Positions 1 through 64,000 of a DNA stretch of 64,000 nt are shown one piece after another (position 1 is the stretch's first letter; each line of letters begins with the position of its first letter). The notes beneath the pieces were generated by a model. It was not told the origin of the DNA and did no database searches. It saw nothing but the letters and a program-made list of their open reading frames with translations. The translations under genes were made by a program, and so were the position numbers. The DNA is from Pseudanabaena cinerea FACHB-1277. Its GTDB lineage: Bacteria > Cyanobacteriota > Cyanobacteriia > Pseudanabaenales > Pseudanabaenaceae. Location: positions 1 through 64,000 of the forward strand of contig NZ_JACJPY010000012.1 in assembly GCF_014696345.1 (NCBI RefSeq). The letters are read 5' to 3'.

Positions 1-59
1 GTTGGATAACATCATAGATATTATTTTTTTAATTTATGGCTTCTAGTTTAACAAATTAG

Positions 60-218
60 GAGCGCTTTTTTCTGATTATTTTCTATCGTTCAACACTTCT
101 GAGTGAAATACTCTCTGGACATAATAAGCCTGTAATGTCTATCAGTTTTAGCCCTAACAGAAAACTACTGGCTAGTGGCAGCAGAGATAAGACTGTTAGA
201 ATATGGCAACTTAGCTAG
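60..218 (+). pseudogene. 3' remnant of a WD40 beta-propeller gene
   Basis: An open frame ending at TAG 216-218 encodes one near-perfect WD40 blade: an L-S-G-H start, the core S-F-S-P, then [12 protein letters not shown]. The frame is closed upstream by a stop at 57-59 and has no start codon, so only the last blade is readable. It is either the tail of a longer WD40 gene outside the window that suffered a frameshift, or a detached fragment. The sequence before the blade (about residues 1-17) does not look like WD40. Confidence 0.6.
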
Positions 219-234
219 GTGAAAACAAAATATT

Positions 235-546
235 ATGTTAACCCTCAGTTATCCGCATATCGAAAAAAGCGAGCTTCAGCCCGCACGTTTGCAACGCTTG
301 CCGCGCATTAGGATTGCCCAAATTGTCATGGACTATATTGCTTATGGTTGGTCGGTAGAAGAGATCTGTCGTCAACACCTTTACTTAACCCTATCCGAAG
401 CCCATGCTGCAATGGGTTATTACTTTGATCATCAAGAAGAAATCGATCAAGAAATCAGGCTGGAATGGCAGCAAGTACAAGAAAATATTACTCAAAGTGC
501 TAAGTCACCTTTCTACATTCGTATGAAAGCGAAAGGACTGCTTTAA
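235..546 (+). CDS. DUF433 antitoxin-like protein
   Basis: A 103-residue protein with the DUF433 (VapB45-like) layout. The central segment I-V-M-D-Y-I-A-Y-G-W-S-V-E-E-I-C resembles a winged-helix region and is followed by a helix with L-S-E-A-H-A-A. The TAA stop abuts the ATG of the next gene, which is DUF5615, the standard partner of DUF433. The pair is inferred to be a type II toxin-antitoxin module with this gene as antitoxin and autorepressor. ATG start; the WD40 remnant ends only 16 bases upstream. Confidence 0.8.
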   Translation: MLTLSYPHIEKSELQPARLQRLPRIRIAQIVMDYIAYGWSVEEICRQHLYLTLSEAHAAMGYYFDHQEEIDQEIRLEWQQVQENITQSAKSPFYIRMKAKGLL

Positions 547-897
547 ATGGCTATTGCGTTATACATGGATGTCCATGTTCCTCAAGCGATTACCGAGCAG
601 TTACGTCGCCGAGGCATAGACGTATTAACCGCATTTGAGGATGGAGCTAAAGAACTGCCTGATGATCAGCTTTTAGAAAGAGTGACTGAGCTTAGACGTG
701 TTCTTTTTACCCAAGATATTCGCTTTAGAGTTTTAGCCGAAACTTGGTGCAGAGAAAACAAAAAGTTTTCGGGCTTAATTTTTGGGCATCAACTTGGAGG
801 CACGATTGGTCAGTTTGTTAAAGATCTAGAATTAATTGCTAAGGCTTCTGAGCCTGACGAATGGATCAATACAACTGAGTATATTCCCTTCAAGTGA
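547..897 (+). CDS. DUF5615 PIN-like toxin
   Basis: A 116-residue DUF5615 (PIN-like, Mut7-C related) protein. It opens with an acidic strand (Y-M-D-V-H-V) where the family usually has D-E-N/D, followed by the R-R-G-I-D-V-L-T segment and a later T-Q-D-I-R-F acidic motif. These acidic positions would bind the metal of a PIN-type RNase. It starts directly after the DUF433 stop, so translation is probably coupled. Ribonuclease toxin activity is inferred from family and context. A second, diverged copy of this module lies at 29226-29869. Confidence 0.8.
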   Translation: MAIALYMDVHVPQAITEQLRRRGIDVLTAFEDGAKELPDDQLLERVTELRRVLFTQDIRFRVLAETWCRENKKFSGLIFGHQLGGTIGQFVKDLELIAKASEPDEWINTTEYIPFK

Positions 898-981
898 CTC
901 ACAAAGCACATAACATTGAGGCAGATACTGATACAAAAATAGCAATATATCCAAAAATATTCAGAGGAAATTTTAAAAATC

Positions 982-2193
982 ATGGCTGATTGGCAAATAA
1001 TCGCAGGTGGTGTCACGGCTGCCAAAGGATATCAAGCGGCGGGGATGACCGCAGGGCTGAAGCCATCGGGCGCTCCTGACTTGACCTTAATTGTTTCCGA
1101 TGTACCAGCGATCGCCGCAGGGGTATTCACCAAATCCTGTGTCAGAGCCGCCTGTGTGGATTTCAATCGGGAAGTATTGGCAAAGGGTGGTCAGGTTAAG
1201 GCGATCCTTTGTAATGCGGGACAGGCGAATGCTAGTACGGGCGCTGAGGGTTGGCAGAATGCGGTGGAATGTGCGGCATTGGTGCAGCAGGCACTCAATA
1301 CTGAGGATGGGGTACTAGTTGCCTCCACAGGCGTAATCGGTAAACAATTATTGATGGACAAAATGCGATCGGGCATTGCCAAAATCGCCACGATTTTAGC
1401 TCCCGATGCGGGGGAGGATGCCGCTAGATCCATCATGACCACAGACACCGTACCCAAGAGCATTGCCCTAGAAACGGCGATCGATGGTCAGACGGTGCGG
1501 GTGGGTGGTATTTGCAAGGGTTCGGGCATGATCCATCCCAACATGGCAACGATGCTAGGTTTCATCACCTGTGATGCAGGTGTGGAGCCGCAGCTATGGC
1601 AACAGATGTTGTCGAGTTCCATTGATGCTAGTTTCAATCAGGTGACAGTGGATGGCGATACCAGTACCAATGACATGGTATTGGCGCTATGCAATGGTCA
1701 ATCGGGGTTATTGATTAGCGATCGCAATTCGGCGGCGGCGCAAAAGCTTCAGGCGATGTTGCAGGAAGTCTGTATGAGCTTGGCTAAGGCGATCGCCCGT
1801 GATGGCGAGGGAGCCACCTGCATGATCGAGGTGAATGTATCAGGGGCAAGCAGTGTAGAAGGGGCGCGGCAAATTGCCAAAACCATCGTTGGCTCTTCCT
1901 TGGTCAAATCCGCAGTTTTCGGCAATGATCCCAACTGGGGACGCATTGCGGCGGCGGCGGGGCGATCGGGCGTTGATTTCGATCAAAATGTCTTGAATAT
2001 TCAATTGGGCGATTTTGTAATGATGCAGGATGGCACGCCGCAGGAATACGATCGCCAAGCTGCCAGTGATTATCTCAAAACCGATACCGTGATCATCAAT
2101 GTGGGCGTGGGTAATGGCAATGGTTGCGGCACGGCTTGGGGTTGCGATCTCAGTTACGATTATGTCAAGATCAATGCCGAATATACAACTTAG
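982..2193 (+). CDS. argJ: Bifunctional ornithine acetyltransferase / N-acetylglutamate synthase
   Basis: A 403-residue ArgJ. It transfers acetyl groups from N-acetylornithine to glutamate in the cyclic arginine pathway, and many bacterial forms also use acetyl-CoA. The autoproteolysis site M-A-T-M-L is present, with cleavage expected between Ala189 and Thr190 to give alpha and beta chains; Thr190 becomes the nucleophile. K-G-S-G-M-I-H-P-N before it and V-D-G-D-T-S-T-N-D after it are family signatures. ATG start with an AGAGGAAA box about 12 bases upstream. It converges with speA, another arginine gene, across a shared terminator. Confidence 0.96.
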   Translation: MADWQIIAGGVTAAKGYQAAGMTAGLKPSGAPDLTLIVSDVPAIAAGVFTKSCVRAACVDFNREVLAKGGQVKAILCNAGQANASTGAEGWQNAVECAALVQQALNTEDGVLVASTGVIGKQLLMDKMRSGIAKIATILAPDAGEDAARSIMTTDTVPKSIALETAIDGQTVRVGGICKGSGMIHPNMATMLGFITCDAGVEPQLWQQMLSSSIDASFNQVTVDGDTSTNDMVLALCNGQSGLLISDRNSAAAQKLQAMLQEVCMSLAKAIARDGEGATCMIEVNVSGASSVEGARQIAKTIVGSSLVKSAVFGNDPNWGRIAAAAGRSGVDFDQNVLNIQLGDFVMMQDGTPQEYDRQAASDYLKTDTVIINVGVGNGNGCGTAWGCDLSYDYVKINAEYTT

Positions 2194-2205
2194 GGATTAA
2201 TAAAA

Positions 2206-2236
2206 AATAAAGAAATGGCTACGCCATTTCTTTATT
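2206..2236. terminator. Bidirectional terminator between argJ and speA
   Basis: A perfect 14-bp stem (2206-2219 with 2223-2236) with a 3-base loop. A-rich flanks on one side and T-rich flanks on the other suit termination on either strand, and it sits between two convergent genes. The core AAATGGC/GCCATTT recurs in hairpins near 43,650 and 48,350. Confidence 0.85.
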
Positions 2237-2244
2237 TGAAAACC

Positions 2245-4170
2245 CTAACTCAGATAGGTGTAACCATTGAGGCAATGCTCATATTTCTGCAAAAATAATC
2301 TAGCTTCTTCAAGGGTGATTTGCTTCTCAAGGAGCGCACGTTCCGTTTCTTGTCGAATATTCTCTAGCATGGCATCACGGTTGTACTGCACATAGGCGAG
2401 AACTTCGGTCATCGAGTCGCCCTTGATTACGTGTTCCACTTTATAGCCAGAAGATGCAGCATGGATATGTACAGCATCTGTATCGCCAAAGAGATTATGC
2501 AAGTCTCCCAAAATCTCTTGGTATGCACCACCTAGAAATAGCGCCAGATAATAAGGCTCATTGTGGACAAATGGATGTAGTTCTAAAGTGGATTTCACAT
2601 CGCGCAGATCGATAAAGCGATCAATTTTGCCATCACTATCACAGGTGAGATCGGCGATCGTGCCACGACAGACTGGCTCCTCATGGAGACGATGGATCGG
2701 CATGATCGGAAATAGTTGATCGATCGCCCAGCTATCGGGTGCGGATTGAAATACAGAAAAGTTGCAATAGTAAGTAAGCGCCATCATCCGTTCCAGATCT
2801 TCGAGATCGTCAGGCACATAGTTGAGTTTGCGCGTAACTTTGAGAATGCGATCGCAACATTCCCAAAATAAACGCTCAATTCTGGCTCTCTCCTTCAATG
2901 AGAGATAACCAAAGGAGAAGAGACTAATTGCCTCTTGATTGAACTGCACCGCATCGTGATAGATCTCTTGATAATTATTTTCATTGATATTTTCTAAAGC
3001 CTCAAAGAAATTCCGCACAAGTTGATGCTCATGCCCTTGCAGTGGCTCGATTGTATTAGTGGGTGTGCCACTGATACCCACAACATCAAAGATCAGAACC
3101 GATTGATGGGAAGCGATCGCCCTACCACTTTCGCTCGTGAGGGTGGGAACGGGAATATTTTTGTTAGCACAGGCTTCTTTAATAGCGGCAACAATATCGT
3201 AGGCGTAGTTTTGCATACTATAGTTTTTGGAAGCATAGAAATTGGTTTTGGAACCGTCATAATCCACGCCTAAGCCACCACCAACATCCAAATGCCCCAT
3301 CGGTGCGCCTAGCCCCACAAGCTGCACATAGATTTGTCCCGCTTCGCGCAGGGCATCTTTGATCGTGCTGATATTACTAATTTGGGAACCGACATGGAAA
3401 TGCAGCAGTTTTAGGCAATGGAGCATATTTGCCGCCGCCAACTGTTCAGATGCTTCGATGATTTCCCACATACTTAGCCCAAATTTAGCGCGATCGCCTG
3501 TGGAATCTTCCCAATGTCCAATGCCTTTGGTATTGAGCTTGGCACGGACTCCCACCACAGGGCTAATCCCCAATTTTGTGGCAGCGCGGATGATCATTTC
3601 CACCTCTTCCAACTGCTCAATGACGATGATCGTGTTCTGCCCCAACTTCCGCGCTAAGATCGCCGTCTCGATATATTCGGCATCTTTGTAGCCATTGCAA
3701 ATTAACAAGGCTTCAGGAGTCCGCAGGGTGGCAAGGGCAATCAATAGTTCAGGTTTAGAACCTGCCTCTAGTCCAAACTGAAAGGGCTTGCCATACTTGG
3801 CAATCTCTTCTACTAGCTGCCGTTGCTGATTCACCTTGACTGGAAATACGCCACGATAGGAGCCATTGTAGTTATAACGAGCGATCGCCTTGGCAAAGGT
3901 GGCATTCAAACGTTCGATGCGATCAGCCAAAATGTCAGAGAAGCGCACCAAGATCGGCGATCGCAATCCCCTCTGCTTCAGATCATTTACCAAATCAAAT
4001 AGATCAATACAACCACCGCGATCGCCTTTGGGCGAAACCGTCACATGACCCGCTTCGTTGATACTAAAGTATGGCTCTCCCCATCCTTCGATGCGATATA
4101 GTGTCTCGCTATCTTGAATCGTCCACTTCTTAGTATCGCTAATCACAGGCAACTGAATCTCTTGCAACAT
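2245..4170 (-). CDS. speA: Biosynthetic arginine decarboxylase
   Basis: A PLP enzyme of the alanine-racemase fold that converts arginine to agmatine, the first step to putrescine and spermidine. The N-terminal Y-R-I-E-G-W-G-E-P-Y-F motif, the PLP lysine in F-P-V-K-V-N-Q, H-F-H-V-G-S-Q and the D-V-G-G-G-L-G-V-D-Y-D loop are all present. The C-terminal half has the usual SpeA extension. I chose the ATG at 4170 (641 residues), which has a GTAGGG box upstream. The frame also runs back to a TTG at 4245, but those 25 residues look unconserved. Confidence 0.95.
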   Translation of the reverse strand: MLQEIQLPVISDTKKWTIQDSETLYRIEGWGEPYFSINEAGHVTVSPKGDRGGCIDLFDLVNDLKQRGLRSPILVRFSDILADRIERLNATFAKAIARYNYNGSYRGVFPVKVNQQRQLVEEIAKYGKPFQFGLEAGSKPELLIALATLRTPEALLICNGYKDAEYIETAILARKLGQNTIIVIEQLEEVEMIIRAATKLGISPVVGVRAKLNTKGIGHWEDSTGDRAKFGLSMWEIIEASEQLAAANMLHCLKLLHFHVGSQISNISTIKDALREAGQIYVQLVGLGAPMGHLDVGGGLGVDYDGSKTNFYASKNYSMQNYAYDIVAAIKEACANKNIPVPTLTSESGRAIASHQSVLIFDVVGISGTPTNTIEPLQGHEHQLVRNFFEALENINENNYQEIYHDAVQFNQEAISLFSFGYLSLKERARIERLFWECCDRILKVTRKLNYVPDDLEDLERMMALTYYCNFSVFQSAPDSWAIDQLFPIMPIHRLHEEPVCRGTIADLTCDSDGKIDRFIDLRDVKSTLELHPFVHNEPYYLALFLGGAYQEILGDLHNLFGDTDAVHIHAASSGYKVEHVIKGDSMTEVLAYVQYNRDAMLENIRQETERALLEKQITLEEARLFLQKYEHCLNGYTYLS

Positions 4171-4495
4171 TTGATAAACCCTACAGATCTTGCTCTTCGT
4201 AACAATATTGGGACGAACTGAAGAAAATATGCCTTTAGTCGCCAACTATTCAAACTTTAACACCACTGAACAATCTAGGCATTAACCGAGGCAACAGTCT
4301 AGATCTTTTTGAACATCTAACGCTTCTAGCGCTTTGCCAGTCTTGTTACAACGCTTTGCGCTCAAACCCAAAGCCGAGATCTCAATCAATGTCAATATTT
4401 TGAGCAAAAGCTTCCCTAAGTGGCTAGAATGAAAGCATAGTATAAAGTTTTGTAAATAAAATCAAATAATAATAATAAGAAATAATTGAAAACCT
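4171..4495. other. Divergent intergenic region speA / secreted protein
   Basis: About 325 bases between divergent genes, so it must hold promoters for both. The last 40 bases before the plus-strand gene are an A-rich run of AATAAT units. I see no clear -35/-10 pair, operator or RNA gene. Confidence 0.4.
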
Positions 4496-5035
4496 ATGAC
4501 CAGTAACCAATGGCGATCGCTGTTAAAAATTCTGTTTGTTTGCCTAATCTGTATTGGCATTACCTTTGCTAATACTTTAATCCCTAGCTTTGCCGCTAAT
4601 GTTGCCGCCGATGAGCCTGAATCTAGCCAGATTATCAGCCGCTTTGAGGCAATTAAAGACAAAATGGCGAAACTCAGGTTTTGTTACAACGAAAGCTGTT
4701 TTTATCGCAATGTCACCAGCAAAGTCATTCCCCCCAGTGATCGCAATCCCCATTACACTGCCGAAATCTCTGCCGCCGTGGAGCGTCCCTCTTCGAGTCC
4801 CGACTTGGCAGATTACCATTTTGTCTATGTCAACGATCGCTGGCAGTTGATCAAGGGTGAAGAGTTTACCGATGTTGCTGACTATGTATTTATCGGCGAT
4901 CGCTATGAGATTTACAGCGTTCATAATAGCCACACCCTGCGCGGCAACCTCGAAAAAGCCCGACAGGATGGCGGCATTAAATCAGGCTATTTATCCTTGT
5001 ATTTTGATGTCCTCGATCAAGGCGTTGAAAAATAG
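4496..5035 (+). CDS. Secreted protein of unknown function
   Basis: 179 residues with a clear Sec signal peptide: basic start, hydrophobic stretch at about 10-27, and cleavage plausible after S-F-A-A near residue 34. The mature part is small and soluble, with two cysteines close together (C-Y-N-E-S-C, about residues 62-67) that could form a disulfide, then a Y-H-F-V-Y-V-N-D-R-W strand. I recognise no catalytic motif or named family. It stands alone between speA (divergent) and gnd (convergent). The periplasmic or lumenal location is inferred from the signal peptide only. Confidence 0.75.
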   Translation: MTSNQWRSLLKILFVCLICIGITFANTLIPSFAANVAADEPESSQIISRFEAIKDKMAKLRFCYNESCFYRNVTSKVIPPSDRNPHYTAEISAAVERPSSSPDLADYHFVYVNDRWQLIKGEEFTDVADYVFIGDRYEIYSVHNSHTLRGNLEKARQDGGIKSGYLSLYFDVLDQGVEK

Positions 5036-5252
5036 GGTAGCAACTAGGGTCGCAGCTAAGGGCGCAACTTAAAGGGAAAAAAAATTAGGTAAGTGCAGCA
5101 TCAAAACCAAACCCAGTCAAGCCATGTATCGTGGTCATCCTATCTGCTTTTGGGCAGATCTATTCAGTCAATTAGCTATCACAGAGAAACTTTTGAAAGC
5201 ATTGCTGAGCAATCCTTCCAAAAATTTCCCTAGTTTCATATTAGGGTTGAGA

Positions 5253-6677
5253 TTACTTCATCCACTCAGTATGGAAGAACTCACCCCTAGGCTTATCGGT
5301 GCGCTCGTAAGTGTGAGCACCAAAATAATCGCGTTGCGCTTGGGTCAAGTTTTGGGGCAGGCGATCGCGTCTGTAACTGTCGAAATAGTCGAGGGACGCG
5401 CTAAAGGCTGGCACAGGAATACCCAACTGGGCGGCAGCGATTACCACCTTGCGCCAAGCCAACTCTTTGGTGAGAATGGTTTGTTTGAAGTCGGGATCAA
5501 CTAGCAGGTTAGGCAAGTTGGGATTGCGTTGAAAAGCAGACTTGATCTTGTCAAGGAATACGGCACGAATAATGCAGCCGCCTTTCCAGATGCGGGCGAT
5601 TTCACCGAGATTTAGCTCATAGCCAAACTCATTGGAAGCTGCCCCCAAAAGCGCCATCCCTTGAGCATAGGAGCAGATTTTAGAGCAGTACAGTGCATCC
5701 CGCACCGCATCAATAAATTCTTGGCGATCGCCTTCATACTTGCCAGATATGGCAGTGGTCAAGACCTTTGCTGCTTCCACGCGCTCAGACTTGAACGAAG
5801 ACATCACCCTTGCTGTCACCGCCGCGATCATCGTAGGAATCGGCACACCAAGATCAAAGGCACTTTGGACAGTCCATTTGCCAGTTCCCTTTTGTCCCGC
5901 CGCGTCCATGATCTTGTTGACAAGGGCATCGCCAGTTTCATCATCGATCTTCGAGAAAATATCGGCGGTGATATCGATCAAATAGGAATCAAGCTCTGAA
6001 CTTTGCCATGCGGTAAAGACTTCATGGAGTTCGGCGGCGGTCAAGCCCAAGCCATTGCTTAGCAAATCATAGGCTTCAGCGATCAACTGCATATCGCCAT
6101 ACTCAATGCCGTTATGCACCATCTTCACATAATGCCCCGCACCGCCCTTGCCGATATAAGTCACGCAAGCGCCATCATCCACTTGAGCCGCGATCTTGGT
6201 GACGATTGGCTCAATTTCGGCATAGGCAGACTTTTGACCGCCAGGCATCATACTTGGACCATTGAGAGCGCCCTCTTCGCCGCCACTCACACCCATACCG
6301 ATAAACTTGAGTCCGATCGCTTCAAGTGCCACGGTACGGCGTTCAGTGTCGCCATATAGCGAGTTACCACCATCGATGACGATATCCCCTTCTTCTAAGT
6401 AAGGCTTCAGTTCTTCGATCACCGCATCCACGGGGCCGCCAGCTTTAACCATGATCAAAATTTTACGGGGACGCTCTAGGGAAGCCACAAAATCAGCGAT
6501 CGTAAATGCGCCCTTAAAGTTTTTACCAGCCGCACGGGTCGCCAAAAATTTATCAGTCTTATCGCGACTGCGGTTATACACACTCATTGAAAAACCATTG
6601 CGCTCAATATTCAGAGCGAGGTTTTCACCCATTACCGCTAAGCCGATCAGTCCAAAATTTTGCTTATCAGATGTCAT
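5253..6677 (-). CDS. gnd: 6-phosphogluconate dehydrogenase, decarboxylating
   Basis: 474 residues, the normal length for the dimeric enzyme. It oxidises 6-phosphogluconate to ribulose 5-phosphate, CO2 and NADPH in the oxidative pentose phosphate pathway, a main source of dark NADPH in cyanobacteria. The N-terminal Rossmann motif G-L-A-V-M-G-E-N, the substrate segment G-G-E-E-G-A-L-N-G-P-S, the catalytic K-M-V-H-N-G-I-E-Y and the C-terminal K-G-T-G-K-W-T are intact. ATG start with an AGAGGA box 5 bases upstream. Confidence 0.97.
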   Translation of the reverse strand: MTSDKQNFGLIGLAVMGENLALNIERNGFSMSVYNRSRDKTDKFLATRAAGKNFKGAFTIADFVASLERPRKILIMVKAGGPVDAVIEELKPYLEEGDIVIDGGNSLYGDTERRTVALEAIGLKFIGMGVSGGEEGALNGPSMMPGGQKSAYAEIEPIVTKIAAQVDDGACVTYIGKGGAGHYVKMVHNGIEYGDMQLIAEAYDLLSNGLGLTAAELHEVFTAWQSSELDSYLIDITADIFSKIDDETGDALVNKIMDAAGQKGTGKWTVQSAFDLGVPIPTMIAAVTARVMSSFKSERVEAAKVLTTAISGKYEGDRQEFIDAVRDALYCSKICSYAQGMALLGAASNEFGYELNLGEIARIWKGGCIIRAVFLDKIKSAFQRNPNLPNLLVDPDFKQTILTKELAWRKVVIAAAQLGIPVPAFSASLDYFDSYRRDRLPQNLTQAQRDYFGAHTYERTDKPRGEFFHTEWMK

Positions 6678-7214
6678 ACAATCCTCTATCTCCGTTTAAA
6701 CACCAGCAAAGGTCATGCTGCGATACAAGCAATGCTTGTACTTGGGAACAATGCTTGGGAACAAAGGTATGGTAAGGGCTGATTTAGTGGGGATCGGTAA
6801 TCCTTTGTAAATCCTTAACGAATTACCTATAAATTGCTAGGTTTGCTGATTTACTGCAAGTCAATACCTTGTAAAGTTATATATAGGTTATATTTGCTGT
6901 AGGTACAAAAATGCCGCAGCAATAAAAATAGCCATTTAGGGGATTAGTTAGGCTACCTAATGTTTCATAATTTTTTGCGGAATTTATTTTAGGTAGGTTA
7001 TTCAATAGTTCCAAGAAACTATGGTGAATTCACATCATGTTTTTTTACTGTATCCTTACTGATTTTCTATTGAATTTGCATAGCAACAAAAGCTATGTAA
7101 ATCAGTAAAAATCCTTATGTAGGAATGGAATTGTTGGTAATAGAAATATTTCTCTTGACATTTCCCCCATAAGGTCTACTCCGCATTAGACACCTTAATT
7201 TTCTGGAGATCTAT
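6678..7214. promoter_or_regulatory. Long divergent leader region gnd / 7215 gene
   Basis: 537 bases without a gene, between divergent genes. A direct repeat ACAATGCTTG lies near 6730-6760. Towards the plus-strand gene there is a nested stem-loop (listed separately) and a TTGACA box at 7155-7160 that could be a -35 element, although no good -10 follows at the usual distance. The 7215 gene has a good Shine-Dalgarno, GGAG at 7204-7207. Confidence 0.4.
7056..7108 (+). promoter_or_regulatory. Nested stem-loop in the leader of the 7215 gene
   Basis: A perfect 10-bp outer stem (TTACTGATTT at 7056-7065 with AAATCAGTAA at 7099-7108) encloses a 6-bp inner stem (CATAGC at 7079-7084 with GCTATG at 7092-7097). 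It lies 107 bases before the start codon, so it would be in the 5' leader if transcription starts upstream, or could be a DNA operator. It matches no riboswitch class I know. Confidence 0.45.
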
Positions 7215-8459
7215 ATGAGTAAAGCCAAAAAGACTGATTCATCCGACGACTCTAAGAGTAAATCCTCATCAAAGTCAGCATCCTCTAAGTTATCAGCCAA
7301 GGAGTCATCTAAAGAGTCACCGAAATTAGAGGTACTCAAGGTGATTGCCCCTAAATCTCCAGAAGTTTTAGAGGAGCATTCGACAATGCCCCATCAAGAC
7401 AAAACTGAGAATTTAGCCAGCTTCAATGCTCCAAAATCTGATGCTATCCCAGCCAAAGAGATTTTGCCTAGGTCAGATATAGCGCCTCTAAAATCTGCTC
7501 CTAAAAGCGAGTCAGCTTTAACTAGTCAATCCTTGAGTGGTTTATCAGCGAGCGCCCCTATGGGCATTCCGATCAAAAAGTTGGATCGGTCTTTTGAGCG
7601 AGGTGCTGTTAAGCGGGTGGGGAAAGATATAGATTATAGCGATCGCCACGAAGTCAATATTGATGAACAAAAAACTCAAGAGCCGAAGGTTTGTCTACAA
7701 CCGATTCCTGTGGCAACGGAGCCATTTCAATATCGGGCGATCGGGGTGATTAGTGGTCGTTATGTTGGTAACGAAGACAACTTTGCTAAGGGACATATTT
7801 TGACGAGCGATGGCGCTGAAGTTGATGCGGTATTGCTTGGGAAGGTGATTTCAGTCGCTAAAAAGCGCTTACAAAACGATCGCGATTATTTATGGGTGGT
7901 CTATCCCCGCACCAACGATAAAAGCGGCAAGCTTCATGTGCAGATTGCGGGAGTCTGGGCTCCCGAAGACTTGGGCAAGGCAGACATTCAAAATGACCCT
8001 GGTGTGGCTGATGGTTATTTCTCGATTAGGGGTGAAGTGTCTAGTCAATCTATAGAAGATAACCTAGTAATTGTCAAGATTCGGCGAATTGAGCAGAAAT
8101 TTGACAAGCAGAAGGGTAAGCCCACCAAAACCTACAGCAAGTTTAAGGTGAGGCTTACAGGACTATTGCCCACCGATGCTGTGGGGCAGTTTTGGTCGGT
8201 CAATGTGCAGCGCCAAGGCAATGTGCTTTCGGTGATTGATGGTGAGTTTGTGGGGATTGTGCCTGTTAAGGGCAAACGTAACCAGTATAAAGGTCGCCCT
8301 AGTGGTGGTAAGTTTGCTCCTCGCAAATTTGGCGATCGCCCCTATAAGCCCTTGGGCGGTGCTGGTGATGATTTTAGCTATCCCCCGCGCTCCCGCTCTA
8401 CCGAAGATCGCCCTCCTGTGCCGCGTCCAATTATCAAGCGCCGCGAACCAACGGAATAA
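7215..8459 (+). CDS. Cyanobacterial protein with disordered Ser/Lys tail, possibly nucleic-acid binding
   Basis: 414 residues. Residues 1 to about 170 are low complexity, rich in Ser, Lys and Pro, and probably disordered. A compact conserved-looking domain follows (about 175-345), starting at F-Q-Y-R-A-I-G-V-I-S-G-R-Y and containing L-W-V-V-Y-P-R-T. The C-terminal 60 residues are Arg/Gly/Pro-rich and basic, as in RNA-binding tails. I recall similar domains only as cyanobacterial proteins of unknown function, so RNA binding is an inference from charge. Good RBS (GGAG, 7 bases before ATG). Confidence 0.75.
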   Translation: MSKAKKTDSSDDSKSKSSSKSASSKLSAKESSKESPKLEVLKVIAPKSPEVLEEHSTMPHQDKTENLASFNAPKSDAIPAKEILPRSDIAPLKSAPKSESALTSQSLSGLSASAPMGIPIKKLDRSFERGAVKRVGKDIDYSDRHEVNIDEQKTQEPKVCLQPIPVATEPFQYRAIGVISGRYVGNEDNFAKGHILTSDGAEVDAVLLGKVISVAKKRLQNDRDYLWVVYPRTNDKSGKLHVQIAGVWAPEDLGKADIQNDPGVADGYFSIRGEVSSQSIEDNLVIVKIRRIEQKFDKQKGKPTKTYSKFKVRLTGLLPTDAVGQFWSVNVQRQGNVLSVIDGEFVGIVPVKGKRNQYKGRPSGGKFAPRKFGDRPYKPLGGAGDDFSYPPRSRSTEDRPPVPRPIIKRREPTE

Positions 8460-8509
8460 CCTAAAAGCATCAAAGCCCCATTGCAATTTTGATGTTCATG
8501 ATTTACAGC

Positions 8510-8531
8510 AGGTTGCAATGCAACCTGTTTT
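8510..8531 (+). terminator. Rho-independent terminator after the 7215 gene
   Basis: A palindromic stem AGGTTGC / GCAACCT (8510-8516, 8520-8526) is followed by GTTTTT. It lies about 50 bases after the stop codon. Confidence 0.7.
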
Positions 8532-8536
8532 TGGTT

Positions 8537-9043
8537 TTATGGCTGTAAGACCATGCTCCATTCTTTATTTTTGCTATCCCAAAAAGGGGCATCGGTTTCG
8601 CCGACAATATTGGGTCCCCAGTAAGAACGCGAACCATCGGTGGCGAAGGCAAAAATCACATCCCCTTTACCGATCGCAATTTTATAATTGGGCAATGACA
8701 AAATTAGTCCCTCCTTACCACCTTCAAAGGGCGCAAAGTCCCAGTTGAGTGGCTCGATCGCTTGCCAGACATTTTGAGAAGTAACTCGTGAAAACAGCAC
8801 TACCCGCACCGATCGCTCGGTACGATTGCCAACACGAAGACTGCCAATATTTTCGCCATCATTGAGATTAGGGCGAGCAAGTGTCGAGGGAAAAGGAGAG
8901 ACAATAATTTTGGGCGTGGGGTCTTCGGTGATGGCTTCTCGTTGTGGGGGATAAAACTTTTGCCAGACAGAAACCCCTGTCAGGGCGATGATCATGCCCA
9001 GACCGATGGAATATGCGTATTTGAGGTCGAGAGTGGGTATCAC
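8537..9043 (-). CDS. Membrane-anchored protein of unknown function
   Basis: 168 residues. A single hydrophobic segment at about residues 10-27 is followed by a Pro-rich linker and a beta-rich domain (about 60-168) that contains V-R-V-V-L-F-S-R-V and D-V-I-F-A-F-A-T-D-G. This suggests one N-terminal anchor with the domain outside the membrane. No recognised family. The start is a GTG at 9043 with no clear RBS; an in-frame ATG at residue 17 would cut into the anchor, so I keep the GTG. It lies 31 bases downstream of deoC on the same strand. Confidence 0.65.
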   Translation of the reverse strand: MIPTLDLKYAYSIGLGMIIALTGVSVWQKFYPPQREAITEDPTPKIIVSPFPSTLARPNLNDGENIGSLRVGNRTERSVRVVLFSRVTSQNVWQAIEPLNWDFAPFEGGKEGLILSLPNYKIAIGKGDVIFAFATDGSRSYWGPNIVGETDAPFWDSKNKEWSMVLQP

Positions 9044-9074
9044 GAGCTAGGCAACGGTACTTGTTATGTTTATT

Positions 9075-9767
9075 TTATCGCGATTTCGCGATCGTTGCCC
9101 CCTGCGATGTGCCGATGCGGGTTGCCCCTGCATTGATCAAAGCGATCGCCTGTTCCCTTGTTTTAATGCCCCCTGAAGCCTTTACGCCCACCCTGCCCCG
9201 AGAAAATTCCTTGAGAAATTTCACCATCTCCACAGTCGCGCCACCAGCCCAACCCGTCCCTGTTTTTAAAAAACTTACCCCTGCATCCATACAGATCTCA
9301 GCCGCCAATGCTTGCTCTTCGGGGCTAAGTTTACTGAGTTCCAAAATCGCTTTTACGGGAACCCCTGATTCTTGGCAAATCTGAGCAATATCTTGGTGCA
9401 GTAAGTTAGTTTGCCCACTTTTGAGCCAACCAAAATTAATCACCACATCTAACTCCATTGCACCATTTTCTACCGCCTCCATCGCTTCATAAAGCTTAAC
9501 ATTGCTAGTGGATGCACCACTAGGAAACCCAATCACAGTGCCAACCGCCACCTGTGATTTCAATAAATAATCTCTGGCGAGTTGCACATGACAGGGATAG
9601 ACACAGACGCTAGCAAAACCAAAGCGATCAGCCTCTGCACATAGGCGCTCAACCTCTTGAGGGTGGGCTTGAGGATCTAACAGAGCGTGGTCAATGTAAG
9701 GGCATGGATCGAGATCTTGTTCAGGCATGGGGCTTGGCAAATTAGAGTAACGGCAATCAGTCATCAT
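9075..9767 (-). CDS. deoC: Deoxyribose-phosphate aldolase
   Basis: A class I aldolase (TIM barrel) that interconverts 2-deoxyribose 5-phosphate with glyceraldehyde 3-phosphate and acetaldehyde, allowing DNA sugar salvage. Family marks are D-H-A-L-L-D-P near the start, E-L-D-V-V-I-N, the Schiff-base lysine in F-L-K-T-G-T-G-W and the second lysine in V-K-A-S-G-G-I-K. I chose the ATG at 9767 (231 residues), which fits the family length; the frame continues to a TTG at 9788. Confidence 0.95.
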   Translation of the reverse strand: MMTDCRYSNLPSPMPEQDLDPCPYIDHALLDPQAHPQEVERLCAEADRFGFASVCVYPCHVQLARDYLLKSQVAVGTVIGFPSGASTSNVKLYEAMEAVENGAMELDVVINFGWLKSGQTNLLHQDIAQICQESGVPVKAILELSKLSPEEQALAAEICMDAGVSFLKTGTGWAGGATVEMVKFLKEFSRGRVGVKASGGIKTREQAIALINAGATRIGTSQGATIAKSR

Positions 9768-9926
9768 AGTCCCATACAGATGATTCAAAATCTTGCCCCC
9801 TTAACTTTTATCGCCCCTAATGTCCTAATAAGACTAGCGACAGCTATATAATTACTTATTCATAGACATTAAGCCTGTCTTATTCTTGGCTTATCCAAAA
9901 TATAGGCAAATATTAAGCAAACATAT

Positions 9927-10952
9927 ATGCATATTTCTGAATTAGATGAACTAGAGGCTTCGGTTAGCGATCTGTTGACCATGGCAAAGGTGGAATTAGA
10001 GCAGAATCGGCTACAACAACAACGCGATCGCCAAATTCAAGAAGCTGTGTCACAAATTGAGGGTCGGTTAAAACCGTTACTTGCCAAGGTGGAACAGATG
10101 CTGGAGGAGTACACTCGCGAAGGTGGTAGTCCAGACAGTGAGACGAAACTAAAACTAGAAAAGAAAGCGGCGGACATTCGCCAAGAGATAGCTGAAGCGC
10201 CAGCCCTAGCATCCCAACTTGCCGATCGCCAGTTGATTCTCAGCGAAGAAAGATTGCTAGATGAAAGAATAACTGAACAAACAACACAATGGCGCTATGA
10301 ACTCAAAGCTGACCTATTGGAGATGATTGAAGAACAAAGTGATTTCTTTAGCGCCACCGATGCCGCGATCGCTGTGCGTGGTTACAGCAATGATCTCAAA
10401 GCGATCGGCGCTCTGGAGGAAGTGGTGGAGGCATTGATCAATCAAATAAACTCCCACAGTGAAGAGGGACCCGTTGCTAGGCTGCGTGGCAGTCATGAGC
10501 AAACTCTCACTTTCATTTATAACAAGGCTCTCGAAAATCGTTCTCGCGTCGATCGCGCCCCTGATGTCCAACCCAATACTCGCCACCGCAAGTCCGAAAA
10601 ACGCCCCGCTTTATACACCGATCTCAGTGGCAAGGTATTGGTATTTGGCGGTCATGATCGCTTACAAACAGCCGTCAAAAATCGTCTGCGTGACTCGATC
10701 ATCAATTTAATTTGGTACACAGAGCAGGACGGCTTGCAGTTGGCGGCGCAGGGGGAAACCCAAATTGCAGGATCAGATCTGATTATCATTGTGACGGGAT
10801 ATGCCAGCCATTCTCTTACAGAAAGGGCGATCGAAGCCTGTCGCCGAGCCAATAAGAGCTATGAAATTGTCAATACTACGGGTATGACCAGATTGTTAGA
10901 GGTGATCGAGTCAGGACTCAAGGCAAAACAACTAGCTAGGCATTGGAAATAA
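9927..10952 (+). CDS. Coiled-coil protein with C-terminal DUF2325 domain
   Basis: 341 residues. Residues 1-165 are highly charged and predicted coiled coil (many E, Q, R and L in heptads). Residues about 234-335 match DUF2325: V-L-V-F-G-G-H-D-R at the start of a Rossmann-like fold, D-L-I-I-I-V-T-G-Y-A-S-H-S in the middle and an A-C-R-R-A-N-K helix. The cysteine often seen after the D-x-x-V strand is missing. The function of this family is not known to me. A strong hairpin follows the gene. Confidence 0.75.
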   Translation: MHISELDELEASVSDLLTMAKVELEQNRLQQQRDRQIQEAVSQIEGRLKPLLAKVEQMLEEYTREGGSPDSETKLKLEKKAADIRQEIAEAPALASQLADRQLILSEERLLDERITEQTTQWRYELKADLLEMIEEQSDFFSATDAAIAVRGYSNDLKAIGALEEVVEALINQINSHSEEGPVARLRGSHEQTLTFIYNKALENRSRVDRAPDVQPNTRHRKSEKRPALYTDLSGKVLVFGGHDRLQTAVKNRLRDSIINLIWYTEQDGLQLAAQGETQIAGSDLIIIVTGYASHSLTERAIEACRRANKSYEIVNTTGMTRLLEVIESGLKAKQLARHWK

Positions 10953-10971
10953 GATATTCCCTTTCCACTCT

Positions 10972-11014
10972 AAGGATTAGTGGTGCGGCACAAAGCGCCG
11001 CACCGCTAATCCTT
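10972..11014. repeat. Long hairpin after the DUF2325 gene
   Basis: An 18-bp stem (10972-10989 with 10997-11014, one G.U pair) around the loop ACAAAGC. There is no T run directly after it, so it is either a terminator-like structure or a copy of a dispersed palindrome. The GGCGCAAAGCGCC-type loop is echoed at 57797-57833, and the AAGGATTAGCG motif near 38,052. Confidence 0.7.
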
Positions 11015-11161
11015 GGGCTTTAATGTCTATGTTTAGGCTGGGAAAGGAGTAAGAAACTGGATACCCGTATTTGGTATTTTGTATAGTAAGTAAGTTAAGA
11101 AATGACGCGATCGCTATAAAATCTAAGCAATCCTTCAAAAAACTGCCACCCTAAAACCTTG

Positions 11162-11911
11162 ATGTATGCCAACTTAAAGCAACTTTTAGAAACAGTTGCT
11201 ATGGGTGAGCTTAGCCCTGATCAAGCCCTAGAATCCTTAAAATATCTGCACTACGAGTCAGTGGGGGACTTTGCGAAAATTGACCATCATCGCGCTCTGC
11301 GTACTGGTTTTCCTGAAGTCGTGTTTGGGCTTGGCAAAACCCCATGCCAAATTGCTCAAATCATGCAGGTGATGGTATCCAAAAACCCTGTAGTCATGGC
11401 GACCAAGATTGTCCCAGAGGTTTATACGCAGATACAGCCATCCCTGCGCGGGTTGCAATATTTCCCGATCGCACAGATCTGTTACTTGGGAGAATCAGCA
11501 CCGCCAAAGCATGGCTGCATCACGATTATTACCGCAGGTACTGCCGATTTGCCCATCGCTGAGGAAGCGGCGGTTACGGGTGAGTTGTGCGGATTTCAAG
11601 TAAAAAGACTATGGGATCTAGGAGTGGCAGGAATTCATCGGTTATTAAGCCATCAGGAGGCGATCGCTAATGCGGAAGTAATTATTGTGGTGGCAGGGAT
11701 GGAAGGAGCCTTAGCTAGTGTTGTGGCGGGTTTGGCTGCCTGTCCGATTGTGGCAGTGCCAACTAGCATCGGTTATGGAGCCAGTTTTCAAGGTTTAGCA
11801 CCTCTCCTGACGATGCTCAATTCCTGTGCGACAGGGGTAGGGGTTGTCAATATTGATAATGGTTTCGGAGCCGCGATGTTAGCCGCCAAGATTCTCAATC
11901 GCGGTCAATAG
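11162..11911 (+). CDS. larB: LarB-type pyridinium-3,5-bisthiocarboxylic acid pathway carboxylase
   Basis: 249 residues. The C-terminal half (about 120-245) is an AIR-carboxylase (PurE-like) domain with T-A-G-T-A-D-L-P-I-A-E-E-A and V-V-A-G-M-E-G-A-L-A-S-V, the layout of LarB. LarB carboxylates and hydrolyses nicotinate adenine dinucleotide in making the nickel-pincer cofactor. LarC and LarE are not in this window, so use of the cofactor here is unproven. A TTG lies one codon upstream; I chose the ATG at 11162. Confidence 0.9.
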   Translation: MYANLKQLLETVAMGELSPDQALESLKYLHYESVGDFAKIDHHRALRTGFPEVVFGLGKTPCQIAQIMQVMVSKNPVVMATKIVPEVYTQIQPSLRGLQYFPIAQICYLGESAPPKHGCITIITAGTADLPIAEEAAVTGELCGFQVKRLWDLGVAGIHRLLSHQEAIANAEVIIVVAGMEGALASVVAGLAACPIVAVPTSIGYGASFQGLAPLLTMLNSCATGVGVVNIDNGFGAAMLAAKILNRGQ

Positions 11912-12001
11912 TTGGACTACCAAAAGATAGCAGCACACAGCAAATTTGCATACCGCTATTTCTCTGTTTACCTGCGAGGAAACGCTTTCAGTTTTTTGGA
12001 G

Positions 12002-12571
12002 TTACAACGCATGGATGACATTTGTAACTACGCCCCAAATATGTAGCTCCATATTTTCACCAATCTCTATGGGCGGGTAATCAGGATTCTCAGGCATTAA
12101 CCAGAGGCGATCGCGATGTTTTCGTAGGCGTTTTACCGTCAGTTCACCATCCACAACCGCAATCACCACCTTGCCACTAATAGGCTCGATCGCCCGATCA
12201 ACCACGAGTAAGTCATTGGGGTGAATCCCCGCATTTCGCATAGATTCCCCCGTCACGCGCACCAAAAAAGTTGACTCAGGATGCTTAACTAGATGTCGAT
12301 TTAGATCAATCTTGCCCTCTACATAATCTTCTGTGACCGCAGGAAAACCTGCGGCGATCGGACTTAGGTATAAAGGAATGCGGTACTTTGTTTGAGCATC
12401 AGGCTTAAAAATGCTATTCACAACAATCTCTAGCTTTTCTGGAGATTGTTGGAGGCTTATTAATATTTCATCAGCAATGCTGATAGGCAACCTAACCGCT
12501 TTGGTCTTTTCTCCATACTTACCCGTTCCCACAGGGCGACCTGCCCCCTCGCGTTTTCCTCCTCTCGGCAT
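12002..12571 (-). CDS. S24 (LexA/UmuD-like) self-cleaving peptidase
   Basis: 189 residues. The N-terminus is basic and glycine-rich (R-G-G-K-R-E-G-A-G-R-P-V-G) and lacks the usual LexA winged helix. The C-terminal S24 domain has a likely cleavage site A-G in P-I-A-A-G-F-P, the nucleophile serine in G-E-S-M-R-N-A-G-I and the lysine in G-E-L-T-V-K-R-L. Relatives in cyanobacteria are annotated as UmuD or LexA-like. No umuC is adjacent, so an SOS polymerase role is not shown. Strong RBS (AGGAGAG) before the ATG. Confidence 0.85.
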   Translation of the reverse strand: MPRGGKREGAGRPVGTGKYGEKTKAVRLPISIADEILISLQQSPEKLEIVVNSIFKPDAQTKYRIPLYLSPIAAGFPAVTEDYVEGKIDLNRHLVKHPESTFLVRVTGESMRNAGIHPNDLLVVDRAIEPISGKVVIAVVDGELTVKRLRKHRDRLWLMPENPDYPPIEIGENMELHIWGVVTNVIHAL

Positions 12572-12799
12572 GACAAAACTCTCCTACCTTAAAAGCTAAT
12601 TACTAAATCAAGAATATTGTACGCTTATCATTCTCTATTTCACAAGACTTGGCAATAGTTTTATATCGCCAAGGAGTTTGTGATCATCTGAGCATCGTGC
12701 CGAAGATCAAAAACTCTCTTGTAAAGCAAGGTGGGTATGGCTGCAAGGTCTATACTAGAGTGAAATCTAACAACTTTGTTAAAGACTGAATAAAAAACT

Positions 12800-13678
12800 A
12801 TGGCAGTAAAACCAGATTGGCTGCGGGTCAAAGCCCCACAATGGGAGCGAGTTGGCAATGTGAAAGAAGTCCTGCGCGATCTGGGACTAAATACTGTGTG
12901 TGAAGAGGCTTCTTGTCCGAATATTGGCGAATGTTTTCATCAAGGCACAGCCACATTCCTAATTATGGGACCAGCCTGTACCAGAGCCTGTCCCTATTGC
13001 GATATTGACTTTGAGAAAAAACCGCAAGCCCTTGATCCCATGGAACCCATTAACCTTGGGGAAGCAGTGCGAAGGATGAATCTCAAGCACGTTGTCATTA
13101 CTTCCGTGAATCGTGATGACCTGCCCGATGGTGGTGCATCGCAATTTCGGCGTTGCATTGAAGAAGTTCGTAAATTAATGCCGCAAACAACCATCGAACT
13201 GCTAATTCCCGACCTCTGTGCTAATTGGGAAGCCCTAGCATCGATTCTCGAATCCCGTCCCCATGTGCTAAATCACAACACAGAAACAGTGCCAAGCCTC
13301 TATCGCCGAGTCCGTCCGCAAGGAGATTATCAGCGTAGCTTAGAACTATTGCGCCGTACCCGTGAAATTGCGCCTTGGGTCTATACCAAGTCAGGAATTA
13401 TGGTGGGCATGGGTGAAACGGATGCGGAGGTGCGGGAAGTGATGCAGGACTTACGCTCTGTGGATTGCGATATTCTGACCATTGGGCAGTATCTTCAACC
13501 TTCTGCTAAACATTTAACATTGCAAGAATTTGTCACTCCTGAGCAGTTTGAGTCTTGGCGAGTAGCGGGTGAAGGTATGGGCTTTTTGCAAGTAGTTGCT
13601 TCGCCGTTAACGCGCAGTTCTTATCATGCTGAACAGGTACAAGCATTAATGAAGCTTTATCCTAAGTCGAAACCATAG
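12800..13678 (+). CDS. lipA: Lipoyl synthase
   Basis: A 292-residue radical-SAM enzyme that inserts two sulfurs into octanoyl groups on lipoyl domains of 2-oxoacid dehydrogenases and glycine cleavage H protein. Both iron-sulfur sites are present: the auxiliary cluster motif C-x4-C-x5-C in [12 protein letters not shown], and the radical-SAM C-x3-C-x2-C in C-T-R-A-C-P-Y-C. The C-terminal R-S-S-Y-H-A motif that supplies the serine ligand is intact. ATG start. Confidence 0.97.
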
Positions 13679-13693
13679 AGGGCTATTAACAAT

Positions 13694-13785
13694 TAGGACT
13701 CACGCAAGAGATATTGGAATCCTTATTCTAGAGTAGATGCAATTCATAAACTGCATCTACTCTTGGTCTTTTTGCGTAAGTCCTA
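13694..13785. mobile_element. MITE-like element, about 92 bp
   Basis: Terminal inverted repeats TAGGACTCACGCAA (13694-13707) and TTGCGTAAGTCCTA (13772-13785) differ at one position. An internal perfect 12-bp palindrome pairs 13730-13741 with 13752-13763. The TAGGACTTACGCAA end resembles termini of small non-autonomous elements common in cyanobacteria. It carries no coding sequence. A single TGACTTACGCAAAA end also lies near 17,219. Confidence 0.65.
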
Positions 13786-13921
13786 TGATTGACTGACACA
13801 TCTCACGCAAGGTAGGCAGGATGCCCGCGCTACAGTGATTCTAAATTTGTGGGTCAGGTATCATGGCTGAACAAGGATTTCCAACTCTTTTGTCAGTTAA
13901 TCAGGGCTAATTAGGGGCTGG

Positions 13922-14725
13922 TTAGTTAAACAACTTATTCATATTTTTCGCAACCCCAGCTATGTAATCATCCATATTGTGGTCATTGATACCGTCTGTT
14001 CCCTTTTCCCCTAGGGCTTCGAGCCTGCCATGAGCCCCATCAAGTAAGCGTCTCCAAATTGACAAATCGTCATGGAGGACTTGGTTTTTGTCAAGATACA
14101 GGAAATAACCACAGTCAACATAGCCCATCGCTCGCAAAGGCACACGGGGAACAGCATCATTGTTGTTGACAAAACGGAAATATTGTTTTGCCATGACTGT
14201 ATTCATGGCATCGGCAAACTTTTTGTCACCAACACGTGGTTGACCGAAGGTATACAGCCCAGCTACGGGATAGGCAAATTCTAGCATTTTCGCTACGCCA
14301 AGGGTGGCTAAGGCTGCGCCCAGACTATGGCCTGTAAACCAGATTGATTGATTGTTGTCTTGAAACTGGCGGATCGTGGAAATGACTTCTCGCCAAGCCG
14401 AGTCGAGTGAGCGAATGAAGCCAAAATGGACATTGCCAAGGGCATGGTAAGTGCGATCTAGTCTTATGTCTGACAGAATATCCTGTAATTTGCTGGGTTC
14501 AGTGCCACGAAAGGAAACAATGATTTTGTGGCGATCGCCAGTTACAAATGCTTCTGTACTGCTTGATGTAATCTCAATAAATCGAAATCTATCTGTTTGC
14601 AATTGATTAGTAACTTTAGCTTCTACAGAGGCTGCATCTAGGTAAGCCCACTTTGCACAATAGGCCAGGGTCAGTGCATTGTTGGGGCTGTAATTGGTCG
14701 TGTCATGATCGAAGGATAATGCCAT
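13922..14725 (-). CDS. Class 3 lipase
   Basis: A 267-residue alpha/beta hydrolase of the fungal lipase-like (class 3) family. The nucleophile elbow G-H-S134-L-G-A-A-L-A, the acid in N-N-N-D190-A-V-P-R-V-P and a candidate His249 in D-H-N-M-D-D-Y form a full triad. The oxyanion segment S-F-R-G-T-E is present. No signal peptide is visible. It lies 159 bases downstream of a lipoxygenase gene on the same strand, which suggests that it frees fatty acids for oxygenation. Substrate is inferred. Confidence 0.9.
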   Translation of the reverse strand: MALSFDHDTTNYSPNNALTLAYCAKWAYLDAASVEAKVTNQLQTDRFRFIEITSSSTEAFVTGDRHKIIVSFRGTEPSKLQDILSDIRLDRTYHALGNVHFGFIRSLDSAWREVISTIRQFQDNNQSIWFTGHSLGAALATLGVAKMLEFAYPVAGLYTFGQPRVGDKKFADAMNTVMAKQYFRFVNNNDAVPRVPLRAMGYVDCGYFLYLDKNQVLHDDLSIWRRLLDGAHGRLEALGEKGTDGINDHNMDDYIAGVAKNMNKLFN

Positions 14726-14884
14726 TGTTTTCTATTCCAAACTAATGTTTTTGTCTATCGTTCCTATGGTAACTAGGAAAAGTAAGGTAACGATTTTTGC
14801 TATGGATCTACAGGCAGATGGCTTAAACTGTCTGTAGATCGCTTGAGCGAAAATCGCTACAAATAGAGTCTGAATGGTGAAAAG

Positions 14885-16882
14885 CTAAACATTAATCAAG
14901 GCTCTAATATTACCGACATCATAGTTGAGGTCTGCAAATTCTTTTTTATAGCGTGCCAAAGCCGTTCTCAATTCAAGAACCACATCATCATCTTCATTCT
15001 TGAGAATGTAACCGTACTTGATTGCTGTTAGTACATTAACCATGTAGATCAGATTGGTGGATTCCAAAGTGTTAGGCGCGATCGCTGGATCATCTTCGCT
15101 ACCGAAACTACCGCCACGCAAAGCCAAGGAGTTGTAGAAAATCTCACCGCCTTCATCGGCTTGGGCATCATTGACCCAAGAATGCCAGAAAGTGATATGG
15201 AAGATCACATAGCGCACCAATTCTTTTAAATTATCAAGATCAGAAGCGCTAGGTTGATCAGTTGTAGTAATGGGGCGCGTTGCTTTGACTGTGCCATTAA
15301 CCGTTACCCTAGGAATCCCTGGTTTATCAAGCTCATGGCGATCGTACCATTCATACTCATCATCCTTGAGTTCTGGTAGGGGTTGATAAGCCACGCTATG
15401 CTCAATGATGTCATCGGATAAACGATGGATTTCTGCCCATTCCGCAATGATATCTTCCTGATTACTTTGAAAGAAGTTGTCAATCGCTTCAGTCAAGACC
15501 TGCCAATAAAGATTTGCGATCTTCGCAAACGTATGAGCTTCGCATAGGGGCTGACGAGGCTGCCAACCCTTCCAATCAAAGCTTGCCATCTGCTCCTTAC
15601 AAACCTGCACTACCGACGCTGGTGTCAAAGGTCCATTAGTTGTTACCAGTCCCACAGTTGGCGATACCAAAACCTCATCGGCGCGTTGATTGATATTCAC
15701 CAAGCTCTTTACATGGGGATACAACAGCAATCGCACTGGATTTTTGCGTAAATTACGGAAAGTGGCGATCGTGTACTGCTCCATCTGCAAATGGGCTTTG
15801 ATGTAATGCTCAGTCATTTCCGCCGCAAAAAAGCTGTTAGTGCGGAAAATGCGCTTGGCTTGTAGCCACTTATCGCCATCGGTAGGCTTGTAGGTGACAG
15901 GATCTTTGAGTGCAGAATAGGGAGCAAAGGAATCAGGGTAACGGCTCTGCACAGTAATTGCAGTAACCACTAGCTTGCCTTCTTTCAATTCAAAGAAAGC
16001 CTCCACATTATGAAGATCGTGATCGTCATCCTTTTCGTAGGCATCCCAATTAAATGTCACTTTCAACTGATTGGGATTATTCTTGTTGCGCTTAAACAAA
16101 GCAGGATTCATTCCATTCAGAACACGGGCAACAAAGTATTCATCACTTCTAGTGTAGCCAGGATTTTGACGATCTAAATTAATCGTCAGATTGGGAGGAT
16201 AATCGGCTTGGATTTCCTTGAGAGTTGGCTCATTAGGATTGAGGGTATTGGTAATAACGTGCTTAGCTTTAATTGGTACAAGGCTACTAGCAGCATCATA
16301 ACCATTTAGAGTGCGACCGACAGAATAATCGTCAGGAGTGCCTTCTAATTCACTAAAGAACAAGCGGGCAAAATGGCTATCTGGCTTGTAGAGCCAATAG
16401 GGAACTGTACGAGTGCCAAAATCATATTCCTTTTGAGTTACATTGTCTCCACCCTTGATTGTATAAGCAATGCGATAGGTGGAAACAATCTCATTGTCAT
16501 TGTCAAAGCTAATCCGATTATCCAAAAGTCGCAGTTCCAAATCAGGGGCATCTAAAAAGCCAGCCTTGGAAGGGTCATAGTAAATTGTAAATTCGCCATT
16601 GTAATCTGTCGTACCCACCCCCAAGTAGTCTCCAGGTGAACCGATATCACGATCCCAGAGTTCCAATTCAATGTTATGCAATGGCTTTTGCGTATCACCA
16701 AAAACCAACTTCCCCGTCACCTTAGATAGCTGTTCAAGAGGCTTGTCGAACTTCTGTTCATGGAGCCTCACAATGCTTTTCTTGGCTTTTTTTTCAGTCT
16801 TGCGCTTTCCTAAAGTGCTGTCGGCTAATTTAATGCCAAAGACTTGTTTGATTTCATCGACAATGGTTTTCAACTTAGACAT
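14885..16882 (-). CDS. Lipoxygenase-family protein with N-terminal transthyretin-like domain
   Basis: A 665-residue protein from ATG 16882, which has a GGAAA box 7 bases upstream; a TTG four codons earlier is less likely. Numbering here counts from that TTG. Residues about 57-125 look like a transthyretin/beta-sandwich domain (V-T-G-K-L-V-F, D-Y-N-G-E-F-T-I). Residues about 340-410 match the lipoxygenase core: W-L-Q-A-K, then H363-x4-H368, I-A-T-F-R-N-L and Y-P-H. The third iron ligand fits H571 in H-S-W-V-N, with N575 four on, as in the family's H-A-A-V-N. The chain ends in Val where most lipoxygenases end in Ile. Inferred to be an iron dioxygenase of polyunsaturated fatty acids. Confidence 0.85.
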   Translation of the reverse strand: MSKLKTIVDEIKQVFGIKLADSTLGKRKTEKKAKKSIVRLHEQKFDKPLEQLSKVTGKLVFGDTQKPLHNIELELWDRDIGSPGDYLGVGTTDYNGEFTIYYDPSKAGFLDAPDLELRLLDNRISFDNDNEIVSTYRIAYTIKGGDNVTQKEYDFGTRTVPYWLYKPDSHFARLFFSELEGTPDDYSVGRTLNGYDAASSLVPIKAKHVITNTLNPNEPTLKEIQADYPPNLTINLDRQNPGYTRSDEYFVARVLNGMNPALFKRNKNNPNQLKVTFNWDAYEKDDDHDLHNVEAFFELKEGKLVVTAITVQSRYPDSFAPYSALKDPVTYKPTDGDKWLQAKRIFRTNSFFAAEMTEHYIKAHLQMEQYTIATFRNLRKNPVRLLLYPHVKSLVNINQRADEVLVSPTVGLVTTNGPLTPASVVQVCKEQMASFDWKGWQPRQPLCEAHTFAKIANLYWQVLTEAIDNFFQSNQEDIIAEWAEIHRLSDDIIEHSVAYQPLPELKDDEYEWYDRHELDKPGIPRVTVNGTVKATRPITTTDQPSASDLDNLKELVRYVIFHITFWHSWVNDAQADEGGEIFYNSLALRGGSFGSEDDPAIAPNTLESTNLIYMVNVLTAIKYGYILKNEDDDVVLELRTALARYKKEFADLNYDVGNIRALINV

Positions 16883-17470
16883 GATAATTTCCAATAATGT
16901 TTATAGAAATGCCCTAGGAAATCTTTACTAAATAATCGTAAACCTCAAATCATGATCAGTGGACGAACACAATACCAAGTATATGTAAAATGTTGGTTCA
17001 CAAGGTTGGGGGGTAATTAACAAAAGCGCAGTCACACTTTTGTTAACTGAGATCAAATGTAATGAACCCCAATAACATAAAGGTTAACTTGTAAGGATAC
17101 GATAGTCAAGGAACTTTCTCGGTCTGTGATTTATTCAATTTACTACCTTCTGAAATTCTTTTCAGTTCACAATTCCTGAATTTACACTTTTGAGATAGAA
17201 CTCTCTAAATAATTTTATGACTTACGCAAAACATACTCAAAGTAGCCAAAAGCAGAGGAGATTTACGAATTGCCTCTGCTCTGCCTTTGCCACAACTCAA
17301 CTGAAAAACTCAATACTTATCGCGGTTTACACCTTGGTACGAACAAGGTGCAAACAGAAGACAAAAAATATGGATTTGATGGTTTGCAAGTTGTCAAGGA
17401 CAACTTGCAAACCGCGATAACCAAAATCTGCGTTGATATACAATAAGCTGTCCCATAAGTTATTTGTTTT
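16883..17470. promoter_or_regulatory. Divergent region between lipoxygenase and methyltransferase genes
   Basis: Nearly 590 bases between divergent genes. It holds the palindromic element at 17317-17420 and a lone TGACTTACGCAAAA end near 17,219 like that of the MITE at 13694. The short frames here are made of the repeat and do not look coding. No clear promoter boxes were seen. Confidence 0.5.
17317..17420. repeat. Compound palindromic element (MITE-like)
   Basis: Perfect 12-bp ends TTATCGCGGTTT (17317-17328) and AAACCGCGATAA (17409-17420) enclose two hairpins: CACCTTG/CAAGGTG (17330-17336, 17344-17350) and a perfect 15-bp stem (17381-17395 with 17399-17413). The structure suggests a mobile non-coding repeat. 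Confidence 0.7.
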
Positions 17471-18484
17471 ATGCCTCCTCAATTGCCTCTCCATATCCAA
17501 ATGATGCAGATGATTACTGGGTACTGGGTATCCCAGTGTATTTATGTAGCTGCAAAATTAGCGATCGCTGATCATCTCACAACACCACAAACTTATGAGG
17601 TTCTCGCTCTCAATACAGGAGCAAATCCTAAGGCTCTATATCGAGTTCTCCGCGCTCTAGCCAGTGTGGGCATCTTTACGGAAACCGAGGCGGGAACCTT
17701 TGCGATGACACCCCTTGCCGAGCTTTTACGCAGTGATAGTCCCCAAACACTTTGTCCCACGGCAATTATGATGGGTGAGCCAGAACATTATCAGTCATGG
17801 GGAAATCTACTCCATAGCGTGAAAACAGGTGAACCAGCTTTTGATCAGTACTTTGGTAAAGGCGTGTTTGAACATTTCGGAACTAATCCTGAAGCCGCTA
17901 AGATTTTTGAGCGCTGTATGGATAACTTCTCACAGGTCGAGTTGCGTGCGATCGCCCCAACCTATGATTTTTCTGAGTTCAAAGTATTAGTTGATGTGGG
18001 TGGAGGTTATGGCGAATTATTAGCCACGATCTTGCAGAAACATCCTGATAGCCAAGGGATTTTGTTTGATGAGAAATATGTGATTGATAATGCAACTACG
18101 ACTTTAGACAAACATGGTATTAGCGATCGCTGTCAACTTGTGAGTGGTAGCTTTTTTGAATCTGTTCCCAGTGGTGGTGATGTCTATTTGCTCAAGCATA
18201 TTGTCCATGATTGGGATGATGAGAGGGCGATCGCCATTTTGCGAAATTGTCAGCAAGCAATGAATGCCGATAGCAAAATTCTGGTCATAGAGCAGGTTGT
18301 GCCTGCGGGAAATAATCCTGCGGCGGCGAAGCTGTTGGACATCAATATGCTGGTCATGTGTCCTGGTGGGAAAGAGCGTACTGCTTCAGAATATGAATAC
18401 ATCTTTGAGCAAGCTGGTCTAAAGATCCTGCGTATCATTCCCACTGCTGAAGATATTCATCTCATTGAGGGATGTAAAGCCTGA
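17471..18484 (+). CDS. SAM-dependent O-methyltransferase with dimerisation domain
   Basis: 337 residues. The N-terminal winged-helix dimerisation domain (about 10-95) is followed by a class I SAM fold with motif I V-D-V-G-G-G-Y-G-E and the H-I-V-H-D-W-D-D motif. That is the arrangement of the family 2 O-methyltransferases such as hydroxyneurosporene and plant-type enzymes. The catalytic base expected in that family aligns with the His before D-W-D-D. The substrate is unknown. It is divergent from the lipoxygenase gene, and a strong terminator follows. Confidence 0.88.
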   Translation: MPPQLPLHIQMMQMITGYWVSQCIYVAAKLAIADHLTTPQTYEVLALNTGANPKALYRVLRALASVGIFTETEAGTFAMTPLAELLRSDSPQTLCPTAIMMGEPEHYQSWGNLLHSVKTGEPAFDQYFGKGVFEHFGTNPEAAKIFERCMDNFSQVELRAIAPTYDFSEFKVLVDVGGGYGELLATILQKHPDSQGILFDEKYVIDNATTTLDKHGISDRCQLVSGSFFESVPSGGDVYLLKHIVHDWDDERAIAILRNCQQAMNADSKILVIEQVVPAGNNPAAAKLLDINMLVMCPGGKERTASEYEYIFEQAGLKILRIIPTAEDIHLIEGCKA

Positions 18485-18521
18485 TTTGCTTTGTAGGTAG
18501 GCTATTTCTAAAAATTCCAAT

Positions 18522-18549
18522 AAAAAAGAGGGGTTAGCCCCTCTTTTTT
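18522..18549 (+). terminator. Rho-independent terminator after the O-methyltransferase gene
   Basis: A perfect 12-bp stem (18522-18533 with 18538-18549) with loop TTAG and a T run built into the right arm. It separates the methyltransferase from the defence island. Confidence 0.9.
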
Positions 18550-18637
18550 ATTCACTTATTTATGATGGTGTCAACGGCAATGTTAGAAACTTGTAGATCT
18601 TGATTACAATTAGCAATTATCTAGCAACAAGCAAGTA

Positions 18638-21600
18638 ATGATATTAGACAATAGTAAAGATCGCAAAGTATACGAATGGATTGAGAATTATATAGAGCAA
18701 GGCGCGATCGATGTCGTTACAGGCTATTTTACGATCGCCACTTTAGCTTATATATCTAACAAAATTAATCAGCAAACCTCAAAGTTTCGGCTAGTGCTTG
18801 GGGATATTGTCAATTTTGATCAAGAAGAAAATCGACCGCTAGATTTGCTTAATGAAAATATTACGATTGAGTCGGCTTTGAAGCTGAATCGTTTAGCACA
18901 GCAAGCTGTGGAATTTTTGAAGCAAGATAAAGTTTTAGCAAAGACTTTAGAGCCGAACTTTTGTCATGCCAAGTGTTATATTTTCCAGCCGACAAATAAT
19001 GACGATCGCAATAAGTATTTTATTACGGGTAGCTCGAATCTGACTGAAGCAGGGATTGGACTCAAAAAAACAAGTAATTTGGAACTAAATATTGCGGAAA
19101 CAGGAAATAATAACCAATATAAGGAGATTTTAGCGTGGTTTGAGGATCTCTGGCAGAAACCGCAGGCTCATAGTCAGAAAACGATTTTGGCTAAGGATGG
19201 CACGCGCAAAAAGGTTGATTTTAAGCAATATCTGATTGAGGCGATCGCGAAAATATTTATTGAATATTCGCCACGGGATATTTACTACAAGATTTTATTT
19301 GAGCTATTTGGCAATCAGATTCTGGAAATTGAGAATGATCCAGAATTTAATCGTCAAGTGGGAAGATTAGAAAATACGGCGATTTTTAATGCTCTGTATG
19401 ACTTTCAGAAAAAAGGTGTTTTGAGTTTAATCAGGATGCTTCAGAAATATGATGGGGCTATCTTAGCGGATGCGGTGGGTTTGGGTAAAACTTGGAGTGC
19501 TTTGGCGGTAATGAAGTTTTTCCAGATGCAGGGGCGAGAGGTGATCTTGCTTTGCCCTAAGAAGCTAGAAGACAACTGGAGACGCTATAAAGAGGATCAA
19601 GAATCTAAGTTTGAATCCGACAAGCTCAAGTTTTTTATGCGTTTTCATACGGATATGAATAGTGGGCGTTTAGAGTCCTATAGCGATCGCGCTGATAAGT
19701 TTTTTAGAGATGATAAACCTAAGCTCTTTGTGATTGACGAAAGCCATAACTTGCGGAATGACAAGGCAAATCGCTATAAGTTTCTGGTGGAGCAGATTTT
19801 GCAGAAAAACCAAGATGTCAAGGTTTTATTGATATCGGCAACGCCGATCAATAACTCTCTGAATGATGCTAGAAACCAGTTTAAGTTGATGGTGCAGGGG
19901 GATGTGCATGGCTATGATGCAAAATTGGGTGTCAGAAATATTGATTATTCGTTTAAGCAAGCCCAGACAATGTTTAATGAATGGCGCAAAGATGACAATC
20001 CAAAAATTGGAGACTTTATAAAAAAACTTTCAGGTAATGATTTCTTTCGATTGACTGACTCTTTGCTCGTGGCAAGAACTCGCAAGATGGTTGAGAGTCA
20101 GGAGACGGATTTAATATTTCCTGTCAAAAATAAGCCCGTCAACTTGTTTGTAACCCCACATCAGCTTGGTAATTTTGAAACCTTTGAGGAGTTGTTTGAG
20201 CATTTCCCACCGATGCTGTCAGGCTATCAACCAGCCTTTTATTTGGATGATGGTTTAGATAATAAATCTGGCGTAAAAAAAGATGTATTGCGGGATGAAA
20301 AATTGCGCGATCGCTTTCTAGTCAAGATGATTTATATCCTGATGGTGAAGCGGTTAGAGTCTTCTTGGTTCTCATTTTATTCAACAGTTGAGAAAATTAG
20401 AGATCATCATCAAAATGCTCTAGAGAAAATTAAGGCATATCAAGCAAATAAGGCGAAACCTGTAATCTTAGAAAATGATATGGATAATTTAGATGATGAT
20501 CAAAATGACGATGAATTTACGGAAGCGGTTGAGCAATATATGTTGCAATTTACGTTAGGCAAAAAACGCCCGATTAGTATTGCAGAAATTGATCGAGTTG
20601 GTAACTTAGATAAATTTAAAGAGGATCTGAAACAAGATTTAGATGCGCTAGATAAGCTTGCGGTTAACTTACAAAAGTTTGCTGTAAAACTTGACAAAGA
20701 AATTGCGCCAACTTCCAAGAAGTCGGATCGGCTGAAATCCTGTGATGACAAGTTGAAGGCTCTGATTGCAGAGATTGTCAAAAAGCGAAAATCAGGCATA
20801 AATAACCATAATCCCAAGGTGGTGATCTTCACGGTCTATCGAGATACGGCAATATATTTGTATGAGCAGCTACGCGCTAGAGGCTTTGAGAAGATGGCGA
20901 TCGCATCGGGGACAGGCTCATACTCAGATGATAGCGATAGCAAACAGTCTATGGAGGCGATTCTTGAAAGATTTGCGCCTTACACAAAGTTGTTTTCTGA
21001 AAAGGAATGGAATTTTAATTCAGAGAAACAAGGGTTAGAAGCTTTTGCGGAATGGAAGGATTGGATCGCAGAAAACCATCCTGATACGCACCTGAAGCTA
21101 ACTAAGCCTATTGATATCTTGATTGCCACCGATGCTCTAAGTGAGGGACAAAACTTACAGGATGCAGATATGGTAATTAATTACGACATTCACTGGAATC
21201 CTGTGCGAATTATTCAGCGTATGGGACGGATCGATCGCCTTGGTAGCCCTAATTCCCAAATCTTCGGGATTAACTTCTGGCCGTCGGACAATATTAATTC
21301 TTACCTCAATCTACAAGGACGGATCGAGCAACGGATGGCGGCGATGAAGTTGGCTGGGTCAGAGGTCGATCCGCAGTTTTCGGATAGCTTTGCCAAGATG
21401 TCTCATGATGAAGATTTTGACCGCAAGATGAACGATCGCATGATGGAGCAGATGCAAATTACTTGGGATGACATTGAGGTAAGCGATCAAGGGTTAGGCT
21501 TTGATAGTTTGTCTTTGGAGCGCTATCGACAGGATTTACTCGCTGAGTTTAATCGCGACAAGGACAAATATCGGCAGATGCCCAAGGGTGTCTATTCGGG

Positions 21601-22072
21601 ATTTATCGGAGATATGGCGACAGGCGATCGCAATGGCATTGTCGCTTTACTTGGCTATCCTGCGAAGCCATCGAAGAAACTTGAGCATCAATATCAGGTT
21701 TTTGATTTGATCTATATCGATAAATCGGGCAAGTTAGTTTTAAACAATCAAAAGGAAGTTTTAGATTTTCTGACTGTAAATAAAGACAAAGAGCGATTTG
21801 TACCTTCTGCTGTGGATCGGGGTGAACCGTTAGCGATCGCTGAGTTAGTAACTGCGTTGAAAACTTGGCTGAGTAGTCAGGCGGTGCAAACTGAGGTGAT
21901 GGAGGATGGCACGACTAAGCAGACGATGGGAACGGCGGCGCGGGATCTGTTAGGGAAAATTAAAAAAGGTAATCAATTAGCGTTGGATGTGATCAAGCAA
22001 GATGGTAATGTTGATCAGAAATTTCAGGTTGATAAGTTTGACTTAGTGGCTTGGGTGTTGGTGAGTAAATAG
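18638..22072 (+). CDS. PLD-nuclease / SNF2-type helicase, defence effector
   Basis: 1144 residues. The N-terminal domain (about 1-180) is a phospholipase D-type nuclease with H110-A-K112, then G-S-S-N134. A superfamily 2 helicase of SNF2/RapA type follows: motif I A-V-G-L-G-K284-T, motif II D367-E-S-H, motif III S-A-T-P, motif [12 protein letters not shown] and motif [10 protein letters not shown]. The chain resembles DISARM DrmD and NgoAVII-type restriction parts, with both activities in one protein. It opens the locus that contains the Eco57I-type methyltransferase and is inferred to be the ATP-driven restriction subunit. Confidence 0.85.
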
Positions 22073-22177
22073 TCTGAATCATAGATTAGACGGATTACGC
22101 AGATTTCACAGATTTTTTGGATTAGAATTAAGTTAAAATCCGTGAAATCTTTTAATCTGTATAATCCGTGATTCAGA
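22073..22177. repeat. Imperfect palindromic repeat, copy 1
   Basis: Starts with TCTGAATC directly after the helicase TAG and ends with GATTCAGA. The left half (GGATTACGCAGATTTCACAG) is the imperfect reverse complement of the right half. A related copy lies at 23488-23634. It carries no gene. Confidence 0.75.
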
Positions 22178-22204
22178 TGCTTTTTTGAAGAGGAGACAAA
22201 AATT

Positions 22205-22354
22205 ATAGAAAGCTTTAATCTGACTGAACACGCTCGTTATTAAATTCAAAAGCGCATACAGGATTTTGGCGATCGCTGGTTGCGGGTAGTTGTAAATCCT
22301 AATGTTGAGCCTAACCGAGTTATGACCATCTTTTTTGATAGGAGAGTAAAATGA
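22205..22354 (+). pseudogene. Broken DUF4258 toxin-like gene
   Basis: The frame reads L-T-E-H-A-R-Y, an in-frame TAA at 22241-22243, then I-Q-K-R-I, and ends with W-L-R-V-V-V-N-P-N and F-F-D-R-R-V-K before TGA overlapping the ATG of the next gene. Both ends fit DUF4258, but the middle of the domain is missing and a stop interrupts the frame. The usual partner, DUF2283, follows intact with an ATGA overlap. It is judged dead by deletion and nonsense. Confidence 0.7.
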
Positions 22355-22551
22355 AACTGATTGTACATAAAGAAGATGATGCGTTGTATTTGAGCTTGGA
22401 TGATTCAGATGTGATTGAGTCTGAAGAGGTGAGTGATGGCATTATTTTGGATTACAACGCTGAGGGAAAAATTATTGGGATTGAGATGCTGTATATCAGT
22501 AAGCGTAGTCCTAATTCTTTACAGAAAATTTTGTTGGAAACGAGTGCTTAA
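22351..22551 (+). CDS. DUF2283 protein, orphaned antitoxin-like partner
   Basis: 66 residues with the DUF2283 pattern: D-D-A-L-Y-L-S-L near the start, then G-I-I-L-D-Y-N-A-E-G-K-I-I-G-I-E. Its ATG overlaps the stop of the broken DUF4258 frame, and GGAGAG lies 5 bases upstream. DUF2283 genes often follow DUF4258 toxins, so this may be the surviving half of such a pair. A second full DUF2283 gene and a third 3' scrap lie within 1 kb. Confidence 0.75.
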   Translation: MKLIVHKEDDALYLSLDDSDVIESEEVSDGIILDYNAEGKIIGIEMLYISKRSPNSLQKILLETSA

Positions 22552-22584
22552 AATAAAAAAGTTAATTAAATTGAGTAAGTAACT

Positions 22585-23193
22585 ATGACTATTGCAGTTA
22601 CAGAAAATATCCGATCGCTTCATGATGTGGAGACAAAGTTGGGTTTATGCCGATCGCCTGATCCAGATTTTTTTAAGGAGTGGCAAGGCGAGTTTGCGGA
22701 ATTAGTTGATATTGAAAAAACAACTTTGGATCGGATTAAGCAGTCATATTTGTATCATGTTAATGAAGGCTTTTTGTCTGAGGGAACAGTAAATTTGTTG
22801 ATGGTTTCACCATTACTATTTTTGGCGGGTTTTCTGGAGTCTCCTTTTAGTTTGCGAAGTGAAGAGTCGGTTGAAATTAGCGATCGCGGTGATAATGTTA
22901 CTTATCACGGCAGGATTGATGCGTTAGTTTTGAATAACAATTTATGGATCGTTTTAATTGAGGCAAAGCGTTCTAGCTTTTCGTTTTTAGTTGCCCTACC
23001 ACAGGCTCTCGCTTATATGATGGCAAGTCCAAATGGAGATAAGCCAACCTATGCAATGGTTACTAATGGTGATCATTTTATGTTTGTTAAGTTGCAAGAT
23101 TCGCAATATGATCTTTCTGATGATTTTTCACTGTTTAAGCGATCGCATAATGAACTTTATTCTGTTTTGCAAATTCTAAAATCATTTAAGTAA
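22585..23193 (+). CDS. Stand-alone PD-(D/E)XK nuclease domain (HsdR N-terminal-like)
   Basis: 202 residues. The core has the full nuclease motif: D112 in G-R-I-D-A-L, E126-A-K128 on the next strand, and Q140 in L-P-Q-A-L-A-Y, as in type I restriction R-subunit N-termini. No helicase part is attached. Similar short proteins are common in cyanobacteria, and their targets are not known to me. It sits between the helicase and methyltransferase genes. Whether it cuts DNA for this system is inference. Confidence 0.75.
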   Translation: MTIAVTENIRSLHDVETKLGLCRSPDPDFFKEWQGEFAELVDIEKTTLDRIKQSYLYHVNEGFLSEGTVNLLMVSPLLFLAGFLESPFSLRSEESVEISDRGDNVTYHGRIDALVLNNNLWIVLIEAKRSSFSFLVALPQALAYMMASPNGDKPTYAMVTNGDHFMFVKLQDSQYDLSDDFSLFKRSHNELYSVLQILKSFK

Positions 23194-23213
23194 GTAGATT
23201 GTTGGAATTAAAC

Positions 23214-23244
23214 GTAGGATGTGTTAGCGATAGCGTAACGCATC
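23214..23244. repeat. Half copy of the GTTAGCGATAGCGTAACGCA repeat
   Basis: Thirty-one bases from GTAGGATGTG to ACGCATC, matching the left arm of the full palindromic repeat at 55821-55903. It sits directly before the DUF2283 scrap, so the insertion may have truncated that gene. Confidence 0.75.
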
Positions 23245-23251
23245 TCCTTAG

Positions 23252-23275
23252 ATTTTGTTAGAAACGAGTGCTTAA
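23252..23275 (+). pseudogene. 3' scrap of a third DUF2283 gene
   Basis: Twenty-four bases nearly identical (one change in the first 22) to the last codons and stop of the DUF2283 gene at 22528-22551 (encoding I-L-L-E-T-S-A). Only the tail remains, cut at the repeat half-copy. Confidence 0.6.
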
Positions 23276-23283
23276 ACTAACTG

Positions 23284-23487
23284 ATGAAAATCAAGTTTGA
23301 TAAAGAGAGTGATACGCTGATGATTATTTTCCGAGAGGTACGAATTAGGGAGTCAGATGAGATCCGTCCAAATGTGATTGCGGATTTTGGGTATGACGGG
23401 AAGCTGGTGAGGTTGGAGATTTTGGATGCTCAGAGTGTTGTGGAAAATACCCATGAGTTTTTATATTCGTTTGAGGAGGCAAAATAG
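23284..23487 (+). CDS. DUF2283 protein, second copy
   Basis: 67 residues with the DUF2283 signature: K-E-S-D-T-L-M-I at the start, then P-N-V-I-A-D-F-G-Y-D-G-K-L-V-R-L-E-I-L-D-A. It differs clearly from the copy at 22351, so this is not a fresh duplication. No toxin frame lies beside it. Its TAG stop abuts the second palindromic repeat. Function unproven. Confidence 0.7.
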   Translation: MKIKFDKESDTLMIIFREVRIRESDEIRPNVIADFGYDGKLVRLEILDAQSVVENTHEFLYSFEEAK

Positions 23488-23634
23488 TCTGAATCTCGGA
23501 TCATATGGATTACGCAGATTTTTAGGATTTTAAGACTAATTAAAGGATTTTCTTGATTGCAAGCTGTATGATAAAAATAAGCAAAACTTATGAAATCCGT
23601 GAAATCCTTTAATCCGTATAATCCGCGATTCTGA
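23488..23634. repeat. Imperfect palindromic repeat, copy 2
   Basis: Same ends as the copy at 22073-22177 (TCTGAATC to GATTCTGA), with a longer, less symmetrical centre. It starts immediately after the DUF2283 TAG and stops 7 bases before the methyltransferase ATG, so it forms nearly the whole leader of that gene. Confidence 0.7.
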
Positions 23635-23641
23635 CCTTGAT

Positions 23642-26600
23642 ATGAATTTAACCATCTTTAATCAATTAGATTTTTTGCCTGCTTTGCGCGAGTTTTTTAA
23701 GGCGTTGCAAGTGCCGATCGCCTCTGTGACGGATGCGCCGATCGCTGCTGAAAATATTCTAGAAAGCAATTATAAGGATAATGAGTCTTTTCGGTTGATT
23801 GATGAGGTTTATTTTTTGGGGATGGTGGATGATGCGGCGTTTCGAGGTGGTAAGAGTTTAGATATTTCGCAGATTAAGTCGGATTATGATGGGATTGTTA
23901 TTTTTGGGGTGACGCTCAAAGTTCGAGAAGGGGGGCGCGATGGTGGTTTGTTGCCAACGCGATCGCAGCTTGCGGAAATATCCCGTGCTTTTAATCGAGA
24001 GTTTTGTTATACGCCTGTGGTGGTGGTGTTTAAGTATGCAGGTGCTGATGGGGAATATCTAGCGTTTGCGAATACGGAGCGGTCTAAGTTTAAGCGAAAT
24101 CAGGAAGGAGAAAAGGCTGGCAAAGTAACGCTGTTACGGGATATTGATATTAACAATACCCATTCGGGACATAAGAAAATTTTGGCGGATCTCAAGATTC
24201 CTAATGCTGGTAAGGATCGGGTGGATTCCTTTGACAAGTTATATAAATATTGGCAAAAGGTACTTGATGTCAGTCTGTTAAATAAGCAGTTTTACAAAGA
24301 GGTTTCGACTTGGTATTTTCATGCTTGTAAGCAGGTGTTTTTTCCGAAGGATGCAAAGCCAGACAATCAGGAGAGCTTAATTCGGTTAATTACGCGATTG
24401 ATGTTTGTGTGGTTCCTTAAGGAGAAGGGATTAGTGCCTGATGCTTTGTTTGATAAAGAAGATATTCAGTCTATTCTCAAGAGTTTAGAGCCACAGGAAA
24501 GCACCTATTACAAGGCGATTTTGCAGAATTTGTTTTTTGCGACTTTGAATACAGAGGGTAAGCGCGAGTTTATTAAGGAGAGTTCGGGCGGACGTAACTC
24601 GCAGCACATGGTACATAATGTGTTTCGCTATAAAGACTATTTTCAGGAGTCTGATCAGATCATCAAAAAATATTTTGCTGATATTCCTTTTTTAAATGGT
24701 GGTTTGTTTGAGTGTTTGGATGTCCCTTCAGAAAAAGACAAACCTGATACGGCAAAACGTATTGATGGGTTTAGCAATCACCCCTCTAATGTATTATCTG
24801 TCCCCAACGAGTTGTTTTTTGGTGAGTTGCAAGATGTAGATCTCAATGCCGATTTTGGGACGAGTCGCAAGAAGTATCAGGTACGCGGCTTAATCGAAAT
24901 CTTTAAGAGTTATAAGTTCACCATCGCTGAAAATACGCCTTTTGAGGAAGATGTGGCGCTCGATCCTGAGTTGTTAGGTCAGGTGTTTGAGAACTTATTG
25001 GCGGCTTACAATCCTGAAACACAGACGACAGCTAGGAAGCAGACGGGGTCTTTTTATACGCCTCGTGAAATTGTTAATTACATGGTGGATGAGAGTTTGA
25101 TAGCTTATCTCAAGAATCAGTTGTTAAAGGAAAATGTGGTTTTTCTGGAGGTGGGTAAGAGGCAGACAGATATTTTTGGGAATGAGTATAAGGCTGGTCA
25201 GTTAACGATTCAGGAGCAGTTAAATCAAAATCCCTTTAAGGGTAAAGAGGCTGAGTTAGAGCAGAAGTTGCGACAGTTAATTTCCTTTGATGATGTGAAT
25301 CCTTTTGCGGGTGATGAGGCTGTGCAAGAGCGTTTAATTAAGGCTTTGGATAATTGCAAGATTCTCGATCCTGCTTGTGGGTCGGGAGCTTTTCCGATGG
25401 GTGTTTTGCAGAAAATGGTACATATTCTGGCAAAGCTCGATCCGCATAATGAGCGATGGAGAAAACAACAAAAGGAGAAGGCGATCGCGCCTTTATTACA
25501 GGATATTCAATTTGCGGAAAAAATTAGTTATGAGGAGGCAAGAGACAAGGCGATCGCTCAACTAAAAGAACGTTTGGCACAGATTGAGTCAAGCTTTGAA
25601 AATGAGATGGATTATCCGCGTAAGTTATTTTTAATCCAAAATTGCATTTATGGGGTGGATATTCAGCCTATTGCTTTACAAATTGCGAAATTGCGCTGTT
25701 TTATTGCGCTAATCGTTGAGCAGAAGGTGGATGATACTAAGCCTAATACAAATCGAGGTATTTTGCCTTTGCCAAATTTGGAAACAAAGTTTGTGGCGGC
25801 GAATACGCTGATTGGCATTGAGAAAAATCAGCAGTTGTCGATTTTTGATACACAGGAAATCCAAGCGAAACAGGTGCATTTAGAGAAGTTGCGGCGAGAA
25901 CATTTCTTTGCGAGGTCTTTGGCAACGAAGCGCAAAAAACGCGATGAGGATGAGCAGTTATGTCGGGAGATTGCCGAGATTTTGTTACGGAACAAGTTCC
26001 CAAACGTGGATCTGTTGCAAAATTGGAAGCCCTATGATCAAAATGCGTCTGCAAATTTCTTCGATCCTGAGTGGATGTTTGGAGTTGCCGATGGTTTTGA
26101 TATTGTGATTGGGAATCCGCCTTATGTGAGACAGGAGCAAATTAAGGAACTCAAACCAACTTTACAAAAGCAATTTTCTTGTTATACGGGTGTTGCTGAC
26201 TTATTTGTTTATTTCTTTGAGCGTGGTTATCAGTTGCTAAATACTGGCGGCGTTTTGAGTTATATCTGCTCGAATAAATATTTCCGTTCTGGTTATGGTG
26301 AAAAGTTGCGCGATTTTCTGGGTAAAAATACGACAATTCAGCAGCTTGTTGATTTTGGGGATACGGATGTTTTTACAGCTATTGCCTATCCTAGCATTAT
26401 TTTATTTAGTAAGGAAAAGGCTAGTAAGGACGCAAGGTTAAAGGCGCTTTCTTGGAAGCAAACGGAAACATTAAACGAGTTTCCAACAGTGTTTGATGCT
26501 CAAAATTTCTTGATGCCACAATCTGCACTAAAAGCTGATGGTTGGCGATTAGAAAACACACAGGTTTTAGATTTATTGACTAAGTTACGAAATGCTGGCA

Positions 26601-27568
26601 AACCTTTGGGTGAATATGTAAACGGTAAATTTTATCGTGGTATTTTGACAGGGTTTAATGAGGCTTTTGTGATCGATCAAGCAACAAGAGATAAATTAAT
26701 CTCTGAACATCCATCATCTGCTGAAGTTATTAAACCTTTACTTCGTGGTCGTGATGTCAAACGATGGAGCTTAGATTATCAGGATCTATGGCTGATTTTT
26801 ACAAGGCGTGGCACTGACATTAAAAAATATCCAGCGATTGAAAAACATCTCGGTCAATATAAGCAACAACTTACACCAAGTGTAGGAAGAAAAGCTGGTA
26901 ACTATAAATGGCATGACATTCAAGACAATGTTGCTTACTGGGAAGAGTTTGAAAAACCTAAAATTATCTATCCAAATATTTGTAAACGCAATGAATTTGC
27001 TTGGGATGAATCGGGCTATTACACAAATCAAAAAGCATTTATTATTCCTTGCAACGATAAAACTTTACTCGCAATTCTTAACTCTAGTGTAATGACATTT
27101 TTGTTCGATAAGCTATTACCAAAATTGCAAGGTGATTTTTATGAGCCAAGTTCAATCTTCATGAAAGATTTCCCCATCCCCACCGCTACCGAAGCAGAAC
27201 AAAAAGCAATAGAAACCCTTGTAGGCTATGTCCTCCACCTCACCGCCGCCCTCAAAGACATTCCTAGTAATCCCACAACCTTAGATCAATCCGTCTCCGA
27301 TAAACGGATGAATAGGTACTTCGAGGAAATTATTGATGCCTTAGTCATGGAGCTATATTTACCCGAAGAGCTTCACACGCATGATAAATATTTTATGCGT
27401 TATATCTTGTCAGAAAATCTACCAAACTTAGAAATAATTCAAGGTGATAAAACACAAGAACTGCGTCAAATATTTGGGCGACTATTTGACAAAGAGCATC
27501 CAATACGGCATAACCTATTTTTGCTAAATACTATTCCCGTTGTTCATATCATTGAGGGCAAATCATGA
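23642..27568 (+). CDS. Eco57I-type adenine DNA methyltransferase
   Basis: 1308 residues. SAM motif I is D576-P-A-C-G-S-G-A-F and the catalytic motif IV is G-N825-P-P-Y, the gamma-type order for N6-adenine methylation. The N-terminal 200 residues include V-V-V-F-K-Y-A and may be regulatory or nuclease-like; I cannot name them. The last about 370 residues (R-G-R-D-V-K-R-W to the F-P-I-P-T segment) look like a TaqI-type target-recognition domain. The ATG has no Shine-Dalgarno and follows a repeat. It overlaps the ATPase gene by ATGA. Likely the host-protecting methylase of the PLD-helicase system; it could also be a fused restriction-methylation enzyme. Confidence 0.88.
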   Translation: MNLTIFNQLDFLPALREFFKALQVPIASVTDAPIAAENILESNYKDNESFRLIDEVYFLGMVDDAAFRGGKSLDISQIKSDYDGIVIFGVTLKVREGGRDGGLLPTRSQLAEISRAFNREFCYTPVVVVFKYAGADGEYLAFANTERSKFKRNQEGEKAGKVTLLRDIDINNTHSGHKKILADLKIPNAGKDRVDSFDKLYKYWQKVLDVSLLNKQFYKEVSTWYFHACKQVFFPKDAKPDNQESLIRLITRLMFVWFLKEKGLVPDALFDKEDIQSILKSLEPQESTYYKAILQNLFFATLNTEGKREFIKESSGGRNSQHMVHNVFRYKDYFQESDQIIKKYFADIPFLNGGLFECLDVPSEKDKPDTAKRIDGFSNHPSNVLSVPNELFFGELQDVDLNADFGTSRKKYQVRGLIEIFKSYKFTIAENTPFEEDVALDPELLGQVFENLLAAYNPETQTTARKQTGSFYTPREIVNYMVDESLIAYLKNQLLKENVVFLEVGKRQTDIFGNEYKAGQLTIQEQLNQNPFKGKEAELEQKLRQLISFDDVNPFAGDEAVQERLIKALDNCKILDPACGSGAFPMGVLQKMVHILAKLDPHNERWRKQQKEKAIAPLLQDIQFAEKISYEEARDKAIAQLKERLAQIESSFENEMDYPRKLFLIQNCIYGVDIQPIALQIAKLRCFIALIVEQKVDDTKPNTNRGILPLPNLETKFVAANTLIGIEKNQQLSIFDTQEIQAKQVHLEKLRREHFFARSLATKRKKRDEDEQLCREIAEILLRNKFPNVDLLQNWKPYDQNASANFFDPEWMFGVADGFDIVIGNPPYVRQEQIKELKPTLQKQFSCYTGVADLFVYFFERGYQLLNTGGVLSYICSNKYFRSGYGEKLRDFLGKNTTIQQLVDFGDTDVFTAIAYPSIILFSKEKASKDARLKALSWKQTETLNEFPTVFDAQNFLMPQSALKADGWRLENTQVLDLLTKLRNAGKPLGEYVNGKFYRGILTGFNEAFVIDQATRDKLISEHPSSAEVIKPLLRGRDVKRWSLDYQDLWLIFTRRGTDIKKYPAIEKHLGQYKQQLTPSVGRKAGNYKWHDIQDNVAYWEEFEKPKIIYPNICKRNEFAWDESGYYTNQKAFIIPCNDKTLLAILNSSVMTFLFDKLLPKLQGDFYEPSSIFMKDFPIPTATEAEQKAIETLVGYVLHLTAALKDIPSNPTTLDQSVSDKRMNRYFEEIIDALVMELYLPEELHTHDKYFMRYILSENLPNLEIIQGDKTQELRQIFGRLFDKEHPIRHNLFLLNTIPVVHIIEGKS

Positions 27569-29004
27569 GAATTCAAGAGATTGAAATTAAGAACTTTCGT
27601 GGTTTTAATAAAGTGCATCCGATTAATCTACATAATGTTGGTAAAAATGCCATTATTTACGGCGAAAATGGTAGTGGAAAATCATCGCTATTTCTTGCGC
27701 TTAAATATTTCCTAAGTTCCGCTAGAAAACAACTCAGCATTGGAGATAAGCCTAATCGCAACCTATTTGCCGCGCAAACAGACGATATTTATATCAAACT
27801 CACTCTCAACAATGGAATACCCTATGAATGGACAAAAACTAATATTCCTCAATCGCCTGAAATATTAGCTGGCTACAAATATAGTGGATTCCTAGAATAT
27901 CGAGACATTTTAGCAACCCATTATCTCAAACCTACCGAAACACAAGTAAACCTATTTGAGCTTTTAGTCTTTACACTTCTCGCAGATATTGAAAATCCTG
28001 CTACAAGTCCTCGTAAGACATTTCAAGAGCATTGGAAGAATCTAAAAGAAGGACTACCAATTGATAATCGGTATAAAACAAAAATCAAAGAACTAGAATC
28101 TAATATTCTAAATTTTAACGAAGGATTAAACGATATTTTGGATCAACTACAAAGTGAACTGACATCAATTTTTGCAGAATTTAAATACGATAAAGTAACA
28201 CTTAAATTCGATCCAGTTCAGATATTTTATGATCAATCAACAAAATCTATTAAAGGACAAAAAATTATCCTAAATATAGAATTTGCTAGTCAAAAATTAG
28301 AAGGTAAACACCCCGATTATCTCAATGAAGCTAAACTTTCTGCTATTGGGATCTCAATATATCTCGCGGCACTAAAACTCAATCCAGTACAAGAAGGAGA
28401 CTTAGCAATTCTAGTTTTAGATGATGTTCTAATTGGTTTAGATATGTCCAATCGACTGCCAATCATAGACATTATTGACGAGCATTTTATAGACAAGTAT
28501 CAAATTTTTCTTATGACCTACGATTTAGAATGGTTTGAAACTTTATGTGAACATTTTGTTGAACCAAACAAAGCCAAGTGGAAAGCTTTTGAATTTTACT
28601 GTGCTGATGATACTGAATTAGAATTACCAATTTTTGCCGAGCGAACAAAAGGTAGAGAAGAATATATCAGACGTGCTGAGGAGTATTATGCAGCGCACGA
28701 TTACAAAGCCGCAGCCCTATATACTCGGAGTGCTTATGAAGCAATTTTAAAATTCTTTTGTGATAAATACCATGCTCCAGTCCCGTATTTCTCTAAACCT
28801 AAAAATTTAAAGGCTGATAAGTTATGGGAAGTTGTGAAAGTACATCCAAAAAGTAATTTGGATACAAAAATAATAAGTCATGTTGAAAAAGCTAATCAGA
28901 GAATCCTAAATCCTCTCAGCCATTCTCGCCCAGTGCCAACATATCGCCGAGAGATTAAGCTTGCGATCGCGGTTATTAAGCAACTACATGATCGTCTCCA
29001 GTGA
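27565..29004 (+). CDS. RecF/SMC-like ATPase with HEPN-like C-terminus
   Basis: 479 residues. The Walker A is G33-E-N-G-S-G-K39-S-S after an N-F-R-G-F strand, as in RecF/OLD-type ATPases. A short coiled region (about 165-205) and a signature-like segment (L-S-A-I-G-I-S, about 258-264) precede Walker B L-V-L-D-D (about 283-287). The last 120 residues are helical with A-L-Y-T-R-S-A-Y-E and then R446-x6-H453, the R-x4-6-H form of HEPN RNases. PrrC and RloC share this ATPase-HEPN plan. Overlap with the methyltransferase gene (ATGA) implies one transcript. Confidence 0.8.
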   Translation: MRIQEIEIKNFRGFNKVHPINLHNVGKNAIIYGENGSGKSSLFLALKYFLSSARKQLSIGDKPNRNLFAAQTDDIYIKLTLNNGIPYEWTKTNIPQSPEILAGYKYSGFLEYRDILATHYLKPTETQVNLFELLVFTLLADIENPATSPRKTFQEHWKNLKEGLPIDNRYKTKIKELESNILNFNEGLNDILDQLQSELTSIFAEFKYDKVTLKFDPVQIFYDQSTKSIKGQKIILNIEFASQKLEGKHPDYLNEAKLSAIGISIYLAALKLNPVQEGDLAILVLDDVLIGLDMSNRLPIIDIIDEHFIDKYQIFLMTYDLEWFETLCEHFVEPNKAKWKAFEFYCADDTELELPIFAERTKGREEYIRRAEEYYAAHDYKAAALYTRSAYEAILKFFCDKYHAPVPYFSKPKNLKADKLWEVVKVHPKSNLDTKIISHVEKANQRILNPLSHSRPVPTYRREIKLAIAVIKQLHDRLQ

Positions 29005-29102
29005 TTTACATACAATGGGAACAGGAAATAGACGAAATAGTAGCGCGTCTGTATGGATTGAGTGACGAAGAGATGGAGATAATCAGAGGGAACACGGATT
29101 AA
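29001..29102 (+). pseudogene. C-terminal scrap of a type IIG/PglX-like methyltransferase
   Basis: Thirty-three codons in frame after the ATPase gene read E-I-D-E-I-V-A-R-L-Y-G-L-S-D-E-E-M, then stop. The I-D-x-x-V-x-x-L-Y-G-L-x-x-E-E pattern is the usual last helix of Eco57I/PglX methyltransferases. The large methyltransferase upstream lacks this form of ending, so this is probably debris from another enzyme. A GTG overlaps the ATPase stop, so translation as a 33-residue peptide cannot be excluded. Confidence 0.5.
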
Positions 29103-29225
29103 GATTTAAATCCCATGTAGGGGGATAGCATTCCCGCCACAATTTATGATTTTTTAAACCATCTCAAATTGGGAATGCTTTGCCCAAAACCTCACAACGC
29201 AGCCACAATTTATCTGTTTGCTTGC

Positions 29226-29570
29226 TTAAACATAAAGCAACTGATTGGCAATTTCATCAGCAGTCATTGAGTCCAACAAAATCATGACCCGATTGACAAT
29301 TTCATAGGGACTTTTTTGAGGAACTACGATAATTCCTGAATGAGTGAGATTGGCTTGCCCGTACTGCAAATGTAAATCTTCGTAATCAACTCGGTTGTGT
29401 GTCAAAATGCAACGGTCATTAGCAGCAGCATAGGCTAATTGCTCTTGGTCGGATTTACCCAACATCTCGCTCTTTTGAACTGTGACAGCATCAATACCAC
29501 GCGATCGCAGTAGAGTTGCAACCATGTTATTCATATCTTCATCAAGATATAAGCTGGCAAATATTTTCAC
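29226..29570 (-). CDS. DUF5615 PIN-like toxin, second module
   Basis: 114 residues. It starts with the family strand Y-L-D-E-D-M-N, then L-L-R-S-R-G-I-D-A-V-T and the T-H-N-R-V-D-Y acidic motif, a better match to the DUF5615 consensus than the copy at 547. Its ATG overlaps the stop of the DUF433 gene by ATGA. Inferred RNase toxin. Confidence 0.85.
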   Translation of the reverse strand: MKIFASLYLDEDMNNMVATLLRSRGIDAVTVQKSEMLGKSDQEQLAYAAANDRCILTHNRVDYEDLHLQYGQANLTHSGIIVVPQKSPYEIVNRVMILLDSMTADEIANQLLYV

Positions 29571-29869
29571 AGATTTTGCATTGCCGCTTTTACGGCTGGA
29601 TGAATTAAATGCTCTGGGACGCGATTGCGATCGATATATTCATTTATTTCTGCTTGATTATCTTGATAGAAGCTCAGGGCATCGAATACTTGAGCCAATG
29701 TTAGATGTGGTAAGCAGTTAGGAATTTCTTCGGGAGATGTGCCTAATCTCCACAAGCCAACGATCGCTCTGACAGAGGTATTTGTACCAATGATGATTGG
29801 TTCGCCTGTGGATTTGCGAGTTACATAGCGAGTTATTGTTGTGGGTTGTTTTGGTGCGACAAGTGTCAT
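29567..29869 (-). CDS. DUF433 antitoxin, second module
   Basis: 100 residues with a canonical DUF433 core: I-I-I-G-T-N-T-S-V-R-A-I-V, then T-S-P-E-E-I-P-N-C-L-P-H-L-T-L-A-Q-V-F-D-A-L (split here by the usual short turn). It precedes the DUF5615 gene on the same strand with a 4-base overlap, the standard antitoxin-first order. Confidence 0.85.
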   Translation of the reverse strand: MTLVAPKQPTTITRYVTRKSTGEPIIIGTNTSVRAIVGLWRLGTSPEEIPNCLPHLTLAQVFDALSFYQDNQAEINEYIDRNRVPEHLIHPAVKAAMQNL

Positions 29870-29930
29870 AGCTATCTTTATACTTAGCTTCTAAACAATT
29901 CTATCACTGACAATCTAGGACACGATAACC

Positions 29931-30338
29931 ATGAACTACTGGCTAGTAAAATTCGCACCCTTCCGCTACAGTTGGCAAAAAATCTTATTACATGGCAAAT
30001 TTGAAATCTATTCCGTCCGCAATCCCCAAGCACGGAACAACCTCAAAGCCATGCAACTAAACGATGAAGTCTTGTTTTACCATAGCCAAGAAGGAAACAG
30101 CATCATGGGTAAAATGAAAGTAATCGTCACCGCCCATCAAGACCCAACCACCGATGATCCCAAATGGTTAAGCGTCACCTTTGAGCCAGTAGAAACTTTT
30201 GAGAAAGCAATAACCTTAAGCCAGATCAAAGAAACCCCAGAATTAGCAAATATTGGCTTAGTCAAACAGCCAAGACTCGCAGTAATGCCATTAACTAAAG
30301 ATGAGTTTGAGATAATAAACAGTCTGACAACAGATTAG
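29931..30338 (+). CDS. EVE-domain protein
   Basis: A 135-residue single EVE (PUA-like) domain: M-N-Y-W-L-V-K-F at the start, Y-S-V-R-N-P-Q-A-R-N-N-L-K, then V-L-F-Y-H-S and the closing P-R-L-A-V-M-P-L-T-K-D-E-F. EVE domains bind modified bases, and many lie in restriction and anti-restriction loci. Its place in this island suggests sensing of modified DNA or RNA; that is inference. Divergent from the DUF433/DUF5615 pair, ATG start. Confidence 0.88.
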   Translation: MNYWLVKFAPFRYSWQKILLHGKFEIYSVRNPQARNNLKAMQLNDEVLFYHSQEGNSIMGKMKVIVTAHQDPTTDDPKWLSVTFEPVETFEKAITLSQIKETPELANIGLVKQPRLAVMPLTKDEFEIINSLTTD

Positions 30339-30417
30339 ACAGATTTTTAGAGTCTAAAATCATTCATAATGGGAGCTTACATCAGCCCCCACATTTACAA
30401 CTAGACCTATTCCTGTA

Positions 30418-31185
30418 ATGACTAGCATCTGTGAAAAAATAACCAACCAGATGAACGAGCTATACGAATGCTCGCTAGTCAACGATGCTGTCCGAATTCG
30501 CACACCATATCTATATCCCGATGGCGACTATATAGATATTTTCCTCAAGGAACGTCAAGACACCTACACCCTTACAGATTTTGGTGAAACCCTGCGTTGG
30601 CTAAAAATGCAAACAACATCGCAGTATCGATCCAATAGACAAGATGCAATCCTTCAAGATATTTGCCAAACTCACAATATTGAGCTTTATCGCGGAATGC
30701 TACTAACCCGAACATCAGTTAACAGTAGCCTTGCCGCAGATATAACACGCATTGCTCAGGCAGCATTACGAGTTTCTGATATTTGGTTTACTCAAAAAAC
30801 TAGAGCTTTTGAATCAATTCAAAGCGAAGTCTCCGAACTCCTCGAAACAAACAAAATCCCCTTCGATCAAGGTGAAAAATATATTGGCAGATCGGGGCGA
30901 TCGCGCAAAGTAGACTTTCATGCTAGACACCCAAAACGCAGTTCACTCATCTACGTTTTAAGTACAGGTAGTCGCGCAAGCGCAAACAGTCGCGTTAACA
31001 ACGTTCTCGCATCTTGGTATGACCTCAATCATCTTAAAACTGGCATTGAACCTCTGCGATTTATTTCATTATTCGATGACACAGTAGATGTCTGGACTCC
31101 TGACAACATGAGTATCCTTGAAGACTTGTCGGACATCGCCTACTGGTCACAACCTGAAGAGTTAATAGAGCTTCTTGCTGCCTAA
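30418..31185 (+). CDS. DUF1828/DUF1829 protein
   Basis: 255 residues. The N-terminal DUF1828 shows P-Y-L-Y-P-D-G-D-Y-I-D-I-F and T-L-T-D-F-G-E-T-L. The C-terminal DUF1829 (about 130-250) contains K-V-D-F-H-A followed by a strand Y-V-L-S-T, a layout that could hide a degenerate PD-(D/E)XK fold. Known to me only as a family found with mobile and defence genes; no activity can be stated. It is the last gene of the island before the atpA terminator. Confidence 0.75.
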   Translation: MTSICEKITNQMNELYECSLVNDAVRIRTPYLYPDGDYIDIFLKERQDTYTLTDFGETLRWLKMQTTSQYRSNRQDAILQDICQTHNIELYRGMLLTRTSVNSSLAADITRIAQAALRVSDIWFTQKTRAFESIQSEVSELLETNKIPFDQGEKYIGRSGRSRKVDFHARHPKRSSLIYVLSTGSRASANSRVNNVLASWYDLNHLKTGIEPLRFISLFDDTVDVWTPDNMSILEDLSDIAYWSQPEELIELLAA

Positions 31186-31330
31186 ACATAAAAAACAATC
31201 ACCGCCTCCTACACAACATAGGGAACGGCGAAAGATCTCCTTCTACACATGGCAGATGAGGCTAATTTAGGTTTTTAATGCTGATACCGTCCATGTGGCT
31301 ATACATTCAACGGTATTTTCACAAATAAAA

Positions 31331-31357
31331 AAGAGGGCAGATGCCCTCTTTTTTTTA
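31331..31357 (-). terminator. Terminator of the atp operon
   Basis: An 8-bp stem AAGAGGGC / GCCCTCTT (31331-31338, 31343-31350) with A and T runs on either side. Read on the minus strand it lies about 20 bases past the atpA stop. A run of T on the plus side could also stop transcripts from the island. Confidence 0.85.
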
Positions 31358-31371
31358 GATTAATTTATGAG

Positions 31372-32898
<1,527 letters not shown>

Positions 32899-32940
32899 TT
32901 ACCAGTTATCAGCGATCGATTTTGTTTTTAATGTTTTTGG

Positions 32941-33039
32941 GGTTAGCTATTAGCGATTAGCTATTAGCTTTTTGATAATTCGTAATTGGTAATTGGTAAT
33001 TCGTAATTACTTTTACTTTTTACTTTTACCTTTTTACTT
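32941..33039. repeat. Degenerate ATTGGTAATT / TTTTTACTTTTACC repeat
   Basis: Runs of TAGCTATTAGC, then GTAATTGGTAATTGGTAATT and CTTTTACTTTTTACTTTTAC, fill most of the atpH-atpA gap. The same repeat class is translated inside the decarboxylase gene at 40190-40276. It looks like a mobile simple repeat in the atp mRNA. Confidence 0.7.
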
Positions 33040-33048
33040 GACTTCAGC

Positions 33049-33606
33049 CTAAACGCCTACAGTAAGACTGCTTTTTAGACGGCGAAGTTGTCCGCGAATG
33101 CTAGCATCAACGACTTGAGAGCCAACTTTGATGATCACACCGCCGATTAAGTCGGGGTTGATGGTCACGGCCAGTTCAACACTCTTCGATTTGGTCATTG
33201 CTTTGACGCGATCGCGCAGACTATCTTCCTGAGATCTGCTTAACTTCAAAGCAGTGGTGACTTCAGCAAGGGCAACTTGCTCAATCACGCGCAATAAAGC
33301 TTGAAACTCATTGATAATTTCGCGCAAGAAAGCGATACGTTTACGATCAACTAACAGTAATAAAAAGCTTTTGGTAATAGCATTAATCTGAGAACCAAAT
33401 ACCCCTTCAATTACGCCTTTTTTTACATCGGCTCCAATTAGAGGACTCGCAAACAATCCACTTAATTCAACTGAATCAGACAGAGTGTCACTAAGCAAAC
33501 GCACATCTTTAGCGATCGCATCCAAATTATTCTGCTCTTGAGCCAATGCCATCAAAGCTTCGGCGTAAGGAGCAACAACTGCTTGACTAACAGAACTAGA
33601 TTTCAT
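33049..33606 (-). CDS. atpH: ATP synthase F1 subunit delta
   Basis: 185 residues. The delta (OSCP-like) subunit links F1 to the b/b' stalk. Family features include the N-terminal Y-A-E-A-L-M-A-L-A helix, F-L-L-L-L-V-D-R-K-R in the middle and G-G-V-I-I-K-V-G near the end. It follows atpF by 8 bases. Confidence 0.95.
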   Translation of the reverse strand: MKSSSVSQAVVAPYAEALMALAQEQNNLDAIAKDVRLLSDTLSDSVELSGLFASPLIGADVKKGVIEGVFGSQINAITKSFLLLLVDRKRIAFLREIINEFQALLRVIEQVALAEVTTALKLSRSQEDSLRDRVKAMTKSKSVELAVTINPDLIGGVIIKVGSQVVDASIRGQLRRLKSSLTVGV

Positions 33607-33614
33607 GTTTTCTC

Positions 33615-34148
33615 CTAGTCAGAACTCAAAAGGGCTATGCTACGGTCAATCAACTCAATTTGAGTAGATTCACTCAAACCACGATCAAAATAGGACTGAA
33701 CGCTGGCAAGAGCTTTCTCGGCAACTTGCTGACGCAATTGCACAATAACGCGCTCTTGATCTGTGGCAATCTCTTGATCAGCAGCATCGCGTAGTCTGTT
33801 GATATCAGCATCTACAGTTGCCAAAATTGCATCAGCCGCTTTCTTGGCATCAGCCTCCGCTTGACTACGCAACCTATCAGACTCAGTTTTGGCTTGAGCC
33901 AGCTTGCCTTGCTGCACTGCAAGCTTATCGGCAGCATCTTTCTGGCGCTTTTCTGCATCAGCGATCGCCGACTGGATTGACTCCAAGCGTGCCGAGAGAA
34001 TTTTGCCTAAAAATCCACGACCTGCATAGATCAAAAGACCAATAACGATCACTAAGTTAATCAGATTAGTTTCCAGAATATCGGAATTAATGCCGATCCC
34101 AGAATGTTCAACCGACTCACTTGCAATTAAAACGAAATTTTTAATCAT
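33615..34148 (-). CDS. atpF: ATP synthase F0 subunit b
   Basis: 177 residues. One N-terminal membrane helix (about 25-42, L-I-N-L-V-I-V-I-G-L-L-I-Y) is followed by a long charged coiled coil with many A, K, E and Q. It pairs with b' to form the peripheral stalk, a feature of photosynthetic organisms. Confidence 0.96.
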   Translation of the reverse strand: MIKNFVLIASESVEHSGIGINSDILETNLINLVIVIGLLIYAGRGFLGKILSARLESIQSAIADAEKRQKDAADKLAVQQGKLAQAKTESDRLRSQAEADAKKAADAILATVDADINRLRDAADQEIATDQERVIVQLRQQVAEKALASVQSYFDRGLSESTQIELIDRSIALLSSD

Positions 34149-34214
34149 AAAGGTTACTTTTATTACTCAATACCAGCCAGAATGCTAGATAGCAACTATC
34201 TAGAATGAGCAAAA

Positions 34215-34712
34215 CTAAGATTTGACTAAGTTACCTAGTAATTTCTCTAGAACTTGGCGGCTGAGTGATTCTACTTCCGCATCTAGAGATGCGGTAGCAT
34301 TTTGCTTTTGCTTTTCGATTTCAGCTTTCGCACTAGCAACTTTAGATTGTGCTTCCGCCATAGCTGCATCAATACGCTCTTTACGAATCTTGTTTGCTTC
34401 AGATTGAGCAGTCGTCAAGACATTTTGAGTCGCCTTGCGAGCAGATGCCAATTCTTGCTCATATTGCTTAACCACCAATTCAGCCTTTTCAAGGCGTTCC
34501 TTAGCAGCAATGATCTGCTCCCTAACATAGTCATCACGATCATCAATCGCTTTAGTTAAGGGCTTGAAGAAAACAACGTTCAGAAGCGCTACAAAAACAA
34601 CAAACTGCACCGCCATAATTGGAAGGGTGGCATTGATATCAAACAAGCCACCTTTATGTTCCACAGCTTCAGCAGCCACGAGAACAGTTGAAAAAAGGTT
34701 CCAAATAGTCAT
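34215..34712 (-). CDS. atpG: ATP synthase F0 subunit b'
   Basis: From ATG 34712 (165 residues). One membrane helix in P-I-M-A-V-Q-F-V-V-F-V-A-L-L-N-V-V-F-F, then K-P-L-T-K-A-I-D-D-R-D and a coiled coil. b' is specific to cyanobacteria, chloroplasts and some phototrophs. The frame extends to a TTG at 34730, but that codon lies inside a palindrome. Also named atpF2. Confidence 0.95.
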   Translation of the reverse strand: MTIWNLFSTVLVAAEAVEHKGGLFDINATLPIMAVQFVVFVALLNVVFFKPLTKAIDDRDDYVREQIIAAKERLEKAELVVKQYEQELASARKATQNVLTTAQSEANKIRKERIDAAMAEAQSKVASAKAEIEKQKQNATASLDAEVESLSRQVLEKLLGNLVKS

Positions 34713-34727
34713 AAGTATGTTTGTTGA

Positions 34728-34747
34728 CAAGGGGCTTAAGCCCCTTG
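34728..34747. promoter_or_regulatory. Perfect 20-bp palindrome between atpE and atpG
   Basis: CAAGGGGCTTAAGCCCCTTG at 34728-34747, 49 bases past the atpE stop and 15 before the atpG ATG. In mRNA it forms a tight hairpin that could protect the 3' end of an atpE transcript or slow readthrough. No T run follows, so full termination is unlikely. Confidence 0.6.
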
Positions 34748-34796
34748 TTTACTGCTTGTTTATTGCTTAGAGAATTGCTTAAAAATTCAAAATTGC

Positions 34797-35069
<273 letters not shown>

Positions 35070-35128
35070 TTAAGTGTTTACGTATATGGGAAATAGATTC
35101 CCCGAATCATTTGAACGAAGTAATGAGC

Positions 35129-35902
35129 TTAATGCTCATGTCCCTCATCACCATGTCCTTCCATCGCTTCGCCAATATATGACGCTGCCAAGGTTGAAAA
35201 GATTAATGCTTGGATCGCACTGGTAAACAAACCAAGAATCATCAATGGCAGAGGCACAAATAAGGGTACAAGCAGAACCATCACCCCTACAACTAACTCA
35301 TCCGCAAGAATGTTCCCAAACAGACGGAAGCTCAGCGAGAGGGGCTTTGTGAAGTCTTCAAGAACCCATAAAGGCAAGAGAAAGGGAGAAGCTTGGATGT
35401 ACCTTGTGAAGTATTCCAAACCACGCTTGCTCAATCCAGCATAGAAATAGGCTAAGGAGACTAATAATGCTAGAGCGACTGTGGTATTGATGTCACTAGT
35501 TGGGGCAGTAAGCTCGCCCTCTGGCAGTTCGATCAACTTCCAAGGAACTAGCGCTCCTAACCAGTTAGAAGCAAAGATAAACAAGAATAGACTACCAACA
35601 AATGGTACCCATTCTCTATAATGCTTTTCGCCAATTTGATCTTTGGCGATGCCCTGAACATATTCCAGAGCATATTCCATAAAATTTTGAAAACCTGCGG
35701 GAACACGCTGGTCAGCTTTGGCGGTGCTAGAGCCAATGAGTGCAGCAATGAGTACCGCGCCCATGACTATCCAGCTTACGATTAATACTTGACCATGTAC
35801 CGCTAGGTTGCCGAATTGCCAATAAAAGTGTTTACCCACTTCTAAGGCGGCAAGACTAGTTTGGTGGCTGATTGAATAGCCAAGAGTTAATGAATCGCTC
35901 AT
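35129..35902 (-). CDS. atpB: ATP synthase F0 subunit a
   Basis: 257 residues with five to six membrane helices. The essential arginine lies in [10 protein letters not shown], followed by E-L-V-V-G. It forms the proton half-channels next to the c ring. The C-terminal G-H-G-D-E-G-H-E-H is a His/Gly-rich tail. Confidence 0.97.
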
Positions 35903-35934
35903 GTTCGATATGTTACAACCTGTAGGAGGTTAAA

Positions 35935-36381
35935 TCAGCGAGAATGTAACCCGCTACTCAAGTTTTGGCTCAAGTCTTGGGCAATAATTACTAATACAGC
36001 TAGCTTATAGGTCATAAAGCCTAAAAACGTAGGTAGGATTTCCAGTTGCTTAGATTTGGCAGCAATCACTATCAGTACAATGAATAACCCAAGTCGGGAA
36101 AATCCGAGACTTTTAGACTCACCGCCTAAGCGATCAACACTCTTAGCGAGCATTCTAAAGTACACTGTGCCAACTAATGCGCCCACAGCGTAACTGAGGG
36201 CAATCGTCCGCCCGAAAAATATCCATACAGCCAGATCAATTACTATTCCAGCAATTATGGTAATCACAATTAACTTTACTTTAAGGCTACTATATGCTTC
36301 TAGATCGTCGGATCTTAGGTCTGACGACATTTGCACTGCCTTGGGTGAAGTGTTACTAGATTTTGCGGGAATAATCTTCAC
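35935..36381 (-). CDS. atpI: ATP synthase assembly subunit I
   Basis: 148 residues with about four hydrophobic segments, first in the operon as usual for AtpI/Atp1. It assists c-ring assembly in other bacteria. G-A-L-V-G-T-V-Y-F-R-M-L-A-K-S-V is the recognisable core. The start is a GTG at 36381; an ATG 17 codons in is possible. Confidence 0.85.
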   Translation of the reverse strand: MKIIPAKSSNTSPKAVQMSSDLRSDDLEAYSSLKVKLIVITIIAGIVIDLAVWIFFGRTIALSYAVGALVGTVYFRMLAKSVDRLGGESKSLGFSRLGLFIVLIVIAAKSKQLEILPTFLGFMTYKLAVLVIIAQDLSQNLSSGLHSR

Positions 36382-36937
36382 TGTTAACTTTTAGGACTAA
36401 CCTTTAGGACAATTAGCTGAACAATTTAGCAGTTTTTGCAAGGACTTTGCAAAGACATAGCGCTGGGATTATCGCCCCAAACATTTGTCCGAAAACTTGG
36501 ATATAGCTGCCTACACCGTTGCTAAGCATATCACGCAATATGTCACATTTTTTTACAAGTCTCTAACTACGGATTGAAAATGAGGTTTTTATCATTGTCA
36601 AAACAAAATACAACCCTTGATGACGCATAGTTAGGAGTGCATAGCAAATCCGCGCAAGTCTAATTATTTGCTTTATAATGCCTGTGTTTTGGGCGGCAAG
36701 GCAGTATGATCTTAGTTGAGAGGAATTTTATTGATAGTTATTTGAGCTATGTTAGGGTGATAACATAACCGAGAGCTATTGCAAGAATATATTGCTAAAA
36801 AATATTGCGAATATTACGAAAAGTATTGTCAAAATATTTTTAGTTGATTGTAGCTTTTATTAGCAAAAAAACACGAAAATTGTAAATATATTGCATTAAA
36901 TCATTCATATATTGTGAGCATCCCGAATCTGTAACCT
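36382..36937. promoter_or_regulatory. Divergent promoter region atp operon / 36938 gene
   Basis: 556 AT-rich bases between divergent genes, expected to hold the main atp promoter. TATAAT occurs at about 36,671 without a clear -35. A TATGTTA/TAACATA inverted repeat lies near 36,748-36,767. Nothing coding was seen. Confidence 0.45.
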
Positions 36938-37549
36938 ATGTCCACATCATTTGCTAAGCTTCGCTCGTTCCAGTTTGCATTTTCCACTGTGATGTTGTCG
37001 TTTACGTCAGCTACGATGTTGACATTGTTCAGTGCGATCGCGCCAATTGCTACCTTTGCTCAACAGTCTCAACCAACGACTAGTCCCAATGGTGCTGTGA
37101 CGGAAATGCCCCGTCCTAATTCACTTGAGAGCAGTGTGTTTAGTATCACGGGTGGTCAGCGCCTCATGTCTGAGTCGATGGCAGCAGTTAGTCAACAAAA
37201 CTATGATCAAGCTGTAACGAAGTTACAGGATGCGCGTCAGGTATTTAACCAGTTGTCTAATTTTTACCAAGAACTAAATACCAGTTTTACAGGTATTGAT
37301 AATCGGTTGGCTGATGGTCATCGTCGCAAAGCTCTACAGACTGCTCAATTGCGGGATGAAGCCACTTATCAGCTTGCGGTAGTATATCGTGCCAAAAATC
37401 AACCTGAACTGGCTGTGCCTTTGTTGGTTCAGCTAATTCGCAGTCAAGCACCTACCCGCGACTTGGGGCAGCAGGCTTATCAGCAACTATATGAGCTTGG
37501 TTTTGTGGATGCTCAATATGTGCGTCCTGGGGCTGCAACAACTAAGTAA
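36938..37549 (+). CDS. Secreted helical protein of unknown function
   Basis: 203 residues. A signal peptide with hydrophobic core at about 18-40 and a likely cleavage after T-F-A-Q. The mature part is helical, with TPR-like helix pairs (Q-Q-N-Y-D-Q-A-V-T-K-L-Q-D-A, then A-T-Y-Q-L-A-V-V-Y-R-A-K), so a protein-interaction role is plausible. No named family recognised. It is followed 29 bases later by a second secreted protein and may share its transcript. Confidence 0.7.
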   Translation: MSTSFAKLRSFQFAFSTVMLSFTSATMLTLFSAIAPIATFAQQSQPTTSPNGAVTEMPRPNSLESSVFSITGGQRLMSESMAAVSQQNYDQAVTKLQDARQVFNQLSNFYQELNTSFTGIDNRLADGHRRKALQTAQLRDEATYQLAVVYRAKNQPELAVPLLVQLIRSQAPTRDLGQQAYQQLYELGFVDAQYVRPGAATTK

Positions 37550-37577
37550 CTAATGAGTAACTAAATTTGCAAAAAAC

Positions 37578-38033
37578 ATGAAATTATTAACAACCAATTT
37601 TTCGCCACTAAATGTGGCTGTTTTTATAGGTGCTGTGGTTTCGGCTTTGATTGGTACATCTTGGGCTGAGTCTGCTCAGGCAGAATTGAAGGTATGTAAT
37701 CGCTCTAACAGGACGGCGTATATTGCTGTTGGTTATGGTGTTGGAGATGATCGTTGGCGGTCTGAGGGGTGGTATGAGATTAATCCCCAAAAATGTGCAG
37801 TGGTGATTGATTCGGATCTCACCCCAGGTGACTACTACTATCTCTATGGTGGCGATCGCGGCGACAGTTGGGTATGGGAGGGCAATACTAACCAAAATTT
37901 TTGTGTCCATCCCACCGACGAATTTAAATATGTTGCAAAGGGTGATGGTTGTGGGCGCAACGGCTCAGAATTACGTCCATTTTTTGAGATAAGGGTTGAT
38001 AGTAGTAGCTACACAATGAATTTGACTAACTAA
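37578..38033 (+). CDS. Secreted DUF1036 protein
   Basis: 151 residues. A signal peptide (about 1-35, ending A-Q-A) precedes a DUF1036 domain: L-K-V-C-N-R-S-N-R-T-A-Y-I-A-V-G-Y, then W-R-S-E-G-W-Y and P-Q-K-C-A-V-V-I. Four or more cysteines (C-N-R, K-C, F-C, G-C) suggest disulfides. The family function is unknown. A weak AAGGATTAGCG hairpin follows near 38,052. Confidence 0.85.
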   Translation: MKLLTTNFSPLNVAVFIGAVVSALIGTSWAESAQAELKVCNRSNRTAYIAVGYGVGDDRWRSEGWYEINPQKCAVVIDSDLTPGDYYYLYGGDRGDSWVWEGNTNQNFCVHPTDEFKYVAKGDGCGRNGSELRPFFEIRVDSSSYTMNLTN

Positions 38034-38164
38034 TTACTCACTTCCCACGCAAGGATTAGCGATACAACGCACCGCTAATCTTTGGTTTTATTTTTACTCT
38101 AGTAAGAGCGCACTTTCTGTCGTTCTTTGCATGACAAGCCTAGCTGTACTTGGTATAGCTGGGC

Positions 38165-39853
38165 TTATCTTTTTGTTTTTGCCCACCAAGCTATGGCATA
38201 GCGCTGACCTAATGAGTTGGTATCTGTGGATTTTGATAAGACTCTGAGTTTATACTTGCCTGTGGTGGGAATTTTGATAAATATATGCTGCAAATTATCT
38301 ACTTGACTAGTCGATGACCAAACACTTTGGCTAATGTCATTATCCTGCGATCGCATTAAATATAATGAGATTTTATTAAATCCCTCATTGGTAAAGTCTT
38401 CGCCAATGTCATAGATGCCATTGTTGTTTTTATCGTTGAGTTTAACTTGGCGATCCCAAGTTAAGGTGGCAGTAATAAAACTATCGGCGGCTAGGGGTTC
38501 GGCAAAACTATAGTCTTGGTATTGATTGTGGGTGACAAAGTTGCTATCCCAGCCGATCGCTTTGATGTTGGCTGCGCCATTGTTTGGGGATGGCATACCT
38601 GCTTGATATTGTTGAAAGGCGCGAAAGGCGTTGAGTTGTCCAGCACCAAGGTATAGGCTCAGAGGGATCTTTTGGCTGGTATATGCCTCAGTGTCGAGCC
38701 AAGTTTTACCAAAGGGATCAAGGATGGTTTTAGACATTTCTAGATTTTTGCCGTTACCTTGATCTTGGATTTTATCCGCCGAATTGATCAATACGGCTTT
38801 GATCACTTCATGTCGACGGGCTTCTATGTTCCAATTACCGCTCCTGATTTGGCGATCGGCATATTCATGGAGTAGGGCGATCGCTGCCGTTACGTGGGGG
38901 GCTGCGAAGCTTGAGCCATTGACATCTTTAAGTTTTGCCTGCAAGTTAGGAAGTTTAAGATTATTGCCTGGGGCAAGTAATGCCAGCGATCGCCGTCCAT
39001 CAATAGGACTTTCTACGCCCGATGTCCATTTACCGTCTTGATTGAAATCGGTGAAAAATTCCCCTTGATCGTATTTATGATTGCCATTGCGATCAAGAAA
39101 TGGCTCATGGATTAGGTTGCCTCGATCTAGTTGGCGATAGATGCCGTTAATTTCGCGGGTAAAGCCAACGGTAAAGCCGTTATAGAGATCCGTGGGAATG
39201 GGGATACCTCCCTTGCCTTGGTTGCCCGCAATAATTGGCAAGGTGTTGTGCTTGGTGGCTAACCAATCAATGCAGAGGGTGAGTAATGCTTCCCCATCGA
39301 GCTTGGCATTGGGGCGCGGATCTTCCTTGAGCAATTCGCCAAAACTAAAATTAATGGCGCGGACGGTGCTGTTGTACTGACGTGCTACGTGTTGTGCTGC
39401 GAGACAGGCTTCGGGCTGCCCATCCTGTCGGCGCTGCGAATAGGCAGAAGATAGCAATCTGGCATTGGGGGCAATACCCCGTTGAATTTTGTGCTGACTG
39501 ATGATTACGGCGGCGACTTGGGCGGAGTGATCGTCAATATTACGGTTGGGAATGGCTTGGCGATCACGAAAAAAGACTTCGTAGGGTTGCACGATCACCC
39601 GATCAATTTGCAAGAGCTTGTTAGAAAGCTTGTCAACGGCAAAGCGCAGGGGACGACTGAGTTCGATCTGCCCAATGAATACATTTCTACCCGTGAGGTT
39701 GTAGGGCGGCTGTTGTAGGATTCGGGCGTTGACACCTTGGCGATCGGCGGACTTGACAAGACTCCATACGGGTTGGCTCGGCGTGAGACTTATGAAAATA
39801 TTTGTGAAAATATTGAATGCGATCGCGCTAAGCAGCCAGCCACGTTTGATCAT
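38165..39853 (-). CDS. Secreted S8 (subtilase) family protein
   Basis: 562 residues with an N-terminal signal or anchor (about 5-30). Subtilase marks are the His region D-D-H-S-A-Q-V-A, the oxyanion Asn in I-I-A-G-N-Q-G-K-G-G and the nucleophile Ser in N-G-S-S-F-A-A-P-H-V. At the place of the usual V-x-D-T-G aspartate the chain reads V-F-I-G-Q-I-E-L, so the acid may be Glu or shifted to V-D-K further on. A C-terminal beta domain with D-x-N-x-N-G repeats (D-K-N-N-N-G, D-R-N-G-N) may bind calcium. Confidence 0.8.
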   Translation of the reverse strand: MIKRGWLLSAIAFNIFTNIFISLTPSQPVWSLVKSADRQGVNARILQQPPYNLTGRNVFIGQIELSRPLRFAVDKLSNKLLQIDRVIVQPYEVFFRDRQAIPNRNIDDHSAQVAAVIISQHKIQRGIAPNARLLSSAYSQRRQDGQPEACLAAQHVARQYNSTVRAINFSFGELLKEDPRPNAKLDGEALLTLCIDWLATKHNTLPIIAGNQGKGGIPIPTDLYNGFTVGFTREINGIYRQLDRGNLIHEPFLDRNGNHKYDQGEFFTDFNQDGKWTSGVESPIDGRRSLALLAPGNNLKLPNLQAKLKDVNGSSFAAPHVTAAIALLHEYADRQIRSGNWNIEARRHEVIKAVLINSADKIQDQGNGKNLEMSKTILDPFGKTWLDTEAYTSQKIPLSLYLGAGQLNAFRAFQQYQAGMPSPNNGAANIKAIGWDSNFVTHNQYQDYSFAEPLAADSFITATLTWDRQVKLNDKNNNGIYDIGEDFTNEGFNKISLYLMRSQDNDISQSVWSSTSQVDNLQHIFIKIPTTGKYKLRVLSKSTDTNSLGQRYAIAWWAKTKR

Positions 39854-39960
39854 TACGGTTTAATCCTGAGGTTGCGAAACTTCCCACACTTATTATTTTA
39901 TAACCCCAGAAGTGAGCATCGGTGTGAAGCGCCGCTACTTAATTTTATTTTTTTGATTTT

Positions 39961-41391
39961 CTATGCCACAACAAGGATGGTCTCAAGGCTGGGATCGCTT
40001 GCGCCATTGACGATTCCGCCCGATCGCCCAATTAATTGTAATAGCTCCACAACTGCCACCGTAATTTCTTCACCTATAAAAATTAGCGGCACACCAGGGG
40101 GATAGGGACAGAGGGTTTCGCCACTAATTCGCCCGATCGCCTGCGTAATAGGAACAGATTTTTTAAGGGCAAAATAGGCTCTGCGGGGATTGGTGATTGG
40201 TAATTGGTGATTGGTAATTGGTAATTGGTAATTAATTTCTAGTCCTTTTTCCTTTTTCCTTTTTCCTTTTTCCTTACTTGCCGTTTCTAGTCCCTGCACC
40301 AATCTATCTAAATTCTGTTGGCTGTTGCCAAGGCTAAGGGCAAATACTAGTTGAGTTAACGTGGGCATTTCGGCGATCACTGACCATTGATGGCATAGAT
40401 ATTCATCGATCTCAAAGCCTGTGCTGCCTAATTGCTCGATCATCACGGTGAGGCGGGTGGGGTCGAGGCTGGGGATTTGCTGATGGTGAAAGGTGTGTAA
40501 ATGGGGGATTTGATCAATTTGCGATCGCGCTGAGTTAGCTAGTTGCAGGGTTTGGGTTAATAGCTCTTGTCCTTGTAGGACAATTTGTCTCCTTGCCACA
40601 TCTAGGGATAGTAGTAGCAAGAAATTGGGACTGGTGGATTGCAGGAGGGTGAGGGCTTGCTCAATTCTTAGAGGATCGAGGCGATCGCTTTGTAAATGCA
40701 GCATTGATGATTGGGTAAGGCTGCCCGCCATTTTGTGGGTGGAATGCACCACAAGGTCGGCTCCCGCTTGCAATGCAGAAATTGGTAAGTCTGGGTGAAA
40801 TCCTAAATGTGCTCCATGGGCGGCATCAATTAATAGCGGCAGATGATAGCGATGGGCGATCGCTGCCATTTGGGATATATCGCCACAAACCCCAAAATAA
40901 TTGGGGCTAACTAACATCACCGCCTTAACATCTGGATGTTTTTGCAAAAAAAATTCTAAGGTGGCGGGACTTACCCCCAAATCCAAATCAAATTCTGGCA
41001 AATAATCGGTGGGTAGATAAATTGGATCTGCCCCACTTAAAATTAGCCCTGCGATCGCTGCTTTGTGGCAGTTACGCCCAATTAAAATCTTGTCACCATC
41101 CCCACAGGTTGCCATAATCATTGCCTGTACGCCACAGGTCGAGCCATTGGTGAGAAACCAAGTGCGATCGCTGCCATAGGCATGGGCGGCTAATGCTTGG
41201 GCTTGGGCAATCGGCTCTTCCAGATCGGGCAGTTCAGGCAGATCGAGACGGAATATTGTCTTACCAAGGAGATCGGCAAAATCGCGATCAATACCCTGAC
41301 CACGCTTATGCCCAGGCATATAAAAGGGCGCATCATCGATATCTAGGTAACGTTGGGCAATTTCTAACAATGGCGCGGTTTGTTGATCCAT
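39961..41391 (-). CDS. Orn/Lys/Arg decarboxylase-family PLP enzyme
   Basis: 476 residues, fold type I group III decarboxylase of the short (wingless) type. P-G-H-K-R-G near the start, D-A-A-H-G-A-H for the PLP aspartate/His, and S-T-H-K-M-A-G with the Schiff-base lysine are present. The substrate (lysine, arginine or ornithine) cannot be read. Residues about 372-400 are a translated repeat (K-E-K-G-K-R-K-K-E-K-G and P-I-T-N units), probably a surface loop insertion. No wing or regulator domain is present. Confidence 0.88.
   Translation of the reverse strand: MDQQTAPLLEIAQRYLDIDDAPFYMPGHKRGQGIDRDFADLLGKTIFRLDLPELPDLEEPIAQAQALAAHAYGSDRTWFLTNGSTCGVQAMIMATCGDGDKILIGRNCHKAAIAGLILSGADPIYLPTDYLPEFDLDLGVSPATLEFFLQKHPDVKAVMLVSPNYFGVCGDISQMAAIAHRYHLPLLIDAAHGAHLGFHPDLPISALQAGADLVVHSTHKMAGSLTQSSMLHLQSDRLDPLRIEQALTLLQSTSPNFLLLLSLDVARRQIVLQGQELLTQTLQLANSARSQIDQIPHLHTFHHQQIPSLDPTRLTVMIEQLGSTGFEIDEYLCHQWSVIAEMPTLTQLVFALSLGNSQQNLDRLVQGLETASKEKGKRKKEKGLEINYQLPITNHQLPITNPRRAYFALKKSVPITQAIGRISGETLCPYPPGVPLIFIGEEITVAVVELLQLIGRSGGIVNGASDPSLETILVVA
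40190..40276. repeat. ATTGGTAATTGG / TTTTTCC repeat inside the decarboxylase gene
   Basis: About 87 bases of TTGGTAATTGG and CCTTTTTCC units, length divisible by three, so the reading frame is kept. The same class of repeat is intergenic at 32941-33039. Confidence 0.8.
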
Positions 41392-41454
41392 AGCTAGGCC
41401 TTTCTATCAAAAAACTAGGTTTACACAGCAAAGCCGCGCAAACCTAGTTTTTGC

Positions 41455-43443
41455 TTATTTGAGGTACTGCTCCAAGGCTGCTTCAACAATATCCTTCATC
41501 GAAGTTCCCTTCTGACCTACGGCATTCTTGAGCAGATCGTAGGAACGTTTCGATAGGGTCACGCGATGGCGGATATCCTTGCGCCCAGAATCCTGCTCAG
41601 AATTTTGATGATCGCCAGCAACATAATTCTCAACGTATCTAGTGAGATCTTCAATGCCTTTACGATCGCAGAAATCACCAAAACCCTCGCCTGATAAACG
41701 CTGATTGCGGAAATAGACAAATAGCGGCTCTAGTCCCTTTTCTAAATCGTTGATATGCAGGCGTTGGATGTAAGGCTTGGCTAGGCGGGTAGAGTCAAAG
41801 TTGCCGCCTAACCAAATTTGATATTCATCGGCAGCACTGCCTACAAAGGCTAGTTCTGCCATGTAAGGACGGGCGCAACCATTGGGGCATCCTGTCATGC
41901 GGGTGACAAAGGTTTCATTTTCTAGCCCAAGGCTAACCAAAAGTTGACGGATTCTGGCTAATACGCTCGGTAAAGCCCGTTCGGATTCGGCGATCGCCAA
42001 GCCACAGGTGGGAAAGGCAGGGCAAGCCATGGAATAACGCACGAGGGTATCGATTTTGTCAGGTGCGAGTACCCCACAGCGATCGAGAATTGCCTGAATT
42101 GTCTCCTTTTCATCGGCAGTGATTTCTGTGACCAACAAATTATGATTTGGGGTTAATACAAAATCATGGTGAAAAGTCTCACAGATTTCACGCAAAGCCG
42201 TTTTCAGTTGTAAACCTTCGCGATCGCTGACCCTGCCATTTTCAATGGCAATGCCCACAAAATATTTGCCATCGCCCTGCTCATGCCAACCCAAATAATC
42301 TTGATATTTGAAAGGAGGCAGTTCACGGGGCGCTGCGAGTTTTGTGGGAAAGTATTCCAACAAAACTTCCTTAAATTTCTCCACGCCCCATTCTTCGAGG
42401 ATGTACTTGAAGCGGGAATGACGACGGTTGTGTCGATCGCCATAGTCGCGCTGCACTGCCACAATCGCTTTAATTACATCATAGATTTTGGCAACTGGCA
42501 CAAAGCCAATGCTTTCGGCAAGGCGGACAATAGTGGCATCATTGTGATGGGCGCGTCCTAGTCCACCCCCCACATAGACATTAAATCCCTCCAGTTCGTG
42601 ATTAGCATTGGTAATAACCACCAAGGCTAAATCATTGGTGTAAAGATCAACGGAGTTATCCCCTGGTACAGCGATCGCAATTTTAAATTTGCGTGGCAAA
42701 TACTGCGTACCATAGATTGGCTCAATGCTGTTGATATTAGTCTTGGCAGTTCCATCACCTTGACGATTTCTCGCCTCTGTCACCTCTGGCGCTTCCGTAG
42801 CCGTCACCGCTACTTCACCATCTAGCCAAATGTCATAATAAGCCCCTGCTTGAGGGGCAAGCAGGTCAGCGATTTTGATCGCATATTCCCTTGCATAGTT
42901 ATATTCAGGCTTATCCTTAAATGGGACTGCTGGAGCCATCACATTACGGTTAATGTCGCCACAAGCACCCACGGTCGATCCCATATTGCGGGTGATGTCC
43001 GCAATTACTGTCTTGAGATTCTGCTTGAGGATGCCATGAATCTGAAAACCCTGTCTGGTGGTAGTCCTTAGCGTATGATTGCCGTATTTATCACATAGCT
43101 TATCTAGTGCCAAATATAATTGCCAAGGAATTAATCCACCTGGGCTACGGGTACGCAACATCATGCTGTATTGAGCGTCCTCGCCTTTTTCCTTAGCCTT
43201 GTCAAAATCACGGTCTTTTTGCTGATAAGAGCCATGAAATTTAAGGATTTGAATACCATCCTGACTAAAAAATGGGTTGTTGTCCTTTAGCTCTGTGTTG
43301 ATCGGACCTCTTAAAAAATTACTCTTTTGCTTGAGGACTTCAACCTTCGATATTTTGACAGGATTAAGTAGATTGTTGGTCATGGTTTGACTATGAAAAT
43401 GTGTGGGCGAAACAAATTTACTCGCAGTTGTCTGCCCCACCAT
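41455..43443 (-). CDS. sir: Ferredoxin-sulfite reductase
   Basis: 662 residues. It reduces sulfite to sulfide with six electrons from ferredoxin. The siroheme/4Fe-4S cysteines occur as C-P-A-F-P-T-C and, further on, T-G-C-P-N-G-C-A-R. R-T-T-T-R-Q-G-F-Q and the N-x-N-R-N-V-M region match the plant-type enzyme rather than nitrite reductase. The last about 45 residues (V-T-L-S-K-R-S-Y-D-L-L) form an added ribbon-helix-helix-like tail. An ATG 20 codons in is a possible alternative start. Confidence 0.93.
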   Translation of the reverse strand: MVGQTTASKFVSPTHFHSQTMTNNLLNPVKISKVEVLKQKSNFLRGPINTELKDNNPFFSQDGIQILKFHGSYQQKDRDFDKAKEKGEDAQYSMMLRTRSPGGLIPWQLYLALDKLCDKYGNHTLRTTTRQGFQIHGILKQNLKTVIADITRNMGSTVGACGDINRNVMAPAVPFKDKPEYNYAREYAIKIADLLAPQAGAYYDIWLDGEVAVTATEAPEVTEARNRQGDGTAKTNINSIEPIYGTQYLPRKFKIAIAVPGDNSVDLYTNDLALVVITNANHELEGFNVYVGGGLGRAHHNDATIVRLAESIGFVPVAKIYDVIKAIVAVQRDYGDRHNRRHSRFKYILEEWGVEKFKEVLLEYFPTKLAAPRELPPFKYQDYLGWHEQGDGKYFVGIAIENGRVSDREGLQLKTALREICETFHHDFVLTPNHNLLVTEITADEKETIQAILDRCGVLAPDKIDTLVRYSMACPAFPTCGLAIAESERALPSVLARIRQLLVSLGLENETFVTRMTGCPNGCARPYMAELAFVGSAADEYQIWLGGNFDSTRLAKPYIQRLHINDLEKGLEPLFVYFRNQRLSGEGFGDFCDRKGIEDLTRYVENYVAGDHQNSEQDSGRKDIRHRVTLSKRSYDLLKNAVGQKGTSMKDIVEAALEQYLK

Positions 43444-43524
43444 TATACCCCGATAACCCTATCGGAATTAAGATGAACTTAATAAAAATATAGCGATCGC
43501 TATATTTCTCGCAAAAATGCTTGT

Positions 43525-43564
43525 AAAAAAAAGAAAGGCAACCACTAAAGCTACCCTTCTTTTT
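43525..43564 (-). terminator. Rho-independent terminator after amt
   Basis: On the minus strand a 12-bp stem (three G.U pairs), AAGAAGGGTAGC with GGTTGCCTTTCTT, is followed by eight T. It lies between amt and sir, so these two genes are separate units. Confidence 0.75.
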
Positions 43565-43636
43565 AGATGTTATGCCAACTCATGAAAATGAGATGATATT
43601 TTTTTGTGGATTAAAAATCAAATCCAGTAGAGAGGT

Positions 43637-43669
43637 AAATAAATAAATGGCTGTGCCATCTCTTTATTT
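43637..43669. repeat. AAATGGC/GCCAT hairpin between amt and sir
   Basis: A degenerate stem AAATAAATAAATGGC / GCCATCTCTTTATTT (two mismatches), a relative of the argJ-speA terminator. Confidence 0.55.
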
Positions 43670-43743
43670 GGTATTAAGGGTAGTGGCAAGAAGTACCGCT
43701 ACCCGCCGTTTCTATCAAAACCAACAATAGCTAGCTATAAAAA

Positions 43744-45252
43744 CTACTCGCTTTCTTTAGAAAAGCCTGAGTAAGCTTCCATGCCATGCTCAGAGATATC
43801 GAGTCCCTTGAACTCTTCTTCAGGCTCAACCCGAATACCACTTGTAATTAGAGAAATTACGTACCAAGCAATGAAGCTAAAAGCAACGGTAAAACCACCA
43901 ACAGAAGCAACACCAATCAATTGAGCTAAAAGTTGCTCAAAGCCGCCACCAAAGAACAGGCCAGCCTTAGGACCAGCCCCAGCTTGTAAAATGTAACCAC
44001 CGCCAATATCTGCTGTCTGTCCAACTGCAAATAAACCAACAGCTAGGGAACCCCAGACACCACAAACAAGGTGAACTGAAGTAGCACCTACAGGATCATC
44101 AATTTTTAGCTTGTCAAAGAAGCCAACGGCAAACACAACAATTGTGCCACCGATCGCCCCAATAATAACAGCACTAGGTAAAGTAATCCAAGCACAGGGC
44201 GCAGTCACAGAGACCAACCCAGCCAAGATGCCGTTAACAATCATCGATAGATCGGGCTTACCAAGGTACAGCCAAGCCACAACAGTTGCGGCAATACCAC
44301 CTGCGGAAGCACCCATGTTGGTCGTCAAGGCAATGTGAGAGATCAAGCGACCATCTGCCGCCATGGTGGAACCAGGATTAAAGCCAAACCAACCTAACCA
44401 TAGAATTAAACACCCAAGAGTTGCTAAGCTCATGCTGTGACCGGGAATAGCACGGTTTTTACCATCTTCGCCATACCTACCCGCTCTAGCTCCTAGGATT
44501 GCTGCACCAATCAGCGCACCCCAACCACCAACCGAGTGAACTACGGTAGAGCCAGCAAAGTCATAGAATCCAACCTTGGATAGCCAGCCACCACCCCATA
44601 TCCAATGTCCAGTGATTGGATAAGAGACAGCAACCAACACAAAGCTGAATAGTAAGAAGGCAAGAAACTTAATGCGTTCAGCTACTGCCCCTGAAACAAT
44701 CGTTGCTGCGGTTGCTGCGAACACCAATTGGAAGAAGAACTTAGCTTCTAGCGGCACACCTGTCCAGCTTAATCCAGGGAAATCTCCTTTGTAAGCATCA
44801 AGGGTTGCAGGACTATTGTCAGCGCCACTTAAGAAGAATCCTTTCAAGCCAATAAAAGAATTACCGCCACTATCGCCATACATAAAGCCAAAGCCAACCA
44901 TCCAGTAAGCAATGGTGGCGATCGCAAATACGATTAAGTTTTTGGTAAGAATATTAACCGTATTTTTACGGCGACAAAAGCCAGACTCAACTAGAGCAAA
45001 ACCAGCGTTCATAAAAAACACTAGAAAAGCAGCAACTACTACCCAAAGCGTATCTAAACCAACTTTGAGCGCAGCAACATTTTCCTGAACCTTTTCTGGG
45101 GTTAAGGGCTCAGGCGTAGGCGCAGGTGTTTCTGTTTGAGCCGTGGCTGCATACACCCAAAAGACACCGATTATTGCTGCTAGAGGTATGCAAGCAGTCC
45201 AGTTCACTGACCCCTTGATCTTCCTCTTTTGATTTGACTTATAAACCAACAC
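43744..45252 (-). CDS. amt: Ammonium transporter
   Basis: A 502-residue Amt/Rh channel with a signal peptide (hydrophobic 18-38, cleavage near A-T-A-Q) and about 11 membrane helices. [14 protein letters not shown], the V-H-S-V-G-G-W pore histidine segment and G-W-F-G-F-N-P-G are diagnostic. I chose the GTG at 45252, because an AGGAG box sits 10 bases upstream of it, inside the longer frame that begins with ATG 45270 but has no RBS. Likely nitrogen-regulated, though I saw no clean GTA-N8-TAC NtcA site. Confidence 0.95.
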
Positions 45253-45270
45253 CTTAATATTTCTCCTCAT

Positions 45271-45737
45271 CTAAGTAATATATCGATGCAGCCACTAAGG
45301 AATGCAAAGATTAATTAACTTCATAACAACAGATTTGAGTACATCAATTTTGTATAAAGAATCACATTTTTTAGTGTGATCTTATTTGTAACAACAAAGG
45401 TAGTCGAAAGGTTTGTGAATATATGTTTTGTAAATATATGTAAATATATGCAAATGTATATTTCTATCGTTAATTTTTAGAATTTATCGCGGCAAGTTTT
45501 TTTAAGGCAAGATTTACATTTTGTGTCCTCAACTCACAAACTAATGCGATAGGGTGAAATTTGTGTATAAGAACGAAATTGCGCTAAATTACAGACGCTA
45601 TTACCTCCCAGATCTAATTCTCCTGTGCTAAGGTTAATCTAGATTCTGAAGCGATCGCTAAGAAATAGGCAAGCTTTATGTGAGCTAATGCCCAATATCT
45701 TGCATTCTTCACACACATCACCTTTCAGGAAGTTGAC
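45271..45737. promoter_or_regulatory. Divergent region amt / ctp
   Basis: 467 bases between divergent genes. An ATCACA/TGTGAT inverted repeat lies near 45,361-45,380, and AATATATG units repeat at about 45,418-45,460. No NtcA consensus, RNA gene or clear promoter was found. Confidence 0.4.
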
Positions 45738-47003
45738 ATGGCAAAAGGCGGACTTGTACTTGGTACAACAGCAGCAATGGCTGCGGCTGTGGCGATCGTT
45801 GGTTTTCAACTAGCAAATCCCAGCATCGCGGCGTTTCGTGATAGCCCCAAAGAAGTCGTTGACGAGGCTTGGCAATTAATCAATCGCGAATATGTCGATG
45901 GTGCTTTTAACAAAGTAGATTGGCGACAAGTTAGAAGGCAATATGTTGAAAATCGAGATTATTCATCTAAGGCGGAAGCCTATCGCTCAGTTCGAGAAAT
46001 GTTGAAGTTGTTGGATGATCCATATACTCGGTTTATGGACCCAGAGCAGTTCAAGAGTATGCAGATTGATACTTCGGGGGAACTGACAGGTGTCGGCATT
46101 CAACTAGGCATGGATGAAGAAACAAAACAACTAACAGTTGTCGCCCCCATCGAAGACTCACCTGCTGCCCGTGCAGGTATCCAAACCAAGGACATCATCA
46201 CTTCGATCGCTAATAAATCCACTGACGGTATGGACATCAACCAAGCAGTGGCGCTAATTCGTGGTCCTGCTGGCACTAAGGTCAAATTGGGGATCAAGCG
46301 TGGTGACAAGCAACTCACCATTGAGCTAGAACGCGCCAAAATTGAGATCCATCCTGTAAAAGCAGATTTGCGGGATACCAAGGCAGGCAAGGTCAGTTAC
46401 ATTAGCTTGCGTCAATTTAACGCCAATGCCGCCAGTGATATGCGGAAAACGATCAAGGATCACGTTGACAAGGGGGCGGTCGGCTTCATTCTCGATCTGC
46501 GTTCTAACCCAGGCGGGCTGCTTTATTCAAGCGCCGAAATTGCCAGAATGTGGCTAGACAATGCGCCCATTGTCTCCACAATTGATCGCAAGGGTGAAAG
46601 CGAGCGTTTAACAGCCAACCGTCAATCCTTAACTAATAAGCCCTTGGTGGTATTAGTAGATGGTGGCTCTGCCAGTGCTAGTGAAATTCTGTCGGGAGCA
46701 TTGCAGGATAACAAACGCGCCATCATTGTTGGTACAAAAACCTTCGGCAAGGGGTTGGTACAGTCAGTACATTCCCTGAGTGATGGTTCGGGTATGGCGG
46801 TCACGATCGCCAAGTATTACACTCCCAGTGGTCGTGACATCAATAAGAAGGGCATCGAACCTGATCGCATTGTGGAATTGACTAAGGAAGACCTAGAGAG
46901 GCTCAATAAAAACCGCGATCTTGTCGGTACTAGCGCTGATCCTCAATTTGCCAAGGCGGTTGATGTTTTGGCGAACGAGCTGAAAAGTGCGAATTCGCGC
47001 TAA
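45738..47003 (+). CDS. Carboxyl-terminal processing protease (S41)
   Basis: 421 residues. An N-terminal signal/anchor (about 5-28), a PDZ domain (about 95-185, with G-V-G-I-Q-L-G) and the S41 protease domain. The Ser-Lys dyad is in D-G-G-S-A-S-A-S-E and G-T-K-T-F-G-K-G-L. It resembles the cyanobacterial Ctp family, of which CtpA matures photosystem II D1; which paralogue this is cannot be told. AGGAAG RBS before the ATG. Confidence 0.93.
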   Translation: MAKGGLVLGTTAAMAAAVAIVGFQLANPSIAAFRDSPKEVVDEAWQLINREYVDGAFNKVDWRQVRRQYVENRDYSSKAEAYRSVREMLKLLDDPYTRFMDPEQFKSMQIDTSGELTGVGIQLGMDEETKQLTVVAPIEDSPAARAGIQTKDIITSIANKSTDGMDINQAVALIRGPAGTKVKLGIKRGDKQLTIELERAKIEIHPVKADLRDTKAGKVSYISLRQFNANAASDMRKTIKDHVDKGAVGFILDLRSNPGGLLYSSAEIARMWLDNAPIVSTIDRKGESERLTANRQSLTNKPLVVLVDGGSASASEILSGALQDNKRAIIVGTKTFGKGLVQSVHSLSDGSGMAVTIAKYYTPSGRDINKKGIEPDRIVELTKEDLERLNKNRDLVGTSADPQFAKAVDVLANELKSANSR

Positions 47004-47022
47004 CTAAAAAAATATCATTACC

Positions 47023-47055
47023 AAAAAAGAGATTTGCTTCGCAAATCTCTTTTTT
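47023..47055 (+). terminator. Rho-independent terminator after ctp
   Basis: A perfect 15-bp stem (47023-47037 with 47041-47055) with loop TTC and a T run. Confidence 0.92.
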
Positions 47056-47285
47056 ATGACACTGAATTGCAGCGTTTTACATCTACAAAAATACTGCTGT
47101 AGTGATTAATACCAAATAGAGAAATAGTAAAACCATTGCTTTATTTTATAGGCGATCGCATTTAATTCTGAGGGGTTTATCGTACTTTTATGAATTAAAA
47201 GCCAAAACCAGTAAAAGTTTTCAAATTAGGATCTTTCCACTTTAATTTGCCATACAATTTGGACTTAAATCTAGTTTACAAGGGG

Positions 47286-48302
47286 ATGATTGGTGTGGAA
47301 ATATTAAAATGGACAGGAGATGCACTTCTTTATCCAATCAAGCAAGTATTGATGCCTGAATCACAGATCTATTGGCTATATTTACTTTGCTCTTTATTGA
47401 TCGCAATCATAGTTTATATTGTGAGATTTAACCAAACAAAGGTGCAGGGTAGTTTTCTCCAATATTGCTTTCCCAAGGAAGTATTCCTCCATGAATCAGC
47501 AATTCTTGACTATAAGAACTACTTGCCAATCATGCTATTTAAAAGCTTGCTGATTGCACCGATCGCCACGGTGATATCAGCAAAATTTATTGCTAATTTG
47601 GTCAGTATCTCACTAATTCAAGTATCTGGCATAGTGACTATTTTTCCAGTCAAAGAAGTCCATTTATGGCATCACTTTGTCTTTAGTATTTTTCTGATAT
47701 TAAGCATTGATTTTGGCTACTATTACAATCATTACATAAGACATAAAATTTCTGTCTTATGGGAATTTCATAAAATCCATCATACAGCCGAAGTTCTCAC
47801 CCCCTTTACCCTATTTCGCCATCACCCCCTTGATTACCTGATCCAAACTTTGACAGTATCTCTTTTTTCTGGTCTAGCCATAGGAATATGGACATATCTA
47901 TTTGGGGATCAAATGGAGGTTTTGTATCTTAACGGTATTCCCTTTGTATTGTTCATTTTTTACATTACAGGGAATTTCCGTCACGCGCATATCTGGCTAT
48001 CCTTCCCCTATTGGATTAGCCATATTTTTATTAGTCCTGCTCAACATTACATTCATCATGCTAACGAATCTAAATATTATGATGCAAATTATGGCAAGAT
48101 TTTTGCTATTTGGGATTGGATGTTTGGCACTTTATATGTACCAAAAACCTTTGAAGAATTGCCATTAGGATTGCCAAATGATGAGGCAAAAAACTTTAAC
48201 ACTGTAGGAAAATTTTATTGGCAACCGTTTAGATCTGTATTTAATTCTCTAAAAAGGCGAAACTCTGTCTTTTCTATATCTGGCGCATTCAAAGATAAAT
48301 AA
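47286..48302 (+). CDS. Sterol desaturase / fatty-acid hydroxylase family protein
   Basis: A 338-residue membrane di-iron enzyme. Histidine motifs Y-N-H-Y-I-R-H, H-K-I-H-H-T and the later Q-H-Y-I-H-H-A, plus four or more membrane helices, define the family. The substrate (fatty acid, carotenoid or hopanoid/sterol) is not readable. The frame begins at TTG 47247; I chose ATG 47286, with a GTG three codons later also plausible because AAGGGG sits 9 bases before it. Confidence 0.88.
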   Translation: MIGVEILKWTGDALLYPIKQVLMPESQIYWLYLLCSLLIAIIVYIVRFNQTKVQGSFLQYCFPKEVFLHESAILDYKNYLPIMLFKSLLIAPIATVISAKFIANLVSISLIQVSGIVTIFPVKEVHLWHHFVFSIFLILSIDFGYYYNHYIRHKISVLWEFHKIHHTAEVLTPFTLFRHHPLDYLIQTLTVSLFSGLAIGIWTYLFGDQMEVLYLNGIPFVLFIFYITGNFRHAHIWLSFPYWISHIFISPAQHYIHHANESKYYDANYGKIFAIWDWMFGTLYVPKTFEELPLGLPNDEAKNFNTVGKFYWQPFRSVFNSLKRRNSVFSISGAFKDK

Positions 48303-48334
48303 TATAGAATATATAAAAAGTATAAATTATGCTA

Positions 48335-48365
48335 AGTTAAGAAATGGCTTAGCCATTTCCTAACT
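48335..48365. terminator. Hairpin terminator between convergent genes
   Basis: A 14-bp stem AGTTAAGAAATGGC / GCCATTTCCTAACT (one mismatch) with a 3-base loop, again built on AAATGGC/GCCATTT. It sits between the hydroxylase gene and the convergent MFS gene. Confidence 0.65.
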
Positions 48366-48523
48366 TCTCCCCCCTCTGCTAGGTTTGATTATCAATTAAT
48401 GAACTACACCTTCATTAATTAGTATTACAGTATATTAGTTTCTAAGGTCTCTAAATAAGTGCAGAGCGCTGTATTTACTTTTCTATTAGTTTATATTTTT
48501 GTTTAAGGCTTTTTATCTGCTAA

Positions 48524-50023
48524 TTACTGATTTTTCGAGCCGCGATCTAGGCACCAAGCACAATTAGTGATTATCGTAGCAATGATTAGAAATGCAGCAA
48601 TTGATTGAAAGGTAATATGTATACTGACAACCAATGAGTCTATAGGAGCATTGGTAACATCAATATCAAAGGGAAGTTTAGCTGTAGCGATTGTTACTAA
48701 TGCAAAAATCGAACCAACAATTGGCACGCCCACAGTTTGCCCTAAAATTCTCGATAATGACAGTAATCCAGAGGCGATCCCCAATTGATTTGATGGAGCT
48801 GCTCCCATAATAATGCTATTATTTGGCGATTGAAAGATGCCAACGCCTAGACCATAGGGTACGATCGCCATGACATAGCTAAGTATGGAAGAATCTGCAT
48901 CAAATATACTAAACAATATACAGCCGATCCCCATTAAGCATAAGCCGATTAAGCTAATCAGACGACCACCAAAGCGATCGGCAAGAGTCCCTGAAATTGG
49001 CGCTGTAATTGAAATAATGACAGGTGGAATCGCAAGTAATAATCCTGCTTTATCGGTTGGATATTGCTTAATTAATTGTAGAAAAAAGGGAAGAATGAAG
49101 ATTACTCCTGCCATAACAAGATTACCGATAAACCTTAAGGTTAGTCCAATACTAAATTCTAGGGATTTAAAAATACTTAGATCAAGCATTGGTTGATCTT
49201 GATTTTTTTCCACAATTAAGAAGCTAATAAATCCAATCAAAGCTATAGCGAATAAACCAGCAATATTGTTGGAGTTAAGCGTATTATTTTGAGATAGGGT
49301 GATACCCACGGTAAAACAAGTCAAGGTGATTGTGAGCAGCAATGTCCCTAAAATATCAAAACTCTGAGATGTTGTATTAACAGTTGATGGCGGGACAAAG
49401 CGAGCCACAATAAAAATGCCAATTAGACCTATTGGCACATTAATCAAAAAGATCAAATTCCAATCACCCCAAGCCATTAGGATGCCGCCGATGGTCGGAC
49501 CTAGGGTAATACCTAAACCATATACTCCAGCCCGAATCCCTAGGCTCAATCCGCGTTGTTCTGGCGGAAAGGCTTCAACAATTATGGCTGTCCCTAGTCC
49601 AGACAAAAATGCGGCTCCTAGTCCTTGCAGCGCTCGCAAAATGATCAGTATTTCCACTGTTGGGGATATCCCACAGCCGAGGGAACTGACCGTAAAAATT
49701 GCCAACCCAATCAGGTAAAGTTTTTTCTTGCTCCATATATCGCCTAACTTGGAGATGCTCAAAACGGTAATAGCGATCGCTAAGAGATAACTGAGTACCA
49801 CCCATTGAATCACCGCAAAGCTGGTGTGCAGTGACTCAATCATCGAAGGCAGAGCAAGATTGACGATATAGACATCTAAAGCAAAAATGAATACGCCAAT
49901 ACCGACACCTGTGATTGTCCACCACTTGTTGGCAATTTGAAGGTTAGTTGTTTTTTGATCTTGATTATGAATATTTGACCTTGGATCTTTCGTATTTAAA
50001 TTTTGTGTTTCGTCTGATGTCAT
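48524..50023 (-). CDS. MFS exporter, DHA2 (14-helix) family
   Basis: 499 residues, about 14 membrane helices, with motif A-like G-D-I-W-S-K-K and D-R-F-G-G-R, and motif C-like G-L-G-I-T-L-G-P-T-I-G-G. EmrB/QacA-type drug:H+ antiporters have this layout. It lies downstream of a LeuA/NifV-like synthase on the same strand, so export of that pathway's product is possible but not shown. Confidence 0.9.
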   Translation of the reverse strand: MTSDETQNLNTKDPRSNIHNQDQKTTNLQIANKWWTITGVGIGVFIFALDVYIVNLALPSMIESLHTSFAVIQWVVLSYLLAIAITVLSISKLGDIWSKKKLYLIGLAIFTVSSLGCGISPTVEILIILRALQGLGAAFLSGLGTAIIVEAFPPEQRGLSLGIRAGVYGLGITLGPTIGGILMAWGDWNLIFLINVPIGLIGIFIVARFVPPSTVNTTSQSFDILGTLLLTITLTCFTVGITLSQNNTLNSNNIAGLFAIALIGFISFLIVEKNQDQPMLDLSIFKSLEFSIGLTLRFIGNLVMAGVIFILPFFLQLIKQYPTDKAGLLLAIPPVIISITAPISGTLADRFGGRLISLIGLCLMGIGCILFSIFDADSSILSYVMAIVPYGLGVGIFQSPNNSIIMGAAPSNQLGIASGLLSLSRILGQTVGVPIVGSIFALVTIATAKLPFDIDVTNAPIDSLVVSIHITFQSIAAFLIIATIITNCAWCLDRGSKNQ

Positions 50024-50076
50024 ACTAGATTTTATATTTAATTTGTATTTACAACGATTTGTACTGAATTAAAATC

Positions 50077-50127
50077 CAGAAAAACCTTTGAAAGCGCGGC
50101 AGAGCCATCCTTTCAAAGGTTTTTCTG
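50077..50127. terminator. Perfect 18-bp inverted repeat between the synthase and MFS genes
   Basis: CAGAAAAACCTTTGAAAG (50077-50094) pairs with 50110-50127, a 15-base loop between them. It probably ends the synthase transcript (minus strand), although no long T run follows. Confidence 0.6.
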
Positions 50128-50200
50128 TACTACTTCAAGCCTCAATAGGCTTTATTCATTTAAAAACAAAATTAAGGCTAATCTTACTTTAATCGTAAAA

Positions 50201-51406
50201 TTAATACAAAATGCCGACCATCTCATTAATCGAGCGATTGATTGAGCGACTGATTGAAGAGCAAGATTCGACAATAGAAGGTAGTTCTCTTTCAATATTG
50301 ATAGGAGTTCCCCGCTTTGATATCTCTTTAATTTCCTTCAGAATTTTGGACACTAAATCATGATCATCAATTAATTCTTCACGGTTAATCTGTTTGAGCG
50401 CAAGTAAGACCGCACTAATTCCAGACTGCATCCCCAAAGCAATATCACTTTTAACTCCTAGATTTTTAGGGTCAATGCTTTGATAAAGACTTTCATCTTT
50501 AGCGATCGCGCTAACATGAACCCCTGCATAGTGAGTAAAAGCGTTCTTACCCACTAGAGGATGATGGGGGGGGATCGGAATATGGGAGTAATGACTTACT
50601 AGGGAATATAAATCTTTTAGATATTCTAGTCTCCATTGATTCTGCTCTGGACTGATCTCAATTAAATTTGCCAGAATTGTACCGATATCGATAATCCCTG
50701 CACGCTCTCCAATACCCATGACACTGACATCAATAATATCGGCTCCAGCATAATAGGCATCTAGCCCATTGGCTAAAGCTAAGCCCCGATCATTGTGGCA
50801 ATGCACTTCAATTTTGGGATAGAGATGATGTTCGGCGAGAGCTTCTTTAATCGTTGTGACATAGTGGGAGATGCGTCTTTGGGGATGAAATGGTTTGGCA
50901 TAGCCTGTGGTGTCAGCAATACTGATAATACTTGCCCCTGCCTGGACTGCGGCAATGGCGGCGGCGATCACATTTTCTATGGGCGATCGCACGGTATCTT
51001 CGGGTGTATAGCGAATAATTAAATCTGGTTGCTGGCTATGTGCATAGGTAATTACTTGAACAATGCGATCAATTGCTGTGCCTAAGCTGATGTCATAATC
51101 TTGCTGTAAACGCTTTTGGGAAACACTATAAAATATTCCCAAGAAATCAATGCCGCAGTCCAAAGCCTTGTCAACATCCTTTAGCCGACATAGGGAATGC
51201 GCTCCGATCTTAGATTTTAACCCCGCTTTAGCAATGTTCGTGACTGCTAGGGCAATTTCAGGATCTACAGCAGGATTCCCGACTTCAATAATATCAACGC
51301 CAATTTGATCTAAAAGCTGTGCGATCGCTAGTTTTATAGAAGGAGAGAAATAAACCCCTGGCGATTGTTCTCCTTCCCTGAGTGTCGAATCAAGAATTTG
51401 GATCAT
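50201..51406 (-). CDS. LeuA/NifV-like 2-acyl-malate synthase
   Basis: 401 residues. HMGL-type TIM barrel: D-S-T-L-R-E-G-E-Q-S-P-G-V at the start, R-Y-T-P-E-D-T-V-R-S, metal ligands in E-V-H-C-H-N-D-R-G-L-A-L-A-N, and F-T-H-Y-A-G-V-H-V. Unlike isopropylmalate synthase it has no C-terminal regulatory domain, and its length fits homocitrate synthase (NifV) or related enzymes. No nif genes are nearby. Substrate unknown. The last 30 residues come from an imperfect tandem repeat (R-S-I-N-R-S-I-N). Confidence 0.85.
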   Translation of the reverse strand: MIQILDSTLREGEQSPGVYFSPSIKLAIAQLLDQIGVDIIEVGNPAVDPEIALAVTNIAKAGLKSKIGAHSLCRLKDVDKALDCGIDFLGIFYSVSQKRLQQDYDISLGTAIDRIVQVITYAHSQQPDLIIRYTPEDTVRSPIENVIAAAIAAVQAGASIISIADTTGYAKPFHPQRRISHYVTTIKEALAEHHLYPKIEVHCHNDRGLALANGLDAYYAGADIIDVSVMGIGERAGIIDIGTILANLIEISPEQNQWRLEYLKDLYSLVSHYSHIPIPPHHPLVGKNAFTHYAGVHVSAIAKDESLYQSIDPKNLGVKSDIALGMQSGISAVLLALKQINREELIDDHDLVSKILKEIKEISKRGTPINIERELPSIVESCSSISRSINRSINEMVGILY

Positions 51407-51961
51407 TCTAATAACTTAGTAATTATGATGTAGTAACTTACTGTGGTTTTCTAATGGTTGTAAAAAAAGCTAAAACCTCTAACGTTTATACTTTATAGTA
51501 ATCATAAATTACCTATAGATATTTGAGTTTACCGAGTTGAAACCTTTTGGGATTATATTTCCATACAGCCTATTGAAGCTTTAAATATTCTTTAAATATT
51601 ATAGAAAGATTTTGGAAATTGCCGATCAAACAATTTTCTGGGTATTAAGTCATTGCAAAGCGCTGTAATAGTAAATTTACTAGCTATCAACCCTCCCGTA
51701 ATATTGTGATACAGCTACTAAATATTTTTTTACAGCTCAGCTTTTTATAGCTGAAAAATGCGCTGACAAATGCTAAATCTTGACTAAGTTTAGTTCTCTT
51801 TTAGAATTATCTCAAATCAATAATGGCTATGCCGTTTCCTGACTTGAAAACCTTTATCTAGCTTGGTATTTAATTGGTGAAAGTATTGTTATAGCCTCGC
51901 CAATCGGTATTAGATTCTAATAGGAGCATCTTGATTAGACAATGAGTAAAAACACTCAATA
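51407..51961. other. AT-rich intergenic stretch
   Basis: 555 bases without a gene. It has the upstream region of the synthase (minus strand) and a degenerate AATGGCTATGCCGTTT hairpin near 51,823. I see no RNA gene or coding frame. Confidence 0.4.
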
Positions 51962-52411
51962 CTAGTCCATGTGACGGGTCAAGATCGCCTCCATAGTGCT
52001 TTCTAGATTTTGTCCTGAAACGATCGCGCTTGCTAGAGAATAGACATTTTGATCACGACGGTATAGGGTTTGAAATCCTGTCCGCATTTTCTTGTCACCC
52101 ATCACCCAATAACGTTGAGTGATCGAATCGGGACCAATGATCCCTTCACCTTCAATTTTACCGAGGTCGCTATGCTCAACAACAAAGGTAAAGCGGCGAT
52201 CGTCCGAATCAATCCGCCCCTTGTAAGCCATCGTTATTTCAGGGCGATCGCTATTGGGAAAGGTCAATTTTGTGACCATCGTAAACCAAAAATTATCCTT
52301 TGACCAACCCACTAAGGTTTTGCCCTTAATCCCAATTGGCATCGCATCGCGCTCAATCCAGTTGCCTTCAAGAGACCACTTTCCAGGTTGTACCAAAAAG
52401 GTATGTGACAC
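51962..52411 (-). CDS. Protein of unknown function, beta-barrel-like
   Basis: 149 residues, no signal peptide. Alternating strands with W-S-L-E-G-N-W-I-E-R, F-W-F-T-M-V-T-K-L and I-E-G-E-G-I-I-G-P-D-S-I-T-Q-R-Y-W suggest a lipocalin-like barrel. I do not recognise the family. The GTG at 52411 has no clear RBS. Confidence 0.65.
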   Translation of the reverse strand: MSHTFLVQPGKWSLEGNWIERDAMPIGIKGKTLVGWSKDNFWFTMVTKLTFPNSDRPEITMAYKGRIDSDDRRFTFVVEHSDLGKIEGEGIIGPDSITQRYWVMGDKKMRTGFQTLYRRDQNVYSLASAIVSGQNLESTMEAILTRHMD

Positions 52412-52572
52412 AGCTTTGTATGATTTGGTGTTGCTTGCTTGATTTCTAATATTCTACAGCTTGGCAGCGATCGCCGACATAGTTAGCATAATTAGTACAG
52501 CATCAGTACAGTATTAGTACAGCGCTTTTTATAACGCGATAGGATAGAGACGCGAATATTTGGTTTATCTCT

Positions 52573-53097
52573 ATGATTTCTAAAAAAGATTTTCAGCCGC
52601 ATTATTGGGTGATCATACTTTTCCTCTGTGTTGCGATGTTTTTTACTAGCTTATGGGACAGCATCGGCGAACGAGATCGCGCCTATGCTGAGATGCTGTC
52701 CTTTAGTCATGCCCAACTTAAGGGGCGAGATTTTGCAAATAGAATGCTGGCGGGATCAGGATTTGCCAATGCCAATATGGAGGGTGCAAATTTTGAGAAT
52801 GCAGATTTGCGTGGCTCAGTGATTAGCGCTGCTGTATTAAGAAGGGCAAATCTCAGGGGCGCAAATTTGACGGGAGCCTTGATGGATCAAACGGATTTTG
52901 CCAAAGCCGATCTTAGCGATGCCAATATGTCAGAGACTTTGCTATTACGCAGTACCTTCGACTTTGTGAATATTGATGGCGCTGATTTTACCGATGCAGT
53001 TATGGATGGCGCACAACGCAAGTGGCTATGCTCTAAGGCAAGGGGAATCAATTCGCACACTGGCGTAGCCACTAGAGATTCTTTAGAATGCCCATAA
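52573..53097 (+). CDS. Membrane-anchored pentapeptide-repeat protein
   Basis: 174 residues. One membrane helix at about 12-28 (V-I-I-L-F-L-C-V-A-M-F-F), then A(D/N)LxX repeats from about 48 to 145 (A-D-L-R-G, A-N-L-R-G, A-D-L-S-D) forming a beta-helix. A short Cys pair near the end (W-L-C-S and L-E-C-P) recurs in the kinase-pentapeptide protein at 58862. Function unknown. Confidence 0.85.
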   Translation: MISKKDFQPHYWVIILFLCVAMFFTSLWDSIGERDRAYAEMLSFSHAQLKGRDFANRMLAGSGFANANMEGANFENADLRGSVISAAVLRRANLRGANLTGALMDQTDFAKADLSDANMSETLLLRSTFDFVNIDGADFTDAVMDGAQRKWLCSKARGINSHTGVATRDSLECP

Positions 53098-53098
53098 A

Positions 53099-53123
53099 AA
53101 AGTCGGTGCTTTGCACCGACTTT
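53099..53123. terminator. Bidirectional terminator
   Basis: A perfect 11-bp stem AAAGTCGGTGC / GCACCGACTTT with loop TTT, between the convergent pentapeptide gene and mraY. Confidence 0.88.
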
Positions 53124-53127
53124 GGGT

Positions 53128-54228
53128 TTACAGTTTGCTAGCTAAGATGGCGAGTGACACCAGTAAACCGCCAGTAATGTAAAAAACGCCCACCACTTGC
53201 AGCTCATGCCAACCGATTAGCTCCAGATGGTGATGAAAAGGAGCCATCTTAAATAAACGCTTGCCCTTGCCATTTTCGTCCTTGGTGGCTTTGAAATAGG
53301 ATACTTGGGCAATCACCGATATCGATTCCCAAATAAAGATTGCGCCAATGATCGCAAATGCCCATAGCAAGTTGCCGAGAATTGCTGTCGATGCCAATGC
53401 CCCGCCCAAGGCGAGGGAGCCTGTATCACCCATAAATACCCGCGCAGGGTGGCGGTTATGCCATAGGAACCCCAGATAGCCTCCACCTAGACACATACAA
53501 AAAATTGCTAGCTCTGGGTTCTTGGGAAATAGCAGCAACGCCATGCCAAACAGAGCGATCGCACCAGTGCCACCTGCTAGACCATCTAGCCCATCGGTGA
53601 GGTTGGTCGCGTTGCTGCTGCCAAGAAATACAAAAAGAGCAAAGGGGAAAAAGGCGATGCCAAGGGGGATTGCTAATTTAAATGGCAAATTGATCGTGGT
53701 GAAAGCTTGCCAGTCTTGGCTCAAACCTAGCCAGCCACAAAAAATAATAGCAAATAAAGCTTGGAGTAACAGCTTTGACCTTGGCGATAGTCCTTTATTG
53801 GAGTGGCGGCGCAAGATTTTCCAGTCATCTAGCCAACCGATAAAAGCAAAAGATAGGGTGAGGAGGCTGCAAGCAATTACTTTGTCGTTAAACCCCGTCC
53901 AAAGGACTCCTAGAATGAGAGCTAATGGCACAATGAAAATACCACCCATAGTTGGCGTGCCTTGCTTCTTGAGGTGTCCTTGAGGACCATCTTCACGAAT
54001 AATCTGCCCCGCTTTGAGACGGCGCAGTATTGGAACTGCCAGACTACCTAGGGCGGCGACACCGATGCTGCTCACGGTGAAGGGCATTAATAAATTTGAA
54101 CTTATATTAGGATGCAGAAAAAGATCGACACCAACTATTAAACTAATGAGACTGATCGCTAAACCAAGTGCTAGGCTGCTGCCAGACGGAAATTTCGCTT
54201 TCCTTACTCTCACACCAGTATCAACCAT
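53128..54228 (-). CDS. mraY: Phospho-N-acetylmuramoyl-pentapeptide-transferase
   Basis: 366 residues, ten membrane helices. It makes lipid I by attaching UDP-MurNAc-pentapeptide to undecaprenyl phosphate. G-W-L-D-D-W, N-L-T-D-G-L-D-G-L-A and the H-H-H motif in P-F-H-H-H-L-E carry the catalytic residues. A strong RBS (GAGGAG) precedes the ATG. It stands outside any dcw cluster here. Confidence 0.97.
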   Translation of the reverse strand: MVDTGVRVRKAKFPSGSSLALGLAISLISLIVGVDLFLHPNISSNLLMPFTVSSIGVAALGSLAVPILRRLKAGQIIREDGPQGHLKKQGTPTMGGIFIVPLALILGVLWTGFNDKVIACSLLTLSFAFIGWLDDWKILRRHSNKGLSPRSKLLLQALFAIIFCGWLGLSQDWQAFTTINLPFKLAIPLGIAFFPFALFVFLGSSNATNLTDGLDGLAGGTGAIALFGMALLLFPKNPELAIFCMCLGGGYLGFLWHNRHPARVFMGDTGSLALGGALASTAILGNLLWAFAIIGAIFIWESISVIAQVSYFKATKDENGKGKRLFKMAPFHHHLELIGWHELQVVGVFYITGGLLVSLAILASKL

Positions 54229-54429
54229 TGTTACTCCTCACGGTTACTCCTCAAACCAACAGCGATCGCAGGCTAAAAAAATCCTAATTTCAAAATTTCA
54301 AAACTATTTAAGCTAATTTTTATAGCTTTGTAACAGATTATTAATTGTTTTTTGAACCTAGGCTTTTAAATACCAAATAATGTCCCTACTTGTCTATAGG
54401 GCAATTATCTATTTTATTATTAATTTCAA

Positions 54430-55791
54430 ATGACCAATCCCAGCCCTAACGCTCGACAAACCGCCTTAGAAGCCCTACGACTCATTCAACGGCGCAATGC
54501 CTATGCTGATGTGGCTTTAGACTGCACGCTTTCACGATCGCGCCAAGACAATGCCACTCTCCTAGAAAGCGATCGCCGTCTAATTACGGAGTTAGTCTAT
54601 GGATGCACGCGCCGTCAAAAAACCTTACTTGCGATTTTGCAAAAATTTTCACAAAAACCGATTGCAAAATTACCATCGGATTTACTAATCATCCTCCAAA
54701 TTGGCATCTATCAGCTATTTTTTCTAGATCGAATTAAACCATCGGCGATCGTACATACGACGGTGGAACTGGCTAAGCAAAATAGCTTGACGGGCTTAGC
54801 GGGATTTACCAATGGCGTGATGAGATCTATACTCAGAGCCAAAGATAAGGAAGATGTTCTCGCTCAAATTAGTGATCCTGCCAGTTTTTATAGTTTTCCT
54901 GAATGGCTGATTGAGCTATGGCAAAAGGAATTTGGTCAGGCGGCGATCGCAAACATTTGTAATTGGTTTAATCAAACGCCGCATCTTGATTTGCGGGTGA
55001 ATTTATTTCATGCCAATCGCGAGCAAGTTTTAGAAGCCTTTGCTGCCGCCGCCATTGACGCGCAGCCGATCGCCAATCTGCCTGATGGCATTCGTGTGGG
55101 GCATGGAGCAGGTGATGTGAGTCAATTGCCAAAATTTAAAGAGGGTTGGTGGTCTGTCCAAGATGCCAGCGCTCAGCTAGTCACTTATTTATTAGATCCA
55201 CAGCCAAACGAAATCATTATTGATGCCTGTGCTGCTCCTGGGGGCAAAACCACCCATATTAGCGATCGCCTCAAAAATACAGGCAAAGTATATGCTCTCG
55301 ATCGCCTGAGTAATCGCCTCAAAAAAGTGGAGCAAAATTGCATCAGACTTGGTTTTACTAATGTGCAAACCATTGAGGTCGATTGCCGTGAGTTTGATGC
55401 AGACAAAGTATTAAAGGGAAAATGCGATCGCGTTTTGCTAGATGTGCCATGCTCTGGACTAGGCACGCTCCACCGCCATGCCGATGCCCGTTGGCGACAA
55501 ACCCCAGAGGAGCCTTATAAATTAGCCAAGACCCAAGGCGAGATCCTCGATCAAGCGGTGCAATGGGTAAAGCCCAATGGCGTAATCGTTTACAGTACCT
55601 GTACGCTGCACCCTGCGGAAAATGAATTGGTAATTAATCAGTTTCTCGAAAAGCATCCCCATTGGCAGATCGTGCCGCCCAGTGCTGATAATCCTGCGGC
55701 AAAATTTACTAGCGATCGCGGTTGGGTGAAGGTGCTGCCCCACGAACATGATATGGATGGATTTTTTATGGTGAAGTTACAGCAGTTATAG
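54430..55791 (+). CDS. rsmB: 16S rRNA m5C967 methyltransferase
   Basis: 453 residues. An N-terminal NusB-like RNA-binding domain (about 5-140) and a C-terminal SAM domain. Motif I is D-A-C-A-A-P-G-G-K-T, and the two key cysteines lie in D-V-P-C-S-G-L-G and Y-S-T-C-T-L. ATG start. Confidence 0.96.
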   Translation: MTNPSPNARQTALEALRLIQRRNAYADVALDCTLSRSRQDNATLLESDRRLITELVYGCTRRQKTLLAILQKFSQKPIAKLPSDLLIILQIGIYQLFFLDRIKPSAIVHTTVELAKQNSLTGLAGFTNGVMRSILRAKDKEDVLAQISDPASFYSFPEWLIELWQKEFGQAAIANICNWFNQTPHLDLRVNLFHANREQVLEAFAAAAIDAQPIANLPDGIRVGHGAGDVSQLPKFKEGWWSVQDASAQLVTYLLDPQPNEIIIDACAAPGGKTTHISDRLKNTGKVYALDRLSNRLKKVEQNCIRLGFTNVQTIEVDCREFDADKVLKGKCDRVLLDVPCSGLGTLHRHADARWRQTPEEPYKLAKTQGEILDQAVQWVKPNGVIVYSTCTLHPAENELVINQFLEKHPHWQIVPPSADNPAAKFTSDRGWVKVLPHEHDMDGFFMVKLQQL

Positions 55792-55820
55792 AAAAAAGAC
55801 TGCACGAAGCGCAGCTTCAA

Positions 55821-55903
55821 GTAGGGTATGTTAGCGATAGCGTAACGCATCAACTGAAGTTGATGGGTCACGTTTGATGCGTTACGTTGCTAACGCATTC
55901 TAC
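55821..55903. repeat. Full palindromic repeat GTTAGCGATAGCGTAACGCA
   Basis: The left arm at 55821-55852 pairs with the right arm at 55875-55903, with an inner CAACTGAAGTTG hairpin. A half copy lies at 23214-23244. Probably a cyanobacterial non-coding mobile repeat. Confidence 0.75.
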
Positions 55904-55929
55904 TTATGATTGCGCTGTATGGGCGCAAC

Positions 55930-57156
55930 CTATAGCAATAAATCCGAGTTTAAAGTAATCACTAGGTCAGTATTGGGATTGACCGAGGCAAGGGTCACAC
56001 TGTCACGACCTAAAAATAGACCGAGCAATGTGCCGATACCAGCACCACCGAGAATTTCTTCGGTGGCTAGGGCGCGATCGCCTGTGACGGCAGAAATAGC
56101 GGCGGCGGCGGCGGCTCCAAGAGCAGCGTTTCTTATCAAGCCGCCAACACTAACGCCTTTGTCGACCCTTTCAGTGGTGGTAACAACTTTAGATGTAGCG
56201 TTAATCGCTCTCCTTTGACCATCGGCAAATACAAGTTCACTGGCAAAAAACTGAGCGCCACCTGATACAGTTCGCAACTCGCCAACTACTTGAGTACCCG
56301 CAGGGATCAAAACTGCCCCTTGAGAGTTAGTAATGTTCTGAGGCACGGCTAAAGAAAGGGGAACCTTTTCATCGGGACCTAATAAAATTTTATCTTTGGC
56401 ATACTGTACGGCGATCGTATTGCCTGCGGGAATCCTGACTTGGTTTTGGACAGGGGGTGTATTGACTTGACCAACTAAATAAGGAGAGGCGATCGCATTT
56501 GCCTGACCAGAGCGGACTAAAGCTTGATAGATAAATGCCGCAACTTCGGCTCTGGTGGCAGTTTGGTTAGGATTTAGGAACTGCACATTGGGATAGTTCA
56601 CTACTAGACGATTTTCAGTTGCCGATGCCACACTGTTTCTCGCATAGTTAGGAATACCCGATGCATCCGCATAGGTTTGTAAAATTGTTTCAGGGGCTTG
56701 GCTGACCGAATAATTCAGACCATTGGCTAGGGAAACTAAGACCTGTACGCGGGGAATATTTTGGTTTGGCTCAAAAACATTGCCAGGATAACCAGATAGA
56801 AAACCTGTTGTATAAGAAGTTTGAATTGCGGTCGCTGCCCAATAATTTGAGGCGACATCAACAAAGCTAACCCCACCACGCACAGGAGCTTTATTGATGG
56901 CTTTGCTGACCATGGCTGCAAATTGCGCTCGCGTTACTGGTTCATTTGGACGAAATCCGCCATCGGGAAAGCCTTTGATAATGTCTCGTGATGCTAACTC
57001 TTGGATAAAAGTTTGCGCCCAATAGCCAGTAGGCACATCATTAAATGTAGTTTGGGCAAAAGCGGAGTTAGCACTGAGCAAAGGAATTGCTGAACTCCCC
57101 ATGAAGCTAATTGCTACTAGTAGGGCGGTGCTAGAACTTTTAGTTTGATTTGTCAT
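55930..57156 (-). CDS. SLH-domain surface protein
   Basis: 408 residues with a signal peptide (about 1-35, ending A-F-A-Q). Three S-layer-homology domains (about 38-215, each with an F-x-D-V/W-A and P-x-x-x-x-T-R-A pattern) bind peptidoglycan or secondary polymers. A separate C-terminal part (about 230-408) contains a G/A-rich hydrophobic stretch. It is shorter than the usual SLH-porins of cyanobacteria and lacks an obvious barrel, so it may be an anchor protein. Confidence 0.85.
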   Translation of the reverse strand: MTNQTKSSSTALLVAISFMGSSAIPLLSANSAFAQTTFNDVPTGYWAQTFIQELASRDIIKGFPDGGFRPNEPVTRAQFAAMVSKAINKAPVRGGVSFVDVASNYWAATAIQTSYTTGFLSGYPGNVFEPNQNIPRVQVLVSLANGLNYSVSQAPETILQTYADASGIPNYARNSVASATENRLVVNYPNVQFLNPNQTATRAEVAAFIYQALVRSGQANAIASPYLVGQVNTPPVQNQVRIPAGNTIAVQYAKDKILLGPDEKVPLSLAVPQNITNSQGAVLIPAGTQVVGELRTVSGGAQFFASELVFADGQRRAINATSKVVTTTERVDKGVSVGGLIRNAALGAAAAAAISAVTGDRALATEEILGGAGIGTLLGLFLGRDSVTLASVNPNTDLVITLNSDLLL

Positions 57157-57451
57157 TATGAGTTACTTTCACCTATATTTTACTCATGACTATACATATA
57201 GACTAAATGTTCCCGAAAAATCACGAATATTTTATACACTTAAATCAACAAATAAGACATAAAAATAAAACGTAAAGATAATATACAATTCACACACAGT
57301 TCTTATACAGTGCTGGAATCAATTAACATGAAATTAATAGTTTATAGACATCTATTGAGACTTTCTAGCGCGTAGCATTGTAACTTTGACGATAAAATTA
57401 GATAAAGAGCAAATTTTAAAATTTTAAAGTTAAAAAATTAACTAAAGCTTT
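57157..57451. promoter_or_regulatory. Divergent region SLH gene / ycf54
   Basis: About 295 AT-rich bases between divergent genes. No promoter boxes or RNA gene could be picked out with confidence. Confidence 0.35.
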
Positions 57452-57790
57452 ATGTCAGCATCTCAGCATTATTATTTTGTAGCCGCCAGTCGCAAATATC
57501 TGTGTGAGGACGAGGGCAAACCCTTGGGGGAAACCTTGTCAGAACGCCGCCGCAGTTTTGAGGCTCGTGGTAAAGAACTGAATTTCTGGTTGATTGAAAA
57601 GCCAGCTTTTTTAGAGTCTCCTGAACTTGTGGATATCAAAAAGCAAATTCCTCAACCTGCGGCAGCGATCGTCACCACCGATGAAAATACGATGCGTTGG
57701 TTGAAGTTGCGTCTTGAGTTTGTGGCAACGGGTGAGTTTTTAGCCCCTAGTGCGACTATTCCCGATGCCTTAGCATCGCTGTCAAATTAG
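57452..57790 (+). CDS. ycf54: Ycf54, MgPME cyclase complex protein
   Basis: 112 residues. Ycf54 assists the aerobic Mg-protoporphyrin IX monomethyl ester cyclase (AcsF), which makes ring E of chlorophyll. Y-Y-F-V-A-A-S-R-K, F-W-L-I-E-K-P-A-F-L-E and P-Q-P-A-A-A-I-V-T-T are family segments. A strong hairpin follows at once. Confidence 0.93.
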   Translation: MSASQHYYFVAASRKYLCEDEGKPLGETLSERRRSFEARGKELNFWLIEKPAFLESPELVDIKKQIPQPAAAIVTTDENTMRWLKLRLEFVATGEFLAPSATIPDALASLSN

Positions 57791-57796
57791 TATCGC

Positions 57797-57833
57797 TTAA
57801 AGGATGATGGCGCAAAGCGCCATCATCCTTTAA
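57797..57833 (+). terminator. Hairpin terminator after ycf54
   Basis: A perfect 17-bp stem (57797-57813 with 57817-57833) with loop AAA. It ends four bases before the ATG at 57838, so the PP2C gene has no leader room for an RBS upstream of that codon. Confidence 0.8.
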
Positions 57834-57837
57834 ACAA

Positions 57838-58851
57838 ATGATTAGAACTTATCTAAAAGCAGTTGTGCCTACAAATTCATATCTTCGCCCTCTTTTTGGA
57901 AGCAATCATCTACATCTGCAAATGTTTCAGCAAAGTGGTTGTGGAAATATTGGCTTTAGGGCAGTTGCGGCAAATATTGGCAGGCAAAAAGCGCAATATG
58001 GCGATCGCCCCTTATACGAGCCAAAGGTCAAATCCGAGCCAAAGGTTAAAACAATCCAGAACCTTGCTTTAGATATAGATTTAGATGTATTAGATACAAA
58101 AGGTATAAGAAATATACAAACAAGCATCACCTTTGAATTAGTCCAAGGCTTTGTGGTGCAGAAGGCAGGGCATAGTTTTACAGAATGTGAGGATATTTGG
58201 GGATATGCTCAAAAAGAGCATGGAATGGCGATCGCTTTAGCCGATGGTGCAACGGAATCATCCTTTGCTCAGGAATGGGCGGGGCTGCTGGTGAATAATT
58301 TTGTGCAGGATTTACCCATAGAACATGAGCTAATTCCTTGGTTAAAAGGTTTACAAAATCAATGGCTATCATGGTTAGCGGCGCAAGAATTGCCTTGGTT
58401 TGCCAAACGCAAAGCGGCGGCGGGGGCTTTTGCCACATTTATCAGCCTATGGTTGAGTGAGCAAAGTTGGCGGGTCATGGCTGTGGGGGACTCCTGCTTG
58501 TTTGTGGTGCGCGATCGCCAATTAATTATTAGTTTTCCGCAAAAGTCCAGCCAAGATTTTAACCATACCCCCGCTTTGATCGGTACTCACCTGCGACCTG
58601 AGCATTTGCAAATTTTAACCATGCAAGGGGATTTGCAAATGGGCGATCGCTTTTACTTAACCACCGATGCGATCGCCTGTTGGATTTTGCGGCAAATCGA
58701 GGCAAATCAAAATCCTTGGGTAAAATTAGAGCAGATTGACTCCCAAGCTCTATGGGTGGATTGGGTTAATCAATTGCGCGATCGCCATGAAATTGCCAAT
58801 GATGACACCACCTTACTATGCCTAGTTGCCAAAGCTAGTTGCCAAAGCTAG
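57838..58851 (+). CDS. PP2C-type protein phosphatase
   Basis: 337 residues. The PP2C core (about 115-335) shows A-L-A-D-G-A-T-E, M-A-V-G-D-S, T-T-D-A-I-A and N-D-D-T-T-L-L, the metal aspartates. The first about 60 residues look unconserved, and the ATG follows a hairpin without an RBS, so the true start may be further in. It precedes a kinase gene by 10 bases, suggesting a phosphorylation switch pair. Confidence 0.85.
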   Translation: MIRTYLKAVVPTNSYLRPLFGSNHLHLQMFQQSGCGNIGFRAVAANIGRQKAQYGDRPLYEPKVKSEPKVKTIQNLALDIDLDVLDTKGIRNIQTSITFELVQGFVVQKAGHSFTECEDIWGYAQKEHGMAIALADGATESSFAQEWAGLLVNNFVQDLPIEHELIPWLKGLQNQWLSWLAAQELPWFAKRKAAAGAFATFISLWLSEQSWRVMAVGDSCLFVVRDRQLIISFPQKSSQDFNHTPALIGTHLRPEHLQILTMQGDLQMGDRFYLTTDAIACWILRQIEANQNPWVKLEQIDSQALWVDWVNQLRDRHEIANDDTTLLCLVAKASCQS

Positions 58852-58861
58852 TTATTTAAAA

Positions 58862-60835
58862 ATGACAGATATTCAGACTTGGCCCCTAAATATTGACTTC
58901 ACACTCGCGGTACAGAACCCGCAGCTTTGCTTTGCTGACTATGATCTCCAGCAAGCCAATACAGCCAAAAACTCACGGGGTAGGGTATTGCTATGGTCTG
59001 GCAACTTTGCCACCGTCTATAAACTCACCAAAGGCGATCGCGCTTGGGCAGTACGCTGTTTTACCCGCATTCCCCAAGCCGATGTGCAGCATCGCTATCA
59101 ACTAATTAGTAACTATCTCAATCAGCACCAGATTCCCTACCTTGTAAATTTTGAATTTCTTGCCAAAGGGGTCTTAGTGAAGGGGGAATGGTATCCCATT
59201 TTAAAAATGGATTGGGTCAATGGCATGGAAATCGATCGCTACATCGGCGAATATATCAACGATTCTCAAGTACTCTTGCGCTTAGACAAGCAATTACAAC
59301 AATTACGCGCCGACTTGCAAAGGGTGGGTATTGCTCACGGCGACTTACAGCATGGCAATATTATGGTCGATCAGCATGGCGAACTGAAGCTAGTCGACTA
59401 TGACGGGATGTATGTACCAGCCTTGCGCGGCATCCCGCCCCTAGAGGTCGGACATCCTAACTATCAGCCCCCCAACCGATCGCTAGATGACTTTGGCGAT
59501 CGCCTTGATGAGTTTTCCTTTAACGTGATCTCTCTGTCCTTGAGAGCATTAGCCACCAAACCCGATCTATGGCAAGTTTTCCATGAGGACAATAAAAATT
59601 TAATTTTTCGGCAAAATGACTTTCAACAGCCCGAATCTTCGCCAGTGTTTCAGTCGATCGCCACCATCCCCGACGATGAAACCCGTAACCTCTGCGATCG
59701 GTTGATCCGCCAATGCCACGATCCGCAATTTGAAGCCAATGCCGCCGCCTCGCGATTAGCTCCAAAAATCGCAACAGGAATAAAAGGCAAATCATTTACG
59801 GGATTAAACTTTTCTAGAGAATGGGTAATTGGTTTATTGGCAATCTCAATCCTAGGTGCGAGCTGGTGGCTGTTCCGAAAAGAGAGCGACAACCTTGCTA
59901 ATTTCGCCCCATTCAAACCGCCTAGCCCATCGCCAAGTTTGTCCATCCAGCCTATTCCCAAGCCATCCCCTTCGCCAACAATCACACCTATTGCTAAGCC
60001 AGCCCTTACGCCGATTACCGTTGCTAGTTTGCTTGCCAAATATGCCGAAGGGCAAAGGGATTTCCCCAATGTGCAGTTAATTGGTAAAGAGGGCGATCGC
60101 CTGCAAGGGCAAGATCTGAGTAATATCAACCTCAATGGCGCGGTCATCGAAAAGCTGGATCTCAAGCAGGTAATTTTTAGAAATGCCAACTTAAACGGGA
60201 TTACCCTAATCAGGGCGGATCTCAGAGGAGCCGATCTGAGCCGCGCTAGCCTAATCGGCGCAAACTTGACCGCCTCAAACCTAGTCGAAGTAAATTTGAC
60301 ACAGGCAAACCTGCTTCGCACCAACCTCACCCAAACCAAACTAGGATCGGCAAATTTGCAAAGTGCGGAAATGATGCGGATTAATCTCAGTGAAGCCGAT
60401 CTCAATGCCGCTAATCTCACTGACACAAATCTGACCCTTGCCAATCTCCGCAAAGCCAACCTCACCAGAGCCAGCCTCAGAGATGCTAATCTTACCGCCG
60501 CCGATCTTAGCGATGCTAATTTAGATACTGCCGATCTTACCGCCGCCGACCTGCGATCGGTACAGATGCAATTGACTAACCTCTCCAATGCCAACCTCAG
60601 CTATGCCAACCTCACCGCCGCCACAATTATCCTCAGTGAACTAGCAGGTACTAACTTTAGTGGCAGCAACTTTCGGCAGGTGATTGTCGAAAATATTGGT
60701 AATATTGAGGCTGCTGATTTTACCAATACCTTAAACCTCAGTATTAATACCCGTAAATACTTCTGCTCTCTTGCTTCGGGTATCGTTGCCGAAACAGCGA
60801 TCGCCACCAAAAGCACCCTTAACTGCTCCCGATGA
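58862..60835 (+). CDS. Protein kinase fused to pentapeptide repeats
   Basis: 657 residues from ATG 58862; the frame reaches back to a TTG inside the phosphatase gene. The kinase domain (about 40-260) has S-G-N-F-A-T-V-Y, a catalytic loop H159-G-D-L-Q-H-G-N166 and D179-Y-D in place of D-F-G. A membrane helix (about 320-338) and a Pro-rich linker precede A(D/N)L repeats (about 400-620), with a short Cys pair at the end. The L-V-D-Y-D-G-M-Y-V-P-A-L motif recalls kinases of TerY-P (PP2C/kinase/vWA) triads; no vWA gene is beside it. Confidence 0.87.
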   Translation: MTDIQTWPLNIDFTLAVQNPQLCFADYDLQQANTAKNSRGRVLLWSGNFATVYKLTKGDRAWAVRCFTRIPQADVQHRYQLISNYLNQHQIPYLVNFEFLAKGVLVKGEWYPILKMDWVNGMEIDRYIGEYINDSQVLLRLDKQLQQLRADLQRVGIAHGDLQHGNIMVDQHGELKLVDYDGMYVPALRGIPPLEVGHPNYQPPNRSLDDFGDRLDEFSFNVISLSLRALATKPDLWQVFHEDNKNLIFRQNDFQQPESSPVFQSIATIPDDETRNLCDRLIRQCHDPQFEANAAASRLAPKIATGIKGKSFTGLNFSREWVIGLLAISILGASWWLFRKESDNLANFAPFKPPSPSPSLSIQPIPKPSPSPTITPIAKPALTPITVASLLAKYAEGQRDFPNVQLIGKEGDRLQGQDLSNINLNGAVIEKLDLKQVIFRNANLNGITLIRADLRGADLSRASLIGANLTASNLVEVNLTQANLLRTNLTQTKLGSANLQSAEMMRINLSEADLNAANLTDTNLTLANLRKANLTRASLRDANLTAADLSDANLDTADLTAADLRSVQMQLTNLSNANLSYANLTAATIILSELAGTNFSGSNFRQVIVENIGNIEAADFTNTLNLSINTRKYFCSLASGIVAETAIATKSTLNCSR

Positions 60836-60927
60836 CGGCGATCGATAAGAGCAAAACATAAAAATGCCTACGTCATTTTGTGTTTTGGTATAAAGTGTAA
60901 AGACCGCATAAAGATTGTAATAACACA

Positions 60928-61692
60928 ATGATTGAAGAAGAAAATATCCCATCGACCGATGAACTCTCTGACGATCTTCTTGATGAAGATGATGAGGCAC
61001 TAGAATCAAAACTGCAACAATTTGCCACTGATGAACTAGGTGAAATTCCTAATGCAGAGATCACGGAAAACCCTTCCGTATTTGCCACTGCTGCTCCTGA
61101 GACAACCGTGGACACTAAGGCAAATGCTGCCGCCGCCGCCACCCTCGAAAAAATTAGTGGGTTAATCGCTGAGTCCACAGCCCTCAAAGAGCAGCTTGAC
61201 GAGCGTAAACAGCAGTATTTACGTCTATACGCTGACTTTGAAAATTTTCGTAAGCGTACAGAGCGTGATAAAGAAGAACAGGAGGGTACAATAACATCCA
61301 AGATCCTCAAAAAAATCCTACCAGTAGTAGATGACTTTGAGAGAGCGCAACTGCAAATCTCGCCTAAAACTGACGGTGAAGCCTCAATCCATCGCAGTTA
61401 CCAATCAGTTTATAAGCAATTGCTAAAATGTCTCAAGGAAACAGGCGTAGCCAGAATGGAATGTACGGGTCAAGAGTTTGATCCTAACTTCCATGAGGCA
61501 ATTATGCAGGAAGCCTCTACCGAATATGATGAGGGCATAATCACTGAAGAGTTGCGCCCAGGCTACTTAGTTAGTGATGATCGCGTATTGCGTCATGCAC
61601 TGGTTAAGGTATCATCGGGTAGGGTTGATGGCGTTGACTCTGCCGCAGACTTAGACAATGGTGAGGCGAGTAGCTCTAGTGACAATAGCTAG
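60928..61692 (+). CDS. grpE: Nucleotide exchange factor GrpE
   Basis: 254 residues. An acidic low-complexity N-terminus (about 1-75), a coiled coil with L-Y-A-D-F-E-N-F-R-K-R, and the C-terminal beta domain. It releases ADP from DnaK, whose gene follows 125 bases on. ATG start. Confidence 0.95.
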   Translation: MIEEENIPSTDELSDDLLDEDDEALESKLQQFATDELGEIPNAEITENPSVFATAAPETTVDTKANAAAAATLEKISGLIAESTALKEQLDERKQQYLRLYADFENFRKRTERDKEEQEGTITSKILKKILPVVDDFERAQLQISPKTDGEASIHRSYQSVYKQLLKCLKETGVARMECTGQEFDPNFHEAIMQEASTEYDEGIITEELRPGYLVSDDRVLRHALVKVSSGRVDGVDSAADLDNGEASSSSDNS

Positions 61693-61700
61693 ATGAAATC

Positions 61701-61743
61701 TTCAAGATGCGATCGCTAATTCATGGCGGTACTGCATCTTGAA
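61701..61743. repeat. Inverted repeat between grpE and dnaK
   Basis: TTCAAGATGC (61701-61710) pairs with GCATCTTGAA (61734-61743) around a 23-base loop that contains GCGATCGC. It may be an attenuator or mRNA processing site. No CIRCE operator was seen. Confidence 0.55.
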
Positions 61744-61817
61744 ATCGACCTACTTAAATCATCCCACAACATCATCTCGCATCATACATATTAGAAGCTT
61801 TTACGGAACTGGCGATT

Positions 61818-63677
61818 ATGTCGAAAGTAATTGGAATCGACTTGGGTACGACAAACAGTTGTGTTTCGGTTCTAGAAGGTGGCAAACCCGTTGTCATCTC
61901 CAGTGCAGAAGGTGGGCGCACAACACCGAGCATAGTCGCGTTTGTCAAGGACAGCAATGAAAGGATTGTTGGACAGGTCGCCAAGCGCCAGTCAGTAACT
62001 AATTCAGTAAACACTATTTATAGTGTCAAGCGATTTATTGGGCGCAGTTGGGATGAAACCGAAGATGAGCGCCGCCGTGTCCCTTATACCACCGTCAAGG
62101 GCAAAGATGATACGGTCAACGTCCAAGTCTCCGACAAGACTTACACGCCCCAAGAGCTATCGGCAATGATCCTGCAAAAATTAAAACAGGATGCCGAAAA
62201 CTATCTGGGCGAAGAAGTGACCCAAGCCGTGATCACAGTTCCAGCTTACTTTACGGATACGCAGCGCCAAGCCACCAAGGATGCAGGGGCAATTTCGGGG
62301 CTAGAGGTACTAAGAATCGTTAATGAACCAACGGCGGCGGCGCTTGCCTATGGTCTTGACAAGCAAGATCAAGATCAAATCGTATTGGTGTTTGACCTTG
62401 GCGGCGGGACGTTTGATGTGTCGGTGCTGCAACTGGGGGATGGTATTTTTGAGGTAAAAGCAACATCGGGCAACAACCACTTAGGCGGCGATGACTTTGA
62501 TGCCCTAATTGTCGATTGGCTAGTGGCTGACTTTAAGGAAAAAGAAAATATTGATCTAGCTGCGGATAAAACAGCGCTACAGCGTCTCAAGGAGGCTGCT
62601 GAAAAGGCTAAAATTGAGCTATCGAGCGCTCCTTCAACCCTAATTAGTCTACCCTTTATTGCCGCCGATGAGTCTGGTCCCAAAACCATTGAGTTAGACT
62701 TTACAAGATCTAAATTTGATGAAATTACTGCCAAATTGGTGAAGGCAACCTTAGAGCCAACCGCACAAGCGCTGAAGGATGCTGGACTGCTCCCTAAAGA
62801 GATTAATCGTATTATTTTGGTGGGTGGCTCCACCCGTATTCCTGCGGTGCAGGAGGCGATTTCGCGTTTTTTTGAAGGCAAAAAGCCCGACCAATCCGTA
62901 AACCCTGATGAGGCGGTGGCGATCGGCGCGGCAGTACAGGCAGGGATCTTGGGCGGCGAGGTCAAGGATCTGCTGTTGCTAGATGTAATCCCATTGTCAA
63001 TTGGTTTGGAGACCCAAGGCGGAGTCTTTACCAAAAACCTTGAACGCAACACCACGATCCCTACTAGCAAGGCGCAAATTTTCTCGACTGCCGTTGACAA
63101 CCAATCAGTCGTTGAAATTCATGTGCTGCAAGGAGAACGGGCGATGGCAAAGGATAACAAGAGCCTCGGCAAGTTTGAACTGGAGGGCATTCGCCCTGCG
63201 CCCCGTGGTATTCCGCAAATTGAGGTGTCCTTTGACATTGATGCCAATGGCATTCTCAAGGTGTCGGCGCGGGATGTGGATACTGGGGTTGAGCAGAGCA
63301 TTAGCATTACAAACACGGGCGGCTTAAGTCCTAGCGAAATCGAGAGAATGCGGATGGAGGCTGAGGTCTATGCCGATGAAGATACTGCCCGCCGTGAGTT
63401 GGCAAATATGCGTAACCAAGCTTCTAACCTGATCCGCACTGTGGAAGAGATTCTGCGTGACAATGGACCCACTGTGATCAGCCAAAGTATGCGTGAGGGT
63501 CCAATGAAAAATATGGAAGTGCTTAGAAACTTGTATGAGTCTGCTGAGGCAACCTATGAGGATATTCAAATTGCCATCAAGCCATTGCAACAGTCTCTAT
63601 TTGACTTGACGCAAGCGGTGGAAAAATATTCACAGGTGGAAAGGGTTAATAAAAAGTCTGGTGACACTTTGGAGTAG
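61818..63677 (+). CDS. dnaK: Hsp70 chaperone DnaK
   Basis: 619 residues. G-I-D-L-G-T-T-N-S at the start, D-L-G-G-G-T-F-D-V and V-G-G-S-T-R-I-P form the ATPase signature; the substrate domain follows. The C-terminus is short and ends without the E-E-V-D-like acidic tail of many DnaK2 proteins. No dnaJ follows, accD comes next. Confidence 0.97.
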
Positions 63678-63872
63678 ATGTGTTTGGCGGTGTGGCTAAA
63701 CCATGCTTGCAAAGACTTTATGGGCTGCCAATGCGATTAAACGATCGCGATCGCACCCATAAAATGTATTATTGGAGAGTTGTATTTGTATTTTTGGTTA
63801 CGGTTGTTATAGATCAGTTATTGTGACCAATTACAAATAGCGATAAATTTTTCCTGTGATCTGTGAGGCGCT

Positions 63873-64000
63873 ATGTCGTTGTTTGATTGGTTTGCGGAAA
63901 CTCGTTCTCGTGCTAGTGAAGCCTATCGCCGCAAAACACCTACCCTCAATCAAGATTCTCAGGAACGGGAAATTCCTGATGGATTATGGCATAAATGCTC
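63873..64000 (+). CDS. accD: Acetyl-CoA carboxylase carboxyltransferase subunit beta, partial
   Basis: The first 42 codons before the window ends: M-S-L-F-D-W-F at the start and I-P-D-G-L-W-H-K-C, which begins the zinc-ribbon of AccD. The gene continues beyond position 64000. It makes malonyl-CoA for fatty acids with AccA. Confidence 0.85.
   Translation, partial: MSLFDWFAETRSRASEAYRRKTPTLNQDSQEREIPDGLWHKC

Follow-up and report, generated by a model that had tools for sequence, protein, structure and literature searches.

The lipoxygenase (LOX) gene and the class 3 lipase gene that adjoin each other in the window, i.e., the whole 64,000-nucleotide stretch of cyanobacterial DNA that was analysed, probably make up a small module that forms oxylipins from polyunsaturated membrane lipids. 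The support for this module is the recurrent linkage of an acyl hydrolase gene with a dioxygenase gene, not the conservation of this exact pair. Of greatest interest is a finding made beyond the window: at loci encoding LOXs of the same type, the CspLOX1 type, genes for a Tle1-like phospholipase, a P450 and the LOX follow one another in this order.

The lipoxygenase and lipase genes of the window

14885..16882, (-) strand: CspLOX1-type iron lipoxygenase (match to PDB 5ek8, E 9e-302, residues 6–669; Pfam Lipoxygenase, E 5e-10)
16712..16882 (approximate limits), (-) strand: N-terminal helical segment and linker of the LOX, aligned to the CspLOX1 N terminus, with a putative membrane role here
14726..14884, (-) strand: intergenic stretch of 159 nt with a long imperfect hairpin (MFE −43.5 kcal/mol, z −6.39)
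13922..14725, (-) strand: class 3 lipase (Lipase_3), 267 aa (Pfam E 8e-29; triad S134/D190/H249; fold match)

The open reading frame of the LOX spans 14885–16894 on the (-) strand, with the ATG at 16882 as the probable start and an in-frame TTG at 16894; the protein comprises 665 aa from this ATG, or 665–669 aa depending on the start. The match to the Pfam Lipoxygenase family (PF00305) covers a short stretch only, with a score of 38.9 bits that exceeds the curated cut-off of 23.6 bits. The alignment to PDB 5ek8, which we take to be CspLOX1 of Cyanothece sp. PCC 8801, is full-length and includes the N-terminal segment, with an identity of 64%. H359, H364, H570 and N574 of CspLOX1 as well as its C-terminal Ile all have aligned counterparts in the window LOX, the last one being Val. 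The full-length match with all iron ligands thus bears out the "lipoxygenase-like" gene of the first-pass annotation. The window LOX resembles CspLOX1 in full-length identity, N-terminal segment, iron ligands and size. In contrast, Gly401 of CspLOX1 is replaced by Ala405, the active-site clamp Ile617 by Met, and the C-terminal Ile by Val.

CspLOX1 is a 9R-LOX with a solved structure, which accepts free linoleic acid; 5MED is CspLOX2, shorter and distinct from CspLOX1 (PMC5437038). A Gly/Ala switch directs the oxygen between the two ends of the pentadiene, and Gly401Ala CspLOX1 was left with a small share of its activity and formed 6% of the bis-allylic 11-hydroperoxide (PMC5437038). Since Ala405 of the window LOX stands in place of this Gly401 (the Coffa position), i.e., the Gly expected for the 9R type is absent, its product may not be pure 9R, as judged from single residues. 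In the alignment, Ala occupies the Coffa position throughout the clade of the window LOX, and Gly is found in L100, L101 and L179. No close relative of the window LOX was found in 25 other genomes of the genus, which carry at most remote LOX genes, and neither plasmids (E up to 1e-20) nor viral contigs yielded a LOX match.

The lipase lies directly downstream of the LOX on the same strand across a gap of 159 bp, as the first-pass annotation had it. Its GxSxG motif reads GHSLG, and the Ser/Asp/His triad of PF01764 is present, with S134, D190 and H249 invariant across ten aligned relatives and also present in another alignment of 11. The AlphaFold model, which is weak at residues 76–88, 192–202 and 228–248, has the class 3 lipase (alpha/beta hydrolase) fold, with a Foldseek E of 5.5e-12 to fungal feruloyl esterases/lipases. 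Pfam, alignment and predicted fold therefore agree with the class 3 lipase and the triad that had been assigned to this gene. No signal peptide was apparent on inspection by eye. The sole close relative of the lipase, 78% identical, comes from a same-genus genome and has no LOX nearby. A second Lipase_3 match in the window's own genome (L003, G000:C100:28357-28722) lies within an 838-aa frame on a contig other than that of the LOX.

Gene neighbourhoods of the closest lipoxygenase relatives

The gene order around the LOX was compared at 14 loci outside the window, whose LOXs share at least about 60% identity with that of the window. No Lipase_3 gene was found beside these close relatives in the flanks examined. 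Of the 14 loci, 10 have a gene for a Tle1-like phospholipase (PF09994, best E 9e-82) upstream of the LOX and in the same orientation, a count that includes L005, where the gene is split, and L181, where a C-terminal relic is left. A P450 gene is present at 8 of the 14: six of these P450s belong to one family, that of L097 is of another kind, and L181 has only a relic. At loci with both genes, the P450 gene lies downstream of the Tle1-like gene and upstream of the LOX. L009 differs in having a catalase-like gene ahead of the LOX. The Tle1 and P450 queries gave 0 matches in 25 control cyanobacterial regions (427 kb; 9–20 kb each), which had been taken for other reasons and are not random; likewise, the 14 LOX loci come from related species and are not independent samples. 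The P450s match ordinary bacterial P450s, and an identity with CYP74 is not implied. Those of L096, L100 and L101 carry about 130–160 extra N-terminal residues, a domain that resembles a beta-trefoil. Decaying remains upstream of an intact LOX were observed at L181:10160-10510 (Tle1-like and P450) and L005:6860-7878 (Tle1-like).

The LOX of L101 is identical to 5ek8 at every compared residue, and therefore the CspLOX1 gene itself stands in the order Tle1-like phospholipase, P450 and LOX (L101:5982-10952; intervals of roughly 40 and 175 bp), whereas the window LOX gene precedes a Lipase_3 gene. The same order is found in L004, L007, L096 and L100. DUF2235 is the older name of PF09994, and no paper naming both lipoxygenase and DUF2235 was found in the literature searched; nor was a description of the Tle1–P450–LOX order found in that literature, which lacked the primary CspLOX1 paper.

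In the tree, the window LOX falls in a supported clade of eight (99/100); at most loci of its other members, a Tle1-like gene, a P450 gene or both are present. No Tle1-like or P450 gene was matched within the 64-kb window, no relics of Tle1, P450 or LamG-LOX were found in its gaps, and a search of the own genome, made with no positive control, gave no PF09994-like match. The parsimonious reading of these sequences is that the ancestor had a hydrolase–P450–LOX arrangement, of which the lineage of the window would have kept the LOX without its partners, beside a Lipase_3 gene.

A separate LOX branch, 38–40% identical, was observed in L102, L178 and L182. In this branch, His replaces the expected Asn ligand and Ser the expected C-terminal Ile/Val, and the LOX gene has a MIF/tautomerase-like gene and a further conserved gene as neighbours. 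The members of the branch are possibly not ordinary iron LOXs.

Linkage across cyanobacteria and the setting of the pair

The coordinates of all Lipoxygenase and Lipase_3 matches were compared in 386 genomes of the phylum. The two are at most 5 kb apart in 3 of the 57 LOX-bearing genomes (the window's own, G072 and G068), with about 0.1 cases expected (P about 1e-4, or about 4e-3 for G072 and G068 alone with the window left out; the gene counts behind this estimate were taken by hand from the match tables). The cluster of G072 and G068 is also present in G510.

L091:1253-7330, L092:5571-11748, L175:4046-9987 and L006:7950-14565: LamG–LamG–LOX fusion and shorter LOX, with an N-extended lipase in three of the four

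These clusters of three Nostocaceae (L091 in G072, L092 in G068 and L175 in G510) consist of a protein of 921–925 aa that combines a LOX domain with two LamG-type domains, a 455–468 aa LOX and, last and on the same strand, a lipase with an extra N-terminal region, whose reading frame is broken in G068. In L006, a Microcoleaceae metagenome-assembled genome, a LOX 81% identical to that of the window is directly followed by the LamG-LOX and LOX genes and then the contig end. In all four genomes with a lipase (the window's, G072, G068 and G510), it lies downstream of the LOX on the same strand. The LamG-LOX-linked lipases and the window lipase do not group together in the tree, where the only supported neighbour of the latter is the 78% identical same-genus relative; descent from the lipases of the LamG-LOX clusters, which the tree does not support, was therefore rejected, and the two lipase–LOX pairings are probably independent.

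A Lipase_3 gene is also linked to a putative dioxygenase of another kind. At L193 (G438, 5694–10087), it is followed on one strand by a COX-like animal-haem-peroxidase gene and a catalase-related gene, a possible hydrolase–dioxygenase–lyase cassette, given the activities predicted for its proteins. Thus, genes for acyl hydrolases repeatedly stand next to those for fatty-acid dioxygenases in cyanobacteria, and they have apparently been recruited several times. The first-pass annotation had proposed a compact oxylipin module, with conserved linkage in other cyanobacteria as one test of it. What stands of this is the hydrolase–LOX principle, carried by other parts (Tle1-like and P450 genes beside the same LOX type, Lipase_3 beside LamG-LOX/LOX pairs); the exact pair of a CspLOX1-type LOX and a Lipase_3 was seen in one genome only and is not conserved.

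The surroundings of the window pair bear on how the two genes came to be adjacent.

13690..13790, no strand: short MITE-like palindromic repeat next to the lipase gene, with the ends GGACTCACGCAAGA and TTTTGCGTAAGTCC; like stretches occur in same-genus genomes
17087..17231, no strand: dispersed repeat next to the LOX gene, with GACTTACGCAAAA at its end; present in many copies in other genomes of the genus
17471..18484, (+) strand: divergent small-molecule O-methyltransferase (PF00891, E 3e-49), judged to be outside the module

The GACTTACGCAAAA repeat ends are inverted on either side of the pair (13770–13790 versus 17211–17231; 21-nt arms, 86% complementary), and the pair looks like part of an accessory region. 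Short dispersed repeats with many copies across other genomes of the genus were observed at 10955–11051 and 17087–17213. A foreign base composition of the pair was rejected, as GC and GC3 of both genes match their neighbours. The intergenic hairpin stands alone, with no T-run terminator found between the LOX and lipase genes, and could attenuate, process or separate transcription.

With repeats on both sides, the adjacency could stem from rearrangement, and the LOX and the lipase could be functionally unrelated neighbours, the lipase serving general lipid turnover and the LOX acting alone. That the exact pair was seen once, that the same-genus relative of the lipase has no LOX beside it, and that 25 same-genus genomes have no close relative of the LOX are consistent with this explanation, as are the inverted repeat ends, the strong hairpin in the 159-bp gap and the defence genes that begin close by at 18638. 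However, two acyl hydrolase families recur beside cyanobacterial LOX genes, the proximity of LOX and Lipase_3 exceeds chance even when the window is excluded, and the lipase lies downstream on the same strand, matching the LamG-LOX clusters. We therefore regard a chance neighbourhood as unlikely, though by no means negligible, and prefer the oxylipin module.

The region at 18638–31185 on the (+) strand is defence-like and contains an SNF2 helicase with a PLD domain, an HSDR_N protein, a type IIG-like methylase/restriction protein, an AAA ATPase and a DUF1828 protein (PDC-M24B). As the pair adjoins this helicase/restriction-modification region, and as the lipase is replaced elsewhere by a member of the Tle1 family, whose name refers to secreted phospholipases (Pfam), the pair might be thought of as a membrane-damaging weapon or defence effector against competitors, grazers or infected cells. 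However, no secretion signal was seen by eye, no adapter or immunity gene was found, and the LOX relatives have no recurrent defence neighbours, which makes such a role very improbable.

A divergent O-methyltransferase gene is indeed present, as had been noted at first pass. Its suggested part as a product modifier and third member of the module did not hold up: the gene is beside none of the LOX relatives examined and is also present in same-genus genomes without this LOX, and it was therefore left out of the module.

Proposed mechanism and its relation to known pathways

From the gene identities, catalytic residues, gene order and recurrent linkage, we infer a mechanism, with its activities, substrate, order of action, co-expression, function and predicted product. 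The LOX would be held at the membrane by its N-terminal helix and insert O2 into linoleoyl or linolenoyl chains, and the class 3 lipase would free the acyl chain, either before the LOX (supplying free fatty acid) or after it (releasing the hydroperoxide). With no haem enzyme adjacent to the pair, the pathway would stop at free hydroperoxy or hydroxy fatty acids. The pair would thus be a reduced variant of a modular arrangement of an acyl hydrolase, a dioxygenase and a hydroperoxide-using haem enzyme; at the closest LOX relatives, the hydrolase would be Tle1-like and the haem enzyme a P450, and in the window Lipase_3 would stand in for the hydrolase.

The lipase-first order of the first-pass annotation is one of two possibilities. 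In the other, the LOX would oxygenate esterified membrane chains and the lipase would have an editing function, clipping off the chains that have been oxidised. Newie and co-workers reportedly found in 2016 that CspLOX1 is active on a phosphatidylcholine, which counts for this reversed order. CspLOX1 binds membranes via its N-terminal helix, which is credited with drawing substrate directly from the membrane (PMC6164985, PMC10889196), and as this segment is conserved in the window LOX, the latter may oxygenate intact lipids, with the lipase acting before or after. However, free linoleic acid is a CspLOX1 substrate (PMC5437038). Editing of oxidised membrane lipids is a serious alternative, to which we give a lesser but real chance; the module described above, with either order of action, remains the preferred reading.

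In plants, the jasmonate route leads from a class 3 plastid lipase (DAD1 type) through a 13-LOX to a CYP74. The window pair resembles this route in combining a Lipase_3 acyl hydrolase with a LOX, and the LOX relatives add a P450, but the window holds the first two steps only. CYP74 enzymes are treated in PMC6164985. In catalase–LOX fusions of the Acaryochloris marina type (PMC11719350), the LOX is likewise joined to a second pathway enzyme. Fusions of this kind of about 822 aa were found at L093–L095. Here, however, the fused partner is a hydroperoxide-using enzyme, whereas the window has a separate lipase beside the LOX, and the LOX domains of the fusions are about 27–30% identical to the window LOX. 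Nostoc punctiforme has a linoleate 10S-dioxygenase and a catalase-related hydroperoxide lyase (PMC13049297), a bacterial dioxygenase with a follow-up enzyme, and it is genes of these two families that the Lipase_3 gene precedes at L193. In contrast to the window, which has no catalase-related gene, this system uses a COX-like haem dioxygenase rather than a LOX.

Cyanobacterial fatty-acid dioxygenase genes may belong to interchangeable cassettes (an acyl hydrolase, either Tle1-like or a class 3 lipase; a LOX or COX-like dioxygenase; and a hydroperoxide-using P450 or catalase-related haem enzyme). CspLOX1 would then catalyse a single step in a full prokaryotic oxylipin pathway, and the window pair would represent a cassette with the lipase exchanged and no P450; we consider the chances of this broader proposal to be about even.

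CspLOX1 has so far been studied as a lone enzyme, with its structure solved and its pathway not. The natural Gly/Ala split in the CspLOX1-type group provides a ready series for relating the Coffa position to the product. The recurrent hydrolase–P450–LOX order points to two candidate partners of CspLOX1 and opens a bacterial counterpart to the lipase–LOX–CYP74 route of plants to direct testing. If different hydrolase families have indeed been recruited repeatedly beside the same kind of LOX, acyl release would seem to be a required step.
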